64,000 nt of DNA from IMG/VR virus record IMGVR_UViG_3300042549_004948, positions 98,470 to 162,469 of that record; one strand, given 5' to 3'. Every line of letters starts with the position of its first letter. The stretch's first letter is position 1. The translations under genes and the position numbers were made by a program. Positions 1 through 64,000 of the stretch are shown here, piece by piece. Source of the stretch: a virus. The notes under the pieces were generated by a model. The model had not been told where the DNA came from, did no database searches, and saw nothing but the letters and a program-made list of their open reading frames with translations.

Positions 1-380
1 TCGTCTTCCAACATTTCTGTAAGTCTTGAAGTAGTAATGGTGTCAATATCTATAATAATTAACTTATCTGCTTTATAATACTGTGCTGCTGCTAGAGCTA
101 AGATTAGTTTCTGTACAACAGCGCTATTAACGAACTTGATATCACCAAAAAGCTTAAAGTACTCCTCTAAGTTATTATCATCAATAAAAATAGTCTCTAC
201 GTCTGGATGCCATTTTTTAAAGCTAGCTACTGCACATTTTGCATACTCATCGTATCTACTTTGATCGTTCCCGTAAAGTAACCCCAACTCTGTATACTCT
301 TTTACCTCTTGTACTCGGTCCATAAACTTTTCCGTAGTAACATTGCTAAATACTGCTAAAGTCTTTTTTCTTTCTAACAT
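1..380 (-). CDS. Glycosyltransferase-like protein, 3' end off the window
   Basis: The reading frame opens with ATG at 380 and stays open to the left edge, giving about 126 residues of a truncated protein. The visible part starts MLERKKTLAVFSNV and contains VQKLILALAAAQYYKADKL followed by IIDIDT, a DxD-type motif that binds the nucleotide-sugar metal in GT-A glycosyltransferases. It sits one base from glf and heads away from the same sugar cluster, which supports a sugar-transfer role. The acceptor and donor cannot be read from the sequence. Family assignment rests on the DxD motif and context only. Confidence 0.6.
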   Translation of the reverse strand, partial: MLERKKTLAVFSNVTTEKFMDRVQEVKEYTELGLLYGNDQSRYDEYAKCAVASFKKWHPDVETIFIDDNNLEEYFKLFGDIKFVNSAVVQKLILALAAAQYYKADKLIIIDIDTITTSRLTEMLED

Positions 381-381
381 A

Positions 382-1491
382 TTATTTATTGTTTATTTTA
401 TCTACAAAGTTTAAAGCGGAGTCTATAACTTGATGCATATCGTAGTACTTATACTCTGCTAGTCTACCTCCAAAAATAACATTTTTTTCTTTATCTGCCA
501 ACTGCTTATACTTTAAGTATTTAGTATTATTTTCTAAATCGTTTACAGGGTACATTGGCTCTGTTTCTTCTGGTTTATACTCTGTGGGATATTCCCAAGT
601 TAGGTAAGTCTTATCTGATTCTGTATTTTCGAAATGTTTATGTTCTATTACTCTTGTATGAGATGATTCACTATCGGTATAGTTCATTACAGCTGTTCCT
701 TGATAATTTCTATCATCAAGTATATGATGCTCAAATCTAGTAGTCTTATATTCTAAATCTCCGAACTTGTACTTATAAAAAGTATCTATAGGTCCTGTAT
801 AGATTACTGTATCGTATTCAAAATCAAACTCACTAGTAAAGTAATCATAATCTAATCGCACGTCTACTCCTTCTAACAGCTTTTCAAATATTTGAGTATA
901 CCCTCCTATCGGAATGCCTTGATACTTATCGTTAAAGTAGTTATTATCATAGTTAAAGCGAACTGGAAGGCGTTTAATTATTTCTTTAGGAAGTTGGGTG
1001 CAAGGCTTTCTCCATTGTTTTTCTGTATAGCCTTTAATTAATTTTTCGTAAACATCTACTCCAACTAACTTGATAGCTTGTTCTTCTAAGTTAGTAGGCT
1101 CTCCTATATGTTTACTTTGTTGTCTTATACGCATTTCAGCTTGATTAGGATGTGTAACATTCCATAGCTTAGAGAAGGTCCACATATTAAAAGGAAGAGA
1201 GTAAATCTCTCCGTTATAGTTAGCAACTGGTCTATAAGTAAAATTATTAAACTTTACAAACTGGTTAATCCACTTCCATACCTTTTCGTTAGAGGTATGA
1301 AATATATGTGGACCATAAACATGAACGTTAATTCCTTCTACATTTTTTGTATAGCAATTTCCGCCTATGTGATCTCTTTTCTCAATTACTAAGACTTTGT
1401 AGTCTTTTTTAGTTAATTCATGAGCACAAATAGCTCCAAAGAAACCAGCTCCAACTATTAGATAATCATATTTGTTTTCTGATCCACTCAT
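382..1491 (-). CDS. glf: UDP-galactopyranose mutase
   Basis: This flavoenzyme interconverts UDP-galactopyranose and UDP-galactofuranose, the donor for Galf in surface glycans. The 369-residue length is normal for the family. The N-terminus has the FAD dinucleotide-binding motif GAGFFG at residues 14-19 and then VLVIEKRDHIGGNCY, which is characteristic of the family. Further conserved blocks include VYGPHIFHT, GYTEKQW and the C-terminal GGRLAEYKYYDMHQVI. The start at 1491 overlaps the end of the upstream epimerase gene by 26 bases, so the two are probably translated together. Its presence implies that the phage supplies or diverts Galf for a glycan, either on the host surface or on phage components. 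Confidence 0.93.
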   Translation of the reverse strand: MSGSENKYDYLIVGAGFFGAICAHELTKKDYKVLVIEKRDHIGGNCYTKNVEGINVHVYGPHIFHTSNEKVWKWINQFVKFNNFTYRPVANYNGEIYSLPFNMWTFSKLWNVTHPNQAEMRIRQQSKHIGEPTNLEEQAIKLVGVDVYEKLIKGYTEKQWRKPCTQLPKEIIKRLPVRFNYDNNYFNDKYQGIPIGGYTQIFEKLLEGVDVRLDYDYFTSEFDFEYDTVIYTGPIDTFYKYKFGDLEYKTTRFEHHILDDRNYQGTAVMNYTDSESSHTRVIEHKHFENTESDKTYLTWEYPTEYKPEETEPMYPVNDLENNTKYLKYKQLADKEKNVIFGGRLAEYKYYDMHQVIDSALNFVDKINNK

Positions 1492-2488
1492 AAGTATGTA
1501 TTAAACCTTCGTACAATGAGTAATTTGGTACCCAATCTAATTTCTCTTCAATTAATTTATTATCAGAATTCCTACCTCTAACTCCTGTAGGCCCTGGAAT
1601 ATTCTTAATAGTTATTTTCTTACCGCTAATATCTATTGCATATTGAGCTAATTCATTAATAGTAACCATCTCTTCACTTCCAATGTTAACTGGTCCTTCG
1701 AAGTCTGATCTTATTAACTTTAGTACACCTTTAACACACTCATCTACGTATAAAAAGCTTCTAGTCTGCAAACCATCACCCCATACTTCAATCTCACCTC
1801 CCTCTAAAGTTTCTGCAACTTTACGGCATATAGCAGCAGGTGCTTTTTCTTTGCCTCCTTTATATGTACCTTCTGGTCCAAATATATTATGGAATCTAGC
1901 TATACGAACTTCTAAGCCGTAGTTTCTAGCAAATGCTAAGTACAACCTCTCACTAAATAATTTTTCCCATCCATACTCTGAATCTGGATTAGCTGGATAA
2001 GCTGAACTCTCTTCGCAGTTTGGATTCTCAGGATTTAACTGATTATGTTCAGGATACATACAAGCAGATGAGCTATAGAATACACGCTTTACTTTGTGTC
2101 TTACAGCTGCTTCAACAACATTTAAATTAATTGTAGCAGAGTTATGCATTACATTAGCATCATTCTCACCTGTAAAAATATATCCTGCACCACCCATATC
2201 GGCTGCTAATTGATATACTTCATCCCATTGCATATGCTGTATAAACGGACGAGGTGATTGAATAGAGTACTCTAAAGGATATTCTCCGTTATTCGATTCC
2301 AATAGCATAATATTATTTACTACTCTAGGATCTCTTAAGTCGCCAATAACAAAGTCATCAGCTGCTGTTTTAGAAAACTCAGGATACTTTAAGTCTACAC
2401 CGCGAACCCAAAATCCTTCCTCTTTTAATTTTCTTACTAAATGTGAGCCAATGAATCCACCAGCTCCTAATACTAATGCTGTTTTCAT
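1466..2488 (-). CDS. NAD-dependent sugar epimerase, GDP-mannose 3,5-epimerase-like
   Basis: An extended short-chain dehydrogenase of 340 residues. It begins with the NAD-binding motif GAGGFIGSH (residues 8-16) and carries the active-site block SSSACMYP followed by a YGWEK (YxxxK) motif. The stretch RFHNIFGPEGTYKGGKEKAPAA closely resembles GDP-mannose 3,5-epimerase, which makes GDP-L-galactose and GDP-L-gulose. Related UDP-sugar epimerases share the fold but usually lack this block. The next gene downstream is glf, which it overlaps, and the upstream gene is a glycosyltransferase 1 base away, so this is one sugar operon. The exact substrate is inferred from motif similarity. Confidence 0.85.
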   Translation of the reverse strand: MKTALVLGAGGFIGSHLVRKLKEEGFWVRGVDLKYPEFSKTAADDFVIGDLRDPRVVNNIMLLESNNGEYPLEYSIQSPRPFIQHMQWDEVYQLAADMGGAGYIFTGENDANVMHNSATINLNVVEAAVRHKVKRVFYSSSACMYPEHNQLNPENPNCEESSAYPANPDSEYGWEKLFSERLYLAFARNYGLEVRIARFHNIFGPEGTYKGGKEKAPAAICRKVAETLEGGEIEVWGDGLQTRSFLYVDECVKGVLKLIRSDFEGPVNIGSEEMVTINELAQYAIDISGKKITIKNIPGPTGVRGRNSDNKLIEEKLDWVPNYSLYEGLIHTYEWIRKQI

Positions 2489-3472
2489 TTATATAAAATT
2501 TAATATTTTAAACATTTTTCTTTTCCAAGAATCTAATGAATACTCCTTATTATAATAGTGTTTTGCATCTTCACTACATCTATGATAAAAGCTTTTATCT
2601 TCAACAAGTCTTTTAGCTAATTGTCTTGCTGACTCTACATCGGCTATGTCCACAGCTAAGTCTTTTTGACACCGCATTTGAGTATCAACTTCTATATTTC
2701 CTATGCATGGTATACCTAAGTAAGAACAGTTTAAAACGAAAGTACCTGCTGCTACTGTTGGCATTAAGTGTACTGCATATTTAAAGGTACTTAATTGCTG
2801 AATCCATTCTGTCCACATTACTCTAGGTAAGGGTAGTATTAATTGATCTTCCAGGATTTTCTTAGCATGAGAAGTTTGTCCCCAAATAGGTACTTGAAAT
2901 TCTTGAGCTACTACGTAGCTTTCAAACCCTCCATACCATCTTGCAAAGTTACCTCCTATGATAGCTTTATCTTCAGGCTTCCATTCTACATTTAGAATAG
3001 TATCTTCTATCATTAAGCTAGGAATAGTTTTAATAGGAGTATTAGGAACTAAACCCGCGTAATACTTTACATCACTATTATTGTGAGCAAATATCATATC
3101 AACTGATGTAAGCATATTATAGAAATGGATCTGGTCTGATATCTCTAGCTCAGTAAACATCCAATGAGGACCTTCCTGTACGTAATATACTTTTTTATTA
3201 TTAGCTTTTAACTTAAGTAGCCAATCACTAGCAAGTAATTGAGAATGAGGATTAGGTATGTCACCTAACTTAACTCCTATAGTACTGTAATTAATTTGTC
3301 CTTTTGGAAAGATGATGAAAACATGATCATATTCCTGAATCTCTGCATAATGGTAAAGATGTCTGTGATCTGCATCTAGTGCATACATCCAAGCAAACTC
3401 TGTCCTCATATTATAATGATCTACAGGAATCTTTCCTTCAAAACCCATCTCAGTTAAAAAAGCTATTTTCAT
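2489..3472 (-). CDS. GT-B fold glycosyltransferase (GT4-like)
   Basis: A 327-residue protein with the shape of a GT-B glycosyltransferase. The N-terminal half contains KKVYYVQEGPHWMF. The C-terminal half contains IIGGNFARWYGG, then the donor-site-like block HLMPTVAAGTFVLNCSYLGIPCIGN and a final ARQLAKRLVED segment typical of GT4 C-termini. The classic EX7E motif is not obvious, so the assignment is to fold rather than to activity. It overlaps the 3' end of the upstream dehydrase gene by 4 bases and abuts the downstream epimerase, consistent with one sugar operon. Acceptor unknown. Confidence 0.65.
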   Translation of the reverse strand: MKIAFLTEMGFEGKIPVDHYNMRTEFAWMYALDADHRHLYHYAEIQEYDHVFIIFPKGQINYSTIGVKLGDIPNPHSQLLASDWLLKLKANNKKVYYVQEGPHWMFTELEISDQIHFYNMLTSVDMIFAHNNSDVKYYAGLVPNTPIKTIPSLMIEDTILNVEWKPEDKAIIGGNFARWYGGFESYVVAQEFQVPIWGQTSHAKKILEDQLILPLPRVMWTEWIQQLSTFKYAVHLMPTVAAGTFVLNCSYLGIPCIGNIEVDTQMRCQKDLAVDIADVESARQLAKRLVEDKSFYHRCSEDAKHYYNKEYSLDSWKRKMFKILNFI

Positions 3473-4782
3473 AATCTGTTAATAAATCTATCTAGAATAA
3501 TTTCTATATAATCAATTTTATCTTTATCAATAACCGGAGATGTTCCTAAGAAGAATGTATCTGTTGTAACTTTTCTTGCAACCGGATACTTCGTAAGTAC
3601 TTCTTGTGGATCCATAAGTCCTTCATAAGCGGGTTGAAGCATAATATTACCTGCGAAGTAAGGTCTAGTTTGTACTTTATTTGCTTCAAAGAATTGACAG
3701 ATATCTGATCTTTTGAATGGTGCTCCATCTCTAACTGTTATTGGAAAAGCAAACCAATCAACATCAGCTCCTGGTTGTGCTTCATGTAAATGAAAATATT
3801 GTTTATACTTACTAAAGGCAGCAAATAGATTTTTGTAATTCTCTCTACGCTTTTGTCCTATTTCTTCAAGCTTCTCCATTTGAACTAATGCGATTGATGC
3901 TTGGAGCTCAATAGGTTTCAAATTATAACCTATTTCTTCATAAACATATTTGTGATCAAACAAATCATTTGGCAGCGATGGTAGCCATGTATTGAAGCGA
4001 CAACCGCAAGATCCTTTCTCTAATAGGTTTTGTTTGCCTATACAATAACAGCCTCTACCCCACTCTCTAAAGCTACGAATAATTCTTTCGGTATTCTCAT
4101 CTTTACATGCAACAAAACCACCTTCACCCATAGTCATATGATGTGCTGGATAGAATGAGCAACTTGCTAATTCGCCGAATGATCCTAAAGGTTTTCCTTC
4201 ATAGTATGATCCTAAAGCATCACAACAATCTTCTAATAGGATTAGTTTATACTTCTCAACTATTTCCATCAATCTATTTATATTAGGAGGATTTCCTAAT
4301 ACGTGAGCAAATGTAATTATTTTAACATCTGGATTGTCTATACAAGCTTTTTCTACTTGGTCTAGATCTAAGTTTAATGTTTCTAATTCGATGTCTACAA
4401 ACACAGGAGTAAATCCTACTTGTAAAATAGGATTGATTGTTGTTGGAAAACCTGCGATAGGTGTAATTACTTTTGTGCCTTTAGGAAGATTTAAACCTCT
4501 CTTAGAAGTCAATGCTAACATCATAAGTAAGTTAGCGCTAGATCCTGAATTGGTCAACAGTCCATAATCTTTACCAAACTTCTTTGGGAATTTAGTTTCA
4601 AACTTATTTGCATCAGCACCTAATACAAGCCACTCACTAAGTAAGCTTTTAACTGCTGCTACATATTCTTTAGAATCAAAGTAAGGTCCTGCATACTGTA
4701 CCCAATCTTCACCAGCTTTCCAAGTTTTTTCTTTATGTTTTTCATTAATGAACTTCTCTACTAATTCTAATAGTTCTTTCAT
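3469..4782 (-). CDS. ddhC: CDP-4-keto-6-deoxyglucose 3-dehydrase (E1)-like PLP/iron-sulfur enzyme
   Basis: A 437-residue DegT/DnrJ/EryC1-family protein. The usual PLP-binding lysine is replaced by histidine in FYPAHHMTMGEGG, the hallmark of the E1 dehydrase (DdhC/RfbH/AscC) and ColD branch, which remove the C3 hydroxyl rather than transaminate. A later cysteine cluster (GCYC then SCGCRF) and the block SLPNDLFDHKYVYEEIGYNLKPIE match E1, whose cysteines hold a [2Fe-2S] centre. Known role: the first step to 3,6-dideoxyhexoses of O-antigens. No reductase partner (E3/DdhD) is visible in this window, so it may use a host partner. It overlaps the downstream glycosyltransferase by 4 bases. Confidence 0.87.
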   Translation of the reverse strand: MKELLELVEKFINEKHKEKTWKAGEDWVQYAGPYFDSKEYVAAVKSLLSEWLVLGADANKFETKFPKKFGKDYGLLTNSGSSANLLMMLALTSKRGLNLPKGTKVITPIAGFPTTINPILQVGFTPVFVDIELETLNLDLDQVEKACIDNPDVKIITFAHVLGNPPNINRLMEIVEKYKLILLEDCCDALGSYYEGKPLGSFGELASCSFYPAHHMTMGEGGFVACKDENTERIIRSFREWGRGCYCIGKQNLLEKGSCGCRFNTWLPSLPNDLFDHKYVYEEIGYNLKPIELQASIALVQMEKLEEIGQKRRENYKNLFAAFSKYKQYFHLHEAQPGADVDWFAFPITVRDGAPFKRSDICQFFEANKVQTRPYFAGNIMLQPAYEGLMDPQEVLTKYPVARKVTTDTFFLGTSPVIDKDKIDYIEIILDRFINRL

Positions 4783-4845
4783 AACTATATTATTTGTGAT
4801 CTTTATTAAATATAAAAAATTTTTTGTTTCATTTAAAATTAATCT

Positions 4846-5463
4846 TTATAGTATAGAGTATAATTCATTTTGGTACTCTTGCCTTTTTATAGTTTTATGA
4901 TGAATGATGCAATATTCTTCATCGAAAGGAAAAAATGAATACTTTGTATGCCCGACTAAAACCTCATGAACCTTGTTAGCCCAATTGATCTTGGGTGAGT
5001 TCTGGAGAATTCTTGGTTGTAGGTCTGGAAAATTTACCCAACCTTTCTCATTTACATTCCACTTCCACTGATTTATATGCTCTTTAGTTATTCCTTCTAC
5101 GGTATTTATTCTTGCTAGTAAAAAAACTTCTACAGTAGGATTCTCATTTAGTATCAAGTGTAGATTTTGTATGAACTCTTCTTTGAAGTATTCATCAGCA
5201 TCAATTTGAAATATCCAATCTCCTAAGCAATTCTTTTTAAGATTGTTTTTGAATTGACCAAAGTTTCCTTTCAAAGGATATTCAATAAGCTTGATTTGAT
5301 TTTTAAATTTATCAATTACTTCATAGACTTCCTTGGTAGTATTTCCTAGATCAGCTTGAACTACGATCTCATCCTCAGGTCTTTTATTATTTGCTAATAG
5401 AGTCAATAATCTATTTAATTCCTCATGCTCATAGCATACAGGAATAGCGTATGAAATTTTCAT
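4846..5463 (-). CDS. GT2 family glycosyltransferase, short
   Basis: A 205-residue protein with a GT-A fold start, ISYAIPVCYEHEELNRLLTLL, followed by DEIVVQADLGNTTK and the catalytic-metal motif QIDADEYF. GT2 enzymes of this short type resemble lipopolysaccharide core beta-glucosyl or heptosyl transferases (WaaE-like). It lies between the zinc-ribbon gene upstream and the 3-dehydrase downstream, with a 63-base AT-rich gap before the dehydrase start. Its donor and acceptor cannot be told. The start at 5463 directly precedes the family-typical opening strand, so it is well supported. Confidence 0.8.
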   Translation of the reverse strand: MKISYAIPVCYEHEELNRLLTLLANNKRPEDEIVVQADLGNTTKEVYEVIDKFKNQIKLIEYPLKGNFGQFKNNLKKNCLGDWIFQIDADEYFKEEFIQNLHLILNENPTVEVFLLARINTVEGITKEHINQWKWNVNEKGWVNFPDLQPRILQNSPKINWANKVHEVLVGHTKYSFFPFDEEYCIIHHKTIKRQEYQNELYSIL

Positions 5464-5468
5464 AACAT

Positions 5469-5921
5469 TTAGTTTAGTTGCACATCAAAGAATCCAATAT
5501 AGTCACATGCTTCAAAATAATCTTTACCAAAGTTTTGAAGTGTTTTAGAATCTGACTTGGATGTCTTTCCTTTAAACCTAGTGCTTTCTTTTTCCTCTTC
5601 TGTAAGTGAAACAGATTTGATAGCACTCCACTGCCAATCATCTTTAGAAGATCCATTAGCAAACACCGTGCCTTTGCCTTCTAGATTAATGATATGAGGA
5701 TACCAAACTCTTCCTTCTTCGTCTACGTGTTTAATGTCTTTATATAACTCTGGAAGTTCTTTCTCATACTCATTGAAGTCAAATTCACCTTGACGCATTA
5801 AGTCACTTGTTTGAAAACCACAATTAAAACAAACATATGAATTGTGAAATTCATTTATAGGTATTACGTAGCAAGATTCTTGAACCCCACATTTAGGGCA
5901 TGTTATTAAATTATCAGTCAT
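5469..5921 (-). CDS. Zinc-ribbon protein of unknown role
   Basis: A 150-residue protein that begins MTDNLITCPKCGVQESCYV and carries a second CFNCGF pair about 23 residues on, so the N-terminus is a CxxC...CxxC zinc ribbon. The remainder is acidic and lacks recognisable motifs, apart from KGTVFANGSSKDDWQWSAIK. An upstream in-frame start at 6020 would add 33 hydrophobic and basic residues and overlap the previous gene by over 100 bases. The start at 5921 overlaps it by only 8 bases and puts the zinc ribbon at the N-terminus, so it is preferred. Similar small zinc-ribbon proteins are common in T4-like phages. Function unknown. Confidence 0.7.
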   Translation of the reverse strand: MTDNLITCPKCGVQESCYVIPINEFHNSYVCFNCGFQTSDLMRQGEFDFNEYEKELPELYKDIKHVDEEGRVWYPHIINLEGKGTVFANGSSKDDWQWSAIKSVSLTEEEKESTRFKGKTSKSDSKTLQNFGKDYFEACDYIGFFDVQLN

Positions 5922-6291
5922 TGAGTTGTTGTTTTTTATTTTTACTTTCTGCACTACTATTTGTATAATATCCAAAACCGTCTGGGTAATTAGTATAATG
6001 CCAAGCTGCCATTTTATCATTCCAGACCATAGATGTATGAGTATTCGAGACTCCTAAAGATCCTGATGTATTTAAAGATCCTGATGTGTTCATAGATCCA
6101 TTTAGTGGTATGTTGCTTATTGGATTAGGTGTATGATACCAATCATCCCAAGCCTCTTTATCTTCGTCATATGAATCTTCTACGCCACTTAGTGCATCTT
6201 TAATTCTATTCCATTGTTTAGGAGTTGCAGTTAAGCCTTCACAAGCTTCTGTAAAACCTTTTAGCCATAATACAAATTCTATACTATTCAT
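5914..6291 (-). CDS. Hypothetical protein with NTSGSL repeats
   Basis: A 125-residue protein. The N-terminal 45 residues (FVLWLKGFTEACEGL...WNRIKDALSGV) form a predicted helical pair seen in many phage proteins of unknown role. It is followed by a linker with repeats, GSMNTSGSLNTSGSLGVSNT, then a tail with WHYTNYPDGFGYYTN. The ATG at 6291 overlaps the stop of the upstream glycosyltransferase, indicating coupled translation. The NTSGS repeat also occurs in the fibre-like protein encoded at 42669-43853. Function unknown. Confidence 0.6.
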   Translation of the reverse strand: MNSIEFVLWLKGFTEACEGLTATPKQWNRIKDALSGVEDSYDEDKEAWDDWYHTPNPISNIPLNGSMNTSGSLNTSGSLGVSNTHTSMVWNDKMAAWHYTNYPDGFGYYTNSSAESKNKKQQLND

Positions 6292-7613
6292 TACTTATTA
6301 AGTTTTGGAAGTTCTATCTTATTAAGTTTTGGAAGTTCTATCTTCTTAAGTTGCGGAAGTTTTAAAGGCTCTTGTTTAGGAATAACATCTAAATAAGTTC
6401 CTAATAACTTTTTCATTTCTGTAAAACTAAAGTTTGTTTTTGATAAATGAGATTGTCTTTTAGCTAACTCTTGATACTTTTCATATTTTTCGTAGACATC
6501 TTTTAAATAATGTACAGCTTGATTAATATCAGCGCTAAACCATTTAGACTCTGCTAAGATCATATTTGGTACTTGAGCTGATGGATGTACATTTGTTAGT
6601 TGTCCTTGTACTAAACATGTATATTCTTGATTTAAAAAATCAGTATGTCCTGACCAACCTGATACTATGATCGGTTTTTTAGCCATAGTAAATTCAAGTA
6701 GCGGTCTACCAAAGCCTTCACCTTTAGTTAGATTAAACATAGCTTTAACTTTTCCATGATTGTAAAGATCATTAATATCTTTATCATCTAATTCACCGTG
6801 TAATAAGTATATATTAGGAAGATTTCCTGATACTGTTGATTTTATAATGTCTAATTTTCTTAAGATTTCATCTCGATCCATAATACTTGAGCCTGCACCA
6901 GAAGTCTTTATAATAAGAGCTGGTTTATTCTTTTTATCTTTAAATGTTTCTAAGAATGTTTTGATCATAAGAGGGACATTTTTTCTATCCTCTCCCATAT
7001 CTCCTTGTAACCAATGTCCTACAAACAAATAACAGAACTCTTCTTTTATTTCATCAAGAGCAGATACCAATTCAGTGGCTTCTATGTCTTCATCTTCTAT
7101 ATGAAAATACCGATCTAAATCTAATCCTTCAAATAATACTTCAACAGGTTTTTCTAGTTTAACTAACTGAGTTTGTCCTGTTGCGGTATCTTTCTTTTCA
7201 AATTTAGATGATTCGAATACTGACTTTGCATGTTTTGATGATACTAAAGTAAGATTCATTCTATTTACTCCTTCTATCCAAGTAGCATCGCATATAGTAG
7301 TTTCAATACCTGCAGTTATTCCAATATTATGTTTTCCTAGTGGTTGAAATTCATTAGGTACTGTTATTTGAATCCAAATATCCGGTTGTTTAGGAAGTTG
7401 TGCGCCCGCAAATATCATTGGGATCACCCATCCCCAATCAGCTTTATTATCTTTAATATATCCCCAAGGAGTTGATCCCCAACGTTGGCTTATGACAATA
7501 AATTCATATTCTTCTTTTTTCAATTCATGTAGAGCTTTAAAAAAATCTCTAGCTCTAGCACCATAACCTGAGTATGTGTCAATAGGACACGATATTACGC
7601 ACAACTGTTTCAT
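6291..7613 (-). CDS. GT4-like glycosyltransferase with C-terminal repeats
   Basis: A 440-residue GT-B glycosyltransferase. It contains YLFVGHWLQGDMGEDRKNV, then LIIKTSGAG, IYLLHGELDDKDINDLYNHG and AMFNLTKGEGFGRPLLEFTMAKKPIIVSG, whose GEGFGRPLLE part is the donor-binding EX7E-like block of GT4 enzymes. The last 25 or so residues are a run of near repeats of KLNKIELP, encoded by a short DNA tandem repeat. It is 1 base from the upstream glycosyltransferase and overlaps the downstream gene at a shared ATG/stop. Such pairs of GT4 genes are typical of phage glycan-modifying clusters. Substrate unknown. Confidence 0.8.
   Translation of the reverse strand: MKQLCVISCPIDTYSGYGARARDFFKALHELKKEEYEFIVISQRWGSTPWGYIKDNKADWGWVIPMIFAGAQLPKQPDIWIQITVPNEFQPLGKHNIGITAGIETTICDATWIEGVNRMNLTLVSSKHAKSVFESSKFEKKDTATGQTQLVKLEKPVEVLFEGLDLDRYFHIEDEDIEATELVSALDEIKEEFCYLFVGHWLQGDMGEDRKNVPLMIKTFLETFKDKKNKPALIIKTSGAGSSIMDRDEILRKLDIIKSTVSGNLPNIYLLHGELDDKDINDLYNHGKVKAMFNLTKGEGFGRPLLEFTMAKKPIIVSGWSGHTDFLNQEYTCLVQGQLTNVHPSAQVPNMILAESKWFSADINQAVHYLKDVYEKYEKYQELAKRQSHLSKTNFSFTEMKKLLGTYLDVIPKQEPLKLPQLKKIELPKLNKIELPKLNK
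6298..6362 (-). repeat. Short tandem repeat in the 3' end of a glycosyltransferase gene
   Basis: Two and a half copies of a 27-base unit based on TTAAGTTTTGGAAGTTCTAT (plus strand) lie at the end of the glycosyltransferase reading frame. They encode repeats of KLNKIELP. The third copy is diverged (TTAAGTTGCGGAAGTT). The unit length is a multiple of three, so copy-number change would keep the frame open. Confidence 0.8.
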
Positions 7614-7614
7614 A

Positions 7615-9057
7615 TTAGTAGATTAATTTATGTAGAATCTTTTTTCTAGGTAGTTTTTCTGTTTTAATTAATTCAAAGTTATTTCTAGGTTTCCATGTAG
7701 CAAAAGTCTCTTCAAATGTGTCAATTACATTTTTACACATTATTCTAGCACTCATCATGGATTCATCTGAAGTTACCCATTCTCTAGCTTTCATCCCTCT
7801 TACATGTCTTTCTTCTGATCCTAGATTGTAAACTTCTTCTATAGCTTTAGCTACGTCTCTAAAATCGCAACGATCATCAAAGATATAAGGAGTCGGAATG
7901 GATCCTACAATACTTAAGTTAGTAGGAAATACTGGTACCGCCCATTCGCCATGTTGTTTATAAGTTCCGTAATGATTAGAACAGAAGTTATCGTTAAAAT
8001 CAATCCACTTGCCATCCTCATCTACAAATCTCATTTGATCTTGCATTCCTCCAGTAACATTAGCTATGATCATCTTACCTGCCATCATTGCTTCAGTTAA
8101 AGAAAGTCCCCATCCTTCATTAGAAGATATTAATGCCGTTACATCTGATATATTATATAACCTATTAACCTCTTCTGTATTAAGTCTTGCTTCGGAGAAG
8201 TATACTTTTTGATATTCAGGATCACATAATAATTCTGAAACTGCTTTTAAGTCTGTACCGTTCTCATCCATAACTTGAGTATGTAAAAGAAGCGCACACT
8301 TGCTTGCTTTTTCTTTTCCTATTTTATCACAGAATACAGCATACGCTGCCACCAAGTCAGAGGTACATTTACGTCTAATGTTTCTTGCATTATAAAATAC
8401 AATAAACTCAGGATCAAAGTTTCCAAATAATTGTTTTTTCTTTTCTTGAGTAAGCCTATTCTCTTCTACCATAAATTCATTGATAGGAAAGAAAGCTTTT
8501 TCATTAATACCATGCGGTACATACTTTAATATCTTATTTTTTGCAGTATCTCCAAGTACCATTCTATTGATATTGAATGTCTGCTTAGATATGGACATTA
8601 ATGCATCGCAAGATTCATAGTAGGATTTATTATATAAGGGAGCCGGTAGATCATCCCAAATATTCAAATAGACAATAGGAACTTTTTTTCTAATTTCATT
8701 TTCCATTTGAAATAACCAAACCCAATAACGAGGATCTGTGAATATCATTATAGCATCAGGCTTCTCCATTTCTAATAGTTGCCTAACTAACTCTGGAGAT
8801 CCATATCCATTTGTAGGGTATAAAAATATAGACGCGTCAGAAATACCTGCTATAGCATTTGTATCTTGAGAAATATCTAATCTCTTTCCTTGTTCTGGGT
8901 GATTTATTGCGCCACCTACATTGACCCAATTAAATCTATGCGCAGTACCTAAAACTATTTCTCTAGCCATTGTAGAAATTCCAGATGTCATTCTAATGTC
9001 ATCACATAGGAGTAGAATTTTTTTTCTTTCCTCTTTTTTGATATAACCATTTACCAT
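7615..9057 (-). CDS. GT4-like glycosyltransferase
   Basis: A 480-residue GT-B glycosyltransferase. Features include KKILLLCDDIRMTSGISTMAREIV at the N-terminus (a glycine-rich acceptor-side loop), FIVFYNARNIRRKCTSDLVAAYA, and the GT4 donor block ALISSNEGWGLSLTEAMMAGKMIIANVTGG, where EGWGLSLTE is the EX7E motif. The C-terminus is basic (KLPRKKILHKLIY). It stands first in the operon with the second GT4 gene 1 base away. A host-glycan or phage-component acceptor is possible but not shown. Confidence 0.85.
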   Translation of the reverse strand: MVNGYIKKEERKKILLLCDDIRMTSGISTMAREIVLGTAHRFNWVNVGGAINHPEQGKRLDISQDTNAIAGISDASIFLYPTNGYGSPELVRQLLEMEKPDAIMIFTDPRYWVWLFQMENEIRKKVPIVYLNIWDDLPAPLYNKSYYESCDALMSISKQTFNINRMVLGDTAKNKILKYVPHGINEKAFFPINEFMVEENRLTQEKKKQLFGNFDPEFIVFYNARNIRRKCTSDLVAAYAVFCDKIGKEKASKCALLLHTQVMDENGTDLKAVSELLCDPEYQKVYFSEARLNTEEVNRLYNISDVTALISSNEGWGLSLTEAMMAGKMIIANVTGGMQDQMRFVDEDGKWIDFNDNFCSNHYGTYKQHGEWAVPVFPTNLSIVGSIPTPYIFDDRCDFRDVAKAIEEVYNLGSEERHVRGMKAREWVTSDESMMSARIMCKNVIDTFEETFATWKPRNNFELIKTEKLPRKKILHKLIY

Positions 9058-9066
9058 ATTTGTAAC

Positions 9067-9285
9067 TTATTTTATTGCTTCAATAATACTAGATCCAGTA
9101 TAATGCGTGTTGTATTGTTCGTGAATAGTCTGTCTAAATTTTGAATCTGTCAAATACATAAACATAGCTCTTTCAACTATATCCTGTAAATTCATTTTAC
9201 TTCTTATAGAAGTCATTTTAAAATCTTCGTATAGTGTCTGCGGTATTTTTACCGAGGTTATTACTCTTTTTGTTTTATTAATCAT
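9067..9285 (-). CDS. Small ribbon-helix-helix-type DNA-binding protein
   Basis: A 72-residue protein starting MINKTKRVITSVKIPQTLYEDF, with a basic strand and then two helices (MNLQDIVERAMFMYLTD). This is the strand-helix-helix order of Arc/MetJ repressors, which bind DNA as dimers. The reading frame is open further upstream from 9357, but those 24 residues are hydrophobic low-complexity (FIYIFILYFYIF) and overlap the previous gene. The ATG at 9285 follows an ATATTTAT motif by 10 bases, so it is preferred. Possible transcriptional regulator of the adjacent sugar genes, by position only. Confidence 0.6.
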   Translation of the reverse strand: MINKTKRVITSVKIPQTLYEDFKMTSIRSKMNLQDIVERAMFMYLTDSKFRQTIHEQYNTHYTGSSIIEAIK

Positions 9286-9295
9286 ATATTTTATA

Positions 9296-9303
9296 ATAAA
9301 TAT
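9296..9303 (-). promoter_or_regulatory. Candidate promoter motif ATATTTAT
   Basis: Lies 10 bases upstream of the ribbon-helix-helix gene start. One of nineteen identical 8-mers found ahead of genes in this window. Confidence 0.4.
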
Positions 9304-9316
9304 ATAGAAATACAAA

Positions 9317-9324
9317 ATAAATAT
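9317..9324 (-). promoter_or_regulatory. Second candidate promoter motif ATATTTAT
   Basis: A second copy 14 bases further upstream, just before the stop region of the nuclease gene. Confidence 0.35.
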
Positions 9325-9340
9325 GTAAATAAAAAATATT

Positions 9341-10246
9341 TTATTTATTTTTATCACATAGTTCTGGCTTATTGGTATAAGGACAGAATTTGCAACTATT
9401 TAAATTTTTAGGGTATACTCTGTCTATTCTATATTTTGCTTTATCTGTAAAACACTCTCTTATAAAACTAGACATATCTTTGACTGCATCTTCTACTTTC
9501 TTTTTACCATTAGCCGGTATAAACTCTTGAACTCTATATGTAGGAAAGTCTGGGCTATTAAATACTTTTCTTTTTACTATAAAGAATTTGACATCTATTT
9601 TGTCTTCAGGAATATTCATTCCTTTAGAATAGAATCTTTTATATAGTAATATCTGATTCAGTTTAGTTTGATCCTTCTTTTCATAATCGGACCAGCCTTT
9701 AGTACTCGTTTTAATATCATAGATGGTATACCTGTCTACAGCTTTCTCATAAATGATAAAGTCAATAGATCCATTCATTAGAATGTTTGGCATGTCATCT
9801 AAAATAGGAAGCAGAATTGGTATTTCTATCCCTACTAACTCAGATGTTTTTCTTGAGAAGTATTTAGCTCTATTCTTTTTAAACCAATCTAGAGTAGCTT
9901 GTCCGTCTGCTAAGAATTCTTTAAGCTCTTCTTTAGTGCTGAAGTGTTCATTTTTATTCTCAGCTATAGACTCTTTATAATTAGCCACTAGTCTTTCTTC
10001 TAGCATCTTATTAAGATCTAAATCATCAGCAGCTTTTCCTGATTTATCATACATTATTTGCAAATACGATTGTATAACTTCGTGCATACTAGTACCGTAA
10101 ATTAAATATATAGACGGTTTAAAACTACTCTCTTTCTTTATATAAGTTAAGTACCATTGATGTTGGCATTGTTTATATATAGAATACTGAGAATAGCTTA
10201 CTGCTTTTTGATAAGCATAATTGATGTCTATTTTTGGTCTTGGCAT
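9341..10246 (-). CDS. PD-(D/E)XK nuclease, RecB/Cas4-like, probable iron-sulfur protein
   Basis: A 301-residue nuclease of the RecB/AddB/Cas4 type. SYSQYSIYKQCQHQWYLTYIKK opens it, followed by YGTSMHEVIQSYL, whose histidine is the usual motif I. GSIDFIIYEK and YTIYDIKTSTKGWS provide the D...(D/E)xK active site, and LNQILLYKRF resembles the QxxxY motif. The C-terminus holds CKFCPYTNKPELC which, with the N-terminal cysteine, gives the four cysteines that bind a 4Fe-4S cluster in Cas4 and AddB. Likely a DNA end-processing exonuclease in phage recombination. It overlaps the upstream MazG-like gene start by 1 base. Confidence 0.85.
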   Translation of the reverse strand: MPRPKIDINYAYQKAVSYSQYSIYKQCQHQWYLTYIKKESSFKPSIYLIYGTSMHEVIQSYLQIMYDKSGKAADDLDLNKMLEERLVANYKESIAENKNEHFSTKEELKEFLADGQATLDWFKKNRAKYFSRKTSELVGIEIPILLPILDDMPNILMNGSIDFIIYEKAVDRYTIYDIKTSTKGWSDYEKKDQTKLNQILLYKRFYSKGMNIPEDKIDVKFFIVKRKVFNSPDFPTYRVQEFIPANGKKKVEDAVKDMSSFIRECFTDKAKYRIDRVYPKNLNSCKFCPYTNKPELCDKNK

Positions 10247-10512
10247 TAGTTCTTTTTACCGTCTATGATTCTTTTCAATTTCTCTATATAATTAACTGCA
10301 TCCATCAACTCTTCTTGGAGGTGCGTAAGCCAATCTGATAAAGATAGATCTTCTCTATCTAGATCTGTATTATACTTTTTCTTTCCTACCCTTGAGCGAC
10401 TAATAAACTTGTCTAGAACTGAATCTACTATTGAATCAGTTTTAAGAATTGTTCTACTGTTCTCAGGTTTATATTCGGTAATTGTTCCCCAGATTTCTTT
10501 ATTCTTGCTCAT
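10246..10512 (-). CDS. Small MazG-like / nucleotide pyrophosphohydrolase-like protein
   Basis: An 88-residue protein whose core, SRVGKKKYNTDLDREDLSLSDWL, is followed by HLQEELMDAVNYIEKLKRI. The EELMD spacing in a long helix resembles the EExxD metal-binding helix of all-alpha NTP pyrophosphohydrolases (MazG/dUTPase type), here with one helical half only. Such short versions are common in large phages. It overlaps the next gene upstream by 14 bases and the nuclease gene by 1 base. Substrate unknown. Confidence 0.55.
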   Translation of the reverse strand: MSKNKEIWGTITEYKPENSRTILKTDSIVDSVLDKFISRSRVGKKKYNTDLDREDLSLSDWLTHLQEELMDAVNYIEKLKRIIDGKKN

Positions 10513-10738
10513 TCTTAGTTAATTCTTTAGGATAAAACTCTTTGTTAACATGCCCACATTTTACACAAGCAAATGTAGCAATAGGCATTACGCCGTCTTG
10601 TGCATCACCAGTTAAAAATCTACTTACTTTACGTAACATTAAAGCTTCTTGAAATGCGCTACTACCGCATTCTTCACATGTAACACCAGTAGTTTTATCT
10701 AGAGGTATTTTAACTTGTACAGGTTTTTGTTGTTGCAT
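10499..10738 (-). CDS. Zinc-ribbon protein
   Basis: A 79-residue protein with CEECG near residue 20 and CVKCGHVNKEFYP near residue 58, which makes a complete CxxC...CxxC zinc ribbon. Between the pairs is a helix LMLRKVSRFLTGDAQDG. This arrangement resembles small zinc-finger proteins commonly found in T4-like phages. It overlaps the following gene by 14 bases and sits 1 base from the previous one. Function unknown. Confidence 0.7.
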   Translation of the reverse strand: MQQQKPVQVKIPLDKTTGVTCEECGSSAFQEALMLRKVSRFLTGDAQDGVMPIATFACVKCGHVNKEFYPKELTKNEQE

Positions 10739-10739
10739 T

Positions 10740-10997
10740 TTATTTATTTTTAGTGTTCCAATATAATTCTCTGACTTTAGATCCTAGCTCTTGATCATTA
10801 GGTGTATTATATACCAATTCCTCGCTGATTGTGATTAGTCTTCTACTTTTTTCTTGACTACACATATGAGATTGATAACATCCTTGGCCTGAGCCTTCTA
10901 CGTATCCTATTCTCAAATCAATGTGATCATTAAATCTATATGGGGTATCTTTACCACATATTACGCATTTTTCTATGGGATTGTTGTCTGTATTCAT
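10740..10997 (-). CDS. Small cysteine-rich protein
   Basis: An 85-residue protein with CVICGKDTPYRFNDHIDLR near the N-terminus and two further cysteines (GCYQSHMC), a plausible zinc site. It is the first protein gene after the tRNA cluster, starting 15 bases from the tRNA-Leu 3' end. No known family was recognised. Confidence 0.6.
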   Translation of the reverse strand: MNTDNNPIEKCVICGKDTPYRFNDHIDLRIGYVEGSGQGCYQSHMCSQEKSRRLITISEELVYNTPNDQELGSKVRELYWNTKNK

Positions 10998-11012
10998 AAC
11001 TGTTTATTTTAG

Positions 11013-11096
11013 TACCTAAGATGGGATTCGAACCCATACGGGCTTTCAGCCCATTTGATTTTAAGTCAAACGCGTATACCGTTCCGCCACTAAGGT
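11013..11096 (-). tRNA. tRNA-Leu (anticodon UAA)
   Basis: The coding strand folds as a class II tRNA of 84 nucleotides. The acceptor stem ACCTTAG/CTTAGGT has one T-T mismatch. The D stem is GCG/CGC. The anticodon stem TTTGA/TCAAA holds loop CTTAAAA, so the anticodon is TAA. A long variable arm TGGGCTGAAAGCCCG and T arm ATGGG-TTCGAAT-CCCAT complete it. The CCA end is not encoded. Confidence 0.92.
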
Positions 11097-11102
11097 ATAA
11101 AG

Positions 11103-11258
11103 CTATCAGAGAAGGATTCGAACCTTCACGCAGTGATTCGGTAAGAGACAAAATAGCCGGCTTGTGGTCAACCCATATCCATTTACCTATTTCAAACTCT
11201 GCGCCCGCGAGACGGGCGGGTGTGTCTGCCATACTCTAGAGTGTTTCACCATCTGATA
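11103..11258 (-). tRNA. Oversized tRNA-like gene, anticodon uncertain
   Basis: The two ends fit a tRNA exactly. The acceptor stem TATCAGA/TCTGATA is perfect, position 8-9 is TG, the D stem is GTG/CAC, and the T arm GAAGG-TTCGAAT-CCTTC is perfect. The interior is abnormal. The D loop is enlarged by a palindrome (ACTCTAGAGT). A GC-rich hairpin CGCCC-GTCTCGC-GGGCG occupies the anticodon-arm place. Some 75 bases then precede the T arm, bounded by CGCAG/CTGCG. Total length is 156 instead of 75-90. The D arm looks leucine-like; if the hairpin is the true anticodon arm it would read CTC. It could be an intron-bearing, degraded or specialised tRNA. Confidence 0.55.
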
Positions 11259-11336
11259 ATCTATTATCTAAATATAATACTAAATCTTCTAATTTATTAA
11301 ATAGATCTTTTGAGTATATTAATTAATTTGTAAGAG

Positions 11337-11407
11337 ATGTTCCTTTAGGATTCGAACCTAAACTAAGTGGACCAAAACCACTTGTGCTACCGTTACACCA
11401 AGAAACA
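11337..11407 (-). tRNA. tRNA-Gln (anticodon UUG)
   Basis: A 71-nucleotide cloverleaf on the coding strand. The acceptor stem TGTTTCT/AGGAACA includes one T-G pair. The anticodon stem AGTGG/CCACT holds loop TTTTGGT, so the anticodon is TTG. The T arm is TTAGG-TTCGAAT-CCTAA. CCA is not encoded. It starts 5 bases after a hairpin terminator. Confidence 0.92.
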
Positions 11408-11411
11408 GTGT

Positions 11412-11443
11412 AAAAAAATGGGCAGTTCAATTAAGAACCGCCC
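11412..11443 (-). terminator. Intrinsic terminator after the tmRNA
   Basis: On the coding strand GGGCGGTTC pairs with GAACTGCCC (9 bp, one G-T) around a 6-base loop, followed by A then seven Ts. It lies between the tmRNA and tRNA-Gln. Confidence 0.8.
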
Positions 11444-11505
11444 TGTTAAAAGACTTAGCCTGGGGCAGAAAACGTAGGGATCTGTGCTAAATACTATTAT
11501 CTATA

Positions 11506-11527
11506 ATTATCTGTAAATTCAGATAAT
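11506..11527 (-). other. Hairpin just downstream of the tmRNA 3' end
   Basis: ATTATCTG pairs with CAGATAAT (8 bp) around a 6-base loop, 6 bases past the tmRNA end. It has no T-run, so it is more likely a 3'-end processing or stability element than a terminator. Confidence 0.45.
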
Positions 11528-11533
11528 TTTTTG

Positions 11534-11976
11534 TGGACCTGGAGAGATTCGAACTCTCGTCTCCGATAGAGACAATAATACTAACGTATCACATGCTTAG
11601 TACTGCTTGCGCTGCACCGTACATCAGTTGTTTAATAGGTACAACTAATAAAACCTTGATAGCACGGCTTCGCCCCCTGTATACCGTGTCGTAGAATGCT
11701 TGAGGTACGCCTCAACGTAGCTAGGGAGCCACTCATTCCCACAGTCCTTATTTAACGAGTTGATCGTGAATACTCGGAGTAGTTCTGTTCCTAGGTTACT
11801 CACCCGATGCGGACTAAGCTGCTACAGCTAGGTCGGCGCCTACGAAGTCCATAAGGTCTTCGAAGGTGAATGAAGATAATTCTTCAGCGTTTATTGTTTA
11901 GTATCTTCTAAGGCAGTATACTCAAATGCCTGCATGTAGTATTACCTCAACAACCGGATCAATTCCAGTCAGGCCC
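11534..11976 (-). ncRNA. ssrA: Transfer-messenger RNA (tmRNA)
   Basis: tmRNA rescues stalled ribosomes and tags the unfinished protein for proteolysis. The coding-strand 5' end GGGCCTGACTGG matches Bacteroidota tmRNA starts and pairs fully (7 bp) with the 3' end CAGGTCC. The T arm GAGAG-TTCGAAT-CTCTC precedes it. The tag reading frame runs from GCT at 11888 to TAG at 11814: 24 residues, AEELSSFT at the start and GADLAVAA at the end. The AVAA terminus resembles the ALAA protease signal. At about 443 nucleotides it is long. CCA is not encoded. The resume codon is inferred. It opens the RNA cluster. Confidence 0.9.
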
Positions 11977-11989
11977 ATAAGTTAAAGAA

Positions 11990-12226
11990 CTACACACTAT
12001 ATTCAGGAGTTGGTTGTTGCGCCCAATAAGCTTCTTCAAGCTCTAGAGTCCATCCGTCTTCTGCTTCTGAAAGTACTGCAAATCTATCATGCGAGAAAGA
12101 TGTATATCCTTCTGGTACTTCTATTTCTTCTAGTAGATAATTACCGTTAGGAGTTAAAGCTGTAACTGTATACGTAGCTCCTTCTGTCAATAGACCTTCA
12201 TGTCCTTTGATACACATAACTTGCAT
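11990..12226 (-). CDS. Small hypothetical protein
   Basis: A 78-residue protein beginning MQVMCIKGHEGLLTEGATYTVTAL, with a beta-rich look (GNYLLEEIEVPEG, SHDRFAVL) and an acidic end. An in-frame ATG at 12301 would add a GC-richer leader (MGCRGHRSERIPL...) of unlike composition, so the start at 12226 is preferred. It is the first gene upstream of the tmRNA, ending 14 bases before it. No family recognised. The 80 bases between this start and the lipoprotein gene hold a short GC-rich hairpin (CGAG/CTCG) of unknown meaning. Confidence 0.55.
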   Translation of the reverse strand: MQVMCIKGHEGLLTEGATYTVTALTPNGNYLLEEIEVPEGYTSFSHDRFAVLSEAEDGWTLELEEAYWAQQPTPEYSV

Positions 12227-12306
12227 ATAATAAGTATTTGATTTATTTGTAAAAAGGAGTTTCAACGGTATCCTTTCCGAGCGGTGCCCTCGACATCCCA
12301 TGTAAA

Positions 12307-12459
12307 TTACTTAGCAGAAGCCGTATCTACAGCTTGAGCCGTAGTATCCACAGCTACAGTAGAATCTACAGTTGTAGAGTCAGTAGCAATTTGTTCAGCA
12401 GGGGCTCCACAAGCAGCAAACATAAGTGCGGCTGCGATAACGATCATTACTTTTTTCAT
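12307..12459 (-). CDS. Tiny lipoprotein
   Basis: A 50-residue reading frame, MKKVMIVIAAALMFAACGAP followed by a Thr/Asp/Val-rich tail (TDSTTVDSTVAVDTT). The signal peptide ends in a lipobox (FAAC), so the mature product would be a short acylated peptide of about 33 residues. Three TVDST/AVDTT-like repeats make the tail flexible. The leader resembles those of Bacteroidota lipoproteins. It lies between the outer-membrane barrel gene and the small gene before the tmRNA. It could be a spanin-like or structural envelope peptide; function unknown. Confidence 0.7.
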   Translation of the reverse strand: MKKVMIVIAAALMFAACGAPAEQIATDSTTVDSTVAVDTTAQAVDTASAK

Positions 12460-12532
12460 GTTCTATTTTGTTTTGTTATAAGGTAAATATAAGACAGATT
12501 TTTAAAACCATTATTATTTATCTTTATAGTAC

Positions 12533-13771
12533 TTATAAATTTAACTTGCTTCCTATCATAAATGAATTAAGAATTGGCAATTCTTTATTTGTGCTGATTA
12601 ATACTTTAAAGTTTACGTTTACTTTAAATTTTCTAGTTAATTTAAAATCAGTAGCAAATCCAGTTAAAAACATGAGGCTCCTATCTCTAAGTTCTGTTTT
12701 GTTAGTAAAAGAATAGCTATATGGAGAACTGATCATAAATATATCCGGGATTATGATTTTTCTTTTAAACTGTATTGGACGCATAGCAAAACATATAATT
12801 GACGGGGCTAAGCTATATTGACCTGTATTTAATAGTGTGCTGTTAAAACTAATATTATATCCAGTGATTAATTTATCGATAGGTTGCACATAGGTATATG
12901 CAGCAAACATCATATGATTTTTAAAATCTGTAAAGTATGTATTACTAAATGTGTGTACTGCTTCTAATTGACCTACGCTATTTGTTTCATTTTTACTATA
13001 TCTAGCTCCAATTGCAATTTTACTAAGGTCCATAAATATAGTTGATGATATACCCCAACTAGACATTCCAGTAAATGATGATTGAGAAATTCCTACATTC
13101 ATAGTAGGTACTATATTTTTTTGTGGAGGTTGTTCTGCAAAAGATAAATCAGCAGATACTATAACAGGATTTATTGATTGAAGTTTTTCTTTTTTGCTAT
13201 CTTTCTTTTCTTCTTTCTTTTCTTCTTGTTTTTGCTCTTCTTTTTTTTCTTCACTTTTAGATTCACTCTTACTTTCACTCTTACTTTCAGTTTTAGATTC
13301 AGAAGATGTACTTTTAGATTCAGAAGATGTTGAACTAGAAGATCCGCTAGAAGATGAACTTGTAGATGGAGAAGCAGAAGGACTAGAAACAGAGGCTGAT
13401 GCGCTAGATGATGCTGAACTAGAAGCGGCGCTTGAGGCGGCTGAACTTGCAGCCGATGATGCAGCCGATGATGCAGCTTGAACTGCAGATTGTGTAACTA
13501 CTTGAGCAGTTTGTTGATTAACAGGACATGGCTTAGAAAATATAGACTTTATCCATAAGTCTACTGAACCAGATCTAAAATCGTTTACTGTAAATATTTT
13601 GCTCTCACTTCTAATTACAATTAGAACTCCAATATTTGTTAGTGGAAAAGATACTGTATAAATCTTATTATCACAAGGATCAACATAGACGTTTGTAATA
13701 GTTTGGCTTTTAGCATTACCGGCTAATAATATTAAAACTAATATTGTTAAACTTGTAATCCATGTTTTCAC
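12533..13771 (-). CDS. Predicted outer-membrane beta-barrel protein with long Ser/Ala/Lys/Glu linker
   Basis: A 412-residue exported protein. A signal peptide (MKTWITSLTILVLILLAGNAKSQ) is followed by a short beta domain with two cysteines (residues 25-85). Next comes a low-complexity linker of about 110 residues: AASSAASS repeats, then SSSASSSAS, SESKSES and finally KEEKKE. The last 200 residues alternate polar and hydrophobic strands (SSWGISSTIFMDLSKIAIGARYS, NHMMFAAYTYVQPIDKLITGYNI) and end in a beta strand, as in outer-membrane barrels. It follows the CsgG-like gene by 4 bases. No homologous phage protein was recognised; an envelope role is inferred. Confidence 0.6.
   Translation of the reverse strand: MKTWITSLTILVLILLAGNAKSQTITNVYVDPCDNKIYTVSFPLTNIGVLIVIRSESKIFTVNDFRSGSVDLWIKSIFSKPCPVNQQTAQVVTQSAVQAASSAASSAASSAASSAASSSASSSASASVSSPSASPSTSSSSSGSSSSTSSESKSTSSESKTESKSESKSESKSEEKKEEQKQEEKKEEKKDSKKEKLQSINPVIVSADLSFAEQPPQKNIVPTMNVGISQSSFTGMSSWGISSTIFMDLSKIAIGARYSKNETNSVGQLEAVHTFSNTYFTDFKNHMMFAAYTYVQPIDKLITGYNISFNSTLLNTGQYSLAPSIICFAMRPIQFKRKIIIPDIFMISSPYSYSFTNKTELRDRSLMFLTGFATDFKLTRKFKVNVNFKVLISTNKELPILNSFMIGSKLNL
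13194..13490 (-). repeat. Low-complexity Ala/Ser and Ser/Lys/Glu coding repeats
   Basis: The interior of the barrel gene is made of imperfect trinucleotide and hexanucleotide repeats that encode AASS, then SAS/SES and finally KEEKKE runs. An antisense open frame over it is a by-product of the repeats. Confidence 0.85.
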
Positions 13772-13775
13772 TTAA

Positions 13776-14504
13776 CTAGTTTTTGAATATTGCTTTTTTA
13801 ATCATTCTATCTAATATATTTGCGCATGCTATGTCTAAAGCTTTTTTAGTAGCAATAGAAATGGTAGATTGATTAAACTTAATAGGATCTATAGAATCAT
13901 CTGAAAGTAATGTTAACTCTCTAGTAGTTTTTGCTTCGCCTAATCCTGATGCACCAAAGACTATCCCTGTTTCTGCATTAGTAAAACGTACTTGTAAACC
14001 AAGTCTAGTTACCATATTATCTTTAATCCCATCTTTTAAATTAATAGTTTCGTCTTCTGATATAGAATAGTCATAAACTTCAATAGTTACGAAGTATTCA
14101 GCTAAGTTAATTTTACCTCTGCCATCTAATTTATTCTCACTAATACCAGCTTGAGAAGCCTGGAATTGTTTTACCATTCTATTTTTAATCTCAGTTTTAT
14201 CTTCTGTAAATTTAAACCTATTTAAGTTTTCTAAATATTCCATAGAAATATTAGCAACTCCTAAACCAACTCTCTTTTCTTTAAGTTCAGGATACATTTC
14301 GTATATTTCGTCAGAAATACCGCATTTTAATATTTGAATTGGAATCTGAGGTCCTTCGTAATCAAGGTAGGCAGATATATCTTTCTTTTTTTCAAAATCT
14401 GCTTTAAACTCTTCTGTTTTTGTAGATCCTATTACTTGACAGCGTGCTGTTTTATTTAGTAGAAATATGTTTAATAGACATAAAATCACTATAAAGTATT
14501 TCAT
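13776..14504 (-). CDS. CsgG-like exported protein
   Basis: A 242-residue protein with a signal peptide (KYFIVILCLLNIFLLNKTARCQ). The mature part has VGLGVANISMEYLENLNRFKF and the segment LGLQVRFTNAETGIVFGASGLGEAKT, then ISIATKKALDIACANILDRMIKK. This order (strand, long helix, the variable strand pair, C-terminal helix) resembles the CsgG/LPP20-like fold used by curli-secretion pores. The cysteine is not in a clear lipobox. It is preceded by an ATATTTAT motif and a terminator, so it begins its own unit with the barrel gene. Role in the phage unknown. Confidence 0.55.
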   Translation of the reverse strand: MKYFIVILCLLNIFLLNKTARCQVIGSTKTEEFKADFEKKKDISAYLDYEGPQIPIQILKCGISDEIYEMYPELKEKRVGLGVANISMEYLENLNRFKFTEDKTEIKNRMVKQFQASQAGISENKLDGRGKINLAEYFVTIEVYDYSISEDETINLKDGIKDNMVTRLGLQVRFTNAETGIVFGASGLGEAKTTRELTLLSDDSIDPIKFNQSTISIATKKALDIACANILDRMIKKAIFKN

Positions 14505-14525
14505 ATTACGTAGTTTTATCTACGT

Positions 14526-14533
14526 ATAAATAT
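14526..14533 (-). promoter_or_regulatory. Candidate promoter motif ATATTTAT
   Basis: 21 bases upstream of the CsgG-like gene start and directly after the T-run of a terminator. Confidence 0.45.
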
Positions 14534-14558
14534 AAAAAAAGGGAGTATTTAGCTCCCT
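14534..14558 (-). terminator. Intrinsic terminator after the beta-helix lipoprotein gene
   Basis: AGGGAG pairs with CTCCCT around a 7-base loop, followed by a run of Ts on the coding strand, 9 bases after the lipoprotein stop. Confidence 0.85.
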
Positions 14559-14566
14559 AATATTTA

Positions 14567-15769
14567 TTAATGTCCCTTATTTGGGAATCTAGTCCATCCA
14601 ACTGTCCAACCAGGTTTTGACAGTGTTTCCATTTCGTTTTTAGTATAAGACACTTCTTTATTTCCTTGACTCAATGCTTTTGTTTTCATTTCTGATGCAA
14701 TTATTACAGCAGATGTAGATCTAAAATTTTGTAATGGATCAAATGCTTGTACTTCGTTATTTTCAAACTTGCTGACTCCATCTTTATAAGCTTGAGCAGT
14801 TTCATTTGACTCTATACTAAAGCCGCCTTTCATGTAACCTAGTATCTTGGAGTTAGTTATTGTGAATTGGGTGGCTCTCCTCCACCTCAATCCTAAGTTA
14901 TGATTGGTTATTGAGTTAGCATCAAAAGGGCCTACCAGAATCATCCCAATTAGCTTTGGGTGAGTAAATGGCTGCGCGCTTGATCCTGTTCCATCATTAT
15001 CGCATTCTACACCATTACCAGCATCTCCATTATCTACAAATTGAGGATCGCGTTTTGATACTCCGTTTGTTACAGTTCCAGTATATCCAAAGTCAAAGTC
15101 GAAGTCATCGTCTGCTGTAGCATACGCATATAAGTTCTTAGGTGATACTGTGCCTCCAAAAAATTCAAAGGCATCGTCGTTAGCGTAGATAGTTTGGACA
15201 TTTTCGATTGTAGTACCTGATCCTACTGCACCTAAAGTTAATCCATTGATTTCTGAGTTTGGTAGTGCAGCTATGCCTGCATATTCTATACGAATATACT
15301 TTAATATACCACTATTATCATTATCATTCATACCACCATAAGGTCTACCAATACCACCTTCAATAGTTGGTTCAGCCGATCTATTTGTTTTAGCGCGGCC
15401 TAGTATTACAATACCTCCCCAATCTCCAGGAGTTTTTTCTCCTTCAGGTTTTCCTGATGTAAACACGATAGGTTTTGATACGGTTCCTTCTGCAATTATT
15501 TGTGCGCCTCTTTCAATACATAGTGCACCTTTCTCAGCAATATCACTTATTATAGTAGTGCCAGGCTGAATGATTAATCTAGCACCATCAGTTACATACA
15601 CGTATCCTTTGAGTGTCCATACTTTGTCTGATGTTAAAGTAGTTGTAGTATTAATGTTACCACTCAATGTAGTTACAGAAGGTACGTTGATAGGTTGCGC
15701 GTCGCCGCCTAGTTCTTTAGTGCAACTGAAGATACTGGTAGCAATTAGTAATAAGAAAAGCTTTTTCAT
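14567..15769 (-). CDS. Surface lipoprotein with right-handed beta-helix-like repeats
   Basis: A 400-residue lipoprotein: MKKLFLLLIATSIFSC ends in a lipobox cysteine at 16. The body has short repeating strands rich in G, N and D (LIIQPGTTI, GAQIIAEGT, GDWGGIVILGRAK, IEYAGIAALPNSEINGLTLGAVG), as in parallel beta-helix proteins. The motif GDWGGIVILGRA is typical of a Bacteroidota surface-protein family. The gene overlaps the end of the TonB-receptor gene by 4 bases, so the pair is translationally coupled, as in receptor/lipoprotein uptake pairs. Ligand unknown. In a phage this is very unusual. Confidence 0.75.
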   Translation of the reverse strand: MKKLFLLLIATSIFSCTKELGGDAQPINVPSVTTLSGNINTTTTLTSDKVWTLKGYVYVTDGARLIIQPGTTIISDIAEKGALCIERGAQIIAEGTVSKPIVFTSGKPEGEKTPGDWGGIVILGRAKTNRSAEPTIEGGIGRPYGGMNDNDNSGILKYIRIEYAGIAALPNSEINGLTLGAVGSGTTIENVQTIYANDDAFEFFGGTVSPKNLYAYATADDDFDFDFGYTGTVTNGVSKRDPQFVDNGDAGNGVECDNDGTGSSAQPFTHPKLIGMILVGPFDANSITNHNLGLRWRRATQFTITNSKILGYMKGGFSIESNETAQAYKDGVSKFENNEVQAFDPLQNFRSTSAVIIASEMKTKALSQGNKEVSYTKNEMETLSKPGWTVGWTRFPNKGH

Positions 15770-18018
15770 AAGTTTACGTTTAGTGTTAATGAGACTGTTT
15801 GTTCATTGTTTATTTTTATTAAGTCGCCTCTATTCTTTTGATAATATCTAGAAGGCTGAGCTAATACATCTGATATGGCTAATTTTATTTCAGCTTTCTT
15901 TATCTTTCTAAGATACACAATATCTACTACGTCTCTAGAATTTTCAAATATATCTGAATAACCTTGAAAACCTACTGCAGATATTCTATCTCCGACTCTA
16001 TTGTATGTTACATTTAATGTGTTAGAGTTTTTGTGTAAATTTAATCCTCCATTGATAATATAATTAGACTGACCTTGTAGTTGTCTTTTAGATCCATTTA
16101 CATTTACTTGTGATGTCATGATCGATGTATTAGCGTAGAAGTCCATCCAGCAAGTCATTTTCTTTCTTACTTCTATTTCTACACCATACAAATGTGCTTG
16201 ATCTGGGTTCATATAAGTTAACAGTAAGTTTGAAGGAACAGATCCATCTGCTACGATTTGTTCGATAGGTTTTATGAATTGCTTACCAAATACTCCAATA
16301 GATATTGTTTCACCGGCTTTAGGATAGTATTCCCATTTTAGATCTATATTGTAAACATCAGACTTTTCTAATTTCGAGTTACCTAGTAGTTGTGCATTTC
16401 TAATAAAGTCATAGTAAGCAAAGTTAGCTACTTCTCTAAATTCTGGTCTTGCTAAGGTTTTGCTTATAGAAAACCTCTTCTTAATTCTGTCTACTGTTTT
16501 TGATATATTTAATGAAGGTAAAAAGTCTAAATACTTTCTGTCTACATTTACTTTTTGCCCACTAAAATCTGCTGTGTTAACTGTGAATACATTATACTCT
16601 GTTCTTAGGCCCGTGTTTAACTTCCAGTCTCCAAACTCTCTATCGTACATGATATAACCAGTCATCAAATCGAAATCAGCTTTATATCTGTCTGTGTTGT
16701 TTGTTATTTCGTTCATCAAGTCAGAAGCTTCGTATCTAAATACTCTTGCTTGAAACTGTCTAATCTTTTTTAAATAATTAGAACCTATCTTAATATTGTT
16801 AAATTGTTTGTTAACGCTTGCATTGAAACTATTTTCATTCATTACACTCCAAAATCTGTAAGTATCTCTCCAAGCTATGGAATAGTTTTGATTTGTTCCT
16901 AATGATTTAGTAATAGGATTTACTCTATAATCAGGTTGATCTCTCAACATTAAGTTATAACCTATATTAAAATCAACAGTCTTGATCTTAGTATCGAATT
17001 GAGAATTAAGAACAGTCTTTACTATTTTATTACTCGATGTACTTCTAACGTCTTGAACGTTGTCGTAGTTCTCACCGAACCTGGTAAGATAGGATTGTTC
17101 TGTTTGATGATTGAATAAAGTTTTTAGACTATATCTATACTTTCCTATGTAAGTAATATTCAAAAGAGAATTAACAGATTCTATTTGTGTGTAAGAAGTG
17201 TCTCTGTATTTGTACGCAAGCTCTGTAGAAGATTGATAGTCTAATCTATCGATGTAATTTAAAGTGTGAGATCTCCTTCCTGTAGAACTCAATAAAGCAT
17301 TCCATTTATTTTTATTAATTCCAAATGAAAGTGATCCATTATAATTAGGGCTAGATGTAAAACTTTTTGGTTCATAAGATTGAAGCATCTTTGTGTATGC
17401 TCTTCTATCTCCTAAACTACCGACTCTAAAGTTATACGTAGAAGGAAACGCGGAAGGGAATTTAGCTCCTTGTACTAACTTGAAGCCTTTCGAAGTTGAA
17501 ACTAAACCCCAACCGGTTCCTAGAGAAATATTTAAAAAACTATTAGATACATCTTTAGTTGTTATTTGAATTAATCCGCCAGAAAAATCTCCGGGTAGAT
17601 TTGCTGCAGCAGACTTTGCTACAACTATATTGTCTATTAAGTTAGAAGGAACTATATCAAAAGAGAAAGCTCTTCTATCTGGTTCTGTTGATGGAAGCAG
17701 GGTTTTATTTAGTAAGGCTGAATTGTATCTATCCGCTAGCCCTCTAACTAAAACGAATTTATCGTTTTGAATAGTAACTCCGTTAATTCTTTTTAAAGCA
17801 TCACCTACAGTTCTATCAGGAGTCTTTTTTATATACTCTATAGATATTCCGTCTGATACTACAGAACTATTTTTGATGGAGTTAATTACCGCTAAATTAC
17901 TTTCTTTCTTGGCTACTGACTTTACTGTTATCTCTCTTAAATTTTTATTGAAAACTGTATCTTGAGAGTATGCTAAAATAGGAAACAGCGAAACAAAAAT
18001 AAAAAACGACTTAATCAT
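15766..18018 (-). CDS. TonB-dependent outer-membrane receptor
   Basis: A 750-residue receptor. The signal peptide (MIKSFFIFVSLFPILAYSQ) is followed by LREITVKSVA, a possible TonB box, and a plug domain at about residues 45-165: TPDRTVGDALKRINGVTIQNDKFVLVRGL, RRAFSFDIVPSNLIDNIVVAKS, LPGDFSGGLIQITTKD. The remaining 580 residues alternate amphipathic strands (YSLKTLFNH, KIGSNYLKKIRQF, GETISIGVFGKQF) to a terminal strand, as in a 22-stranded barrel. There is no N-terminal SusC carboxypeptidase-like domain. In bacteria these import metal chelates, sugars or vitamins. Here it starts the lipoprotein operon. In a phage genome it may block or alter receptor use; that is inference. Confidence 0.88.
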   Translation of the reverse strand: MIKSFFIFVSLFPILAYSQDTVFNKNLREITVKSVAKKESNLAVINSIKNSSVVSDGISIEYIKKTPDRTVGDALKRINGVTIQNDKFVLVRGLADRYNSALLNKTLLPSTEPDRRAFSFDIVPSNLIDNIVVAKSAAANLPGDFSGGLIQITTKDVSNSFLNISLGTGWGLVSTSKGFKLVQGAKFPSAFPSTYNFRVGSLGDRRAYTKMLQSYEPKSFTSSPNYNGSLSFGINKNKWNALLSSTGRRSHTLNYIDRLDYQSSTELAYKYRDTSYTQIESVNSLLNITYIGKYRYSLKTLFNHQTEQSYLTRFGENYDNVQDVRSTSSNKIVKTVLNSQFDTKIKTVDFNIGYNLMLRDQPDYRVNPITKSLGTNQNYSIAWRDTYRFWSVMNENSFNASVNKQFNNIKIGSNYLKKIRQFQARVFRYEASDLMNEITNNTDRYKADFDLMTGYIMYDREFGDWKLNTGLRTEYNVFTVNTADFSGQKVNVDRKYLDFLPSLNISKTVDRIKKRFSISKTLARPEFREVANFAYYDFIRNAQLLGNSKLEKSDVYNIDLKWEYYPKAGETISIGVFGKQFIKPIEQIVADGSVPSNLLLTYMNPDQAHLYGVEIEVRKKMTCWMDFYANTSIMTSQVNVNGSKRQLQGQSNYIINGGLNLHKNSNTLNVTYNRVGDRISAVGFQGYSDIFENSRDVVDIVYLRKIKKAEIKLAISDVLAQPSRYYQKNRGDLIKINNEQTVSLTLNVNL

Positions 18019-18126
18019 TATTAAGGATTGTTAGTACCTTTATAATTATTAAGCCGCTTTTTAGGTGGGCTATTTATTGTGTTATTAAATTATTAACTAA
18101 TTTTAAAATTTTTATTAATTAACTTT

Positions 18127-18366
18127 TTACTCTCCACTTTTTTTATTTATAAATTTATCAACAGAAGCTATACCAAAGCAAGCGATTGTTAATATTTTAA
18201 ATGAATCAAAAATAAACTCATTTATAAGTAGCGGTTTATTCATAGCTCCTGTTATGATGTCTGTAATAGCAAACATACACATCATTAAGAAAGCTGCGAA
18301 TCCTATAACTGCTTTTTCATTGATAGAATTACTATCATTGAAAAGATCGTGAAAAAATTTTTTCAT
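18127..18366 (-). CDS. Two-helix membrane protein, holin candidate
   Basis: A 79-residue protein with two hydrophobic stretches (AVIGFAAFLMMCMFAITDIITGA and SFKILTIACFGIASVDKFI) and charged ends. Size and topology suit a class II holin, which releases endolysin at a programmed time. It sits three genes downstream of the GH19 endolysin within a compact run, which supports a lysis role. Assignment rests on topology and position only. Confidence 0.55.
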   Translation of the reverse strand: MKKFFHDLFNDSNSINEKAVIGFAAFLMMCMFAITDIITGAMNKPLLINEFIFDSFKILTIACFGIASVDKFINKKSGE

Positions 18367-18406
18367 TTCAATAATTTTAATTTATTTAATATCGATAACT
18401 TTATTC

Positions 18407-18829
18407 TTACTCTTTTATTTTTCCGCATTTTAAACATTCCAAATCACCATCATTATCAAAATCTCCCCAAACGTGTTCACATTGTCTATGCGCGAAGTAC
18501 TCATCAATTTTACCATCGCCATCGAAATCTAATCCATCCATTACACCATCTCCATCTTCATCAATTTCAACGCACCCTCTTGCTTCGGCACTTACACCCA
18601 CTTCTGCGGTTGCTGCAACAGATGTATCCGTTATCTCAACACCCACACTTGCGTGAGCCTCACCAGTAACCTCAACGGTTAATTCTACACCATCAACAGT
18701 AGTACTTACTGAAGATGAATCTTCAACACTCGCACCATCTTGTGGGTCTGCAGTGATTTGGCCACCACCAGTTTCAAATCCAATTTTTAGACCGTTATCT
18801 TCCTGTGCTTTTTTTACTTCTTCTGACAT
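18407..18829 (-). CDS. EF-hand-like calcium-binding protein of the lysis module
   Basis: A 140-residue acidic protein. The N-terminal 90 residues are Thr/Val/Ser-rich and look extended (VDGVELTVEVTGEAHASVGVEI). The C-terminus carries Asp-rich loops, DEDGDGVMDGLDFDGDGKIDE then DFDNDGDLE, with the DxDxDG pattern of EF hands or thrombospondin type 3 repeats. Pairs of cysteines (CEHVW, CLKC) sit near the last loop and could bind zinc. No signal peptide is seen. It lies between the holin candidate and the membrane protein next to the endolysin. Role unknown; calcium sensing or virion attachment is possible. Confidence 0.55.
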   Translation of the reverse strand: MSEEVKKAQEDNGLKIGFETGGGQITADPQDGASVEDSSSVSTTVDGVELTVEVTGEAHASVGVEITDTSVAATAEVGVSAEARGCVEIDEDGDGVMDGLDFDGDGKIDEYFAHRQCEHVWGDFDNDGDLECLKCGKIKE

Positions 18830-18844
18830 ATTTTTAATATTATA

Positions 18845-19153
18845 TTACCACAGCGGTTCTTTTTCTTTAAATTCGTCTCCTTCTTTTTTCTTAGGTTTAG
18901 CTGTAGCTTCTTTTACTGTTTCTTTTTCTTTAATAATAATAGTTTTCCCTCCAGCTGCTTGCTGCTGTTGTTGAGTATTGTTAATAATAATACTAGGTTG
19001 AGCTTGTACTGGTTGAGCGGTATCGTTTCCGCCACCAAACAATGTTGATCCTAACCAAGCCCCACCGGCTGTTACAACTGTAGCTAACGTACCTACAATA
19101 GTTTTTTTTAGCCCAGTCCAAGTTCCTTCTTGCTGATTTGTTTCTTCTGACAT
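18845..19153 (-). CDS. Single-pass membrane protein next to the endolysin
   Basis: A 102-residue protein with one hydrophobic segment, TIVGTLATVVTAGGAWLGSTLFGGG (about residues 17-41), then a Gln-rich stretch (NNTQQQQQAAGG) and a highly charged tail (KEKETVKEATAKPKKKEGDEFKEKEPLW). It is 3 bases from the endolysin stop. The layout, membrane anchor plus charged coil, fits an inner-membrane spanin or holin-like partner. No homologue recognised. Confidence 0.5.
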   Translation of the reverse strand: MSEETNQQEGTWTGLKKTIVGTLATVVTAGGAWLGSTLFGGGNDTAQPVQAQPSIIINNTQQQQQAAGGKTIIIKEKETVKEATAKPKKKEGDEFKEKEPLW

Positions 19154-19155
19154 AG

Positions 19156-19758
19156 TTAACTGTTTAAAAGGTTATAGTATTCTTTAAAATGTTTAATTCT
19201 ATCTGGAAGTCCAATTGTACCTCCATTTACTCTTTTTGTTACTTTAGTAACTACTAAATCACTGGCTCCTTCATCTGCTATTTTATGTAAGCTATTTTTA
19301 TAAAAGAACCACGCTGCAGAAGCTAAAGGATATTTTGTAGCTACTAAATCAGGATTTGCTACACAATCTTCTCCAATAGATTTTGAGAACGCAGTATAGT
19401 TATCTTTTCCTGTAAGTTGTATAAATCCTCTTCCTTTAAATTTAGATCCATCACCAGAAGTTTCAGAACCGTTACCCATTCTACTAGCGTATACTTTATT
19501 TGCTATTTTATCAGGCTGTCTTTGATATTGATTAGCCACTGCTTCTGTAGGAAAATACTTCTTAAATATTCCCATCAAACCTTTACTAGAATAATTTAAA
19601 TTTTCTTTCAAGAATTTAAATCCTCCTGATTCATGTCCGCACTGTGCTAAAAAGTGAGCGAGTCTAATTGGAGTATTTAATTCAAATTTAGCTATTGTGT
19701 CTGGTATTTGGGCTAGTACTTGATCTGGGATATGCCCTTTTAATTTTTGTATATTCAT
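19156..19758 (-). CDS. GH19-type endolysin
   Basis: A 200-residue glycoside hydrolase family 19 (chitinase-like) muramidase. FLAQCGHESGGFKFLKENLNYS carries the catalytic glutamate in HESGGF. KGRGFIQLTGKDNYTAFSKSIG is the second conserved block, followed by SAAWFFYKN and VTKRVNGGTIG. The length is that of a single-domain phage endolysin. There is no signal peptide, so holin-dependent release is expected. It forms a tight cluster with two small membrane proteins and a lipoprotein 6 bases upstream. Confidence 0.9.
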   Translation of the reverse strand: MNIQKLKGHIPDQVLAQIPDTIAKFELNTPIRLAHFLAQCGHESGGFKFLKENLNYSSKGLMGIFKKYFPTEAVANQYQRQPDKIANKVYASRMGNGSETSGDGSKFKGRGFIQLTGKDNYTAFSKSIGEDCVANPDLVATKYPLASAAWFFYKNSLHKIADEGASDLVVTKVTKRVNGGTIGLPDRIKHFKEYYNLLNS

Positions 19759-19764
19759 AAATTA

Positions 19765-20124
19765 TTACTTTTTGATTATTATATTTGTTTTATATTCAGT
19801 GCCTTGAATGTCTATAAGTATTAAATTATAGTCGCCATTTTTAAGATCAGAAAAATCTAACTTTTTTGTTACATTAGAACTTTCTGCAGTAAAACCTAAT
19901 ATTTTTAATTCTTTTCCAAGTAAATTTGTTACCTGGAGTGAATACTTGGCGTTTGTAGTTAACGTCATGTCAACTACTATATTTGAGCCATTTGAAACAA
20001 TTGGAGAAACTTTGTTAATAACAGATGCTTTGGGAATAGCACCTAATTCTATTTTTAGAGGCTCAATTTGTATTTTTGTGCATCCAACAAATATAAATAT
20101 CAAGATGTATAGTAGCTTTTTCAT
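19765..20124 (-). CDS. Lipoprotein with sorting-domain-like C-terminus
   Basis: A 119-residue lipoprotein: MKKLLYILIFIFVGC (lipobox cysteine 15). The mature part is a single beta-sandwich-like domain with YSLQVTNLLGKELKIL and the ending LKNGDYNLILIDIQGTEYKTNIIIKK. That ending resembles the Por secretion (T9SS) C-terminal domain, which normally ends secreted Bacteroidota proteins (NGxYxxxI...G...xKxxKK). The preceding gene encodes a secreted cohesin-like protein, 1 base away. It may be an outer spanin, or a split-off sorting domain. Confidence 0.5.
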   Translation of the reverse strand: MKKLLYILIFIFVGCTKIQIEPLKIELGAIPKASVINKVSPIVSNGSNIVVDMTLTTNAKYSLQVTNLLGKELKILGFTAESSNVTKKLDFSDLKNGDYNLILIDIQGTEYKTNIIIKK

Positions 20125-20125
20125 A

Positions 20126-21895
20126 TTAATTAAAGTTATTGTATCCGGTTAATTTTATGGACTGAGTATTTAAATTGATTCCTAACTGATTGCCATTATT
20201 GTCTGAAGCATCCAGGTTCGAGGTTATTTGTATTTTAGTATTCAGATCTAACCCGTTTTCGAGTGCCGAGAATTTTAGTTTAAATGGTAGTGATGCGCCT
20301 ATTATAGAATTTTTAAGATCTTTGTCTATAGCTCCAAATTTTATTTTACCTTCTTTAGAATTAGCAAATACATACCATGAATTAGGTACTTCAGATTTAA
20401 TATCCTCAAATTTTACTTTAGTATTATCATAGACAAATTCAAATTGTATTGCAGATACATTATTTCCTTTAGTGTCTAAATTTATAGGAATTTCTATATT
20501 GTTTGATGTGATAACTATATTTTTTAAATTAACATCTATATAAGAAACATTTTTAATATCATTAAAACCATATGCAGCATTTGAAAGCCCAGATAATAAC
20601 AAACTATTTTTTGCGGTTGTTATAGTTTGTCCATTTAATACAACTTGAGAAGAGTGAGACCTATTTATATCTCCTGGTACTATATATTTTAAATCAACTG
20701 TATCAGCCACACTTTTAGTTTTGAACTTAACTTTAAAAGAGTTCATATCTGTAAGTGTTAGTTGCAAAGCTTCATCTACACCAACATTGTCAAAATAGTT
20801 TTTTGTGAATATAGGCAAATTAGTAATATTAGAATTAGCTTGGCTATTAAATATAGTGTCCGCTCCTACTGCTTGAGCAAAAAGTAAGGCTAAATCTCCT
20901 CCGTCAAACTTTTGATTTCTATTAACATCTGCTGCAAAAAAACTCATTCCTGATGTCATTGAAATTTTATTAAATGTTCCATCAAGGTTTTGTTTAATAA
21001 ATTCATTTTGTGCTGCTGTGTAATCTGATACTGTTACAGCTCTAGATAGTATGCTCCCTAAACTATCTGAAGGGATCCATGCGGATGCATAATAAGTTGT
21101 ATTAGGCAAAATCTCACTAGATAAATTATAAGATCCATTAGTACCAACTGATCTACTTGCTCTTAGTATATTATTAGTAGAATCTGTAAAAGCTAGTGTA
21201 GGCTTTAAATTACCAAATAAATTTCCGTTGACTTGAAAAGTTCCGCGAATTAGTGCATTTAAATTGGGATCTAGATTAATCCAAGCAGAATTAGGTTTGG
21301 GCATTGTAATTGTCATTTCTTGACCTGAGTTACTCCATCCGTATGCAAAGTTATAATAAATAGAATCATAAGCAAAACCTGCTTGGATATTAACTACTTT
21401 AAAACGAAGATAACAAAGAACACCATTGTTCAGTTGTGTCATATTACCATTAGGAGTGGCAGTATTAATGTTAATACGATTAATAGCTTTAGTTTGTCCT
21501 TGTGCATATTGATACTGCGCATTTTGTGAATTTTGCAAACCATTCTCGGTATTATTGTTTGCATTATTAAACCAATTATATCCTGGATAGTAATTATTAG
21601 AAAACGAAGTTTGAGTTCCAATAGGAATAGCTTCTGTTCCTGATTGTGGAAACACAATTCCTATCATACTGATAGCCGATATTTGATGTTGGAAGTCAAG
21701 ATAAAAGTTTCTTATATTAGAGTTATTATTCTTTAATACAAGAGCGACTTCAACTGTATCATCTTTTTCAATGGCTCCGCCATTAATATCTGTAGTTATT
21801 AAGTTAGGCCAGATTTTAAGTTCTGGTGGTGTATTCTGGCTATAGGATGAAAAAGCAACTATAAAAGTAGCTAAAAGCAAAATTATTTTTTTCAT
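20126..21895 (-). CDS. Secreted protein with dockerin-like and cohesin-like segments
   Basis: A 589-residue exported protein with a signal peptide (KKIILLLATFIVAFSSYSQ). The first third has repeated beta strands (DDTVEVALVLKNNNSNIRNFYLDFQHQ). At about residues 320-335 FFAADVNRNQKFDGGDLALLF looks like a dockerin calcium loop, with GDINRSHSS as a second partial repeat. The last 130 residues (IDVNLKNIVITSNNIEIPINLDTKGNNVSAIQFEFVYDNTKV...KLKFSAL) resemble a cohesin-like beta sandwich. In Bacteroidota these parts belong to secreted surface proteins. Presence in a phage is unusual. Adhesion is a guess. Confidence 0.6.
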   Translation of the reverse strand: MKKIILLLATFIVAFSSYSQNTPPELKIWPNLITTDINGGAIEKDDTVEVALVLKNNNSNIRNFYLDFQHQISAISMIGIVFPQSGTEAIPIGTQTSFSNNYYPGYNWFNNANNNTENGLQNSQNAQYQYAQGQTKAINRININTATPNGNMTQLNNGVLCYLRFKVVNIQAGFAYDSIYYNFAYGWSNSGQEMTITMPKPNSAWINLDPNLNALIRGTFQVNGNLFGNLKPTLAFTDSTNNILRASRSVGTNGSYNLSSEILPNTTYYASAWIPSDSLGSILSRAVTVSDYTAAQNEFIKQNLDGTFNKISMTSGMSFFAADVNRNQKFDGGDLALLFAQAVGADTIFNSQANSNITNLPIFTKNYFDNVGVDEALQLTLTDMNSFKVKFKTKSVADTVDLKYIVPGDINRSHSSQVVLNGQTITTAKNSLLLSGLSNAAYGFNDIKNVSYIDVNLKNIVITSNNIEIPINLDTKGNNVSAIQFEFVYDNTKVKFEDIKSEVPNSWYVFANSKEGKIKFGAIDKDLKNSIIGASLPFKLKFSALENGLDLNTKIQITSNLDASDNNGNQLGINLNTQSIKLTGYNNFN

Positions 21896-21899
21896 ATTT

Positions 21900-22529
21900 T
21901 TAATCTAGTAATTTAGTAATCAACGCAACACAGGTTTTCTTAACTGCATTTCTCATGACCGTTGAATTAAATTGACCAGATTCAGAAATCAATAATGTTG
22001 AGGTGGAGATTTCTGAAGACTCATCTGTGACAGTTTGTCTTTTGATGATCTTACCTTTATTGTCTAATAGTACTCCTTCCATTCTAATGATGACAGCGTT
22101 TTCATCTTTGTGGAATATAGACACATTGGTATTAGTTTGTTTTTGATCCATATAAACTATATTTGCACTGATCAAAAACTCGGCGTCTTCTTTGTTTGTT
22201 AAATTATAACCTTTATCTTGAGCAACTTCTTCTATAATATTTTTAACTCCAAAAGCTAGATTTTTGTTACCTGTCATCGGACCTATTTTCACACTATTTA
22301 CAACAGTATTAATGTAGATCGTTTTATATTGCGCAGAGAATGCGCTAGATTTACTAAAAGTTCCGTCAAATTTATGTATATACCAAGTATTAATTGACGT
22401 AGCTATATTTTTAAACCCAGAAAAATCTAAAACTATTAAGCTAATTTGTAAAAATAGTCCTAGAAGGACAAAAGATATAATTAACTTTAGAAATAATTGT
22501 TCTAAAAGAATATATATATACTTATTCAC
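21900..22529 (-). CDS. Membrane-anchored periplasmic protein of unknown family
   Basis: A 209-residue protein. A hydrophobic N-terminal anchor (LFLKLIISFVLLGLFLQISLIVL) is followed by a periplasmic alpha/beta domain: YINTVVNSVKIGPMTGNKNLAFGVKNIIEEVAQDKGY, EFLISANIVYMDQKQT, IIRMEGVLLDNKGKI. It ends AVKKTCVALITKLLD, like the CsgG-like protein's ending. A TTG at 22565 is also in frame, but an ATATTTAT motif lies inside that extension. GTG at 22529 is therefore preferred. It precedes the cohesin-like gene by 4 bases. Possibly an outer-membrane assembly factor; not proven. Confidence 0.5.
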   Translation of the reverse strand: MNKYIYILLEQLFLKLIISFVLLGLFLQISLIVLDFSGFKNIATSINTWYIHKFDGTFSKSSAFSAQYKTIYINTVVNSVKIGPMTGNKNLAFGVKNIIEEVAQDKGYNLTNKEDAEFLISANIVYMDQKQTNTNVSIFHKDENAVIIRMEGVLLDNKGKIIKRQTVTDESSEISTSTLLISESGQFNSTVMRNAVKKTCVALITKLLD

Positions 22530-22548
22530 TCTATAATTGGTTATATAA

Positions 22549-22556
22549 ATAAATAT
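22549..22556 (-). promoter_or_regulatory. Candidate promoter motif ATATTTAT
   Basis: 19 bases upstream of the GTG start of the membrane-anchored periplasmic protein. Confidence 0.4.
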
Positions 22557-22584
22557 CAAAACCAATTATTAATTTATAAAGTAT

Positions 22585-22842
22585 CTATTTAAATTTAGCC
22601 AAAGTTGATTTAAGTTGATCTTTAGACATAACTCCAGAACTTCTGAACAGGGTATTTCCTGCATGATCTACAACTACAATAGTTGGAACTGCGCTAATTT
22701 CATACTTTTGAGAAAAAGTAGTATCATAATCAACGTTAATATCGTTTATAGAAATACCTAAATCTCTTGAAACTTCTTGAACAATAGGCTTAAAAACTTT
22801 ACACGGTCCACACCATGGAGCTGAGAAATACAAAACTTGCAT
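22585..22842 (-). CDS. trxA: Thioredoxin
   Basis: An 85-residue minimal thioredoxin: VLYFSAPWCGPCKVFKPIVQEVS has the redox motif WCGPC (residues 10-14), and ISAVPTIVVVD contains the cis-proline. It lacks the first strand and helix of full-length thioredoxins, as is usual for phage versions. No signal peptide, so it acts in the cytoplasm. Known phage roles are electron supply to ribonucleotide reductase, and in T7 polymerase processivity. A class II reductase is encoded at 44-46 kb, giving a plausible client. It is 1 base from the secreted nuclease gene. Confidence 0.9.
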   Translation of the reverse strand: MQVLYFSAPWCGPCKVFKPIVQEVSRDLGISINDINVDYDTTFSQKYEISAVPTIVVVDHAGNTLFRSSGVMSKDQLKSTLAKFK

Positions 22843-22843
22843 A

Positions 22844-23488
22844 TTACTTTATTTTAAATTTTAAATTCGTTAACTTTTCTACTTCTTCTATTGTTACTTT
22901 GTTATCTTCTATACCGTTAGGTTTAGATTGATCATTTTGAAAGATATAAGCTAGCCAACTATTAGAACTCTTTATGTATAAAACTTTCCAACACTTTTCA
23001 GGAATAGATAGTCTTCCTACCTTCTTGGCCTCTCCTACTGATCCTGTCCATATTTTTATAGAGTCTTGAGCTTTTGCCCACTCTCTAGTTTTCATCTCTA
23101 GTATCTTCCAGTCTCCTCTATTCAATGATCCGTATTGTGGAGTCATATTTGAAAAGTAGAAAGACTCTTTCATAGCATCAGGCCCAGAACATTGATTATC
23201 GGCTGCTGGGGCCATGTGGCCGCGATCAAAGCCAGATCCAATATAATCTTTAGCTATGTTTGTTTCAGCCTCTAGAAGTGGATCAGGTACAAACTGGTCT
23301 TTTCTTGGTATTGGATTTGTACACGATACTTTTTGCTTGGTTAACCACCACTCCACAAGTACTGGATACTTTAAAGATTTAGAAAATACTGTAGTATACT
23401 CTTTATGATTTAACCTTACTGTATCTTGTGCCTTTAATGACACACTAAAAAAAAGAACTATTGCAATTGAGTATAATAATTTAAACAT
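22844..23488 (-). CDS. Secreted DNA/RNA non-specific endonuclease (NUC family)
   Basis: A 214-residue nuclease of the Serratia NucA / EndA type. A signal peptide (MFKLLYSIAIVLFFSVSLKAQ) is followed by GSGFDRGHMAPAADNQ, whose histidine is the general base, and SNMTPQYGSLNRGDW, which carries the metal-binding asparagine. Four cysteines may form disulphides. An exported nuclease cannot attack phage DNA in the cytoplasm. It may degrade host or competing DNA in the periplasm or outside, or reduce viscosity at lysis. An ATATTTAT motif lies 8 bases upstream of the ATG. Confidence 0.88.
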   Translation of the reverse strand: MFKLLYSIAIVLFFSVSLKAQDTVRLNHKEYTTVFSKSLKYPVLVEWWLTKQKVSCTNPIPRKDQFVPDPLLEAETNIAKDYIGSGFDRGHMAPAADNQCSGPDAMKESFYFSNMTPQYGSLNRGDWKILEMKTREWAKAQDSIKIWTGSVGEAKKVGRLSIPEKCWKVLYIKSSNSWLAYIFQNDQSKPNGIEDNKVTIEEVEKLTNLKFKIK

Positions 23489-23658
23489 TCTTTATTATAA
23501 ATATCGATTGTTCTAATTGTTCTTTTAGGATTAAAGGTATAGGAGTTTTTAGGTTTATTTTTCTTTTGCCACTCTTCGTATTTATCTTCTTGAAGCCAAT
23601 GGTCTGTTTGCTTCTTCATTATTTTTAGAAGCTGGTCTCGTCTTTGTTCGTAACTCAT
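23458..23658 (-). CDS. Small hypothetical protein
   Basis: A 66-residue charged protein (MSYEQRRDQLLKIMKKQTDHWLQEDKYEEWQKKNKPKNS...) with a predicted N-terminal helix. It overlaps the nuclease start by 31 bases and lies before the nuclease promoter motif, just after a terminator region. Moderately supported by its length, composition and position; function unknown. Confidence 0.45.
   Translation of the reverse strand: MSYEQRRDQLLKIMKKQTDHWLQEDKYEEWQKKNKPKNSYTFNPKRTIRTIDIYNKECLNYYTQLQ
23497..23504 (-). promoter_or_regulatory. Candidate promoter motif ATATTTAT
   Basis: 8 bases upstream of the secreted nuclease ATG, inside the end of the small upstream gene. Confidence 0.4.
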
Positions 23659-23669
23659 ATATCAAATAT

Positions 23670-23694
23670 AAAAAAAACCTCTTATTTAGAGGTT
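23670..23694 (-). terminator. Intrinsic terminator after the DUF1501 gene
   Basis: AACCTCT pairs with AGAGGTT around a 5-base loop, followed by a T-run on the coding strand, 29 bases past the DUF1501 stop. Confidence 0.8.
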
Positions 23695-23722
23695 ATCTTT
23701 ATTTATAGTGATTCACTATTTT

Positions 23723-25177
23723 TTAAACTATGATTCCGTTAACTACTTTACCAGCTACATCGGTAAGTCTATATCTTCTTCCTAAGTGTTTATATGTAAG
23801 CGTTTCGTGATCTATTCCCATCAAGTGTAATATTGTTGCGTGGAAGTCATGAACATCTACAGGATCTTTTATAATATTGTATCCAAATTCATCTGTTTCT
23901 CCATAAACAATACCGGGCTTAATTCCTCCACCTGCCATCCAGATGCTGAAACACTTTGGATGATGATCTCTGCCATAATTTATAGGATCAATTCTTCCTT
24001 GACAAAAGTTTGTTCTTCCAAATTCACCACCCCAGATTACGAGTGTTTCGTCAAGGAGTCCACGTTGCTTCAAGTCTTTTATAAGTGCTGCTGAAGCGCG
24101 GTCTACGTCTTCTGCCTGCATTTTCATATCGTTAACAAGATTGCCATGGGTATCCCATCCTTGGTGATAGAGTTGAACAAAACGAACGCCTGATTCAGTT
24201 AACTTTCTTGCTAGCAAACAATTCGCAGCATATGTTCCAGGAATTAAACAATCTGCTCCATACATTTTAATGACATGGTCAGGTTCTTTATTTAAGTCTG
24301 TTAATTCAGGAACTGCTGTTTGCATACGATAAGACATTTCGTATTGTTGAATTCTGGTATTTATCTCAGGATCTCCAAAATTTTGAAATGCTTCGGTGTT
24401 AAACTTTGCTAGTTGATCTAGCATATCTCTTCTATTTTGCTTATTGTGTCCTTCTGGATTTTTAAGATATAATACTGGATCTTCGCCGCTGCTAAACACA
24501 ACTCCTTGGTGCATACTATCTAAAAAACCATTGCTCCAAAGTTTTGAATATACACCCTGACCATTGCCGCGTCCACGGGAAAGCAAAACCGTATAAGCAG
24601 GAAGATTAGAATTTTCACTTCCAAGTCCATAACTCATCCATGCACCCATACTAGGTCTATTGCCTTGTTGTGCACCTGTTTGGAAAAATGTTAGTGCAGG
24701 ATCGTGGTTAATTGCTTCTGTATTCATACTTCTGATGATACAGATATCGTCTGCTATTGATCCTATATGTGGAAATAAACTTGATATAGAAGCACCTGAT
24801 TGTCCGTACTGATTGAAACCAAATGCAGAGCCTACCAATGGGAACTTATCTTGGTTTGCAGTCATGCCAGTTAACCTTTGCCCATTTCGTATTGAGGCAG
24901 GTAGATCTTGACCATGCATTGTATTCAATAGAGGTTTGTGATCAAAGGTTTCAAGTTGAGACGGTGCTCCATTTTGAAACAAGTATATAACTCGTTTTGC
25001 TTTTGGTGCAAATTGTGCAATACCAAGTGGTAAAGATTTAACTTCTCCACTAGATCCAAACAATTGATCTTTGAATAGCATGGTTCCTAAAGCAGCGCTT
25101 CCGATACCTAGACCTGCCTTTGTTAGAAAATGCCTTCTAGTAATGTTTAGTCTAAACTGTTTTTCTTGGTTTTCCAT
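23723..25177 (-). CDS. Tat-exported DUF1501 (sulfatase-fold-like) protein
   Basis: A 484-residue protein with a twin-arginine signal (ITRRHFLTKAGLGIGSAALG). Conserved DUF1501 blocks follow: AKRVIYLFQNGAPSQLETFDHKP, PHIGSIADDICIIRSMNTEAINHDPA, RPSMGAWMSYGLG, LYHQGWDTHG, LVIWGGEFGRTNFCQG, YGRDHHPKCFSIWMAGGGIKPG and DPVDVHDFHATILHLMGID. This family, of alkaline phosphatase/sulfatase fold, is common in Planctomycetes and Bacteroidota, usually beside a DUF1553 cytochrome-like gene, which is absent here. Base composition looks richer in G+C than neighbouring genes. This suggests recent transfer from a bacterium. Function in a phage unknown. Confidence 0.88.
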   Translation of the reverse strand: MENQEKQFRLNITRRHFLTKAGLGIGSAALGTMLFKDQLFGSSGEVKSLPLGIAQFAPKAKRVIYLFQNGAPSQLETFDHKPLLNTMHGQDLPASIRNGQRLTGMTANQDKFPLVGSAFGFNQYGQSGASISSLFPHIGSIADDICIIRSMNTEAINHDPALTFFQTGAQQGNRPSMGAWMSYGLGSENSNLPAYTVLLSRGRGNGQGVYSKLWSNGFLDSMHQGVVFSSGEDPVLYLKNPEGHNKQNRRDMLDQLAKFNTEAFQNFGDPEINTRIQQYEMSYRMQTAVPELTDLNKEPDHVIKMYGADCLIPGTYAANCLLARKLTESGVRFVQLYHQGWDTHGNLVNDMKMQAEDVDRASAALIKDLKQRGLLDETLVIWGGEFGRTNFCQGRIDPINYGRDHHPKCFSIWMAGGGIKPGIVYGETDEFGYNIIKDPVDVHDFHATILHLMGIDHETLTYKHLGRRYRLTDVAGKVVNGIIV

Positions 25178-25181
25178 ACTA

Positions 25182-25189
25182 ATAAATAT
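25182..25189 (-). promoter_or_regulatory. Candidate promoter motif ATATTTAT
   Basis: 4 bases upstream of the DUF1501 ATG, so the transferred gene appears to carry the phage's own start signal. Confidence 0.45.
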
Positions 25190-25292
25190 TTAATTAGATA
25201 GTGGAGCTTTGATTGCCGTGTGTGATTGATAGTTCTAACTTTATTATTCTTGTAATTCTAGGATCAGAATAATTTTGCATGCTTATATTTTA

Positions 25293-25685
25293 TTACAATT
25301 CATTTGCATATTTTTTACCGTCTTCTGTAAGAGAATAAAGTATATCTCCATTTTCTCCTACTGAAACTTTTGCTAATCCTTTATCTACTAATCCATCTAG
25401 TAGCTCTTGAGTGTGTTTTAATGATGCTTTTTCGTAACACTTTTTTACATCCTCATCTGTTATTAGATAAGTCTCTTTATTTCCTTTTAGATACTCTACA
25501 TAGCTATCTAGTGCTAGATTATAAACACCGTTGCACCAGTCGTCTAAAAGCTCTGAATCCATGTTTCCTTCTCCTAATTTAGAAATTTCATAAGAGATAT
25601 CCATCGCGTATTCTTCAGGTAAAGTATACTTTTTATTCTGCATATTCTGGGTGATTTTGTAACCAATCTGATATTGTAAGTCCAT
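25293..25685 (-). CDS. Hypothetical protein with winged-helix-like C-terminus
   Basis: A 130-residue protein. The C-terminal part, HTQELLDGLVDKGLAKVSVGENGDILYSLTEDGKKYANEL, looks like a winged-helix (helix followed by a two-strand wing ending in LTxxGKxYA), as seen in many small phage regulators. The N-terminal 70 residues are helical and acidic. It overlaps the upstream gene by 53 bases in another frame, so its true start may be internal, for example the later MQNKKYTLPEEY. Function unknown. Confidence 0.55.
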   Translation of the reverse strand: MDLQYQIGYKITQNMQNKKYTLPEEYAMDISYEISKLGEGNMDSELLDDWCNGVYNLALDSYVEYLKGNKETYLITDEDVKKCYEKASLKHTQELLDGLVDKGLAKVSVGENGDILYSLTEDGKKYANEL

Positions 25686-25941
25686 AACAAAGATCGAACC
25701 ATGCCATTTCCGTCTGAGCTGATTTTAGATTAGTTCTAAGTTTAGTTTTTATGAACTTAGTACCCCACTCTTTCCATTCTTTATTCTGAGCTTCTGTCAT
25801 GGTCCATTGTTGATACCAGTTGTCAGTTCTACCTTCAACATCTTTGTATCTAATATCGTGGCCTGCAAACTCAAACATTTTATCAATAAGAGTTATTGCC
25901 ATCTGTTCTTTTGTTTGACGTTTTTTTTCTGGTCTTGTCAT
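25633..25941 (-). CDS. Hypothetical protein, common small phage type
   Basis: A 102-residue protein: TKEQMAITLIDKMFEFAGHDIRYKDVEGRTDNWYQQWTMTEAQNKEW ending in MAWFDLCYGLTISDW. Tryptophan-rich and soluble-looking. Small proteins with WYQQWTMTxxQ-like blocks occur in many T4-like phages without an assigned role. It sits in a compact row of small genes. Function unknown. Confidence 0.6.
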   Translation of the reverse strand: MTRPEKKRQTKEQMAITLIDKMFEFAGHDIRYKDVEGRTDNWYQQWTMTEAQNKEWKEWGTKFIKTKLRTNLKSAQTEMAWFDLCYGLTISDWLQNHPEYAE

Positions 25942-25948
25942 GTAACTT

Positions 25949-26218
25949 TTATTTTAGCATGTATAAAATATCTTCAAACTTTTTAGCTGCTATGGAATCT
26001 TCTTGTTTTAGATTTTCTAGAGTTACTTCGTATCTTTCTAGGTCTATTCTTAAAATATTAATAGAGTCAAGTAACTCTGCTTTATAGATATCCCCGCCTC
26101 CTTCAAGTCCTATTTCAGAACAACTGTAATTTTTTATAATCATATTTTGATAACCTACTAGAATTACTAAAATTGCAACTATAGCAAAGTAAACTAGATA
26201 TCGTAACTTATTTTTCAT
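25949..26218 (-). CDS. Small single-pass membrane protein
   Basis: An 89-residue protein starting MKNKLRYLVYFAIVAILVILVGYQNMII, one membrane helix, followed by a soluble coiled segment (LRIDLERYEVTLENLKQEDSIAAKKFEDIL). A longer frame opens at 26350, but it overlaps the next gene by about 130 bases. The ATG at 26218, 1 base past the upstream stop, is chosen. The charged coiled tail facing one side of the membrane recalls spanin-type or anchoring proteins; not proven. Confidence 0.55.
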   Translation of the reverse strand: MKNKLRYLVYFAIVAILVILVGYQNMIIKNYSCSEIGLEGGGDIYKAELLDSINILRIDLERYEVTLENLKQEDSIAAKKFEDILYMLK

Positions 26219-26219
26219 A

Positions 26220-26411
26220 TTAAAATATTTCATCATGTAAATTTTCATCCCATCCGTCGCGACCAGCTTTATTGTGGATATCTTTATCCCAATTAAAGAA
26301 ATCTTTTCCTTTCTGTTTTGAAGTTTGCCTTTTGATGTAATCAATACCACCTGATAAAAGCCAAGTAAGAGATGCTGAGATTGCGACGATAAATAAAACT
26401 AAGCCTAACAT
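26220..26411 (-). CDS. Small membrane protein
   Basis: A 63-residue protein with an N-terminal membrane helix (MLGLVLFIVAISASLTWLLSGG) and a charged tail (KRQTSKQKGKDFFNWDKDIHNKAGRDGWDENLHDEIF). It is followed 1 base later by another single-pass membrane protein, so the two may act as a pair. Function unknown. Confidence 0.55.
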   Translation of the reverse strand: MLGLVLFIVAISASLTWLLSGGIDYIKRQTSKQKGKDFFNWDKDIHNKAGRDGWDENLHDEIF

Positions 26412-26451
26412 ATTATATTTTTTAAATTGGTTACATCGCTAATGCCGCTAA

Positions 26452-27033
26452 TCAATCCCACCAGCCTCTTAAATCTGATCCGTCATAATCTTTATACTCC
26501 TTATATTTTTTCCCTTCTATTATCTGCCATAATTCTTTCCACTCTTTTGCTTCTAGTTGATGTGCTTTACTGAAGATCATTTTGTTATGTAACTTCTGTT
26601 CTTCTGTCTCTTCATCGACTAACATATAATTTCCATTATCAGTCTTTTCAAAACCAAAATCTGATAGGTACAATTCTCCAAACTCTTTTTCAATCCTCTC
26701 TAGATAGCTGTCTTGTATCTTATTTTCCAATAACTCTATAGCCCTTCTCATTTTAGCTAGCTTCTTGTTTAGACTCGTAGATTCTTCATTTCCACCTACT
26801 ATCATTCCAGCTTCTTGAATCTCAAGAGATTTTTTTAACACTTCTAAAGTAAACCGATAATCCCACCAGCGGTGAGACCACAATTCACGGCGAAAACTCC
26901 AAACGTTCCTAATGAACCCAGGGAGTCCGTATCGTACGGCATCATAAGCCTTATAAATAGGGCTTTCATGCCATCTTAATTTCCTCAAACTCTTGAAAAA
27001 AGAATCTTCTGCGATAATATTCATAACCTCCAT
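26452..27033 (-). CDS. Conserved-looking hypothetical protein
   Basis: A 193-residue protein. The first half (SLRKLRWHESPIYKAYDAVRYGLPGFIRNVWSFRRELWSHRWWDYRFTLEVLKKSLEIQE) is rich in W and R. The second half is acidic and helical, ending LWQIIEGKKYKEYKDYDGSDLRGWWD. The block WDYRFTLEVLKKSL...NxKLAKMRRAIELL resembles proteins annotated as hypothetical in T4-like phages. An in-frame MNII start lies 9 bases downstream. Function unknown. Confidence 0.6.
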   Translation of the reverse strand: MEVMNIIAEDSFFKSLRKLRWHESPIYKAYDAVRYGLPGFIRNVWSFRRELWSHRWWDYRFTLEVLKKSLEIQEAGMIVGGNEESTSLNKKLAKMRRAIELLENKIQDSYLERIEKEFGELYLSDFGFEKTDNGNYMLVDEETEEQKLHNKMIFSKAHQLEAKEWKELWQIIEGKKYKEYKDYDGSDLRGWWD

Positions 27034-27085
27034 TTATAACAAATATATGAAAAAAATAAAAAAGAATAAAAACTATGTCTATAGT

Positions 27086-27604
27086 TTAATAAAAATTTTC
27101 AGATGCTAATACTTTAGACATTTTCATGCTATTTGCAAATCTGCCATTTTTTAGCTGTACACAATGAGCATATAGATCCATCACGGTTCCATCAAAATCT
27201 TCCATCATATTTTCAAGATCTTCCTTAGGCATGCCGAATTCCTTACAAAAGTCTTTTTTCATATTCTTTGTAGTCTCTGCTTCATCTTTTAGGAAGTCTT
27301 CATGAAGCTTTTTGTATCTGGCTCTAAATAAGCTAATCTTATCTAGCTTATCATCATAGTGCTTCATGTCTTTTATAGCATCTTCAAGAAGATAGTTCTC
27401 GTGTTCTGCTTGATAGTAGTAGTCTGAGGGTTCATAATCGCCATTAGCTATTTTATCATGTAAACTACTTTTATCTGGTAAGATCTGCCTTTGTTGATAG
27501 CGTCTCCACCAAATAAATTGATTGTAGTTTTTTTTCTGTAGCTTAGAGAGTTTTACCTCTAAGACTTCTCTTGACATTTTTGTTGGAAAAATCATAACCT
27601 TCAT
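27086..27604 (-). CDS. Hypothetical coiled-coil-like protein
   Basis: A 172-residue charged, mostly helical protein (LLEDAIKDMKHYDDKLDKISLFRARYKKLHEDFLKDEAETTKNMKKDFCKEF). It overlaps the preceding gene by 62 bases. A start at MSREVLEV (27577) would shorten the overlap and is equally possible. No family recognised. Confidence 0.5.
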   Translation of the reverse strand: MKVMIFPTKMSREVLEVKLSKLQKKNYNQFIWWRRYQQRQILPDKSSLHDKIANGDYEPSDYYYQAEHENYLLEDAIKDMKHYDDKLDKISLFRARYKKLHEDFLKDEAETTKNMKKDFCKEFGMPKEDLENMMEDFDGTVMDLYAHCVQLKNGRFANSMKMSKVLASENFY

Positions 27605-27794
27605 TTATTTTTTTACAATAATCTTTAGCAAATTTAATCTTCCATTCTCCTGTATGCCCGTCTTCATCTAGAGTGTACATAATAGCTTTTATTAGCTGCT
27701 GCTCTTCTTCCATTTTAAACCACTCTTTCATCTCTGCTAGATCTGATATTTTGCCATCAGAAAGCAGGTTGTATATTTTGTCTACTACTGTCAT
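27543..27794 (-). CDS. Small hypothetical protein
   Basis: An 83-residue protein starting MTVVDKIYNLLSDGKISDLAEMKEWF. The opening helix-turn resembles small phage proteins that regulate or bind others, but no family is clear. It begins 5 bases after the stop of the thymidylate-synthase homologue and overlaps the next gene by 62 bases in another frame. Confidence 0.5.
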   Translation of the reverse strand: MTVVDKIYNLLSDGKISDLAEMKEWFKMEEEQQLIKAIMYTLDEDGHTGEWKIKFAKDYCKKINEGYDFSNKNVKRSLRGKTL

Positions 27795-27799
27795 AGATA

Positions 27800-28447
27800 T
27801 TAATTAAACATGTCGTAATGTCTTGGATAGATATGTAAGTTTGTTATAAAGAAATGCATTTGACCTACAGGATATCCGGTTCTGTAAGATACGTGTTCCA
27901 TAAGTTTAGCAAATGTGTATTGATCATTACAGAAGCCAAAGACAAGATCGATAGATCTAGCAAATATAGTTAATTCTAGCTTACCGTCTTTAATATAAAA
28001 ATTAAGTACATCATTACACGGTGTATCATATTTGTATCTGTCTAACTCATGCAAAATGTAGTGAACTATAATAGCTCGTCTAGTTTCTTTATTTAGCTTT
28101 AGATCATTGACAACGCGATTAAGTTGATCGTTGTAATTCCAAAAGTATCCATAATTAGAATTAACTTCTGTAGTACCTGGTACCATCATTTGATTCCAGA
28201 TCTTGGCACGTTCACCTATTTCTTTTGCATCACGATCTCCTTTACGATACCATTCCCATTCGTATTCTGCATAGTCTTGATTAAACTTACGCTTTGGTGA
28301 AGTAATTACTTTTTGTGTAGGATCTTGTATAGTGAATGATGAATTAAATATTGCTTTGGTACCTGCAAAGTCTTCACCTTTGTCAATGATGTAGTGAAAC
28401 AGATTCTCGAATGCACTGGTTGGTGTAATGTATTTTTTAGTCTCCAT
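27800..28447 (-). CDS. Thymidylate synthase homologue, probable pyrimidine hydroxymethylase
   Basis: A 215-residue member of the thymidylate synthase superfamily, shorter than classical enzymes. The nucleophile is Cys144 in TPCND, where thymidylate synthases have PPCH. RSID (164-167) binds phosphate, and LHIYPRHYDMF carries the conserved H-Y-H region. The E. coli Asn177 position, which selects dUMP, is read here as Asp175 (GFCND). Phage T4 dCMP hydroxymethylase also has Asp at this place. This suggests a dCMP (or dUMP) hydroxymethylase making 5-hydroxymethyl pyrimidine for modified DNA. The dCMP deaminase gene overlaps by 11 bases. Confidence 0.75.
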   Translation of the reverse strand: METKKYITPTSAFENLFHYIIDKGEDFAGTKAIFNSSFTIQDPTQKVITSPKRKFNQDYAEYEWEWYRKGDRDAKEIGERAKIWNQMMVPGTTEVNSNYGYFWNYNDQLNRVVNDLKLNKETRRAIIVHYILHELDRYKYDTPCNDVLNFYIKDGKLELTIFARSIDLVFGFCNDQYTFAKLMEHVSYRTGYPVGQMHFFITNLHIYPRHYDMFN

Positions 28448-28838
28448 ATTGTTCTACTTCTATAAACTGTTTAAGAAAGTTAACGCCTTCTAAATTACGA
28501 TACTGATTCAAATATACAACTCTTTTTATTCCTGATTGCAAAATAACTTTGGAGCAGTCTAAACAAGGACTAAGTGTTAAGTACAAAGTGGAACCATCTA
28601 CAGAGTTGCCTGTCTTGGCTGCTTTAATAATTACATTTATTTCAGCATGGATAACATGAGGTAGAGTGACATTATCTCTCTCGCAACAATTGTCCATACC
28701 AGAAGGAGTCCCATTATATCCAAAACTTATCAAGTTGCCGTCTTTAACTAAAACTGCGCCTACCTTAGATCGAACGCAGTGTGACAGAGTAGATGTTTCT
28801 TTTGCTATGTTTATAAATACTTTGTCTAGTTTATTCAT
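28437..28838 (-). CDS. dCMP deaminase
   Basis: A 133-residue zinc deaminase that converts dCMP to dUMP. HAEINVIIKAAKTG has the zinc-binding His and catalytic Glu (HAE), and LSPCLDCSKVILQSGI gives the PCxxC zinc cysteines. RSKVGAVLVKDGNLISFGYNGTPSGMDNCCERDN is typical of phage dCMP deaminases. An upstream start at 28904 would overlap the dUTPase gene by 65 bases; the ATG at 28838, 1 base past the dUTPase stop, is preferred. It works with dUTPase and the downstream thymidylate-synthase homologue to set pyrimidine pools. Confidence 0.92.
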   Translation of the reverse strand: MNKLDKVFINIAKETSTLSHCVRSKVGAVLVKDGNLISFGYNGTPSGMDNCCERDNVTLPHVIHAEINVIIKAAKTGNSVDGSTLYLTLSPCLDCSKVILQSGIKRVVYLNQYRNLEGVNFLKQFIEVEQYGD

Positions 28839-28839
28839 A

Positions 28840-29268
28840 TTATAATCCAGTTGAACCGAACCCTCCTGAACCTCTTTCTGTATTTCTAGATTGTAATTCT
28901 TCAACTTCCTCTACATCAAAATAAGCAACAGGAATTAATACAAACTGAACTAATTTTTGTCCTGTGGCAATTATTTGAGGCATATCTGAAGTATTAATCA
29001 TGTGTAAATGAACTTCTCCTTCATAATCTTCATCAACAACACAAGCGCCAACAGAGAGACCTTGTTTTACTGCTACTCCTGATTTATTAAATGCAATCAA
29101 TGCATAACCTCTAGGAACTTGAACTTTAATTCCTGATGGAATTAATACTGACTCTCCTGGTTTTAGTGACACTGTTTCAAAATCTTCTGGCACATAGAAG
29201 TCTATTCCTGCTGATGAAGATGTTCCTCTATTTGGTGTTTTTACGTTTCGTAACTTTTGTAGTTTCAT
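28840..29268 (-). CDS. dut: dUTPase (trimeric)
   Basis: A 142-residue deoxyuridine triphosphatase. Family motifs appear in order: GIDFYVPEDF, NKSGVAVKQGL, CVVDEDYEGEVHLHMIN, GQKLVQFVLIP and the C-terminal RGSGGFGSTG that closes over the active site. It makes dUMP and lowers uracil in DNA. In-frame ATGs at 29280 and 29292 lie upstream, within the previous gene; the start at 29268 gives the family-like MKLQKLR opening. It overlaps the previous gene by 41 bases. Confidence 0.93.
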   Translation of the reverse strand: MKLQKLRNVKTPNRGTSSSAGIDFYVPEDFETVSLKPGESVLIPSGIKVQVPRGYALIAFNKSGVAVKQGLSVGACVVDEDYEGEVHLHMINTSDMPQIIATGQKLVQFVLIPVAYFDVEEVEELQSRNTERGSGGFGSTGL

Positions 29269-29533
29269 TTTGTAAATCATTTTGGTAATCATTTAGTGAA
29301 GCCATATATGCAACACAATCTAGGAGATTGTCCTGTTTATGGTTATAAGCCTGTCTCGACAACTTAAGTGCAATCATACAGTTGTACATATCAACTGCAG
29401 TTAACTCTTTACGGCTTAATAACGATGCAATCTTGGCAGCTTCTTGCATACCGTCTTGCATTGGCCCATATTGACGGGCCTTTTCTTCAGATCTCTTGTA
29501 GATGATCTCGTTTGCTTGTTCAAGTATATTCAT
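29228..29533 (-). CDS. Phage DUF6378-like hypothetical protein
   Basis: A 101-residue helical protein: ILEQANEIIYKRSEEKARQYGPMQDGMQEAAKIASLLSRKELTAVDMYNCMIALKLSRQAYNHKQDNLLDCVAYMASLND. This matches, by pattern, a small family widespread in phages near nucleotide metabolism (R..e.YG...e...aa...s...g...t..d......lKl.R......h.DS..D..gY). An all-alpha fold related to MazG-type proteins is possible. It overlaps the dUTPase start by 41 bases. Exact function unknown. Confidence 0.65.
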   Translation of the reverse strand: MNILEQANEIIYKRSEEKARQYGPMQDGMQEAAKIASLLSRKELTAVDMYNCMIALKLSRQAYNHKQDNLLDCVAYMASLNDYQNDLQNETTKVTKRKNTK

Positions 29534-29536
29534 AGG

Positions 29537-29544
29537 ATAAATAT
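29537..29544 (-). promoter_or_regulatory. Candidate promoter motif ATATTTAT
   Basis: 3 bases upstream of the DUF6378-like ATG; would serve the dUTPase, deaminase and hydroxymethylase-like run. Confidence 0.45.
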
Positions 29545-29569
29545 AAAAAATAATATCGAAATGGTAAAA

Positions 29570-30457
29570 CTAAAGTCCTAAGTACCTAGTAATATCAGAT
29601 TTATCGCCCCACTCTCTTTGAGAATCAACATCACTTGCTTTAATTGTAGGCTTGGGCATATTTCTAGCCACATTCCAGAACCAATCTCCTAAGTGGCCGT
29701 ATTTTTTCATGAGTTCCCAACCTTTAGCGTCATAAGTTTGTATGCAATCAAATGGCGGAATTATTCTAGACTCTTTTAAAAATGCTCTATCATGAGTATA
29801 AAACTTAGCTCTGCCTAATTCACCAGGTTGTACATTTCTTGCAACTGCTACTGCATTAAACTTTGTGTTAGGTAAAGCAATCTGAAGTGTTCTAGATAGC
29901 ACTCCTGTGGAAAATACTGACCACATATTTGGAATTCTTTTATCTTTAAATGCTTCATGAAATATTCTAACTCCTCCGGCTACAACTTGCTCATGCTTAA
30001 GGCCGAATGGTAGATATTTTGCGCCAATCTTTTCTGCAAAGTTTTTTGCCCAGGCATTAATAGTCGGCATAGCAGGAGTCTTTAAAAATATTGGCGTTGC
30101 CCCATCTTCAATAACTCTTAACTGATGTTCAGATGCTTCTTTAGACGCGGGCATAAATAGTATAAGCTTCTTGTTATATTTTTTTGCAAGATACGTAAGT
30201 GAATAAGGAGCATATCCTGTTCTTGGTGCTACGTAAACTAAAGTGTCTTCTTTTACTTGGCTGATCATGAAGTCTCCCATCTTGGCTTTACTACCATATT
30301 GAAATTCTCCATCATCGACTATTGTAAAACCTTCTGCTTGTTTTAGCATGAATTCAAAATCAGGCTTATAGTCTTTTGTCATTTCTAGATAGTAGTTTAG
30401 ATCTCTACCACCTGACATGTCTAAGTTCGATTGATCTGTCGCTTTGTTTAAAAACAT
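29570..30457 (-). CDS. PLP-dependent fold type II enzyme (tryptophan synthase beta / ACC deaminase-like)
   Basis: A 295-residue protein with the layout of fold type II PLP enzymes. GEFQYGSKAKMGDFMISQV probably contains the PLP-binding lysine, DTLVYVAPRTGYAPYSLTYLAKKYNKKLILFMPAS matches the glycine-rich phosphate region, and a second Rossmann-like half follows (MWSVFSTGVLSRTLQIAL). It lacks obvious cofactors for tryptophan synthesis. PLP enzymes of this class take part in thymidine hypermodification in phages such as M6. Its neighbours here, a hydroxymethylase-like enzyme and an unknown 347-residue protein, allow such a role, but it may act on amino acids instead. Confidence 0.6.
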   Translation of the reverse strand: MFLNKATDQSNLDMSGGRDLNYYLEMTKDYKPDFEFMLKQAEGFTIVDDGEFQYGSKAKMGDFMISQVKEDTLVYVAPRTGYAPYSLTYLAKKYNKKLILFMPASKEASEHQLRVIEDGATPIFLKTPAMPTINAWAKNFAEKIGAKYLPFGLKHEQVVAGGVRIFHEAFKDKRIPNMWSVFSTGVLSRTLQIALPNTKFNAVAVARNVQPGELGRAKFYTHDRAFLKESRIIPPFDCIQTYDAKGWELMKKYGHLGDWFWNVARNMPKPTIKASDVDSQREWGDKSDITRYLGL

Positions 30458-30465
30458 CAGTTTTT

Positions 30466-31149
30466 TTATTTATTTTTTTCTTCTTTTTGAAGTTCTTTGC
30501 TTAATTCAATAATAGGCACAGGAGTTCCTACAGGATATGGAAAACTATCTTTAGCCGCAGTAATAGATTTCATTCCAGATGTAACAGGAACAGCTTTACG
30601 AAGTGGAACTGCTGCTTCATTAAGTGGTCCGTATACTCTTGCTAATATAATACCTGTAGATGTTGTATCAAAGATAATACCTGGCATAGCAAACATATTA
30701 CTTTCGCTTGTGCTTGGATGATCAAGATTTACAATAAATGCACGATTTACTGGTGGTAATAATTCCCACTCCTTAGATGCTGGATTAAATTGAGGTACTG
30801 TAGTTGCTGAATCATAGTACCAAAATAAAGACCAGACAGTAGTGTCAGTTCCGTCAGGAGTTTGGAAGTTTTCGTTTACATTAAACTTTCCGTAAGTTCC
30901 GCTAATACCTTCCATTGCTAAATTAGAAATAGATGGTCCTGTTAATACAGGGCATATTGCGCATCCTTCATCATATTCTACTCCTTGAACAACAATCTTT
31001 TTTCCGGTAGGAATTGCGGCTGATGCACCACAGAAAGCAAAAGATCCTTGGTGAATCTTTACAGCTTTATCAGATTTAATATCTTCATTTGTCTTACAAC
31101 TAACTAATACTGTTAGTAGACTAACTACTATGAGTGCGATTTTTTTCAT
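30466..31149 (-). CDS. Lipoprotein of unknown function
   Basis: A 227-residue lipoprotein: MKKIALIVVSLLTVLVSC (lipobox cysteine 18). The mature part contains three further cysteines (FCGASA, CAICPVL) and beta-rich segments (GIILARVYGPLNEAAVPLRKAV). No domain was recognised. It lies between two genes of possible base-modification or metabolic role, 8-10 bases from each, so it is in the same transcript. A lipoprotein in this position is odd. It could act at the envelope, for example in exclusion of other phages. Confidence 0.6.
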   Translation of the reverse strand: MKKIALIVVSLLTVLVSCKTNEDIKSDKAVKIHQGSFAFCGASAAIPTGKKIVVQGVEYDEGCAICPVLTGPSISNLAMEGISGTYGKFNVNENFQTPDGTDTTVWSLFWYYDSATTVPQFNPASKEWELLPPVNRAFIVNLDHPSTSESNMFAMPGIIFDTTSTGIILARVYGPLNEAAVPLRKAVPVTSGMKSITAAKDSFPYPVGTPVPIIELSKELQKEEKNK

Positions 31150-31159
31150 TTTTTTTGTT

Positions 31160-32203
31160 TTATTTTAATTTGCGAGCGAAGTCATAATATTTGTCATGAC
31201 CCCACGTTTGTTTAAGAATTGTGTTATTGCTCATCCTACGACCGTTGTTTTTTATAATGTGATCGTCTGATTGATATTCTTGAAAATAGCGTACTACGTC
31301 ACATGCTCTGCTATCTTCACAATCAATAGGATTTAAGTTATATCTATTAGATAAGAATTGAAGTACTTCGTTAATGTATTCAAACTCTTTTACTTTAGGA
31401 CTAACTTTAGGAAATATAGCTTTAATACAACGAACCGCGTTAGTGCCTGCATAAACCCAGCCTTTAGGATTAACATACTGTGGAAAATACTCTGCTAGAT
31501 CTGCTGCAAATGCTGTTACAACAAAGTTTTGTCTTTTGAATCCTATATTATTTAAGTACTCATTACCTAAGTCTGTTACTTGGTAGATGTCAAGCTTCTT
31601 TTTAGTAACTGCATCATAAAGATGTCTAACTAAACCTTCTGCATGTTCAAGAATAAAACGTCTCAAGTGACCTCTTGTTTCTCCTTCAAAAGTAAATTGA
31701 GGAAGTAAGTACCCTTTGTTGTCTGTAAATGGCGTGATCCTATTATAAAGGTCCTGCTTCCATTCTGGCCATGTGTAATGTTCTTTCAATATAGAATCCA
31801 CAATCCAGAAATTACCGAAGCCATGCGTACCCAGGATGTCCTTGATATGATCTGTCTTATATCTAGGCACATAATTGATACCAGAACCACAGAGTCTGAA
31901 TAAGTAAAATAACATGAACCAATCGAAGTCATCTTTAATGTTATGATGTGTAAAGTGATTACCCATTCCTCTTAAGTCTTTCTCTTTATACCATACAGCT
32001 TCAGTGAATGCACAGAATGCAGCAAATCTACGGTGCGCCGTATCATAAATAGGCACATGATAAATCAAGTCGTCATTTACATCTTTGTATAGGTCTCCAT
32101 CATAAGGAAGCTTTAGGCTTCCATGCTGTTGCATTAAGAGGCTACGTTTATCGTATTCATCTAAGGCCTCAAGTAACTTTTCATTAATTATAAATTTCTG
32201 CAT
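31160..32203 (-). CDS. 347-residue phage protein, possible DNA base-modification enzyme
   Basis: A soluble, mostly helical protein: FAAFCAFTEAVWYKEKDLRGMGN, WFMLFYLFRLCGSGINYVPRY, THGFGNFWIVDSIL, FTDNKGYLLPQFTFEGETRGHLRRFILEHAEGL, FVVTAFAADLAEYFP and YAGTNAVRCIKAIF, ending with CEDSRACDVVRYFQEYQ. The helical, glycosylase-like look and the adjacency to a PLP enzyme and nucleotide genes recall the aGPT-pyrophosphorylase / amino acid:DNA transferase group of hypermodification enzymes. The match is impressionistic, and a family could not be confirmed. It ends 10 bases before the lipoprotein gene. Confidence 0.4.
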   Translation of the reverse strand: MQKFIINEKLLEALDEYDKRSLLMQQHGSLKLPYDGDLYKDVNDDLIYHVPIYDTAHRRFAAFCAFTEAVWYKEKDLRGMGNHFTHHNIKDDFDWFMLFYLFRLCGSGINYVPRYKTDHIKDILGTHGFGNFWIVDSILKEHYTWPEWKQDLYNRITPFTDNKGYLLPQFTFEGETRGHLRRFILEHAEGLVRHLYDAVTKKKLDIYQVTDLGNEYLNNIGFKRQNFVVTAFAADLAEYFPQYVNPKGWVYAGTNAVRCIKAIFPKVSPKVKEFEYINEVLQFLSNRYNLNPIDCEDSRACDVVRYFQEYQSDDHIIKNNGRRMSNNTILKQTWGHDKYYDFARKLK

Positions 32204-32204
32204 A

Positions 32205-33140
32205 TTATTTTATAAATTCGTTTGCGAACATATAGTATTTAGGTTTCAAATGCACTGACTGTTTAGGCTCCATATACTCAAACATCTTCATGCCATCTTC
32301 ATCAATCCATTCGTCTGGCCATTGAATTGTTTTAAGGCCTGAGTTATTCATTATCCTATTTGCCGCGTCTCTTAAATCCATTCTTTCTTGTCTAGTACCA
32401 AAGTATGGTTGTTTGAGATATAAACCTGTACCTGGTAATTTACGACTTTCGTGCTCAATAGGTAATAAATTAACTAGAGTTGCATTATTTAATTTCTTAG
32501 CAAACTCTATATATCTTCTAAATAGATCTCCTACTGCTGCTCTTGGATTTTCTTGTCTCATTAAGTGAAAGCGAAGATCAATATTACCAAAGTATAAAAT
32601 GACTTCGTCATACTTTTCATTCCAAACATCAACTAAAGAGTCTGCGTCTTTTAAGAAGCCGAATAGAGTTTTACCGTCGGTTCTATCAAGACCAAAACCA
32701 GGCTTCCAAACACTAAGTGAGTGAGAGTCACCTCTTACTAGCTTTCTAGTATCTTCTCCATATAGTCTAGCATATGGTATAGTATTGATAGCCGAGAATT
32801 GATGATCAACCCCAAACCTCTTATTGAAAACATTCATATCAATAGGAGTGTTGACTGCTATAGGAAGCCCAGTATATTTTGCCATGGCTTCTAGCTTTTC
32901 TTTGTGTTCAGGTTGAGGCCCTCCAATAAAGTTAAAGATGTTCTCTTGATAGTTGACTCCTTCTAAAATATAGAGTCTTTCATATTCATTCCAAGTAGAA
33001 GGTTCAGGATTAACAGTCAATCCTTCAGGATGATAACTTCTTAGTATACTTAACATAACGTGGTAGTAGCCTCCACCATGGTGAGAAGTAGAGTTACCAA
33101 CATTGTTGAGCATTCCTATAACAGCTGCTTTCATAACCAT
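32205..33140 (-). CDS. SGNH-hydrolase-like protein
   Basis: A 311-residue protein with possible SGNH/GDSL esterase blocks: VRGDSHSLSVWKPG (GDSH, with the serine position), VILYFGNIDLRFHL (block III-like GN) and KQSVHLKPKYYMFANEFI near the C-terminus (a V/H block). The N-terminus GMLNNVGNSTSHHGGGYYHVMLSILRSYHPEGL resembles none of these. The order of blocks is correct, but the spacing is unusual. Its start lies 1 base from the downstream gene's upstream boundary, so it leads the PLP/unknown operon. If active it could remove acyl groups from a glycan or from a modified base. Tentative. Confidence 0.45.
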   Translation of the reverse strand: MVMKAAVIGMLNNVGNSTSHHGGGYYHVMLSILRSYHPEGLTVNPEPSTWNEYERLYILEGVNYQENIFNFIGGPQPEHKEKLEAMAKYTGLPIAVNTPIDMNVFNKRFGVDHQFSAINTIPYARLYGEDTRKLVRGDSHSLSVWKPGFGLDRTDGKTLFGFLKDADSLVDVWNEKYDEVILYFGNIDLRFHLMRQENPRAAVGDLFRRYIEFAKKLNNATLVNLLPIEHESRKLPGTGLYLKQPYFGTRQERMDLRDAANRIMNNSGLKTIQWPDEWIDEDGMKMFEYMEPKQSVHLKPKYYMFANEFIK

Positions 33141-33198
33141 ATTTTCTATAAATTTAAGCTATTCTATAGGATCTAGGAAATCTATCTAGCAAGTAGAA

Positions 33199-33222
33199 TA
33201 AAAAAGCCCTCCGAAGAGGGCT
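33199..33222 (-). terminator. Intrinsic terminator, AGCCCTC-TTCG-GAGGGCT type
   Basis: Seven-pair stem with a TTCG loop on the coding strand, followed by six Ts. 10 bases after the stop of the 75-residue gene. The same hairpin occurs at 34312 and 42625. Confidence 0.9.
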
Positions 33223-33232
33223 ATTTTACTTT

Positions 33233-33460
33233 TTATTTTGAGTGTTTAGCTGCCAAAACTAAATCTTCTATTGCATTTATTAATTTAGCGTTAGATTCTA
33301 ATTTTACGCCAGATTTTCTCAATTCTTTTTCTAATTTTTCACCAGCATCTACTACAGCATCTGGTAAAAAATTTAGAATCCTAGAAAGAACATTTATTTG
33401 TTTATCATCTATGCCAGCTCTTTTACGTAGTACTTCTATTTCTAATAATTCTTTTTTCAT
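33233..33460 (-). CDS. Small helical protein, possibly virion-associated
   Basis: A 75-residue protein, MKKELLEIEVLRKRAGIDDKQINVLSRILNFLPDAVVDAGEKLEKELRKSGVKLESNAKLINAIEDLV, helical throughout. The opening xxxxRLRxLAGI-like pattern (here VLRKRAGI) is shared with its upstream neighbour, and such openings occur in small virion or scaffold-associated proteins of T4-like marine phages. It stands alone between two terminators with its own ATATTTAT motif 4 bases before the ATG. Function unknown. Confidence 0.55.
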   Translation of the reverse strand: MKKELLEIEVLRKRAGIDDKQINVLSRILNFLPDAVVDAGEKLEKELRKSGVKLESNAKLINAIEDLVLAAKHSK

Positions 33461-33464
33461 ATGA

Positions 33465-33472
33465 ATAAATAT
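33465..33472 (-). promoter_or_regulatory. Candidate promoter motif ATATTTAT
   Basis: 4 bases upstream of the ATG of the 75-residue gene and directly after the T-run of the preceding terminator. Confidence 0.55.
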
Positions 33473-33474
33473 TA

Positions 33475-33496
33475 TAAAAACCCCACTTTAGTGGGG
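33475..33496 (-). terminator. Intrinsic terminator CCCCAC/GTGGGG
   Basis: Six-pair GC stem with a 4-base loop then a T-run, 27 bases past the stop of the 257-residue gene. Confidence 0.88.
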
Positions 33497-33522
33497 CTTT
33501 ATTTTGAAATTTTTATTTAGGA

Positions 33523-34296
33523 TTAATAGTATTTTATACCTAATTTACGTAATTCTTCACCAGCATTCTCATCATCACCAGCAAATGCAACACGTAAATA
33601 ATTTTTTCCGTTACTTGCACTTACTCTAAATTTGGCATCTATACCCCTTTTTTGTAATCTTTTAATTACTTTGTCTTTTAATTTATCGTCAATTTTACTT
33701 TTTATTTCTATATCAACACCTTGATCCCAATCATTAGCATCAGAAGATCCTGGACTATACGAAGGTGTGCCTTGATATCCTTCATTTTGTGTATCTATTT
33801 TTTCAAAAGATATACCTTCTTCAAATTGCGGATATGCTAAAGTACCAATTTTTTGTGTCATATTTGGATCTTTATAGCATTGAATCCACCAGCCAGGAAT
33901 TTTATTTGGCTTAATGTCTCCTTCGAATCCATGACTTCCTTTCATTACTATATCCTTAACAATTTTTCCAAAAACTTGTTTATTTACAGATTTAGCATAA
34001 ACTTTAACTGAGTCTCCTACTTTTACAGTTGGACCAGTAGACTCTACTTTATTAAACCAATCTTCAGCATCTTTAAGATACTCTTGATGATCTTCGTAAT
34101 CTCCTGACACATCTATATCACCCCAATCATCTTGTTTTTCATATTCGTCTTCAAAATCAGCTAAAACAGATTCTTTACTATATCCTGGATTTAGTTTTTC
34201 CATTTTTGATAGGAATGTCTCTTCATTTAATTGACTTTCTTTCAATATGCCAGCTAATTGCTGCAATCTTTTACTTTCGTTTAGTTGCTGTTTCAT
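33523..34296 (-). CDS. Acidic hypothetical protein, possibly virion-associated
   Basis: A 257-residue acidic protein. It opens MKQQLNESKRLQQLAGILKESQLNEE, a leader pattern common among small virion-associated proteins of marine T4-like phages. A beta domain follows (TVKVGDSVKVYAKSVNKQVFGKIVKDI...IPGWWIQCYKDP). The C-terminal part, KLKDKVIKRLQKRGIDAKFRVSASNGKNYLRVAFAGDDENAGEELRKLGI, looks like a ferredoxin-like fold. It has its own motif and terminator, so it is monocistronic. Function unknown. Confidence 0.55.
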   Translation of the reverse strand: MKQQLNESKRLQQLAGILKESQLNEETFLSKMEKLNPGYSKESVLADFEDEYEKQDDWGDIDVSGDYEDHQEYLKDAEDWFNKVESTGPTVKVGDSVKVYAKSVNKQVFGKIVKDIVMKGSHGFEGDIKPNKIPGWWIQCYKDPNMTQKIGTLAYPQFEEGISFEKIDTQNEGYQGTPSYSPGSSDANDWDQGVDIEIKSKIDDKLKDKVIKRLQKRGIDAKFRVSASNGKNYLRVAFAGDDENAGEELRKLGIKYY

Positions 34297-34300
34297 GCTA

Positions 34301-34308
34301 ATAAATAT
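34301..34308 (-). promoter_or_regulatory. Candidate promoter motif ATATTTAT
   Basis: 4 bases upstream of the ATG of the 257-residue gene, directly after the groEL terminator T-run. Confidence 0.55.
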
Positions 34309-34311
34309 AGT

Positions 34312-34334
34312 AAAAAAGCCCTCCGAAGAGGGCT
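34312..34334 (-). terminator. Intrinsic terminator after groEL
   Basis: AGCCCTC-TTCG-GAGGGCT stem-loop on the coding strand followed by Ts, 10 bases past the groEL stop. The stem-loop is identical in sequence to those at 33199 and 42625. Confidence 0.92.
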
Positions 34335-34343
34335 CTTTATTTT

Positions 34344-35960
34344 TTACATTCCCATACCCATCATAGGGTCGGCTTTTTCATCTTTGTCTTTTTTTTCAAA
34401 TACAACTGATTCTGTAGTTAGAATTGTTCCGGCAACGGATGCAGCATTCTTGAGGGCGGTAATAACCACCTTTGCTGGATCAATGATACCTGCTTCAAGA
34501 GCATTCACTATTTTGTGACTCTTTGCATCGTATACTTGGCCTTCGCCTGGGATATTCTCGAACCAGTTTTCTACTCCGGCATTACTCAAGATCTTCTTGA
34601 ATGGTGATTGAAGTGCGGTTCTTACAATGTCTCTAGCAATAGCAACATTTGAATTGCTCTCTGCTCTATGGTTTAATGATACTCTGTAAAGAGTTGCACC
34701 ACCACCTGGAACAATGCCGTCTGCAAGTGCAGCTTTAGTTGCGAACAAGGCGTCTTCTACACGATCTTTCTTTTCTTTGATCTCAATATCACTATTTCCA
34801 CCAACAGAAATGATCGCAACACCACCGACTAGTTTACCTAATCTCTCTTGTAGCTTTTCTCTCTCATAGAAAGAGGTTGCCTTTTCTATTTGCTCTTTAA
34901 TTTCTATCGCTCTATTAGCCAAAGCTGTTTCATCACCTTTACCATCAATGATAGTAGTCTCTTCTTTAGAAACCGTGATAAGTCTAGTTGATCCAAGATA
35001 CTGAGCTAGTTGTTGCGTAGATAGTTTATCAAGCTTTAAACCTTTGTCTTTAGAGATAACTTGGCCGCCGGTCAAGATAGCAATGTCTTCAAGGATCAAA
35101 GTCTTACGCTCACCAAAGTCTGGTGCTTTAACTGCGCAAACTTGTACGATGCCACGCATCTTATTAACAATGAGTGTAGCAAGTGCTTCATCTCCAATGT
35201 CTTCAGCGATGATCAACAAAGGTCTATTCTCAGAGTTAGCTTTAGTTAGTACTTGTAGTAGCTCTTGAGCTGTAGAAATACGACCATCATAAAGTAGTAC
35301 ATAAGGATTGTCAAGCACGGCTTGCATCGTTGTGTTATTAGTCACAAAATAAGGTGACTTATAACCACGATCAAACTGCATACCTTCTACGATCTCGAGT
35401 GTTGTTTCACCAGACTTAGACTCTTCAATAGTAACCACACCTTCACGACCTACTTTATCAATAGCTTCGCTGATAAGGTTACCTACTTCTGAATCGTTAT
35501 TACCTGATATAGTTGCAACTTGTTTGATTTGCTCTTCTGAAGATATTTCGATTGCCATATCTTTTATTTCTTGCACGATTTCATTTACAATCTTATCGAT
35601 CTCATTCTTGATCTCTACTGCATTAGATCCTTGACGAATCTCTTTCAAGCCTGCTTTAACAAGCTCTGTAGCGATCAATGTAGATGTTGTTGTACCATCA
35701 CCTGCTTCATTTGCACTTTTAATACTAACTTGTTTAACTAGCTGCGCTCCAAGGTCTTCGATATCATCTTCTAACTTGTGGAATGCTTTTGCAACTGTTA
35801 CTCCGTCCTTAGTAACTTTAACTTCACCAGATTGTTCTCTGATTAAAACAGTTCTACCACCTGGACCTAATGTAGATGTAACTGACGCATTTAGCTTTTC
35901 TATGCCTGACAGAAGCTTTTCTTTAAGCTCTGTTCCGAAAACATTTTTTGTTGTACTCAT
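34344..35960 (-). CDS. groL: GroEL chaperonin (Hsp60)
   Basis: A 538-residue type I chaperonin, full length for the family. It has STLGPGGRTV (residues 29-38), the ATPase motif GDGTTTST (87-94, with Asp88), GYKSPYFVTN in the apical domain, GGVAIISVGG, DRVEDALFATKAALADGIVPGGG, and a C-terminal DPMMGMGM like the bacterial GGM tail. It folds proteins inside a double ring with GroES, whose gene is 11 bases upstream. Phages more often carry only a GroES-like cochaperonin (T4 gp31). A complete set suggests a need to fold phage structural proteins independently of the host. Confidence 0.97.
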   Translation of the reverse strand: MSTTKNVFGTELKEKLLSGIEKLNASVTSTLGPGGRTVLIREQSGEVKVTKDGVTVAKAFHKLEDDIEDLGAQLVKQVSIKSANEAGDGTTTSTLIATELVKAGLKEIRQGSNAVEIKNEIDKIVNEIVQEIKDMAIEISSEEQIKQVATISGNNDSEVGNLISEAIDKVGREGVVTIEESKSGETTLEIVEGMQFDRGYKSPYFVTNNTTMQAVLDNPYVLLYDGRISTAQELLQVLTKANSENRPLLIIAEDIGDEALATLIVNKMRGIVQVCAVKAPDFGERKTLILEDIAILTGGQVISKDKGLKLDKLSTQQLAQYLGSTRLITVSKEETTIIDGKGDETALANRAIEIKEQIEKATSFYEREKLQERLGKLVGGVAIISVGGNSDIEIKEKKDRVEDALFATKAALADGIVPGGGATLYRVSLNHRAESNSNVAIARDIVRTALQSPFKKILSNAGVENWFENIPGEGQVYDAKSHKIVNALEAGIIDPAKVVITALKNAASVAGTILTTESVVFEKKDKDEKADPMMGMGM

Positions 35961-35971
35961 AATGATTTTGT

Positions 35972-36265
35972 TTATTCGATAACTGCAAATATATCTGATT
36001 CTTTACAAATGAAATAGTCTTGTCCATCAAGTACTACTCTTTGTGATCCTAGTTTAGGAATCAACACGACATCTCCAACTTGTAGAGTTGAAATAACTAG
36101 CTTGTCTGTGTTATAGTTGTAGACATCAGATGTTCCAACTACTTCTCCCATTTCAGGTCTTTCTTTACCAAGGTCTGGAATAATTATATTACCAAACGTT
36201 TCTTCTTCTGTTTCTATAGGCTTCAATAATATAAAGCCATTTAGAGGGGTTATTTTTTTATCCAT
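35972..36265 (-). CDS. groS: GroES cochaperonin (Hsp10)
   Basis: A 97-residue Hsp10. ITPLNGFILLKPIETEEETFGNIIIPD contains the mobile loop (about residues 16-32) that contacts GroEL through its hydrophobic IIIP part, then GEVVGTSDVY, VGDVVLIPKLGSQRVVLDGQDYFICKESDIFAVIE. Normal length. It lies between a 64-residue gene and groEL and would act with it in the cytoplasm. Sequence appears bacterial in type rather than like T4 gp31. Confidence 0.95.
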   Translation of the reverse strand: MDKKITPLNGFILLKPIETEEETFGNIIIPDLGKERPEMGEVVGTSDVYNYNTDKLVISTLQVGDVVLIPKLGSQRVVLDGQDYFICKESDIFAVIE

Positions 36266-36269
36266 AATG

Positions 36270-36464
36270 TTAATTTACAATTTCTAATTCATTTATTTTA
36301 ACACAAAAATAGAGTAGGCCATCTTTTTTGAAGACACCTTCTACTCCATACCAAATTTTAAAGTCGTCTAGGTTTTTGCCGTTTACGAACTCTTCTCTTA
36401 GGATTTTTTTGACTTCAAATAAGTCACCATTGATGTCAATAAAATTTCTGTGCAGTTGAAACAT
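36270..36464 (-). CDS. Small hypothetical protein in chaperone operon
   Basis: A 64-residue protein (MFQLHRNFIDINGDLFEVKKILREEFVNGKNLDDFKIWYGVEGVFKKDGLLYFCVKINELEIVN), beta-rich with a compact alpha/beta look. It is 4 bases upstream of groES. Its role is unknown. Small proteins with an IxxxxF...GVExVFKxDGxLYFC pattern occur in other phage genomes. Confidence 0.6.
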   Translation of the reverse strand: MFQLHRNFIDINGDLFEVKKILREEFVNGKNLDDFKIWYGVEGVFKKDGLLYFCVKINELEIVN

Positions 36465-36473
36465 AACTAAGGT

Positions 36474-36488
36474 TGTGAGTAGGCCTTT
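36474..36488. repeat. Left copy of a 15-bp inverted repeat around hsp20
   Basis: TGTGAGTAGGCCTTT on the plus strand. Its exact reverse complement lies at 36959-36973. The two copies bracket the hsp20 gene. Confidence 0.9.
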
Positions 36489-36492
36489 TTTT

Positions 36493-36900
36493 TTACTTAA
36501 TTTTTATTTGCTTTACAGCCGTACCTTCTGCTGTAGGAACTGTTATAATTAGCAGTCCTCTATCTAAGGAAGCTTCTAGTTTGTTTAGATCAAACTTAGT
36601 TGAAATTTTCCAAGTAAGATTAAAAGATGATCTCTTAATACCTCTGTATATTGGAGACTCTTCAGGCTTATTTGGTTTCTCGTATGTAATTCGTAATTGA
36701 TCACCGTCGACAATGATATCTATATCGTTCTTGTCTAGGCCTACTGCGGCTACTTCAAATCGAATGCCGTCTTCTGTTTCAAAAATGTCTACTGGATGTG
36801 ATATCTTCTGCGTAATTGCAGAAAAGTGTGGTGCTGATTCAAAGAGATCTTTCCAGAGCAAGTCAAATGGATCGAGCTCGAATGGTCTTAATATTCCCAT
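36493..36900 (-). CDS. Hsp20 / alpha-crystallin small heat shock protein
   Basis: A 135-residue holdase chaperone. The alpha-crystallin domain covers about residues 38-130: HPVDIFETEDGIRFEVAAVGLDKNDIDIIVDGDQLRITYE, then RGIKRSSFNLTWKISTKFDLNKLEASLDRGLLIITVP with the GLLIITVP family ending. It lacks the IxI/V tail but ends in VKQIKIK. It begins a chaperone operon with groES and groEL, behind an ATATTTAT motif 84 bases upstream. Small heat shock proteins occur in cyanophages and some other T4-like phages. Confidence 0.93.
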   Translation of the reverse strand: MGILRPFELDPFDLLWKDLFESAPHFSAITQKISHPVDIFETEDGIRFEVAAVGLDKNDIDIIVDGDQLRITYEKPNKPEESPIYRGIKRSSFNLTWKISTKFDLNKLEASLDRGLLIITVPTAEGTAVKQIKIK

Positions 36901-36958
36901 ATTGTTTTGTTTTGTGTTCCCTTACGGTGAACGGTTTATAAATGTTTATTTCATAACT

Positions 36959-36973
36959 AAAGGCCTACTCACA
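36959..36973. repeat. Right copy of the 15-bp inverted repeat around hsp20
   Basis: AAAGGCCTACTCACA on the plus strand, exact reverse complement of 36474-36488. It lies in the leader between the promoter motif and hsp20, so a transcript would carry both arms. Confidence 0.9.
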
Positions 36974-36984
36974 GTACCTTTTAT

Positions 36985-36992
36985 ATAAATAT
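36985..36992 (-). promoter_or_regulatory. Candidate promoter motif ATATTTAT for the chaperone operon
   Basis: 84 bases upstream of hsp20, with the repeat arm just downstream. Confidence 0.5.
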
Positions 36993-37025
36993 ATACAATT
37001 ATTGAAGAGAGATAAAATTAATCTT

Positions 37026-37628
37026 TTAAGTAGCATAAGACCACTTATAACCTCCGGTTTGGTTTCTAATACCTTTACATACTTTGCTAATATGCTGATG
37101 AATTACTCCTAGAGATCTTTCGGCCTCTATTATAGAATCCCACCTTTTTATAAACTCACCGTCTAATGTATATTGATTAACTTTAACTGCGGATGAACTA
37201 AGTGATCCTAAATGCTTGCCTTTTTGTACTTCTTTCATTTTATTAATAGTCTGTTCACTAAAAGGTTTATTATATCTAGGATTACCTGATCCCGTCATTC
37301 TTTTACTATGATCAGGCTTTTTTATGCCTTTTAAATGGCCCTTATCTGTTCCACCATCTCCTATCTCTTTTTTCATATTTGCCCATTTATTACTTTTAGC
37401 GACATTAAAAAGATCTGAGTATATTCTACATATTAACTCTAAGTTTTGCCTGTCTATTGTTTTATGCAATATGTATGTTTTAATTTGATCTGAGCTTATG
37501 TTATTCTCTATCAGATGCTGTTTCCATTCTTTACCTGATCCTTTGTACTTAAAAGGATCTTGCTCAGTTTTACCTAAATATAATAGTCCTAATGGACTTT
37601 GTTTAACATATATGTATATTAATTTCAT
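37026..37628 (-). CDS. GIY-YIG homing endonuclease with NUMOD DNA-binding motifs
   Basis: A 200-residue free-standing homing endonuclease. The catalytic domain opens IYIYVKQSPLGLLYLGKTEQDP (a GIY-YIG variant, about residues 3-25), followed by KYKGSGKEWKQHL. NUMOD3-like repeats follow, KKPDHSKRMTGSGNPRYNKPFSEQTINKMKE, and a C-terminal NUMOD1/helix-turn-helix segment (VNQYTLDGEFIKRWDSIIEAERSLGVIHQHISKVCKG). These genes spread by cutting DNA that lacks them. An ATG at 37682 would add 18 residues translated from a base-paired leader, so 37628 is chosen. It sits directly after polA, a favoured target. Confidence 0.85.
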   Translation of the reverse strand: MKLIYIYVKQSPLGLLYLGKTEQDPFKYKGSGKEWKQHLIENNISSDQIKTYILHKTIDRQNLELICRIYSDLFNVAKSNKWANMKKEIGDGGTDKGHLKGIKKPDHSKRMTGSGNPRYNKPFSEQTINKMKEVQKGKHLGSLSSSAVKVNQYTLDGEFIKRWDSIIEAERSLGVIHQHISKVCKGIRNQTGGYKWSYAT

Positions 37629-37638
37629 AAAATAAAAA

Positions 37639-37689
37639 TGGACCCAGAGGAAGTAAAGGTCCCGGAATGACCGATACTCCATGAGTCCA
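37639..37689 (-). promoter_or_regulatory. Structured leader before the homing endonuclease
   Basis: On the coding strand TGGACTC pairs with GGGTCCA (7 pairs, one T-G) and encloses a smaller hairpin GGTC/GACC. It ends 10 bases before the chosen ATG. T4 homing endonuclease genes are often kept silent by such leader hairpins; that role here is inferred. Confidence 0.5.
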
Positions 37690-37697
37690 ATAAGTTA

Positions 37698-37734
37698 TTA
37701 TAGATAGCTGATTCCGGCAACTTTCTATCTATAA
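37698..37734 (-). other. 10-bp inverted repeat after polA
   Basis: TTATAGATAG and CTATCTATAA are perfectly paired with a 17-base loop, 21 bases past the polA stop. No T-run follows, so it is perhaps a weak terminator or the edge of the homing endonuclease insertion. Confidence 0.5.
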
Positions 37735-37741
37735 TAAATAT
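37734..37741 (-). promoter_or_regulatory. Candidate promoter motif ATATTTAT
   Basis: 14 bases past the polA stop, ahead of the homing endonuclease leader; overlaps the hairpin edge by one base. Confidence 0.4.
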
Positions 37742-37755
37742 TACGCATTTATTAA

Positions 37756-40062
37756 TTAGGCATGACCGTCTCTAAGATTCTTTGCTATCTGAGGAATAGC
37801 GTACAAAGGTACATTTAGTTTAGTCGTATTTTCCATGCAATCCTGGACGATACTGGCCGCTTCTTTTGCTTTTGCGTGTTCTACCTCAATTACTAGCTGA
37901 TCATGGATCTGGGCGCATACCCAGCCATTTATGCCTGATTGCTTAAATCTCCTATTAATAGCAAGCGCAGCTCTATTAACTATTGATGCTGCTAGACCTT
38001 GTATTTGTACGTTGCATCCATTATTTAGACCATTAATATAGTCTCTTGATAAGCTCTTTATTTGATCTACGCCGTATTGTCTTTCCATTTCTTTCTTGAT
38101 ATTCCAGTCAAGTAAGTCATCACCAATTTTATCATAGATGGCTTTTACTTTAGGAAGGTGCCTTATCCTACCAACCTGTGTTTTAATATAGCCGTTCTTT
38201 TTAACAAACTCTTTTGATTTAAGCATCCACTTTTTAAGCTCAGGAAACCCATTAAGATATCCATCTATTAGTACCTTAGCTTCTTTTGTTGAAACTCCTA
38301 GATTCATACCTAGTGCATAAGCTCCCATACCATAAGGAATACCTAGGGCATATGCCTTTGCCTTATTACGAACTTTAGGCAGATGCTTTCTCAAAAAGTT
38401 AGGAGCATTTTTATCAGGAGAGTAATCGCTATATCCTTCAGTTTTAATTGCGATAGTAGAATAGAAGTCCCAGTTATTACGGAATATATCCATAAGACCT
38501 TCATCACCAGATACGTGAGCAAACGCACTCGGTTCTAGAGAAGAGTAATCATCATCTATAAACACATTATGTTCTTCATGAATAAAGAACGCTCTAATCA
38601 AGTTATTATACTCGATAACTATCGGATCATCGTCGCCTTCTTCTTTAGGTCTAGGAAGCTGTTGTGCATCAGAACCATAACGGCCTGATACTGTGCCATG
38701 TTGTTTATAATAGAAGTAATATCTACCGTCTTCTTGAGCATCTAAGAAACGATCCATGTACGTACTCTTGATCTTAAGTAGCCTATTGTAAATACGTAGG
38801 CTTTTTGCCCAGTCATATTTGCCGGCAATTGATTGCACAGTGTCATCATCAAACTGAGGTTTGCCGGTCTTAGTGGTAGACAGAGGTTTAATACCTAGAA
38901 CACCGAAAGCGATTTCACCCATTTGATCTTTAGATTGAATGTTAAAATAGTCTCCGTCATTATCTTCTTTCCACAATCTCATACTAATTTTCATTGACAC
39001 ATCTTTATCAAGTACTGAGGGATCTCCGTGTATTAAGAAGTGTTTAGTAGAACATTCAGGAAGTCTCATTAAAGATGACTTAGTAATACTATATTTGCCA
39101 GTCTTTTCAGACTGCTCTAGATCAAACTTCATTTCTTTTACAAGCTCTTGAGCAAATGTGCCTTTGTTATTAGGAGGGTAAGCTTCAGTTGCTTTCATAA
39201 CAACCCAAGCTCTTACATCAGGCTTTTGTAACAACTCTTTTGTAACGAGAGTTTCATATTCTCGTAGCTTTTCTATAATTTTGGCACGACTAGATTTTAT
39301 AATTTCCATGTCAAGCTTTATGCCAACTTGTTCCATAGGAATAGTAACCTCTTTATACAAAGGCATCACCTCATCTTCAAAGAAGAATTGTTCTAGATTC
39401 TCTTCTTTCAATATAGCCATGAAGTGGTGATACACTCTGAGTGTTAAATCGGTATCTGCTGATGCGTATTCTGATAATAATTCAAGATCTGCTTTCCAGA
39501 TCTCGTAGTTCTCTCTTGTAATTGTGCCACCATTATTTTTGATAGACTCTTTCATTTTGATTTGCTCTTCATTTGCAGCCATTTCAACATCTAGACCAAT
39601 ATGTTTTTGAATCATTTTGGCAATGTCTTTAAGACCGAATGCAGAACCTCCCATAAAGCCGGCGCCTTCCTCTTTTACTGTATGAACGAGTAACATTGTA
39701 TCTACATGGAGTGAAGGAAGTAAATCTATATCATAGAAACATTTGACAAATCTAACGTCAAAGGATGCGTTGTGCATCACAAGCTTTTTTCCAATAAGTA
39801 GTAAGATTGTTTTCTTAGCAAGATCATGAGCAAGCTGCCCTTCGATATGAGCGTCTTGAAGTAGCTCATCTTTGAATATCATTGTAGGCATGTAATAGCC
39901 TTTGCCAACTTCTCCAGATACGGAGAAGCCAATGATTTTACCCTTTCTAGGATTAAGACTATTAGTCTCTGTATCGAATGCGATTATCTCATTGTCTTTG
40001 ATATGCTGGACCATGTCTTTCAGCTTATCAATAGTGTCTACTGTAACATAACTTTTATTCAT
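37756..40062 (-). CDS. polA: DNA polymerase I-type (family A) with 3'-5' exonuclease
   Basis: A 768-residue family A polymerase. The exonuclease domain has AFDTETNSL (Asp30, Glu32), HNASFDVRFVK and SADTDLTLRVYHH, a DEDD-type site. The polymerase domain has YGSDAQQLPRP, motif A DYSSLEPSAF (Asp505), motif B RNKAKAYALGIPYGMG (565-580), and motif C AQIHDQLVIEV (His720-Asp721). No 5' nuclease domain is fused; a separate RNase H/5' nuclease is encoded at 47.8 kb. T4-type phages normally use a family B polymerase, so this is a replacement module. A homing endonuclease follows. Confidence 0.95.
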   Translation of the reverse strand: MNKSYVTVDTIDKLKDMVQHIKDNEIIAFDTETNSLNPRKGKIIGFSVSGEVGKGYYMPTMIFKDELLQDAHIEGQLAHDLAKKTILLLIGKKLVMHNASFDVRFVKCFYDIDLLPSLHVDTMLLVHTVKEEGAGFMGGSAFGLKDIAKMIQKHIGLDVEMAANEEQIKMKESIKNNGGTITRENYEIWKADLELLSEYASADTDLTLRVYHHFMAILKEENLEQFFFEDEVMPLYKEVTIPMEQVGIKLDMEIIKSSRAKIIEKLREYETLVTKELLQKPDVRAWVVMKATEAYPPNNKGTFAQELVKEMKFDLEQSEKTGKYSITKSSLMRLPECSTKHFLIHGDPSVLDKDVSMKISMRLWKEDNDGDYFNIQSKDQMGEIAFGVLGIKPLSTTKTGKPQFDDDTVQSIAGKYDWAKSLRIYNRLLKIKSTYMDRFLDAQEDGRYYFYYKQHGTVSGRYGSDAQQLPRPKEEGDDDPIVIEYNNLIRAFFIHEEHNVFIDDDYSSLEPSAFAHVSGDEGLMDIFRNNWDFYSTIAIKTEGYSDYSPDKNAPNFLRKHLPKVRNKAKAYALGIPYGMGAYALGMNLGVSTKEAKVLIDGYLNGFPELKKWMLKSKEFVKKNGYIKTQVGRIRHLPKVKAIYDKIGDDLLDWNIKKEMERQYGVDQIKSLSRDYINGLNNGCNVQIQGLAASIVNRAALAINRRFKQSGINGWVCAQIHDQLVIEVEHAKAKEAASIVQDCMENTTKLNVPLYAIPQIAKNLRDGHA

Positions 40063-40105
40063 ACTACTAATTTACAATAAGAAAATGAAAGGAAAAAATA
40101 AAATT

Positions 40106-41125
40106 CTACAGTAATTCGTCTTTGAGCATTAATTTCTTAGCTTCTTCGTAGTCTACTTGATACTCTTTTCTTCTAGACCTTACTTCTTTTATAATACCTA
40201 GCTCAGAACACAATACTATAAAGTTTCTTACTTCGGACTGAGTGCATCCTAACTTTTGATTTTTTACTACAGAAATTAATTTACTAGCAGATATGGTTTG
40301 ATCTCCCTTTAATTTTTTCCCTGCTTGAAAATATAGTTTTAGGAATTTTAAGTTTAGTTCTAGTTGCTTGTATTTAGGAGTTGATAACAGTTGTTTAGTT
40401 TCATTATAAGAGCCTAATAAATAGAATGAATTAAAGCCTACGCCTAAAATGATAATGAACTCTAGAAAGAAAGTCATGAATACAAATGCAGTGCCGTTCT
40501 CTTCATTCTTATCTATAACTAATTTAGATTTATCTTCTGTTTTAACTTCTATCTTACTTAACTTTTGATCTTTAGTAATTTGTAAGGCAGCTACAATAGA
40601 ATCTCTATATTTTCTATCTTGTCTGGTTTTTGCAGGCTGTATTCTATAATACTGTATTTCTTGATCGTAGTATCTAGCTATCGAGTCTGCTTTTATTGAT
40701 ACACTCTGATCTATTGTTTGTTGAATTTGTTCTGTTGAATCAACTAGTCTATGAGCACCGTTCAAAGAAAGATAAAATGATCCCGCTACAAGACCTATAG
40801 ATGCTATTAAACCGAAAAGTAATCCATAGGTGAACTTTCTAATCTGTAGAGCAGAGATAGTAAATTGCTGTACTACAAATCTTTTAGTTAGTTCATACCC
40901 TGTAAGGAATAACCCTATAAAGATTGCTAAGAAAATATCTTGATATGGAAATAAATCAGGGAGTGTATCTGTAATAGATTTAATAAAGAAGTATCCAAAG
41001 TAAATCAAAAAGATATTACCTAGAAAAGAGAAATAGTATAAGACTCTATCTAGCGTAAAAAAGTTTTTCTCTAACTTAAGGACTTCAAATTTAACTTTAA
41101 GCTTTTCAAATTGTTCTATTTTCAT
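40106..41125 (-). CDS. Multi-pass membrane protein with winged-helix-like tail
   Basis: A 339-residue protein. Hydrophobic segments fall at about residues 26-48, 62-80, 94-120 and 210-235 (FFLEFIIILGVGFNSFYLLGSY), with a charged loop (DSIARYYDQEIQYYRIQPAKTRQDRKYRDSIVAALQ) between the third and fourth. The last 80 residues (ASKLISVVKNQKLGCTQSEVRNFIVLCSELGIIKEVRSRRKEYQVDYEEAKKLM) resemble a winged-helix DNA-binding domain. This could be a membrane-anchored DNA-binding factor, but the family was not recognised. It is 2 bases from the next upstream gene. Confidence 0.65.
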   Translation of the reverse strand: MKIEQFEKLKVKFEVLKLEKNFFTLDRVLYYFSFLGNIFLIYFGYFFIKSITDTLPDLFPYQDIFLAIFIGLFLTGYELTKRFVVQQFTISALQIRKFTYGLLFGLIASIGLVAGSFYLSLNGAHRLVDSTEQIQQTIDQSVSIKADSIARYYDQEIQYYRIQPAKTRQDRKYRDSIVAALQITKDQKLSKIEVKTEDKSKLVIDKNEENGTAFVFMTFFLEFIIILGVGFNSFYLLGSYNETKQLLSTPKYKQLELNLKFLKLYFQAGKKLKGDQTISASKLISVVKNQKLGCTQSEVRNFIVLCSELGIIKEVRSRRKEYQVDYEEAKKLMLKDELL

Positions 41126-41127
41126 AA

Positions 41128-41310
41128 CTATTTTTTATTTTTATCATAGGGAACCATCTTATTTAGTTTTGTTCGCCTTCTATCGCAACCGCAATCTTCT
41201 TTACCTAATAATTTAGCTATTTTATCTGCTAGAATATCTAAGCCTGTAAAATGTGTAAATTTTGCTATGGTATCACCTAAACCCTCAGATTTTTTTATCT
41301 TCTTTTGCAT
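41128..41310 (-). CDS. Small protein with CGC motif
   Basis: A 60-residue protein, helical (LGDTIAKFTHFTGLDILADKIAKLLG) then EDCGCDRRRTKLNKMVPYDKNKK. The DCGC(E/D)xRRxxLNxxxPY ending is found in many uncharacterised tailed-phage proteins near membrane-protein genes. It overlaps the previous gene by 26 bases. Function unknown. Confidence 0.6.
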   Translation of the reverse strand: MQKKIKKSEGLGDTIAKFTHFTGLDILADKIAKLLGKEDCGCDRRRTKLNKMVPYDKNKK

Positions 41311-41494
41311 CTATCTTTTTTTCCATTTTTTCTAATATAGTGCCAGATGAAACAGCAATTATGCTTACTTGAGTCCACATGCTAGATATCTCTTTTTTAA
41401 GTTTAGATATAGATATCCATTGAAAAACCTGAATTAGCATAAGAATTAAAACTACGCCTAGATACACATATTCAGGATTAATTGTTATTGTCAT
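41285..41494 (-). CDS. Small membrane protein
   Basis: A 69-residue protein with one strong membrane helix (VYLGVVLILMLIQVFQWISI) and a second weak one (QVSIIAVSSGTILEK), then a lysine-rich end. It overlaps the next gene by 26 bases. Together with two neighbours it forms a row of small membrane-associated genes; a holin or anchor role is possible but unproven. Confidence 0.55.
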   Translation of the reverse strand: MTITINPEYVYLGVVLILMLIQVFQWISISKLKKEISSMWTQVSIIAVSSGTILEKMEKKIDAKEDKKI

Positions 41495-41517
41495 AATATT
41501 ATTTTATTAAATATAAA

Positions 41518-41697
41518 CTATTCTTCTGATTCTTTTTCATTTATTTTTGTAGTACCTTTTATATACTTTGGATAAAAAGGACAATGGCGACATTTATTTC
41601 CACAGCAAAATCCTCTATCTAAATGAAATTGTTGAGTAAATATTACTTTGCCTTTCTCTAGATAGTAATGAATACCATCTATTAACTCTTTTTTCAA
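41518..41697 (-). CDS. DUF5522-like cysteine-rich small protein
   Basis: A 59-residue frame starting at TTG. It reads HYYLEKGKVIFTQQFHLDRGFCCGNKCRHCPFYPK, very close to the DUF5522 pattern (hYyleNGkxVfTexyHlkRGxCCGsgCRHCPY) known in Bacteroidota and other bacteria, with five cysteines in CCGNKCRHC likely binding metal. The frame is closed upstream by a TAA 21 bases before, so the non-ATG start is needed. It lies in a gap between a membrane-protein gene and a fibre-like gene. The function of the family is unknown. Its presence supports a Bacteroidota origin. Confidence 0.75.
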   Translation of the reverse strand: MKKELIDGIHYYLEKGKVIFTQQFHLDRGFCCGNKCRHCPFYPKYIKGTTKINEKESEE

Positions 41698-41724
41698 CTT
41701 GATAAAATTTGATTAAAAAATAAG

Positions 41725-42609
41725 TTAGTAGTTTAAAACTTGCTTTACTAAAGAAACATAGTTATCTACTACAGTTTTAATATCACTATCTGGAATTGCT
41801 AATGACGATGTTCTACTTAATAAAGTAACCATAGCTAGTATTTCACTAGAGGATCCTGTAGCATATAAAGCAGCTCCTTGCAATTGAGTTCCGACTAGAG
41901 AGCTAGATACTACTGTACCGAATACAGATCCCCAATTAGGATGTCCTAGTAAAACATACACATCACATATTGATGGGTCTGCTGATTGTCCATGTGTCTG
42001 GCGGTAGGTTGCGTAAGTTGTAAACCCATTAACTACTGAGCCAGAATATATGCTTCCTGATATTAGAAATCCAAGGCCGTCAGCTCCAATATTCCCTGCT
42101 TTTTGAAATCCTATCGGTCCTGATCCACTTCTAGCCCCTATTAATGTTAATGGGTGAAATCTTCCATTTTGGTTTCCGCTTGGGAACGAACCAGTTGATT
42201 GACTGTATCCTAAAGACGCATAATAAAAATTTGTATCAGTTAAAGTAGCAGATTGAGAACTATAGTTTAATGCAGGGCTTGGTATAGGTATAGTACTACC
42301 ATTTGTATAGTTTGTGTTATTACGTAACCATGGCGCTGTATAATTGCCATTATCAAACATGTCATTACCTCCATCACTTATTTGGTAAGCATTTCCGTCT
42401 AAGAAATATGTAAAGAAATTTGGGTTTCTTAAGCTACCACTATTAGCTCTTAAATAAGGTATGATAGTATCTATTTGAGTATAAACAGATCCTGTAACAG
42501 AAGGAAGACTCGACGTTATACTTGCATACAAAGCAAAACTTCCTCCTATGCCTAGATTTTGAAGTGATATCTGTCCTTGGTTATTATTATTTATAAAGCT
42601 TATAGGCAT
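41725..42609 (-). CDS. Fibre-like or adhesin-like structural protein
   Basis: A 294-residue protein rich in S, N, G and T: ISFINNNNQGQISLQNLGIGGSFALYASITSSLPSVTGSVYTQ, then FFTYFLDGNAYQISDGGNDMFDNGNYTAPWLRNN and a C-terminal helical segment (AMVTLLSRTSSLAIPDSDIKTVVDNYVSLVKQVL). Composition and position after the fibre-like gene suggest a virion surface protein. The middle, ISDGGNDMFDNGNYT, recurs in proteins of marine tailed phages. No receptor specificity can be told. Confidence 0.6.
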   Translation of the reverse strand: MPISFINNNNQGQISLQNLGIGGSFALYASITSSLPSVTGSVYTQIDTIIPYLRANSGSLRNPNFFTYFLDGNAYQISDGGNDMFDNGNYTAPWLRNNTNYTNGSTIPIPSPALNYSSQSATLTDTNFYYASLGYSQSTGSFPSGNQNGRFHPLTLIGARSGSGPIGFQKAGNIGADGLGFLISGSIYSGSVVNGFTTYATYRQTHGQSADPSICDVYVLLGHPNWGSVFGTVVSSSLVGTQLQGAALYATGSSSEILAMVTLLSRTSSLAIPDSDIKTVVDNYVSLVKQVLNY

Positions 42610-42615
42610 GTAAGA

Positions 42616-42623
42616 ATAAATAT
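42616..42623 (-). promoter_or_regulatory. Candidate promoter motif ATATTTAT
   Basis: 6 bases upstream of the fibre-like gene ATG, just after the previous terminator's T-run. Confidence 0.55.
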
Positions 42624-42624
42624 T

Positions 42625-42647
42625 AAAAAAGCCCTCCGAAGAGGGCT
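42625..42647 (-). terminator. Intrinsic terminator, AGCCCTC-TTCG-GAGGGCT type
   Basis: 22 bases past the stop of the larger fibre-like gene, identical in stem and loop to those at 33199 and 34312; T-run follows. Confidence 0.92.
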
Positions 42648-42668
42648 CTTATTCTTTTTTTATATTAA

Positions 42669-43853
42669 TTATACTAATCTTATCTGTATGGCATTTCCAT
42701 TTCTATATAGACCTCCTAATGGAACTCCGCCGGATGCTGCTGCTGCATCGTCCAAAAAGTTTAAACTAGATGATACGTTAGTTAAAATAGTATATCCTCC
42801 TGTATGTGTGAAAGATCCTGATGTGTTCAAAGAACCCGTTATATTAGCAGATCCAGTTATGCGTAGGTTTCCTGTTATTCTAGTATAATTATTTATATTT
42901 GTACCTAGATTTGTATTATCTCTAGATAAGAAACTGCCTGTTACTGTTAAAGCGTGGTAAGTTCCAAACTGGAAAGACCAATCTGTAGCAGCTTCAAGGT
43001 TACTCAAATTACGATTATTAGTAACAATCGTAGAATATCCTGCTTCGTATATATTTGTGCTTGAATTAAATTCAGATATACTAGAATTAAAGGCTATTTT
43101 TATTGCTGGAGAAGCTTTTGCAGGAGATTGAAAATTATTATACTCCAGTCCTATGCCAAGATCGCTTGTTACGTACTTGGTATTTTGAAATATTCCCGAT
43201 CCAACTACTGCATAAGATACAGTCCAATCTGTTGAAATAACTGGTTGAATACTACCTGTAGTGAACCCCGGATTAAAAATACCTCTATATGTAGGAGTGC
43301 CCGCTAAATATCTACCTGATATATAATCGGCTCCATAAAGACTTGTATTTAAAGAATCTACAAAACCAATACTACCAGAAATATCAAGATTTCCAGATAC
43401 TATAGAATTTCCTAACTGTAATCCGCCTGATACCGAAGACAGAGTACCTTGAACAATACCTGCTCCATTTATAAAATTTATAGTTCCATCAGAAACGTAG
43501 ATATCTTTCCACGCATTAGTTGCAGAACCTAAATTAAATGAAGACGTAGAAGATACTCCACTTACCGCTGGTATAATAGATCCACTTATTAAAAGAGATC
43601 CTGATATAGATTGGGTAGACGACGCACTACCTGTGGTAATAAATGAAGACGTATTAATAGTGTTTCCACCGCCTAAAACATAGCTAGCTGTTATTGCAAA
43701 AGATGCGCTTATAGATGAACTTACTTGAGTTAGTGAATCTGCTAAATTTTTTGTAGTTATTTTTGATGTAGTTGATCCTGCTACAGTAGGAAATATGTCT
43801 GATGAAACTACTGAAGTTACTGCTGGTAATGCACTAATTTTTATGTCTGCCAT
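42669..43853 (-). CDS. Tail-fibre-like protein with SGS/TGS repeats
   Basis: A 394-residue protein beginning MADIKISALPAVTSVVSSDIFPTVAGSTTSKITTKNL, an opening shared with many environmental phage fibres. It has repeats such as SGSLLISGSI, SGNLDISGSIGF and TGNLRITGSANITGSLNTSGSF, which form the short turns of beta-prism fibres. It ends FLDDAAAASGGVPLGGLYRNGNAIQIRLV, a common C-terminus of such proteins. Probably a fibre or baseplate appendage. It abuts the small paralogue gene upstream at 43853. Confidence 0.7.
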   Translation of the reverse strand: MADIKISALPAVTSVVSSDIFPTVAGSTTSKITTKNLADSLTQVSSSISASFAITASYVLGGGNTINTSSFITTGSASSTQSISGSLLISGSIIPAVSGVSSTSSFNLGSATNAWKDIYVSDGTINFINGAGIVQGTLSSVSGGLQLGNSIVSGNLDISGSIGFVDSLNTSLYGADYISGRYLAGTPTYRGIFNPGFTTGSIQPVISTDWTVSYAVVGSGIFQNTKYVTSDLGIGLEYNNFQSPAKASPAIKIAFNSSISEFNSSTNIYEAGYSTIVTNNRNLSNLEAATDWSFQFGTYHALTVTGSFLSRDNTNLGTNINNYTRITGNLRITGSANITGSLNTSGSFTHTGGYTILTNVSSSLNFLDDAAAASGGVPLGGLYRNGNAIQIRLV

Positions 43854-44116
43854 TATTCTATTATTAATTTATTATCGTTCTCTGCAGTCAGAACATCATT
43901 AGATTCTGTATTAAGATACGTAGATATTACCGGAGTCGGAGGAGCACTTTCATTTGTTCCAGGAAGTATATTATTTACCTGTTGGTTTGCAAATGAAAAA
44001 TTAGATGTTATACTAGGGGCATCTTCTCTTTTGCCTCTAATATAATACTGAGTTTGAGAACCGACTGGTTTTGCTAATCTGGTTTTCTTAAGTAGATCTA
44101 TTAAAAAGTCTGTCAC
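43853..44116 (-). CDS. Small protein with FLIDL...NNILPG pattern
   Basis: An 87-residue protein, starting from GTG at 44116, TDFLIDLLKKTRLAKPVGSQTQYYIRG...QQVNNILPGTN. It shares the opening FLIDL(L/F)KK and the NNILPG block with the 74-residue protein encoded at 46105-46329, so they are probably paralogues. It overlaps the fibre gene start. Possibly a fibre-associated or adaptor peptide; function unknown. Confidence 0.55.
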   Translation of the reverse strand: MTDFLIDLLKKTRLAKPVGSQTQYYIRGKREDAPSITSNFSFANQQVNNILPGTNESAPPTPVISTYLNTESNDVLTAENDNKLIIE

Positions 44117-44129
44117 TACAAGATTTATA

Positions 44130-44137
44130 ATAAATAT
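44130..44137 (-). promoter_or_regulatory. Candidate promoter motif ATATTTAT
   Basis: 13 bases upstream of the GTG start of the FLIDL protein and just past the reductase stop. Confidence 0.45.
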
Positions 44138-44142
44138 CTAAC

Positions 44143-45999
44143 TTAGACTATTTCACATGCCCCGCCAGCACAGGCTAATTCTCCTTTTTGGTCTGTATTG
44201 TCTACAAATTCAATAACTTTAGATAGATCTACTGAATGTAATGTACTTATCATTTCATTAAACTTCTCTTCGGTTATAGTCTCAAAAGGTGCTTGAACAT
44301 AAGATCCGTTGTCGTGAGGAAGACAAGACAGGGCAGTATAGTTGTTTCTATTTGCCCAGGCCCATTCTCCTACCTCTGGCCACTCTTCTGGCTTTAAGCT
44401 AATGGTAACTGATACATTGTGGGTATTGCGGCCGGTTCTATGCCCAGGTTTAATCCATTCTTTGTGAAGCTTTTCTACTCTACGAAGTAGATCCATTGCA
44501 GATTCAGATCTAGTGATTGCCTCTTCTGGTGCCTTTTGTGGTACGGATACTACTGCTTGTGATTGTGGCTTGAAGTATTCATCTTCAACTAACTCTGGAT
44601 GGTTTACTATTAGATGCGTATATAATGCTTCATTTTTACCTAGTCTCATTCTACGAACATAGAAGTTATCATGCCAGGCGTGAACACCGGATGATGTGCC
44701 TAAAACCATAGATGTAGTTCCAGAAGGTTTTACTGTTGTACAACGAGCAGCTTTATTAATGCCTAAAATTTTAGCGACTCTTTCATTTTCTTCTTTAACA
44801 ATAGTCGCTGCTTCTTTCATGTTTAATTTAAGCACTGCTCCTGAAGCAATACCTGTCATACCGACTCCAATCAATGCATCTTTTTCAGTTGTTTTTTTCC
44901 ATATATCACGAAGATAGTGGAAGTCTGTATAAGAGGCTTGTAAAGTTCCGATGAATGCAGCTGTTTTAACTCTATAATTTAAATCTTCTTGAGATTCAAG
45001 ATTTGATACATTAACTTCACACAAGTTACAAAATTGAAATGGCTTAAGTGCAATTTCAGCGCATGGATTAGTTCCCCAATCTTTGTCATTGGTTAAGAAG
45101 AAGCCAGGTTCACCAGCATTAGATAATTCAATCTTTTTCCAAAGATCCATAAACTCTTCTTTTTGAATACGATCACGAAGTATTACGGCTGAATTATTAG
45201 CTCTGCCTCTTTGTGGATTTGCTTCCCACCAACTTCCAAACTTAGATGTAAGCATCTCGTCATCGTTGAAAGAAAATAGGCTAATCAAAGCTGCACGACG
45301 AATACCTCCAGACAATACCGCATCTGCAATATAGCAAATGATGTCATGGCATTCAATAGGAGTTAGTTTATCTCCGGTATCTTTACGGTCGAGTATCTTT
45401 TGTATTTGAAACAAACACTCTTTTAATGGCTCAGGCCCAGGGGCTTTACCTCCGGCTGTGATCAACATAGATCCTTTTGGTCTAACATCACGAAAATCAA
45501 ATTTAGGTTTGGCTCCACCTACTAAGTAAGACTTCATCAACAGTTTTACTGCATCAGCCCAACCTTCAATAGAGTCTCCGACCAAGAAGCGCTTTTCTTT
45601 AATTGGCTTGATAACTTCAGGAAGTTTATCTACATGGTGTTTTTGTACAGAGTAGCCAACGCCGCAGCCTCCTAAAAGAAGAAACATTACTTCTGAAAAT
45701 ATACGCCAATCATCAACAGGAGCAAAAGAACAATTAAATATACGAGCATTATTAATTTCAATGGGCTTGCCTGCAAATTGCATGGAGCGCATAGACGGTA
45801 AAATCTTTTTATCATAGACTAATTTATAAGCTTCTTGAATTTCGTTAAACAGAAGAGGAAACTTGTTTTGATGCATCTCTTTATTTCTTGTAACAATTTC
45901 ATCCCACGTTTCACGCCTTTTGGATTCCGGTAAATATTTGGCGTATTTATTGTACACCGTAATTTCCGATAGAATTTGCTGCGTGATGTCCATTTTCAT
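44143..45999 (-). CDS. nrdJ: Adenosylcobalamin-dependent (class II) ribonucleotide reductase
   Basis: A 618-residue class II reductase of the monomeric RTPR type, making deoxynucleotides from ribonucleotides with vitamin B12. PSMRSMQFAGKPIEINNARIFNCSF carries the first active-site cysteine. NPCAEIALKPFQFCNLCEVN gives the thiyl-radical cysteine and partner. The C-terminal shuttle pair is CAGGAC. AAATV-type allosteric sites are not obvious. No separate small subunit is needed. Class II enzymes work with or without oxygen, but need cobalamin from the host. Thioredoxin, a likely reductant, is encoded at 22.6 kb. Confidence 0.94.
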   Translation of the reverse strand: MKMDITQQILSEITVYNKYAKYLPESKRRETWDEIVTRNKEMHQNKFPLLFNEIQEAYKLVYDKKILPSMRSMQFAGKPIEINNARIFNCSFAPVDDWRIFSEVMFLLLGGCGVGYSVQKHHVDKLPEVIKPIKEKRFLVGDSIEGWADAVKLLMKSYLVGGAKPKFDFRDVRPKGSMLITAGGKAPGPEPLKECLFQIQKILDRKDTGDKLTPIECHDIICYIADAVLSGGIRRAALISLFSFNDDEMLTSKFGSWWEANPQRGRANNSAVILRDRIQKEEFMDLWKKIELSNAGEPGFFLTNDKDWGTNPCAEIALKPFQFCNLCEVNVSNLESQEDLNYRVKTAAFIGTLQASYTDFHYLRDIWKKTTEKDALIGVGMTGIASGAVLKLNMKEAATIVKEENERVAKILGINKAARCTTVKPSGTTSMVLGTSSGVHAWHDNFYVRRMRLGKNEALYTHLIVNHPELVEDEYFKPQSQAVVSVPQKAPEEAITRSESAMDLLRRVEKLHKEWIKPGHRTGRNTHNVSVTISLKPEEWPEVGEWAWANRNNYTALSCLPHDNGSYVQAPFETITEEKFNEMISTLHSVDLSKVIEFVDNTDQKGELACAGGACEIV

Positions 46000-46104
46000 T
46001 TTAATTTTAAAAAGTTAAAAAAATAGTTTAGCACTTAGACGGCACTCTGGCCTTCTAGCGTAGTTCAAAACCTATTATAGTAAGATCTGTGTTGTTGCCC
46101 CTAA

Positions 46105-46329
46105 TTACTTAGATCCGGGAAGGATGTTATTAGTAGAGCTGTTTTGAGTTAAAACAGAATTTCCAGTCTTCTGGATCTTAGAGATCGTAGAAGTATTGAT
46201 CTTATTGTACTGATTAGGAGCTTGAGTATTAAGCTGCGCAATTTTATCATTGTACTTAATAGGAGTTGGTGCTGTTCTAAAGTTGTCTCCTTTAAATGCT
46301 TTCTTAAATAGATCAATCAAAAAGTTCAT
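46105..46329 (-). CDS. Small protein with FLIDL...NNILPG pattern
   Basis: A 74-residue protein: MNFLIDLFKKAFKGDNFRTAPTPIKYNDKIAQLNTQAPNQYNKINTST...NSSTNNILPGSK. It looks like a paralogue of the 87-residue protein encoded at 43853-44116, sharing FLIDL and NNILPG. It stands alone ahead of the reductase gene, with an ATATTTAT motif 18 bases upstream. The N/Q-rich middle is likely flexible. Function unknown. Confidence 0.5.
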   Translation of the reverse strand: MNFLIDLFKKAFKGDNFRTAPTPIKYNDKIAQLNTQAPNQYNKINTSTISKIQKTGNSVLTQNSSTNNILPGSK

Positions 46330-46347
46330 ATCGTCTGTTTTACTGTA

Positions 46348-46355
46348 ATAAATAT
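46348..46355 (-). promoter_or_regulatory. Candidate promoter motif ATATTTAT
   Basis: 18 bases upstream of the 74-residue FLIDL gene, just after the helicase stop. Confidence 0.45.
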
Positions 46356-46371
46356 AGGCTTTTTAGTTAAT

Positions 46372-47757
46372 TTAAAGACCTAATTCAAAAAATTTACTTG
46401 CCAGATAAGCTTTCTCGTCTTTATCCAATCCAGAATTAAAAGGTTTATTAGATCCAGTTGCAGGTGTGCCGGTATCAAATGTCAGTTCGTCATCATCTAG
46501 ACTGTCTGGATTGATTTCTATACTACCATTGTTTGTACTTATCTTGGCTGCATATGTCATTCCGTCCATACCGTATCTATTTTTCATGATATGCATACGA
46601 CCTGTTCCATTTACCTTGTCTTGTCTTTTTCTTGATAGAGACATAGCAAAGTCTGCAATCATCATCTTATTATAAGATCCGGCAGCCTTGTCTCCTTCAA
46701 TTACATCATCCTTTGCACCTGCCCTATTTACCTGAGATACTGTCCAGACAGGAACTTTAAGTTCTCTTGCCATACCTTTAGTTGCAGTATAAACATCATC
46801 AATTGCGTCTTTAGGATCTATTGATTTAGTTTTACTTTTTAACAAGTCAACATAGTCGATAATAACTAAGTCAGGAGGATATCCTAGATCTCTACATTTC
46901 TGAATATGTGATTCTATAGTATGGATTGTTGTTTTTCCCATAGGGAATTCTTTAATGATCAACTTACCTTTAACTTTAGATATTGCCTCTTCAATTGCGC
47001 CTCTATGTTTTTGTACACTCTGTACGTCAATTCCTGTAAATAGTGCGTCATAACGTTTACCAATATAATACTCAGATAGTTCTAATGTGTAGTGACAAAC
47101 AGTATATCCTCTTTGAACGGCCATGGCTCCTATATTAACTAGGATCCATGATTTACCGCCGCCAGGATTTCCGAATATAATACCAAGGTCTCCACAACCA
47201 AGGCCGCCCATGAGTAGCTCATTGATATGTGGCCATGCTGTAGGTATGGCAGATCTTTCTTCTTCACGATATCTTGTTTCAATATCCTTTTCATATTCGT
47301 GTCCAATAGATTTATCTTGACCTGCTTTTAAAGCCTGATCCATCATATACTTGATGTCATCATATTGGCCTTTCTCTAATAAAGATACTGAATTAAGGAT
47401 TGCTTTCTTAATTTGTTGATTTTTACAGAAGCTACTAAACTCTTGCTCAACATAATCACGATCTTCGTTAGAGCTCTTTAATGCTTCTTTTAATTGCTCT
47501 ACGACACTTACCTTCAATACTTCATTTTCGATCTTTCTTACCTCGACTTGTAAAGCATCAGTAGACTGCGTAGTATTGTACTTATAATAGTACCTTAATA
47601 TCTCACCAACAATCCACTTGTGTGCAGGATTGTCAAACATTTCAGTATCAAGAATATCATTGATGTTTTGTAGAAACTCTTTGTGCTTTAACAAACTAGA
47701 TAATACTTTAATCTGAAATGATATTCCGTATTGTTGTAACTGATTTAATGACGACAT
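46372..47757 (-). CDS. Replicative DNA helicase, DnaB / T4 gp41-like
   Basis: A 461-residue hexameric helicase. The C-terminal RecA-like domain has Walker A GNPGGGKSW, Walker B LVIIDYVDLL, the HYTLELSEYYIGKRYDAL block, and a WTVSQVNRAG sensor region, as in the DnaB family. The N-terminal 160 residues are helical, as in gp41 and DnaB. Unwinds the fork ahead of the polymerase; a partner primase is not seen in the window. It is 2 bases from the RNase H-like gene, in an order helicase, 5' nuclease, UvsX, SSB typical of phage replication blocks. Confidence 0.92.
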   Translation of the reverse strand: MSSLNQLQQYGISFQIKVLSSLLKHKEFLQNINDILDTEMFDNPAHKWIVGEILRYYYKYNTTQSTDALQVEVRKIENEVLKVSVVEQLKEALKSSNEDRDYVEQEFSSFCKNQQIKKAILNSVSLLEKGQYDDIKYMMDQALKAGQDKSIGHEYEKDIETRYREEERSAIPTAWPHINELLMGGLGCGDLGIIFGNPGGGKSWILVNIGAMAVQRGYTVCHYTLELSEYYIGKRYDALFTGIDVQSVQKHRGAIEEAISKVKGKLIIKEFPMGKTTIHTIESHIQKCRDLGYPPDLVIIDYVDLLKSKTKSIDPKDAIDDVYTATKGMARELKVPVWTVSQVNRAGAKDDVIEGDKAAGSYNKMMIADFAMSLSRKRQDKVNGTGRMHIMKNRYGMDGMTYAAKISTNNGSIEINPDSLDDDELTFDTGTPATGSNKPFNSGLDKDEKAYLASKFFELGL

Positions 47758-47759
47758 AA

Positions 47760-48773
47760 CTATTTATATTTTTGTAACTGATTGAAATTATTAAATAACC
47801 ACATGCTGACGTTAGAAATAGAATTTCCTAACTCATCCTCATGATATAAATCTAAGAATTCCTGTGAATTAAATGTCTTTTTTGGATCTAGTAGAACACT
47901 ATTTATTTCTTCTATGGCTTCTTCAGGAATATTAGGATTCTTTAGATCCATCAACTTTTGATTTATTCTAAGTTGAAACTCATAGTTAGAAATAGATTGG
48001 AGTATCTTCTTATTTCCATCTTTACATTTTTCAAGAATATTATCTAGAGTAATTTCTGCCTCTGAACCTAGTTCAGGAAACTCTTTAATCATAGTCTTTT
48101 CACCAAGGCCTTTTACTCCAGGCACATTATCTCCAGAGTCTCCTAACAAGATTTTTTGCGTTAAAAAGTTTTTTGCTGTTACTTTATATTCATTCAATAC
48201 TAAATCTCTGTCATAGAACTTCTTTTTAGTAGGAGAGTATACTGTTATTTTATCTGAAACTAATTGTAGATAATCTCTATCTGAAGACATGATAGTCATT
48301 TCACCATCTAATTGCCCTGCAATATATCCAATCACATCGTCTGCTTCTATTTTATCGATCGATATAAGATCTACAGGAAGAGTTTTTAGATAGAAGATTA
48401 ATCTTACAAGTTGAGATGTAATTGCTTCAGACTCGTCTTGTTGTGATTCGAATGAATCCCAGTTAGTAACTCTACTAATTCCTCTATTTGCTTTATAATC
48501 TGGATAGATATATCTTTTATTAGTTGATGAACCTTGGCCATCAAACATAATAATCACTCTAGTCGGTCTAACAAGCTTAATAATGTATCCTAAGGATCTT
48601 AAAAAGCCTGTTAAACCTCCTACGTGAGATAAATCTTTGTTAACCCAGCCTATAGCAGTAAATGCTCTTAGAAATGTGTTCAGTCCGTCTATCAATAATA
48701 CTCGACTATTAATAGACTCTTCGATTTTCTCTTCTTTGAGTGAATCGAATATTTTTTTATATTCTTCGTTCAT
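47760..48773 (-). CDS. 5'-3' exonuclease / RNase H-like (FEN family)
   Basis: A 337-residue structure-specific nuclease related to T4 RNase H and the PolA 5' nuclease domain. VLLIDGLNTFLRAF, RVIIMFDGQG...RYIYPDYKANR, EADDVIGYIAG, MSSDRDYLQLVSD and LLGDSGDNVPGVKGLGEKT supply the ring of acidic metal ligands and the helix-hairpin-helix. It removes RNA primers and flaps. It supplies the 5' nuclease activity that the phage PolA lacks. Its stop meets the ATG of the helicase gene 2 bases later, and its own start shares a base with the UvsX stop. Confidence 0.92.
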   Translation of the reverse strand: MNEEYKKIFDSLKEEKIEESINSRVLLIDGLNTFLRAFTAIGWVNKDLSHVGGLTGFLRSLGYIIKLVRPTRVIIMFDGQGSSTNKRYIYPDYKANRGISRVTNWDSFESQQDESEAITSQLVRLIFYLKTLPVDLISIDKIEADDVIGYIAGQLDGEMTIMSSDRDYLQLVSDKITVYSPTKKKFYDRDLVLNEYKVTAKNFLTQKILLGDSGDNVPGVKGLGEKTMIKEFPELGSEAEITLDNILEKCKDGNKKILQSISNYEFQLRINQKLMDLKNPNIPEEAIEEINSVLLDPKKTFNSQEFLDLYHEDELGNSISNVSMWLFNNFNQLQKYK

Positions 48774-49834
48774 TAATCTTCGGTATCAAATATATCTGGT
48801 GATAAGGCCGTTTCTTCTTCTACGATATCGAATGTATTAGATCCAAGAACTTTTGTCCATTGATCAGAATACTTCTTTTTGTAATCGTCTAACTCTTTCT
48901 TATCATCATTTATGAAACCGTGTACTGTCATAATAACTTTGTTGACAGCAGTAACTCCTGTTACGTGATTTTTATCACAACTAATTCTTGTTCTCTTAGC
49001 AAACTCAACTTCTTTACCATTTTTAGTTGCTTTGATTTTATTTGTACCAGCTCTAGCAATGTTACCAAATGTAACAACTAATGAAGAGTCAAAGTACATC
49101 GTGTTACCACCTTTATTATTTAAGGTTGGTTGACCCATAGGTGAATCAGGTTTTGCAACCCACACTTTATTTACAGCAACTAATGAATTAGTATAAGGCT
49201 GAGATGCTTTTCTTGACAGTACAACTCTTTGATTAATAAAATTACCAAACTGTTGAGACATTGCTCCTGCGTTCCACTCATTATTGTTAGTTGATTTTTC
49301 AATCGACATTCTACAAGGAATAGATCCTACAGAATCCCAGAAAAAACAAACATCATGAGGAAGAGTTCCTCTCTTTTGCTCATCTAGAATATCAGCGATA
49401 AAGCCTGCAACGTCTTCAATACAATCAAGTCTTTCACGATCGATATATAAGAAAAAGCCTTTATAATCTATAACTTCACCACTATTTGGATCTGCTACTT
49501 CTTCAAATTCAAAACCCATTTCTCGAGCGTGTTTCCAATCCCATTTCATTTCTGTAATAATAAACACAGGAAGAACTCCCATTTTTTGTGCGCTTACTGC
49601 AGCTTCAAGAAGTGCTGTAGTTTTACCTGTATCAGAGTGTCCTCTTAACAATGTAATATGGCCAATAGGAATACCTGGGATTTGAAGCGTATCTTGAAAT
49701 GCTTGAGAAAGTGGTATCCACCTTTGCTCTTTAAAAACTACTCCAGAAGAAAGGTTTTTACCCTTCTTAAATTTTTCTAAATCTACTGTGCCTTTTATTG
49801 CGCTAGACACGGCGCTATTAAGTGATTTTGCCAT
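48773..49834 (-). CDS. uvsX: UvsX/RecA-like recombinase
   Basis: A 353-residue RecA-family strand-exchange protein. Walker A is GHSDTGKTT (residues 65-73). VCFFWDSVGSIPC is Walker B, and NQRVVLSRKASQPYTNSLVAVNKVWVAKPDSPMGQPTLNNKGGNTMYFDSS covers the DNA-binding loops. The composition is like phage UvsX rather than bacterial RecA. It drives recombination-dependent replication with the SSB encoded immediately upstream across a terminator. The acidic C-terminus (EEETALSPDIFDTED) is typical. Confidence 0.92.
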   Translation of the reverse strand: MAKSLNSAVSSAIKGTVDLEKFKKGKNLSSGVVFKEQRWIPLSQAFQDTLQIPGIPIGHITLLRGHSDTGKTTALLEAAVSAQKMGVLPVFIITEMKWDWKHAREMGFEFEEVADPNSGEVIDYKGFFLYIDRERLDCIEDVAGFIADILDEQKRGTLPHDVCFFWDSVGSIPCRMSIEKSTNNNEWNAGAMSQQFGNFINQRVVLSRKASQPYTNSLVAVNKVWVAKPDSPMGQPTLNNKGGNTMYFDSSLVVTFGNIARAGTNKIKATKNGKEVEFAKRTRISCDKNHVTGVTAVNKVIMTVHGFINDDKKELDDYKKKYSDQWTKVLGSNTFDIVEEETALSPDIFDTED

Positions 49835-49850
49835 ACAAAACTATTAGGTT

Positions 49851-49874
49851 AAAAAACCCCAACCGAAGTTGGGG
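49851..49874 (-). terminator. Intrinsic terminator after the SSB gene
   Basis: CCCCAAC-TTCG-GTTGGGG stem-loop on the coding strand with six Ts following, 9 bases past the SSB stop. Confidence 0.92.
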
Positions 49875-49882
49875 AATTTATG

Positions 49883-50686
49883 TTAGATATCAAATAAGCT
49901 GTCAATTTCTGAGTCTACACTTGCTTTTGTAGTATTCAGACTGTATCCTTGTTTAGGGGCAGATTGTTCCCAAGGAAGATCAGATTTTGTTTGCACTACA
50001 TCTGCTTGTTCTTTAATGTCCTCTTCAGGATTTAGATGCTTGAGAAGTGCCTCTTTCATTTCATCGTAAGAATACCTCTTGAATTGAGTTAGAGGATCTG
50101 GCTGGGTTTCAAGCCATAATTTAACTTTTGTAGCATCTTCTGATAAAGGAGTAGCCTTTGTTCTAACTCTTACGGTAGATGTATTATACATCAAACCTGT
50201 GGTTTCTTTACCAGCAGTTTCGACTGTAATGTCACGACCAGTAATAGGATCAGTGTAATCTCCTACGTCCTCATCTTCAGCAATGCTTAACAAGTCCATG
50301 TAAACTTGCTTACCAAATTCCCAAAGGCGAACACCTTTGTCTTCTTCTCCACGAACAATGACTGGAGCGAAAACTCTCATCTTTGGTTCAAGCTTCTTAG
50401 CTAACTGCCAATTGTCTTTTTCACTTGACTTTCTCAAGCCTTGTGCAAATTCAACAATAGGATCTTTTTCGTTAAAATTAGTCAAGCCCATCATGGTTCT
50501 GTTGTTGATACCATAATGCATGTAGACTTCTTTAAACGGGTTTGATTTGTTAAACACAGAAGGTACAATACGTACTGAGTGTTTACCCACGGTTGGCCTC
50601 CAAATAGTTTGGCTTAGGTCTTTCTTCTGTCCTCCACGTGGATTTTGTAGAGCCGACAGTCTCGATTTTAAAACAGATATATCCAT
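49883..50686 (-). CDS. Single-stranded DNA-binding protein, T4 gp32-like
   Basis: A 267-residue ssDNA-binding protein. The N-terminus is basic (VLKSRLSALQNPRGGQKK), then TIWRPTVGKHSVRIVPSVFNKSNPFKEVYMHYGINNRTMMGLTNF, matching the gp32 OB-fold core. The usual zinc-binding cysteines of T4 gp32 are absent. The C-terminus is acidic (ASVDSEIDSLFDI), as in proteins that recruit polymerase and helicase. It precedes UvsX. A T-rich gap with a variant motif (CATTTATT) lies upstream. Confidence 0.88.
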   Translation of the reverse strand: MDISVLKSRLSALQNPRGGQKKDLSQTIWRPTVGKHSVRIVPSVFNKSNPFKEVYMHYGINNRTMMGLTNFNEKDPIVEFAQGLRKSSEKDNWQLAKKLEPKMRVFAPVIVRGEEDKGVRLWEFGKQVYMDLLSIAEDEDVGDYTDPITGRDITVETAGKETTGLMYNTSTVRVRTKATPLSEDATKVKLWLETQPDPLTQFKRYSYDEMKEALLKHLNPEEDIKEQADVVQTKSDLPWEQSAPKQGYSLNTTKASVDSEIDSLFDI

Positions 50687-50748
50687 AATGTAACTAATTT
50701 GAATAAATGTAAGACAAACAAAAGATAGAGAAAAATCGTTCTCTAAAG

Positions 50749-51183
50749 TTACACGGCGACTATCTTATGGATAGTTGTGTTTAATCTTCTTAAGTCGTCT
50801 CCTTGAGTCAATAGAACACTATTCTTATAGTCGTTCCAATTGATAATGTAAGAAGTATCTAGGACTCCTCCATTTAGACTCTTGATCAAAGTATTGAGAG
50901 CATTGATTGTATACAGGGTATTTGACTCCTTTTTTCTGTGGAGTAGGATCGTATTTGGAAGGATCTTAGTAGGGCCTCCCTCAATCTCTATATTATATGT
51001 ACAAAGGAACTCTTCAGAATCTTTAGACTCCAAAACAAATATCTTTTTATATAAAATTGTATACTCTCTATTTATTTCCCTAAGGGTATCATCTAATCTA
51101 TCCTTAGGCGAGAACGTACAGAATAATTTATTCATAATCAACTCTGCTGTTATTTCTGTTATTTTTTCACTCAACATAACCAT
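50749..51183 (-). CDS. Hypothetical phage protein near the SSB
   Basis: A 144-residue protein: KITEITAELIMNKLFCTFSPKDRLDDTLREINREYTILYKKIFV...GPTKILPNTILLHRKKESNTLYTINALNTLIKSLNGGVLDTSYIINWNDYKNSVLLTQGDDLRRLNTTIHKIVAV. The NTLYTINALNxLI...NWxxYxNxxLL pattern recurs in phages close to polymerase genes. Function unknown. An ATATTTAT motif lies 12 bases before the ATG. Confidence 0.6.
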   Translation of the reverse strand: MVMLSEKITEITAELIMNKLFCTFSPKDRLDDTLREINREYTILYKKIFVLESKDSEEFLCTYNIEIEGGPTKILPNTILLHRKKESNTLYTINALNTLIKSLNGGVLDTSYIINWNDYKNSVLLTQGDDLRRLNTTIHKIVAV

Positions 51184-51195
51184 TTTTTACTATTT

Positions 51196-51203
51196 ATAAA
51201 TAT
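51196..51203 (-). promoter_or_regulatory. Candidate promoter motif ATATTTAT
   Basis: 12 bases upstream of the 144-residue gene, just past the stop region of the second polymerase gene. Confidence 0.45.
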
Positions 51204-51213
51204 TGTCATAATA

Positions 51214-52509
51214 CTAGAAAGCATAATTAATGCCGTATTTGTGTTTTACTACCATATTATCGCCTTCTAGAATGTCTTTTATCTTTTTTAAAAGTGTTTT
51301 ACCATCCTCTTGAGAAAAGTCAAATAAGAAGGAGTCGTAGGTAATTAGGATTAGCTTAGTCTTCTTCTTACTAAGAAGTTTATTAACCTCTATGATCTTG
51401 TATATATTTTCTTTGGTCTCTAGGTTCTGGATTATATAGTTAAACAACTTTAGCTTATTCATGCCTGGAAGCTTCTTCAAGATCCTACCGGTCGGAAGTA
51501 TCAAGGCTTTGTGAGCATTATACTTCTTCCACTCTTGTTCTATGAACTGGTTTAGTGACTTAAAGAACTCTATATCCTCGTATTTCTTTTCTATCCCGCC
51601 GTAGAGCTGCTTAAAGGTAATGGCCTTTGATTCTTTATACTGCTCAGGTGTAAGCTCGTCTACGTGGAAGTACGCGCGTCCTAGATAGTTGTGCATTGAC
51701 TCTTTTGGCGGATCAAAACCTATCAACCTAGATATTAGTCTTAGGTGGTAAGCATCGAAGTCAAATTCTACTAAGAAGTCATTTTTAGGGATGAAACACT
51801 TCCTAAAGTCTTGATCTTTAGGTATTGCTAAAAAGTTAACTCCATTAAAAGAGTTAGTAGGCCTTCCAGTCAAATTATAAAGATTGTAGTATGAATAAAT
51901 AGTGTCTCCTAATAGAGAGTATTCTTTATTATGAAATTGGAATTTATCTCCAAAACATTTGAGATCTATCTTTATCCCGGCCTCTTCTACTTTCTTATAT
52001 GCTTCTACTAACTTTTCTTGGAGTTCTATATCCATCTCAAGTTCAAAGTAGTCTTTGACTAGTTGATACAAGCACTCACATCTTTCATAGTGTTTTGAGA
52101 TAGGTATTATCTCATTAACAGTAGGAAGCACATTATACTTGATATAAAAGTCTTTATGGACTGGTGTGTTACATTCGAAAGAACTATACTCGTTATTTTT
52201 ATCTAGACAGATGAACTGTACATCAATAGAGTTAGGCAAATCTATAAAATAAGAATGAAGCTTTTTATCCAAGAGATAAATCTTATCGTGCTTTTGTAAG
52301 AAGGCTTCAATTAATTTAAGATCTAGACTAAATCCTTCAGAGTGGTTAACTACAAAGACATAACCCTTTTTAGAGTTATTATAGTAGATCAAACTTACTC
52401 TAGCTAACTTAGGATGGTAATAATCGTTAGAAGTGACTATTTGTATAAAAGCCTGGTCAGAGACTTCTAAACGATCTAATTGCTCTTTATCTTCAATAAT
52501 GAAATACAT
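51214..52509 (-). CDS. Second, shorter family A polymerase-like protein
   Basis: A 431-residue protein whose C-terminal half matches a PolA core. GRPTNSFNGVNFLAIPKDQDFRKCFIP matches the GRxSSxxPNLQNIP...R..F block. Motif A is FDFDAYHLRLI (Asp250 kept; the Glu710 position of E. coli is His255). Motif B KAITFKQLYGG has exactly the spacing of KxxxFxxxYG (Lys295, Tyr303). Motif C is TYDSFLF (Asp392 kept, HDE changed to YDS). The N-terminal 150 residues show no exonuclease DxE, so any exonuclease domain is lost or degenerate. Both metal-binding aspartates remain, so polymerisation is possible. Separate from the full-length PolA at 37.8 kb. Confidence 0.75.
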   Translation of the reverse strand: MYFIIEDKEQLDRLEVSDQAFIQIVTSNDYYHPKLARVSLIYYNNSKKGYVFVVNHSEGFSLDLKLIEAFLQKHDKIYLLDKKLHSYFIDLPNSIDVQFICLDKNNEYSSFECNTPVHKDFYIKYNVLPTVNEIIPISKHYERCECLYQLVKDYFELEMDIELQEKLVEAYKKVEEAGIKIDLKCFGDKFQFHNKEYSLLGDTIYSYYNLYNLTGRPTNSFNGVNFLAIPKDQDFRKCFIPKNDFLVEFDFDAYHLRLISRLIGFDPPKESMHNYLGRAYFHVDELTPEQYKESKAITFKQLYGGIEKKYEDIEFFKSLNQFIEQEWKKYNAHKALILPTGRILKKLPGMNKLKLFNYIIQNLETKENIYKIIEVNKLLSKKKTKLILITYDSFLFDFSQEDGKTLLKKIKDILEGDNMVVKHKYGINYAF

Positions 52510-52563
52510 AACCTTTTATTAGTATGTAATATAACAAATAAATTGTTATAAAATGAAGTTATT

Positions 52564-53190
52564 CTACATAGTAGGTCTTGCGAACTTTGAATATTCGCCA
52601 TTAATAAAATCAACTATGCCTAAAAAAGTTTTATTAGCAGACTCTGTCAATCTTTTATTTGTGTCTATAATACCTGGAATGACATTATATTGTGACATTC
52701 TAGTACTATTCAAAGGGCCTGTTAACTTCCAAAGTATAGTAGTGGTTTGGTATATTGTTATATCATAGTCTGCAGTACCATTTATTATGGTATTATATTC
52801 GTCTTGGCTGATTTCTGTTATAAAACCTTTCTCATTTTCTTTTTTAGTGAAGTATCTTATTACATATCCTTTTTTATAATCTTGATCAGTTGGTTGAGGA
52901 TAGTATGCGTTAGGTTTTCCAGAAACTCTATTAATTACATTTGTTTTATTTGTTAATTCTTTTTTACTAGCGTTAGAAAGATTTAGTGCGTCTAAGCCAG
53001 GTGCAGATTCAATTGCAGTAATTTTAGTTAGAAGATTACTAGGTCCAACTTCAGGACTAGGTCCAGAAAATGCACGGCCATCATAAGTTAAATAGTATTT
53101 TCCTACATAGGGTTTATCATTAAGCAAGAACTCTTGCCCAATACTATTTAGATTATTTATTATTTTAAATGATGGATAGTATCTTAACAT
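52564..53190 (-). CDS. Hypothetical virion-associated protein next to the hub
   Basis: A 208-residue protein: MLRYYPSFKIINNLNSIGQEFLLNDKPYVGKYYLTYDGRAFSGPSPEVGPSNLLTKI...VNEIN-like turns and KKGYVIRYFTKKENEKGFITEISQDEY. The pattern YxGxYYxxYDGxxFxGPxP recurs in proteins beside baseplate genes of environmental T4-like phages. It follows the hub-lysozyme gene by 4 bases, so it is a likely baseplate or fibre-attachment component. Specific role unknown. Confidence 0.6.
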   Translation of the reverse strand: MLRYYPSFKIINNLNSIGQEFLLNDKPYVGKYYLTYDGRAFSGPSPEVGPSNLLTKITAIESAPGLDALNLSNASKKELTNKTNVINRVSGKPNAYYPQPTDQDYKKGYVIRYFTKKENEKGFITEISQDEYNTIINGTADYDITIYQTTTILWKLTGPLNSTRMSQYNVIPGIIDTNKRLTESANKTFLGIVDFINGEYSKFARPTM

Positions 53191-53194
53191 AGTT

Positions 53195-56100
53195 CTAAGA
53201 TAAATATAGTGTTGCTTCTTCTTTTCTTCTTGTTTCCAATGCTTTTATATAACCGCTTACTTTTCCTGTTTTAGGTCCTAGAGTTATGGCAGATGCGACA
53301 GCGGTAGATCCTGTATTTGATTTTATTGCAGTTACTACTGATTCAGTCAGGCTTCCTGCATTATATGTAAAGCTTACTAGCGATGCTTTTTGTTTATCAT
53401 TTAAACTGTTCCAGTTTTGTTGTCCTATTTGAAAAATAACTCTTGGTGCAAAAGTTGTTTTTATTTGATATACTAAAGTTCTTTTAGCATCTTCTCTACT
53501 AAATACAGTGTCAGATCCTACATTTTTAATTGTTCCGTCTGCTAATACAATCTTGTCTGTACCATAACCAGCTCTTAATGTACCTTCATCTGGTCTTGGT
53601 CTCTCTAAAAATCCTTCTTTTTTAGATATGAAATCAAAAGCTATTTGTTCCCAAATCTCATTAATATTGAGATTGGCTATAGACGTTTGACCTGCAGGAG
53701 TTGATGGATTATTTTGATTTTCTGTAAATACACCAGCTCTATTATCTGTTTGAACTACACTTCCTGAAAACTCTGTTTTATCTTTCAAGAAAATCATATT
53801 AGCTCTTACATTAGTAGTCCACTGATTATTCTCTAATGTATGTCCTAATCCTACAACAACAAATCCAACTTTATTAATATGATCTTGTTGTAAGCCTTTC
53901 TCTCCTGGAACTACTCTTGCATTATAAGTATAAGGAAGCAGTTCATCAGGAATAGTAAAAGCTTGGCCCATTAAAAATCCAGAAATACCATCGGTACTAA
54001 AATTAACTGATACTGGTATCATAGCAGACGCTCTAGTAGGATACTCGTCATTTTTAATTTTAGTCATTTTATCTATAAAATAATTTGTTGCATGATCAAC
54101 ACTTGTTTCTGATGGATTTATCTTACTATAAAAATCAGAAATAGTTTGATTAAATTGAACAGCTGAATTTATAATAGAATCAAGATTAACATCTGCTTTA
54201 CTTCCGGTATTTGTATTTTGAACTTCTAATCTATTAACAATGTATCTATCTTGATAACTTGTATTAATATATCCATAATTGTCTCCATTTTTAGATAGAG
54301 ATGCTTTTGATCCAACGTCTGCATTAGCAGATATAGCTAGTGTATTTGATAATTTACTAGATATGTCTGATTTTATATCTAGAGTCTTAGCTATAGAATA
54401 TTTACCAATTAAAGGAAGTTCTGTAGTATTAGATCTAGATAAAATAGTTCCTGTCGTTTTAACATCGTTAGGTCCAATTTGATCTTCTTCATCTTTAACA
54501 GGAATAAATTGATCATCTATAATTTGAAGAGTATTTCCTTTATCATTATAAGAAAGTCTAAATACATTTATTTTTCCAAGATATTTGTTAACATCAGTTA
54601 ATATTTGCTCTATAAATTCTTTTAGATAAATACTATTAGTGCCATCTTTATAGCTAAAGTCTTTTATTATTTTTATTAAATAATCTACATTAAGTAAAAT
54701 ATTCATCATTTTACCTCTATAGATATTATTATCAGTTCCATCAAATTTTATCCGAGGAATTTGTCCAGTCAAAACATCTTGAGTTGCTGGATTAAATAAA
54801 GGTATGACTTCTTGACTTCCACTAGGAGGCTTTATATTATCTCCATTTAAAATACTAGGATCAAATAATTTTTTATAATCATTAAAACTTCCTTCAAAAC
54901 GAATTAATGTAACCCAAGGATTGGTGCTAAGTTGTTTTGTATTACTTAAAAAATAATTATGAGCTGTGTTGAAATCTATGTATACTAAAGGAGTTTGAGT
55001 TTTGTCTGCCTCTTTAGAATCATATATAGTACAACAGTGATTTAATACCATCAGCAATAATCCTAGAGGGATATATACAGGGTGATTAGTAGACGTTCCT
55101 TTAATTATTTCCTGATTAATTTGATAAGGTACAACAAATGCTTTTAATAGAGAATCAAAATCACAAGCTTGTAGTGTATTAATATCTGCAGAATTACCCA
55201 TTAAACTACTCGCAAATCCATACTTAGATTGTATTTTTAATCTTTGTAAACGATTTAATGCTTTTATATTATCATTATATCCAGTATTTTCAATTTGTTC
55301 TGGTACTATCAATTCATTTATAAAATCACTAAATATGCCATTAGAAAATATTTGATTTAAAAATATTTTTTCATTGGCATCTGTCATTTTTAAAGCAAAA
55401 ACAGATTTTCCTATGTCTAAGTTTCCTGTTAAAGTTATAGCTCTATTAAGAGCATGGAGTTGTATAGCCCTTAAAGTGAGTTCTAGAGCTGATTGGGAAT
55501 TTAAAGCTTCTGATATTTGTGTTTCAAGAGCTTTTTGTTGTATTGCTTGATCTTCTTTAGAAGTTGTTTGTGTTTGGTTTTGATCTACTATTCTTTTTTG
55601 AGTTGCTAAATAATCTGGTGAATTGTTTCCTTTAGCTATAGCAGATATCAGATCTGTGTCTGTTAATTTAATTTGTACGGTTACAGGAATTGATACTGTA
55701 CCTTGTTGTGTAACAGTTATAGTTCTTTCTGTAGTAAAGTTTTCTACTAAAACAGTTCCAGGAACAACTACATCTATAGTAGTTGCTAAAGTTACAACAG
55801 GATAAAAATTTATGCCGTTTAAATTTGTAGAATTTGTATCTGAGGAAACTGTTGAAAACGGTTTTGATGTTACTGCAAATTCTGTAGTTTCATTTACATT
55901 TCTTGCTTCAAATGCTATTTCTGTAAATTCTATATTGTCAGATGATTTTAACTGTTTAATAGCTGTTTCATAAACAAGTTGTTGATTTATTATTTCTTTT
56001 TTATAATTAGGATTATTCCTACCAAATTCAGTTATTATAGAAGCATAATATGTTTTTTTATTTTGCCCTAAATAATTTATATTAACTTTTATTTGTTGTG

Positions 56101-57484
56101 TATTACTAGGATTAGTCCTATCAAAAAACATCTTAGTTTCTAAATCAAGAGAAGCTAAAGAACTTTGTATTTGTTGTTGAACATTACCTATTTGATTTTG
56201 CGTATTTTGATTAACTGGCGATGTTATAGCCGCTTGATTAGAATTTGCAGGTCTATAATACTCTGTTAATTTTTCAAATAAGTGTTTTGTATCTATAGTT
56301 ATAGAAGATACTAATTGATTTATATTTTTAGTAGGTATAACGGCTCCTAAAGTAGGAAAAAATAAAGACTTTCCTCTATCGAATTTTATATCATATAAAA
56401 AATCATATTCATTAATATTAGTAGTTTTTGAACCAATATATGCAGCCTGATTTACTATGTTTTGTAATTCTGATTGGTTAGGATCTTTATCTTTTCCGTT
56501 AATTTGTTTATTAAGATCTCTTAATATAGAAACTCTTTTAGAATCTTCTAATTCTTGTTTTGCTAATTCTTCTTGTCTTTGTTTTTGTAAAAGAGCCGCT
56601 TGTTCTGCATTAGAAATTTCAATTAGCGTGTTACTTAAAATTCTAATCTCTTCTTGCACGATACCAGGTAAAGTTCCTACGTTATTAATCTTTAATGAGT
56701 CTGCTAAAACACCTAGCGCCATCAATCTTAATTGACAATCAAAGCCACCATCTTGAGTATATGTAAATGAAAAATTAGTAACTATGCCAAGCATTCCATC
56801 ATAATTGCCTTCAGACTGTCTAGAGTTTTTAGCTACTTGTATGTATATCTCTTCTTTAGATAAATCTGCTTGAAATGGGTCTACGCTATATAATTCACTA
56901 GATTGTATTCTATTTGGATCTTCAGAACTATAAAATGCCGTATTTCCCCATTCTAAAAACATTGTGAAGCCTAATTTAAAATACAGCGCATCCATAATAT
57001 CAAGCTGCGCTTTATCCCAACATTTAAAATTAATTGTAGCAGATCTAACAGAACCTAAGCGGCCTTGTGTTTCAATAGCTACATTTGTGATACCTGGCAT
57101 TGGCTTATAGCCATATCTTTGTATTTCATCTTTTCCTAATGTGCCATAAGCACCGCCTGCACCAATACCAGATCTTAATTGATAAGAATTTTTGTCTAGG
57201 TATTTTGATGTTCCTCCAAAGAGTACAAACTGTTTTGCTAAATCAGATTTGCTAGTTATAGAATCTCCAACTATCCTGTTAAAATAATTTAAGTCAGATT
57301 GATTAACTAAATCTATAGAAGATACTAATCTTACCCATGCTGATTTATTTGTAAGGTATAAGATGTTACTATTATCTCTTGAATCTCTTGCCCCATTTAT
57401 AGATCTAGTTTGAATTTGGCTTAATAGCCATTGAGGAAGCTTAGTTCCTATAATATTAGATATTTTGTTGTCTAGACCTGCCAT
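53195..57484 (-). CDS. Baseplate hub protein with C-terminal lysozyme (giant)
   Basis: A 1429-residue structural protein. The N-terminus (KISNIIGTKLPQWLLSQIQTRS...YKPMPGITNVAIETQGRLGSVRSATINFKCWDKAQLDIMDALYFKLGFTMFLEWG) resembles environmental T4-like baseplate hub proteins. The middle is long and coiled or repeat-rich (about residues 290-700). The last 155 residues are a T4-type lysozyme: FISKKEGFLERPRPDEGTLRAGYGTD with the catalytic Glu in KKEGF, then SLNDKQKASLVSFTYNAG. In T4, gp5 carries the lysozyme and gp27 the hub; here they may be fused. The lysozyme would pierce peptidoglycan during injection. Confidence 0.85.
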   Translation of the reverse strand: MAGLDNKISNIIGTKLPQWLLSQIQTRSINGARDSRDNSNILYLTNKSAWVRLVSSIDLVNQSDLNYFNRIVGDSITSKSDLAKQFVLFGGTSKYLDKNSYQLRSGIGAGGAYGTLGKDEIQRYGYKPMPGITNVAIETQGRLGSVRSATINFKCWDKAQLDIMDALYFKLGFTMFLEWGNTAFYSSEDPNRIQSSELYSVDPFQADLSKEEIYIQVAKNSRQSEGNYDGMLGIVTNFSFTYTQDGGFDCQLRLMALGVLADSLKINNVGTLPGIVQEEIRILSNTLIEISNAEQAALLQKQRQEELAKQELEDSKRVSILRDLNKQINGKDKDPNQSELQNIVNQAAYIGSKTTNINEYDFLYDIKFDRGKSLFFPTLGAVIPTKNINQLVSSITIDTKHLFEKLTEYYRPANSNQAAITSPVNQNTQNQIGNVQQQIQSSLASLDLETKMFFDRTNPSNTQQIKVNINYLGQNKKTYYASIITEFGRNNPNYKKEIINQQLVYETAIKQLKSSDNIEFTEIAFEARNVNETTEFAVTSKPFSTVSSDTNSTNLNGINFYPVVTLATTIDVVVPGTVLVENFTTERTITVTQQGTVSIPVTVQIKLTDTDLISAIAKGNNSPDYLATQKRIVDQNQTQTTSKEDQAIQQKALETQISEALNSQSALELTLRAIQLHALNRAITLTGNLDIGKSVFALKMTDANEKIFLNQIFSNGIFSDFINELIVPEQIENTGYNDNIKALNRLQRLKIQSKYGFASSLMGNSADINTLQACDFDSLLKAFVVPYQINQEIIKGTSTNHPVYIPLGLLLMVLNHCCTIYDSKEADKTQTPLVYIDFNTAHNYFLSNTKQLSTNPWVTLIRFEGSFNDYKKLFDPSILNGDNIKPPSGSQEVIPLFNPATQDVLTGQIPRIKFDGTDNNIYRGKMMNILLNVDYLIKIIKDFSYKDGTNSIYLKEFIEQILTDVNKYLGKINVFRLSYNDKGNTLQIIDDQFIPVKDEEDQIGPNDVKTTGTILSRSNTTELPLIGKYSIAKTLDIKSDISSKLSNTLAISANADVGSKASLSKNGDNYGYINTSYQDRYIVNRLEVQNTNTGSKADVNLDSIINSAVQFNQTISDFYSKINPSETSVDHATNYFIDKMTKIKNDEYPTRASAMIPVSVNFSTDGISGFLMGQAFTIPDELLPYTYNARVVPGEKGLQQDHINKVGFVVVGLGHTLENNQWTTNVRANMIFLKDKTEFSGSVVQTDNRAGVFTENQNNPSTPAGQTSIANLNINEIWEQIAFDFISKKEGFLERPRPDEGTLRAGYGTDKIVLADGTIKNVGSDTVFSREDAKRTLVYQIKTTFAPRVIFQIGQQNWNSLNDKQKASLVSFTYNAGSLTESVVTAIKSNTGSTAVASAITLGPKTGKVSGYIKALETRRKEEATLYLS
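53200..53207 (-). promoter_or_regulatory. Candidate promoter motif ATATTTAT
   Basis: 9 bases upstream of the 208-residue gene ATG, overlapping the last codons of the hub gene. Confidence 0.4.
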
Positions 57485-57486
57485 AA

Positions 57487-57795
57487 CTATCTTGTTGCGT
57501 TTACTAGTTTGTATTCATTGATTATTGCTGAAAGATCTACTGGGATTCTTAGTTGCATTCCTGGTTCTGTATATAGAGAATCTCCTGGTAATGAATTAGC
57601 TGACGCTATTACCCACCAAAAGCTTGTGTCACCATAAAAATCAAAAGCTAATAGATCTAATCTGTCTCCTAATACTGTTATAACATAATTATCCTCATTA
57701 GACAATGGAATATCAGGATAGATATTATTTAAATAGTATTGGCTACCTGTTGCTTGAAGCTTTGTGACTTGTATATTTTGATATCTATAGTTCAT
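57487..57795 (-). CDS. Baseplate wedge protein gp53-like / LysM-like
   Basis: A 102-residue protein: DNYVITVLGDRLDLLAFDFYGDTSFWWVIASANSLPGDSLYTEPGMQLRIPVD. The pattern YxVxxGDRLDxLAxxxYGDxxxWWxIAxAN matches LysM-type phage baseplate wedge proteins (T4 gp53 and phage X/LysM family), which stabilise the wedge or bind peptidoglycan. It lies 1-2 bases from the hub gene and the tail-cap-like gene. Confidence 0.85.
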   Translation of the reverse strand: MNYRYQNIQVTKLQATGSQYYLNNIYPDIPLSNEDNYVITVLGDRLDLLAFDFYGDTSFWWVIASANSLPGDSLYTEPGMQLRIPVDLSAIINEYKLVNATR

Positions 57796-57796
57796 T

Positions 57797-59641
57797 TTAT
57801 ATTCTTATTCCAGGTGTTGTAGTTGTAAACGACTGTAAATCTTGCCTCTGCCTCTCTTCTAAAATTGCCTCTTCATTTGCCTGTTCTACAGCTCTTCTTT
57901 CAGATACACTATTTTCAGTTACGCTAAATGCAGTTCTATTTGCATCTACTCTCCTTATAAAGTCTTGAGGAATATTTGCTATTAAAGCTGTCGAGTTTGA
58001 TTGCGCTATTTCTTCATTTGTAGTTATCTCAGTATCTGCAACTACAGGGTCTCTAAAAGTTGAAGTAGTTGATCTTATATCTCCTACTGAACTTCTCTTA
58101 GGTAGTATGTCAAATACAGGTTTAAATGAAATAGAAATGTCTATTACTTGAGGAAGTTGCGCAATATCTCCTGTTTGACTCTTTTCTAAATTAATTTCCC
58201 AAGGATAGTTATTATCGACTGTTATATTAACGCTTTCTAAAAATCCAGGAACTCTATAGAAATAGTCACCTATAGTTAATCTTACTATAGGAGCTCTCAT
58301 AATTCCTTGATTAGGGCTATAATCAGGATATACTTGACTAACTAAATTATTAACCCTATTATACATAGGTTTTAATTCTTCTTTAGATCCTGCATAAACT
58401 CTGAACGAAAAAGATACACTTCTATCAAATCCTTGGTATACATAAAAATTCTCACCTCTACCCATATATTTGAAAGCATTCCATTGAGCAGAATTATTAT
58501 CAGTTATTCCTGCTGTTAAAAAAGCTCTAAAGAATATGGCCGTTGAATAACTTGGATCATCATTTGAAATAGCTTCAAATACAAACTTAATTAAATCGTC
58601 TGTTTTACCATCGTTAATTTCCCATGGAGCTACATCATTTTTAAATACAAAAGGATATAGTTGATTAAGTTTATCTTTTTTATTAACAAAAAATCTATAA
58701 TCTGTAGATTGCTCTTTATTCCATGCATTAGGAAAAATGACTGAGTTTGCTGATTGATTAATTTTTGCTCTAAAATCTTGGATATTTGTAGTAGCTACTC
58801 CGTCTGTAATATTATTTACATTTTGAGACAATAATAGATTATATGTCATTGCATTTCTAGAACTTAATCTAGTCGTGTCAACTGATCTTCTAATAGTTGT
58901 AGTTCCTATACCATAAACAGAACCAGGACCTCCTAGATATTGAAATATCAAGTTTCTATTTAATGATATTCCTAAAGTATTAACTAAGTTTATATCTGGG
59001 ATATTTTCTGTGTTTACAATAGGACTTGTTCCTGTGGACATCTTAAGAGAATTCAGCAAGAGAAGCCTATTAGTAGCTTTCTCATTATCTACATTCTGCT
59101 TATTAACTATGTCGTAATATGTTTTTTGAAAAGGATTAAAAGGAACTAGACCATGCCTAATAGCGTGAGTCCCTGTTCCAGAAGCACCTACTTGAGCTAA
59201 TGTATTTATTCCTCTATTATAAACTCTTGTATTTTCTAATAGGCCGGGTATAGAAAAACCTTGAGGAATTCCTGATAAGGTATTTCCTGTTTCTATTTTT
59301 GGGTTACTTAATTGAAGGCCAATTTGTTTTTGTATAAATGCTGTGCCTCTAGGCTTATCTTCAAAAAATTTCTTAATTCTAGTTCTATCTACTTTTCCTG
59401 ATAGAGTAAAAGTTTGAGTTCCTATATCAAATGTAAGTTCACCTCCTCTAATAGGATAGTCAACATTTCCAGTAGAACCAGGTCTGAATATAGGATTAGT
59501 ATTGCCAGTTAACGAGCCTATAGAGTTGCCCGTATTAGGCATAATAGTTTGGATATAAGGAAGACCTGATGAACCATAACCTAGTTGATCTCCTTGATAT
59601 CTTAAACTCTTAAGGCTTGTTTTTAAATTTATTAATGGCAT
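57797..59641 (-). CDS. Large baseplate or tail-tube-initiator-like protein
   Basis: A 614-residue structural protein. The first half is Gly/Ser/Asn-rich, with poor similarity to known proteins. The C-terminal half contains FYVYQGFDRSVSFSFRVYAGSKEELKPMYNRVNNLVSQVYPDYS, then MRAPIVRLTIGDYFYRVPGFLESVNITVDNNYPWEINLE and ISISFKPVFDIL. That layout (P.VxLxIGD...VPGFLxSVxxxxDxxxPWE) resembles baseplate proteins that cap or nucleate the tail tube. It lies between the wedge protein and tape measure genes, supporting a baseplate role. Confidence 0.7.
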   Translation of the reverse strand: MPLINLKTSLKSLRYQGDQLGYGSSGLPYIQTIMPNTGNSIGSLTGNTNPIFRPGSTGNVDYPIRGGELTFDIGTQTFTLSGKVDRTRIKKFFEDKPRGTAFIQKQIGLQLSNPKIETGNTLSGIPQGFSIPGLLENTRVYNRGINTLAQVGASGTGTHAIRHGLVPFNPFQKTYYDIVNKQNVDNEKATNRLLLLNSLKMSTGTSPIVNTENIPDINLVNTLGISLNRNLIFQYLGGPGSVYGIGTTTIRRSVDTTRLSSRNAMTYNLLLSQNVNNITDGVATTNIQDFRAKINQSANSVIFPNAWNKEQSTDYRFFVNKKDKLNQLYPFVFKNDVAPWEINDGKTDDLIKFVFEAISNDDPSYSTAIFFRAFLTAGITDNNSAQWNAFKYMGRGENFYVYQGFDRSVSFSFRVYAGSKEELKPMYNRVNNLVSQVYPDYSPNQGIMRAPIVRLTIGDYFYRVPGFLESVNITVDNNYPWEINLEKSQTGDIAQLPQVIDISISFKPVFDILPKRSSVGDIRSTTSTFRDPVVADTEITTNEEIAQSNSTALIANIPQDFIRRVDANRTAFSVTENSVSERRAVEQANEEAILEERQRQDLQSFTTTTPGIRI

Positions 59642-59654
59642 TTAGATTAATTTA

Positions 59655-61907
59655 TTACTTCGTTTGTTTTTCAGCGAATCCACCCATGCTATAGTGACTT
59701 TCCGCGTCAGCACTTGACTGCACAATATTTGCTTTAACACTTATATTTAAAGATTGTGGACCTTTCATCATATTATTATCAGATGCTGCTGGGGCTGGTT
59801 GTGGCGTTCCATTAGATTTTACTGCAGAATTAACCGCATTATCTTTTACAGATACTGTTTCCATATTACCACCTAAGCCTCTTATTTTTTGAGGTGCTGA
59901 TTTTGCAAAGGCCTCAAATTTACGTTCAAGATTTTCATCAATTGCACCAAAAGTTACAAAATCTAAAACATCAATTATTCCATTAGTAATAGTAAGAGCT
60001 ATTTCAGCTATACTAGCAAATACATCTCTGATCTTTACAATAACTGAGCTAATATTTTCAGGTTTAGATATATACTCAATAAAACTTTCTATCTTATCTA
60101 TAATACCACTGCTCTCTACAAAATCTGCTATTGACTGCTTTATTTTTTCTATAAATGCCGCTATTTTTTCTTGAGCAGATGCATTAATTAAGTTTTGATA
60201 TGCTTCTTCGCCAATTGCCGCTGTTAATTCTTTTTGATTTTTATACCTTGCTAGACCTAGTTGTAATTGTTGTTTTGCGCTGTCTCCTTGTTTAGCACCT
60301 AAAGTAGAAAGTAGTTCTTGCTGTTTAAGCATCTCTCCCATTTGGTCTCTAGACATGCCAAATGCTGAGGCTAGGGATTCTGCTTGTATACGATTTAATT
60401 TCAAAAAGTCATTAGCAGATCCTACTTGGCTTGTTATTTCTTGTGCGGCTGTTGCTAAATCATTATTTAAGAAAGCTTCACGAGCTTTATTTAAATTAAT
60501 TTCTTTTCCTGTTAATAATTGTGCTTCAAATTCTTTTGATATAGAAGACTCAAAATCTAAGAATGAATCTGCAATTGAATCTAATTGCTTTAATTCCATT
60601 CCCATCGCTTTAACAGTAACAAGCGATTTAGTTAACTGAGCAGGATATTTTGCAAATGATAAACCTAGATAGCCTCCTAAATTAGAAGCTTCTTTTAATA
60701 TTTTTTGATATTGAAAACTAACACCTGTTGCTTGTTTTAATCCAACTACTTGAGCCAATACTGATTTAGTTACGATATCAGAGTTTTGCCCTGTTATAGT
60801 TGCCGTTTCTGCTATACTTTTTCTTGTTTCTAAATCAAGACCTGCTATATCTTTTAGCTTAATATTAGTTGCTAATTGTTCGTTAGTTAATCTATTTGTA
60901 ACTCCTAAAGCATCAACTAATTCCATCTGAGATTCAACCATTTTCTGGCTGTTGATAAATAAATCTCCTGAGGATACACTCAAGCTTGCAAAGTCCATTT
61001 TAATTGCTCTAGCTTCACCTGTTGAAAGGTTCATAGCTCTAGCAAACTTCACTGTTTGATCTTGAATACCTAATATGTAATCAAACGCAGCTTTTAATCC
61101 ATTAATTAAAGCCCCTCCCATTCCTAATAAAGCCACGGGATCTGTTAATGAAGAGAACGCAGATTTCATAATAGAACCTAAACCTGTAAAAGCAACCTGT
61201 AATCCTCCGGTTAGTTTAGAGAACGTCCTTCCTAAGAAGTTCATCTTCTCTTGTTCTTTAACTAAATTTCTAGCTCTAAATGCCATTGCTTCATATGCCT
61301 GTTCACCAACTCCTAATTTATCAGCAAAAATCTTTGCAAGATTTCCTGTGATTCCCATTTGCTTAGAAACCTTCTTTTCATTTTCTAGTATACTAACACC
61401 TGTTTTAGTTTCCTCTTTTGCAATGTCCGCAGATACCTTTGCGTATTCTAGATTTTGAAGTTCTATATTAGCCTCTCTTATAAGAGCATTTTCTTGTAAT
61501 TTTTTATTTACTAAATTTATCTGAGATTGTGTGGTAGCTTTTGATAATAATTTATTTAATTTATCCTGCTCTTTTAATAAGTCTCTACTTTCTGCTGAAA
61601 GTCCTTCTTGTAAATCTAATACTTTTTGTTTACTTATATACTCTTTTTGAGTTAGTCTAGCTAATTCTTGTTGTACTTGTTTAACATTTATTGATCCTTT
61701 ATTAAGAGATTCTATTTTAGCAGATATTCTAGTATATGCCTTTTGCATACTATCTAGATCTCTCAAAGAAGACTTAAGTAAATTATTATAATCTCCTTGA
61801 TCATCTATAAGTTCTCTTAATGCTTGTTTTGCATCTAGAATACTTTTTTTAGATTCTTGAGGATTTCCTGATAATCCAGGTCCTGTATTTTGATTTTCGT
61901 TGGCCAT
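59655..61907 (-). CDS. Tape measure protein
   Basis: A 750-residue protein with long helices: SILDAKQALRELIDDQGDYNNLLKSSLRDLDSMQKAYTRISAKIESL and KLLSKATTQSQINLVNKKLQENALIREANIELQNLEYAKVSADIAKEETKT form coiled coils. Hydrophobic segments near residues 245-285 (GLGSIMKSAFSSLTDPVALLGMGGALINGLKAAF) and 640-660 (DVFASIAEIALTITNGIIDVL) follow. Size, coiled coils and the position before the tail tube genes fit a tape measure, which sets tail length. It ends with a disordered Asn/Pro-rich tail. Confidence 0.82.
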   Translation of the reverse strand: MANENQNTGPGLSGNPQESKKSILDAKQALRELIDDQGDYNNLLKSSLRDLDSMQKAYTRISAKIESLNKGSINVKQVQQELARLTQKEYISKQKVLDLQEGLSAESRDLLKEQDKLNKLLSKATTQSQINLVNKKLQENALIREANIELQNLEYAKVSADIAKEETKTGVSILENEKKVSKQMGITGNLAKIFADKLGVGEQAYEAMAFRARNLVKEQEKMNFLGRTFSKLTGGLQVAFTGLGSIMKSAFSSLTDPVALLGMGGALINGLKAAFDYILGIQDQTVKFARAMNLSTGEARAIKMDFASLSVSSGDLFINSQKMVESQMELVDALGVTNRLTNEQLATNIKLKDIAGLDLETRKSIAETATITGQNSDIVTKSVLAQVVGLKQATGVSFQYQKILKEASNLGGYLGLSFAKYPAQLTKSLVTVKAMGMELKQLDSIADSFLDFESSISKEFEAQLLTGKEINLNKAREAFLNNDLATAAQEITSQVGSANDFLKLNRIQAESLASAFGMSRDQMGEMLKQQELLSTLGAKQGDSAKQQLQLGLARYKNQKELTAAIGEEAYQNLINASAQEKIAAFIEKIKQSIADFVESSGIIDKIESFIEYISKPENISSVIVKIRDVFASIAEIALTITNGIIDVLDFVTFGAIDENLERKFEAFAKSAPQKIRGLGGNMETVSVKDNAVNSAVKSNGTPQPAPAASDNNMMKGPQSLNISVKANIVQSSADAESHYSMGGFAEKQTK

Positions 61908-61926
61908 TATTTAGTATTACCTACGA

Positions 61927-61934
61927 ATAAATAT
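61927..61934 (-). promoter_or_regulatory. Candidate promoter motif ATATTTAT
   Basis: 19 bases upstream of the tape measure ATG, just past the gp51-like gene stop. Confidence 0.45.
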
Positions 61935-62189
61935 TTACTTTTTCGTTTTTACTTTAGAAACGAAGGTCGATTCTTCTTTAGGCTTGGCAAAGTCAGGAAT
62001 TTTAATTTTACTAGGATCTGTCTTCTCTGTTATTTTTTGACTATTTTGATTTCTAACCTCTTCTACTTTTTCAAGATACTGATTAATCTTTCTTAGATTA
62101 AATCTCCTAGTAGTAACTGGCATGTTCCATACCTCGGACCAACTAAAGCCACCTCCGCCGTGATAAGTAAGCTCAAAGCACTCTGTCAT
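61935..62189 (-). CDS. Small baseplate-assembly-like protein
   Basis: An 84-residue protein: FELTYHGGGGFSWSEVWNMPVTTRRFNLRKINQYLEKVEEVRNQNSQ. The SWSEVWNMPVTTRRFxLxKI block recalls the short proteins that follow the gp26-like baseplate gene in T4-like phages (possibly gp51-like chaperones). A hairpin lies between the two genes. The C-terminal 30 residues are basic. Role inferred from position. Confidence 0.65.
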   Translation of the reverse strand: MTECFELTYHGGGGFSWSEVWNMPVTTRRFNLRKINQYLEKVEEVRNQNSQKITEKTDPSKIKIPDFAKPKEESTFVSKVKTKK

Positions 62190-62193
62190 GAAT

Positions 62194-62210
62194 GCCGACC
62201 TGTAGTCGGC
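62194..62210 (-). promoter_or_regulatory. Hairpin between stop and start codon of two baseplate genes
   Basis: On the coding strand GCCGAC pairs with GTCGGC around a 5-base loop, 1 base after the stop of the gp26-like gene and 4 bases before the ATG of the next. It may slow or couple translation. Confidence 0.6.
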
Positions 62211-62211
62211 G

Positions 62212-62967
62212 TTAGGGAAAAAAGAACTCTGCGGTCATAGGTAATACTGTATTTACCTCTGTGCCATCTTTCATAGAAAATGAAATATTCATATCGATAT
62301 CCGGCGTTGTTCTTTCGATCTCTTTACGGAGTTCAATAGAATCTCTAGACAGTAGTGCCCCGGATTCAATAAAGTCTCTAATGGTTTTTGTAGAATATTC
62401 ACCATTTATAGATGTTATCTGATGTTTAAGTCTTGTGGAAATTCCTCCGGCATCTTGATTTAAATTCTTTTTTACGCCTTTTATTTCCTCGTCTATCTTT
62501 TTATCATCTGATACACTTAATACTTTGAATGTAACTACATTCTTAGTATATGGGAATGTAAACTCAAACTCGTTTTTATTGTTGAACTTAGACCAGTCTA
62601 ATTCTTTATATTTTAAAGTTTGAAGATCGATATCTACCCGCTCTTTTTCTCCTGTTGTTGGATTAGGATATTCGAAAGAATAGTCTTTACCATAAGCTAG
62701 AATCCTAGCCGCGATCAGTAAGCCATTCCTGTCACCTAAGGTTAGGTCTTCGTAATTGATTGGTGATTTTATTAGGCTCTTCAACATCTTCTCGATGGCG
62801 ATACCCTGGCGCAGCAGGTTAACGTTTGTGAGGATGTCTTCCTCTCTGGCTGTCATATACTTCATTTCAACTTGTCCTGAAGATAATGCGTTTTCTTTTG
62901 GGTAGATAAGGCCTTTACTTGGCAGGTCTATTAACTCTGTTGGTACTGTAAACTTTTGTTCTGACAT
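62212..62967 (-). CDS. Baseplate protein, T4 gp26-like
   Basis: A 251-residue protein opening KFTVPTELIDLPSKGLIYPKENALSSGQVEMKYMTAREEDILTNVNLLRQGIAIEKML. The LPSkGxxY...ssG.vexkymTAreEDIL pattern is the T4-like baseplate hub subunit gp26 family. The middle, LLIAARILAYGKDYSFEYPNPTTGEKERVDIDLQTL, is also typical. It lies between the tail tube and tape measure region, as in T4-like baseplate clusters. Has its own promoter motif upstream. Confidence 0.85.
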   Translation of the reverse strand: MSEQKFTVPTELIDLPSKGLIYPKENALSSGQVEMKYMTAREEDILTNVNLLRQGIAIEKMLKSLIKSPINYEDLTLGDRNGLLIAARILAYGKDYSFEYPNPTTGEKERVDIDLQTLKYKELDWSKFNNKNEFEFTFPYTKNVVTFKVLSVSDDKKIDEEIKGVKKNLNQDAGGISTRLKHQITSINGEYSTKTIRDFIESGALLSRDSIELRKEIERTTPDIDMNISFSMKDGTEVNTVLPMTAEFFFP

Positions 62968-62986
62968 AAACTATTGTATTTTATAT

Positions 62987-62994
62987 ATAAATAT
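62987..62994 (-). promoter_or_regulatory. Candidate promoter motif ATATTTAT
   Basis: 19 bases upstream of the gp26-like ATG, after the tail tube terminator. Confidence 0.5.
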
Positions 62995-63038
62995 AAGAAT
63001 AAGTAATTTTATAAAATAATTAAAAACTAGAGTAATAG

Positions 63039-63066
63039 AAAAAGGCCCCAAGAATGAGGCCCTTTT
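63039..63066 (-). terminator. Intrinsic terminator after the tail tube gene
   Basis: GGCCTCA pairs with TGGGGCC (7 pairs, one T-G) around a 4-base loop, T-run following on the coding strand; 59 bases past the tail tube stop. The other strand also carries a T-run. Confidence 0.8.
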
Positions 63067-63124
63067 TAACTCCTATATTTACTTCTAAATATTGTATAAA
63101 TTGATAATTAAGTACTCAATACTA

Positions 63125-63610
63125 CTAGTAGTTGAGCACGCAATAATCCATTCCGATTGACAAAGTCAATTCAGTAGGATCAGATGTAGACCAGTCATAT
63201 GTTCCGAAAGTTGCTTCTTTAATGAAAGCGCCTTTGATAATCCACTCACTTACGATGTCACCTACAGGGCCTAAGATAGATAGGTTAAGATCTTTCTTAT
63301 AAAAATCAGAGTATCCATCACGACCTGTTACAGACTCATGGTGAAGACGAACCCACTCAATCACAGCTTGTTGGCCAGAAGGAGATACTGGGTTGTAAAG
63401 GCTTAAGCTCATGTCTCTCCATTCTGCTTTACCTTTGATCTTACGATAAACGTTGATGTGATCTAATTTGATTTCATTTAAAGTAACGCCAGGAGCGTCT
63501 GCTTTTTTAATCATATAAGATGGAATACCATCAATGTACATCACGAAGCGGTTTGATACTGTAGGTTCAAACGCCGTAAACATTATCTCATTCGGATCTA
63601 ATACTGGCAT
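63125..63610 (-). CDS. Tail tube protein, T4 gp19-like
   Basis: A 161-residue protein: FTAFEPTVSNRFVMYIDGIPSYMIKKADAPGVTLNEIKLDHINVYRKIKGKAEWRDMSLSLYNPVSPSGQQAVIEWVRLHHESVTGRDGY, then LSILGPVGDIVSEWIIKGAFIKEATFGTYDW and ELTLSIGMDYCVLNY. This is the gp19-like tube fold typical of contractile-tail phages (F.f.V..iPsf...a..P........i......y..GkxxW..i...l.dp........v..W). Forms the inner tube of the tail. It stands as a single-gene unit with its own motif upstream and terminator downstream. Confidence 0.92.
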   Translation of the reverse strand: MPVLDPNEIMFTAFEPTVSNRFVMYIDGIPSYMIKKADAPGVTLNEIKLDHINVYRKIKGKAEWRDMSLSLYNPVSPSGQQAVIEWVRLHHESVTGRDGYSDFYKKDLNLSILGPVGDIVSEWIIKGAFIKEATFGTYDWSTSDPTELTLSIGMDYCVLNY

Positions 63611-63636
63611 TGTATTTCTAGTTTAATTTCTTACTT

Positions 63637-63644
63637 ATAAATAT
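63637..63644 (-). promoter_or_regulatory. Candidate promoter motif ATATTTAT
   Basis: 26 bases upstream of the tail tube ATG, 15 bases past the stop of the next gene. Confidence 0.5.
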
Positions 63645-63659
63645 TCGATAACGAATTTA

Positions 63660-64000
63660 TTATTTACCCATTGCAGTTTCAATAGAATCCGATGCTTTAG
63701 CAAATACCGCTTTCTTCTCTTCTGGAGATTTAGCTTTTTTCAAATCTTTAACTAGTGCAGTAACTAAAGTACCGCCTACTCCAAGAAGTGTAGCAAGGCC
63801 TGCGATAAAATTAGGATCCATAAAAGAGCCAATTTCGGCTTCTTCCATTTTGTTTGCTTCATCTTTACCTTGCATTTCTTGAATTTTCTTTTCAAGCTTA
63901 TCTTTAGCTGCTTTTAATTCGTCTAATGTACGAGTTTTCATTTCCATTTTATTATCTGTTTCTTCTATATTGTTTATTTCTTCTACTTTTTTAATCCCGT
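63660..64000 (-). CDS. Small helical protein, start off or near the right edge
   Basis: A helical protein, KTRTLDELKAAKDKLEKKIQEMQGKDEANKMEEAEIGSF then a hydrophobic segment FIAGLATLLGVGGTLVTALV and a charged end (AKSPEEKKAVFAKASDSIETAMGK). An ATG at 63947 gives 95 residues, but the frame stays open to the window edge (IKKVEEINNIEETDNK upstream), so the true start may lie outside. No family recognised; its position before the tail tube gene suggests a virion or assembly protein. Confidence 0.55.
   Translation of the reverse strand, partial: GIKKVEEINNIEETDNKMEMKTRTLDELKAAKDKLEKKIQEMQGKDEANKMEEAEIGSFMDPNFIAGLATLLGVGGTLVTALVKDLKKAKSPEEKKAVFAKASDSIETAMGK

Follow-up and report, generated by a model that had tools for sequence, protein, structure and literature searches.

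The divPolA1 group of phage family-A DNA polymerases was described in 2024 in 14 phages, including Flavobacterium phage immuto (Virol J 2024;21:200, PMC11348598). Its members keep the catalytic palm residues, have a truncated thumb and an inactivated exonuclease, accompany a regular PolA, PolB or PolC, and are encoded upstream of replication genes; DNA polymerase activity was inferred by the authors (PMC11348598). Among the papers searched, only this article and its preprint dealt with divPolA1, and no biochemical data were found for any member. A second group, divPolA2, of barbaviruses and other phages, resembles divPolA1 in having a family-A palm while lacking a normal thumb and exonuclease domain, and is distinguished by an unrelated N-terminal domain and a variable gene context (PMC11348598). 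The hhalign probability between our divPolA1 family profile and the divPolA2 protein AUR84708 was 0.4, in a comparison with one single sequence that constitutes a weak test. Klenow-type Pol I of bacteria and phages shares with divPolA1 the palm, the O-helix fold, motifs A, B and C, the TGR motif and the equivalents of N845 and Q849. Unlike Klenow-type Pol I, divPolA1 is thumbless and has short fingers, carries E710H, R754Y and H881Y (E. coli numbering), and is not expected to have exonuclease activity.

The window analysed here, 64,000 nucleotides in length, covers the last part of a virus record of 162,469 bases (IMGVR_UViG_3300042549_004948, positions 98,470 to 162,469). The plus-strand translation of 51214-52509 was full of stops, and the real open reading frame was found on the minus strand. 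The divPolA1 gene and the replication genes around it are as follows.

52564-53190, minus strand: conserved gene of 208 aa directly upstream of divPolA1, at the end of the tail module
51214-52509, minus strand: divPolA1 gene (open reading frame from 52509 to 51214, ATG start, 431 aa)
divPolA1 residues 1-135: remnant exonuclease-like fold; residues about 160-431: palm and reduced fingers
divPolA1 motifs: TGR at 214-216; D250 and H255 in motif A; Y291, K295, F299 and Y303 in motif B; N357 and Q361; Y391-D392-S393 in motif C
50749-51183, minus strand: p144, 144 aa, no known family, downstream of divPolA1, candidate partner
49883-50686, minus strand: gp32-like single-strand DNA-binding protein, SSB (Pfam gp32, 3.5e-10; phrog_1192)
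48773-49834, minus strand: UvsX/RecA-like recombinase
47760-48773, minus strand: 5'-3' exonuclease of the Pol I N-terminal nuclease type, as a separate gene (Pfam, 3.8e-30)
46372-47757, minus strand: DnaB-like replicative helicase (phrog_19, 2.6e-75)
37756-40062, minus strand: regular phage PolA, 768 aa (Pfam, 2.6e-64; exonuclease, 4.7e-13)

Elsewhere in the window, 15766-18018 (minus strand) encodes a beta-barrel outer-membrane protein that includes a TonB-dependent receptor plug domain (Pfam, 3.1e-20 and 1.8e-07); the gene adjoins other predicted secreted or lipoprotein-like genes. A DUF1501 protein (23723-25177, minus strand; Pfam, 6.9e-156), unusual-looking in a phage, begins with a stretch similar to a twin-arginine signal.

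The window protein matched divPolA1 of immuto with 35% identity over 99% coverage (E=2e-69). It has every listed divPolA1 feature and therefore belongs to divPolA1, with no difference in kind from the published members. What is new here is the wider range of the group, the invariant substitutions, the presence of a primase, the companion polymerases, the fixed place of the gene and its p144 neighbour.

Similarity to family-A polymerases exceeded what chance would give. The Pfam DNA_pol_A profile matched the window protein with E=5.8e-6 (25.9 bits, under the curated cut-off of 34.3) and other members with E values down to 4.6e-11; immuto and three other relatives passed the cut-off once same-frame stretches were summed. 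A PDB search with a single divPolA1 sequence returned nothing relevant, whereas the family profile of 71 relatives matched the E. coli Klenow fragment (E 4.5e-5). The same profile aligned with regular phage PolAs with an hhalign probability of 97.5 (E 5.6e-12). PHROGs and PADLOC contained no family for divPolA1, and NCBIfam gave only weak polymerase matches far under cut-off.

Of three IMG/VR scans that found relatives, one yielded 392, another at least 585, and the one queried with the Microcystis phage protein 109; a scan with the huge-phage protein as the query yielded none. The known range of divPolA1 now covers hundreds of relatives from IMG/VR, Microcystis phage Mel-JY01 and its kin (a clade of the cyanophage type), one 484-kb phage and a few MAG contigs. 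In the phage collection, which lacks LR796625, the representative genome of the divPolA1 paper (PMC11348598), the same six records contained divPolA1 and p144, and the remaining PolA matches were weak matches to regular polymerases. A phylogenetic tree separated all 18 divPolA1 sequences from the regular PolAs as a single group (support 100/100) but, given its long branches and unsure root, shows no more than this separation. A recent duplication of the phage's own PolA was rejected on the basis of this separate grouping and of the 15% identity of the two proteins in the profile alignment.

The initial annotation had described a 431-residue protein with D250, K295/Y303 and D392, a motif A Glu changed to His and YDS in motif C, and all of these were placed correctly. 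In the family-profile alignment to Klenow (usual numbering), D250, H255, Y291 and K295 correspond to D705, E710, R754 and K758, F299, Y303, N357 and Q361 to F762, Y766, N845 and Q849, and Y391, D392 and S393 of motif C to H881, D882 and E883. The "exact PolA spacing" claimed for the protein applies to the K-x7-Y of motif B but not to the distances between motifs: motifs A and B are 45 residues apart compared with 64 in the phage's own PolA, and the motif-B Tyr and the palm Gln are 58 apart compared with 111. No exonuclease site had been visible, in agreement with our search for the triad (DxE / NxxxD / YxxxD) in divPolA1, in which DxE and NxxxD were absent and YxxxD was unconserved. In contrast, all three 3'-5' exonuclease motifs are intact in the phage PolA, whose motif C is HDQ. 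This PolA is full-length, as had been stated, in the Klenow sense, whereas its 5' nuclease counterpart is the separate gene at 47760-48773. A GroEL gene (34344-36265, minus strand) with an adjoining GroES-like gene lies close to the regular PolA, an arrangement also reported in other divPolA1 phages.

An AlphaFold2 model of divPolA1 built with 68 related sequences (pLDDT 94.6, pTM 0.91) contained a palm, shortened fingers and an O-helix, and its N-terminal half-fold resembled an exonuclease. Thumb helices were looked for at residues 190-230 of the model and none were seen; the distance from GIKID to TGR is 36 residues in divPolA1 versus 212 in the phage PolA. In a Foldseek search of the PDB, all of the top 50 matches were family-A DNA polymerases (bacterial Pol I and apicoplast), the best of them a DNA polymerase I (E 6.5e-19), with TM by query up to 0.74. 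The named viral structure matches were PolA-type DNA polymerases. The proposal of a second PolA-like polymerase is supported by the predicted palm and the family conservation.

T214, R216, D250, H255, K295, F299, Y303, Q361, Y391 and D392 were invariant in 221 of 221 full-length sequences, the window protein included, and Y291 was Tyr in 217 with a gap in the other 4. This set is rich in close relatives; 71 representatives (~85% identity) gave the same picture. The two metal-binding aspartates, the Lys, the Tyr and the palm Gln were kept down to ~21% identity. The median dN/dS was 0.041 overall, 0.033 for the polymerase part and 0.062 for the N-terminal part, which indicates purifying selection, and the changes in the key codons were nearly all synonymous. 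A sequencing or frame artefact, or a decaying pseudogene, for which no supporting evidence was found, is refuted by the 220 other intact full-length homologues together with this dN/dS of 0.04 and can be regarded as practically negligible.

Three positions related to nucleotide binding or catalysis are altered throughout the family, namely E710 to His, R754 to Tyr and H881 to Tyr; the R754 position was Arg in every regular PolA examined. With the exonuclease site and the thumb also lost, the changes at E710 and R754 could suit a non-catalytic scaffold, that is, a degenerate polymerase that would bind primer-template ends or the regular polymerase and regulate fork assembly. The rate of evolution points the same way, as divPolA1 shares 35% identity with its immuto counterpart compared with 42-58% for p144, SSB, UvsX, exonuclease, helicase and PolA. 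However, the invariance of the catalytic residues and the stronger constraint on the polymerase part than on the N-terminal part count against this reading, and we consider a scaffold unlikely. On the basis of the sequences, the "non-catalytic relative" of the initial annotation is similarly the less likely interpretation.

The catalytic residues that never vary in divPolA1 speak for nucleotidyl transfer, and catalysis is moderately supported. Tt72 polymerase, a family-A enzyme of natural phage origin whose motif C contains Asp-Ser, is active; its mutants retain 35% activity when the E710 equivalent is changed to Ala and 76% when the Ser is changed to Ala, compared with 4% when either Asp is changed to Ala (PMC9324360). 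The YDS motif and the lost Glu alone therefore do not mean that divPolA1 is inactive. On the other side, the family-wide changes at E710, R754 and H881 speak against activity, and without a thumb it is not obvious how DNA is held.

E710 is the steric-gate Glu, which blocks ribonucleotides in Pol I (PMC9324360). At this position every divPolA1 member has His, and the structure of Bacillus Pol I E658A, in which the same Glu is replaced by Ala, was solved with rCTP (4dqq) and was among the Foldseek matches. T7-type single-subunit RNA polymerase has no steric-gate Glu and has Asp-Ser in motif C. Asp-Ser at this place occurs in other phage PolAs too. A relaxed choice of sugar would allow divPolA1 to make or extend RNA-containing primers between the primase and the replicative polymerase, a role that would to some extent recall Pol alpha or single-subunit RNA polymerases. 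We regard this role as improbable, since F762, which forms the second half of the gate, is kept and a primase accompanies divPolA1 in the six longest records. This DnaG/gp61-like primase has an open frame of 310-333 codons; divPolA1 is therefore no stand-in for a missing primase in these records, and primase replacement was rejected. Homology to an RNA polymerase is also unsupported by hhalign and Foldseek, as the probability of a profile match to T7 RNA polymerase was 0.1 and the top 50 PDB structure matches included no RNA polymerase. The steric-gate His, present in all members, and the Tyr at R754 nevertheless leave room for an unusual nucleotide choice.

The gene order was fixed as tail genes, divPolA1, p144, SSB, UvsX, 5' exonuclease and DnaB. 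SSB and UvsX were located downstream on the same strand in 60 of 60 divPolA1 loci with enough sequence, and all four of SSB, UvsX, exonuclease and helicase were present in 54 of those 60. A homologue of the 208-aa gene was directly upstream of divPolA1 in the cyanophage clade as well. In the tail region of the window, 53195-57484 (minus strand) encodes a 1429-aa protein with a C-terminal phage lysozyme domain, and its counterpart in Mel-JY01 is half the length (671 aa). From the conserved context it follows that the block is inherited vertically, but not which step divPolA1 serves. The context favours work in replication or recombination, and the neighbouring SSB, UvsX and 5' exonuclease point to primer extension, gap filling or D-loop synthesis. 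The absent proofreading site and the shortened fingers could make the active site more open, as in a translesion polymerase that bypasses damaged bases; this role is very unlikely, given that in 60 of 60 loci the gene belongs to the core replication block and not to a set of repair or auxiliary genes, with no lesion-specific pointer.

The polymerase that accompanies divPolA1 varied. A PolA was present in six records (the window's own, L129, L098, L162, L128 and immuto), a PolB in six others (L241, L174, L225, L228, L161 and Mel-JY01), and PolB plus PolC in the 484-kb phage. L164 and L186, shorter records in which none was found, and L250, located in a bacterial MAG, were left out of this count. 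The 484-kb uncultured phage (L085, LR756508.1) encodes divPolA1, p144, PolB-type segments and a PolC-type polymerase together.

A p144 homologue was located downstream in 203 of 203 divPolA1 loci with room for one, and divPolA1 was in turn present at 74 of 76 p144 loci, the other two having fewer than 420 bases upstream. In the cyanophage clade, p144 adjoins divPolA1 although other genes, 1.1-3.7 kb in all, lie between p144 and SSB; exceptions are L130 and the 484-kb phage, in each of which one ORF lies between divPolA1 and p144. The protein, which carries an NTLYTINALN motif and was encoded at all informative loci of both clades, is strongly conserved, and better so than divPolA1 (58% versus 35% identity to immuto). 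Searches with p144 found no family in Pfam or PHROG and no match among PDB sequences. Its predicted fold (pLDDT 88) gave only weak ferredoxin/RRM-like Foldseek matches (best E 0.42), from which nothing was concluded. The genes from tail to helicase are inherited as one block, which makes the linkage of p144 weaker evidence than the counts suggest; common inheritance, and not contact between the two proteins, may account for it.

Taken together, these results lead us to favour, with modest confidence, an active accessory polymerase of low processivity that carries out short synthesis at replication or recombination intermediates; we infer its catalysis, its distributive mode and the step that it serves. 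divPolA1 is a phage family-A group that lost the thumb and proofreading, retained the catalytic palm and was most probably inherited at the head of the SSB-UvsX-5' exonuclease-helicase block. The loss of the thumb argues for distributive synthesis or for a DNA-holding partner, and p144 is a possible subunit that would provide the grip on DNA. The short synthesis may extend primers, fill gaps once the 5' exonuclease has acted, or prime from D-loops during recombination-dependent replication; the genome itself would be copied by a separate, exchangeable polymerase (PolA, PolB or PolB plus PolC). A bolder version, which we hold to be rather doubtful, is that divPolA1 and p144 form a two-subunit polymerase with p144 as the thumb substitute, that E710 to His and R754 to Tyr create a new nucleotide choice, and that together they start or bridge primers for the replicative polymerase of the phage, whatever its family.

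If the accessory role is correct, a constant accessory polymerase and an exchangeable main polymerase of family A or B would share replication in these phages. The small conserved neighbour p144 is a concrete candidate partner, and the invariant substitutions make clear predictions on nucleotide choice.
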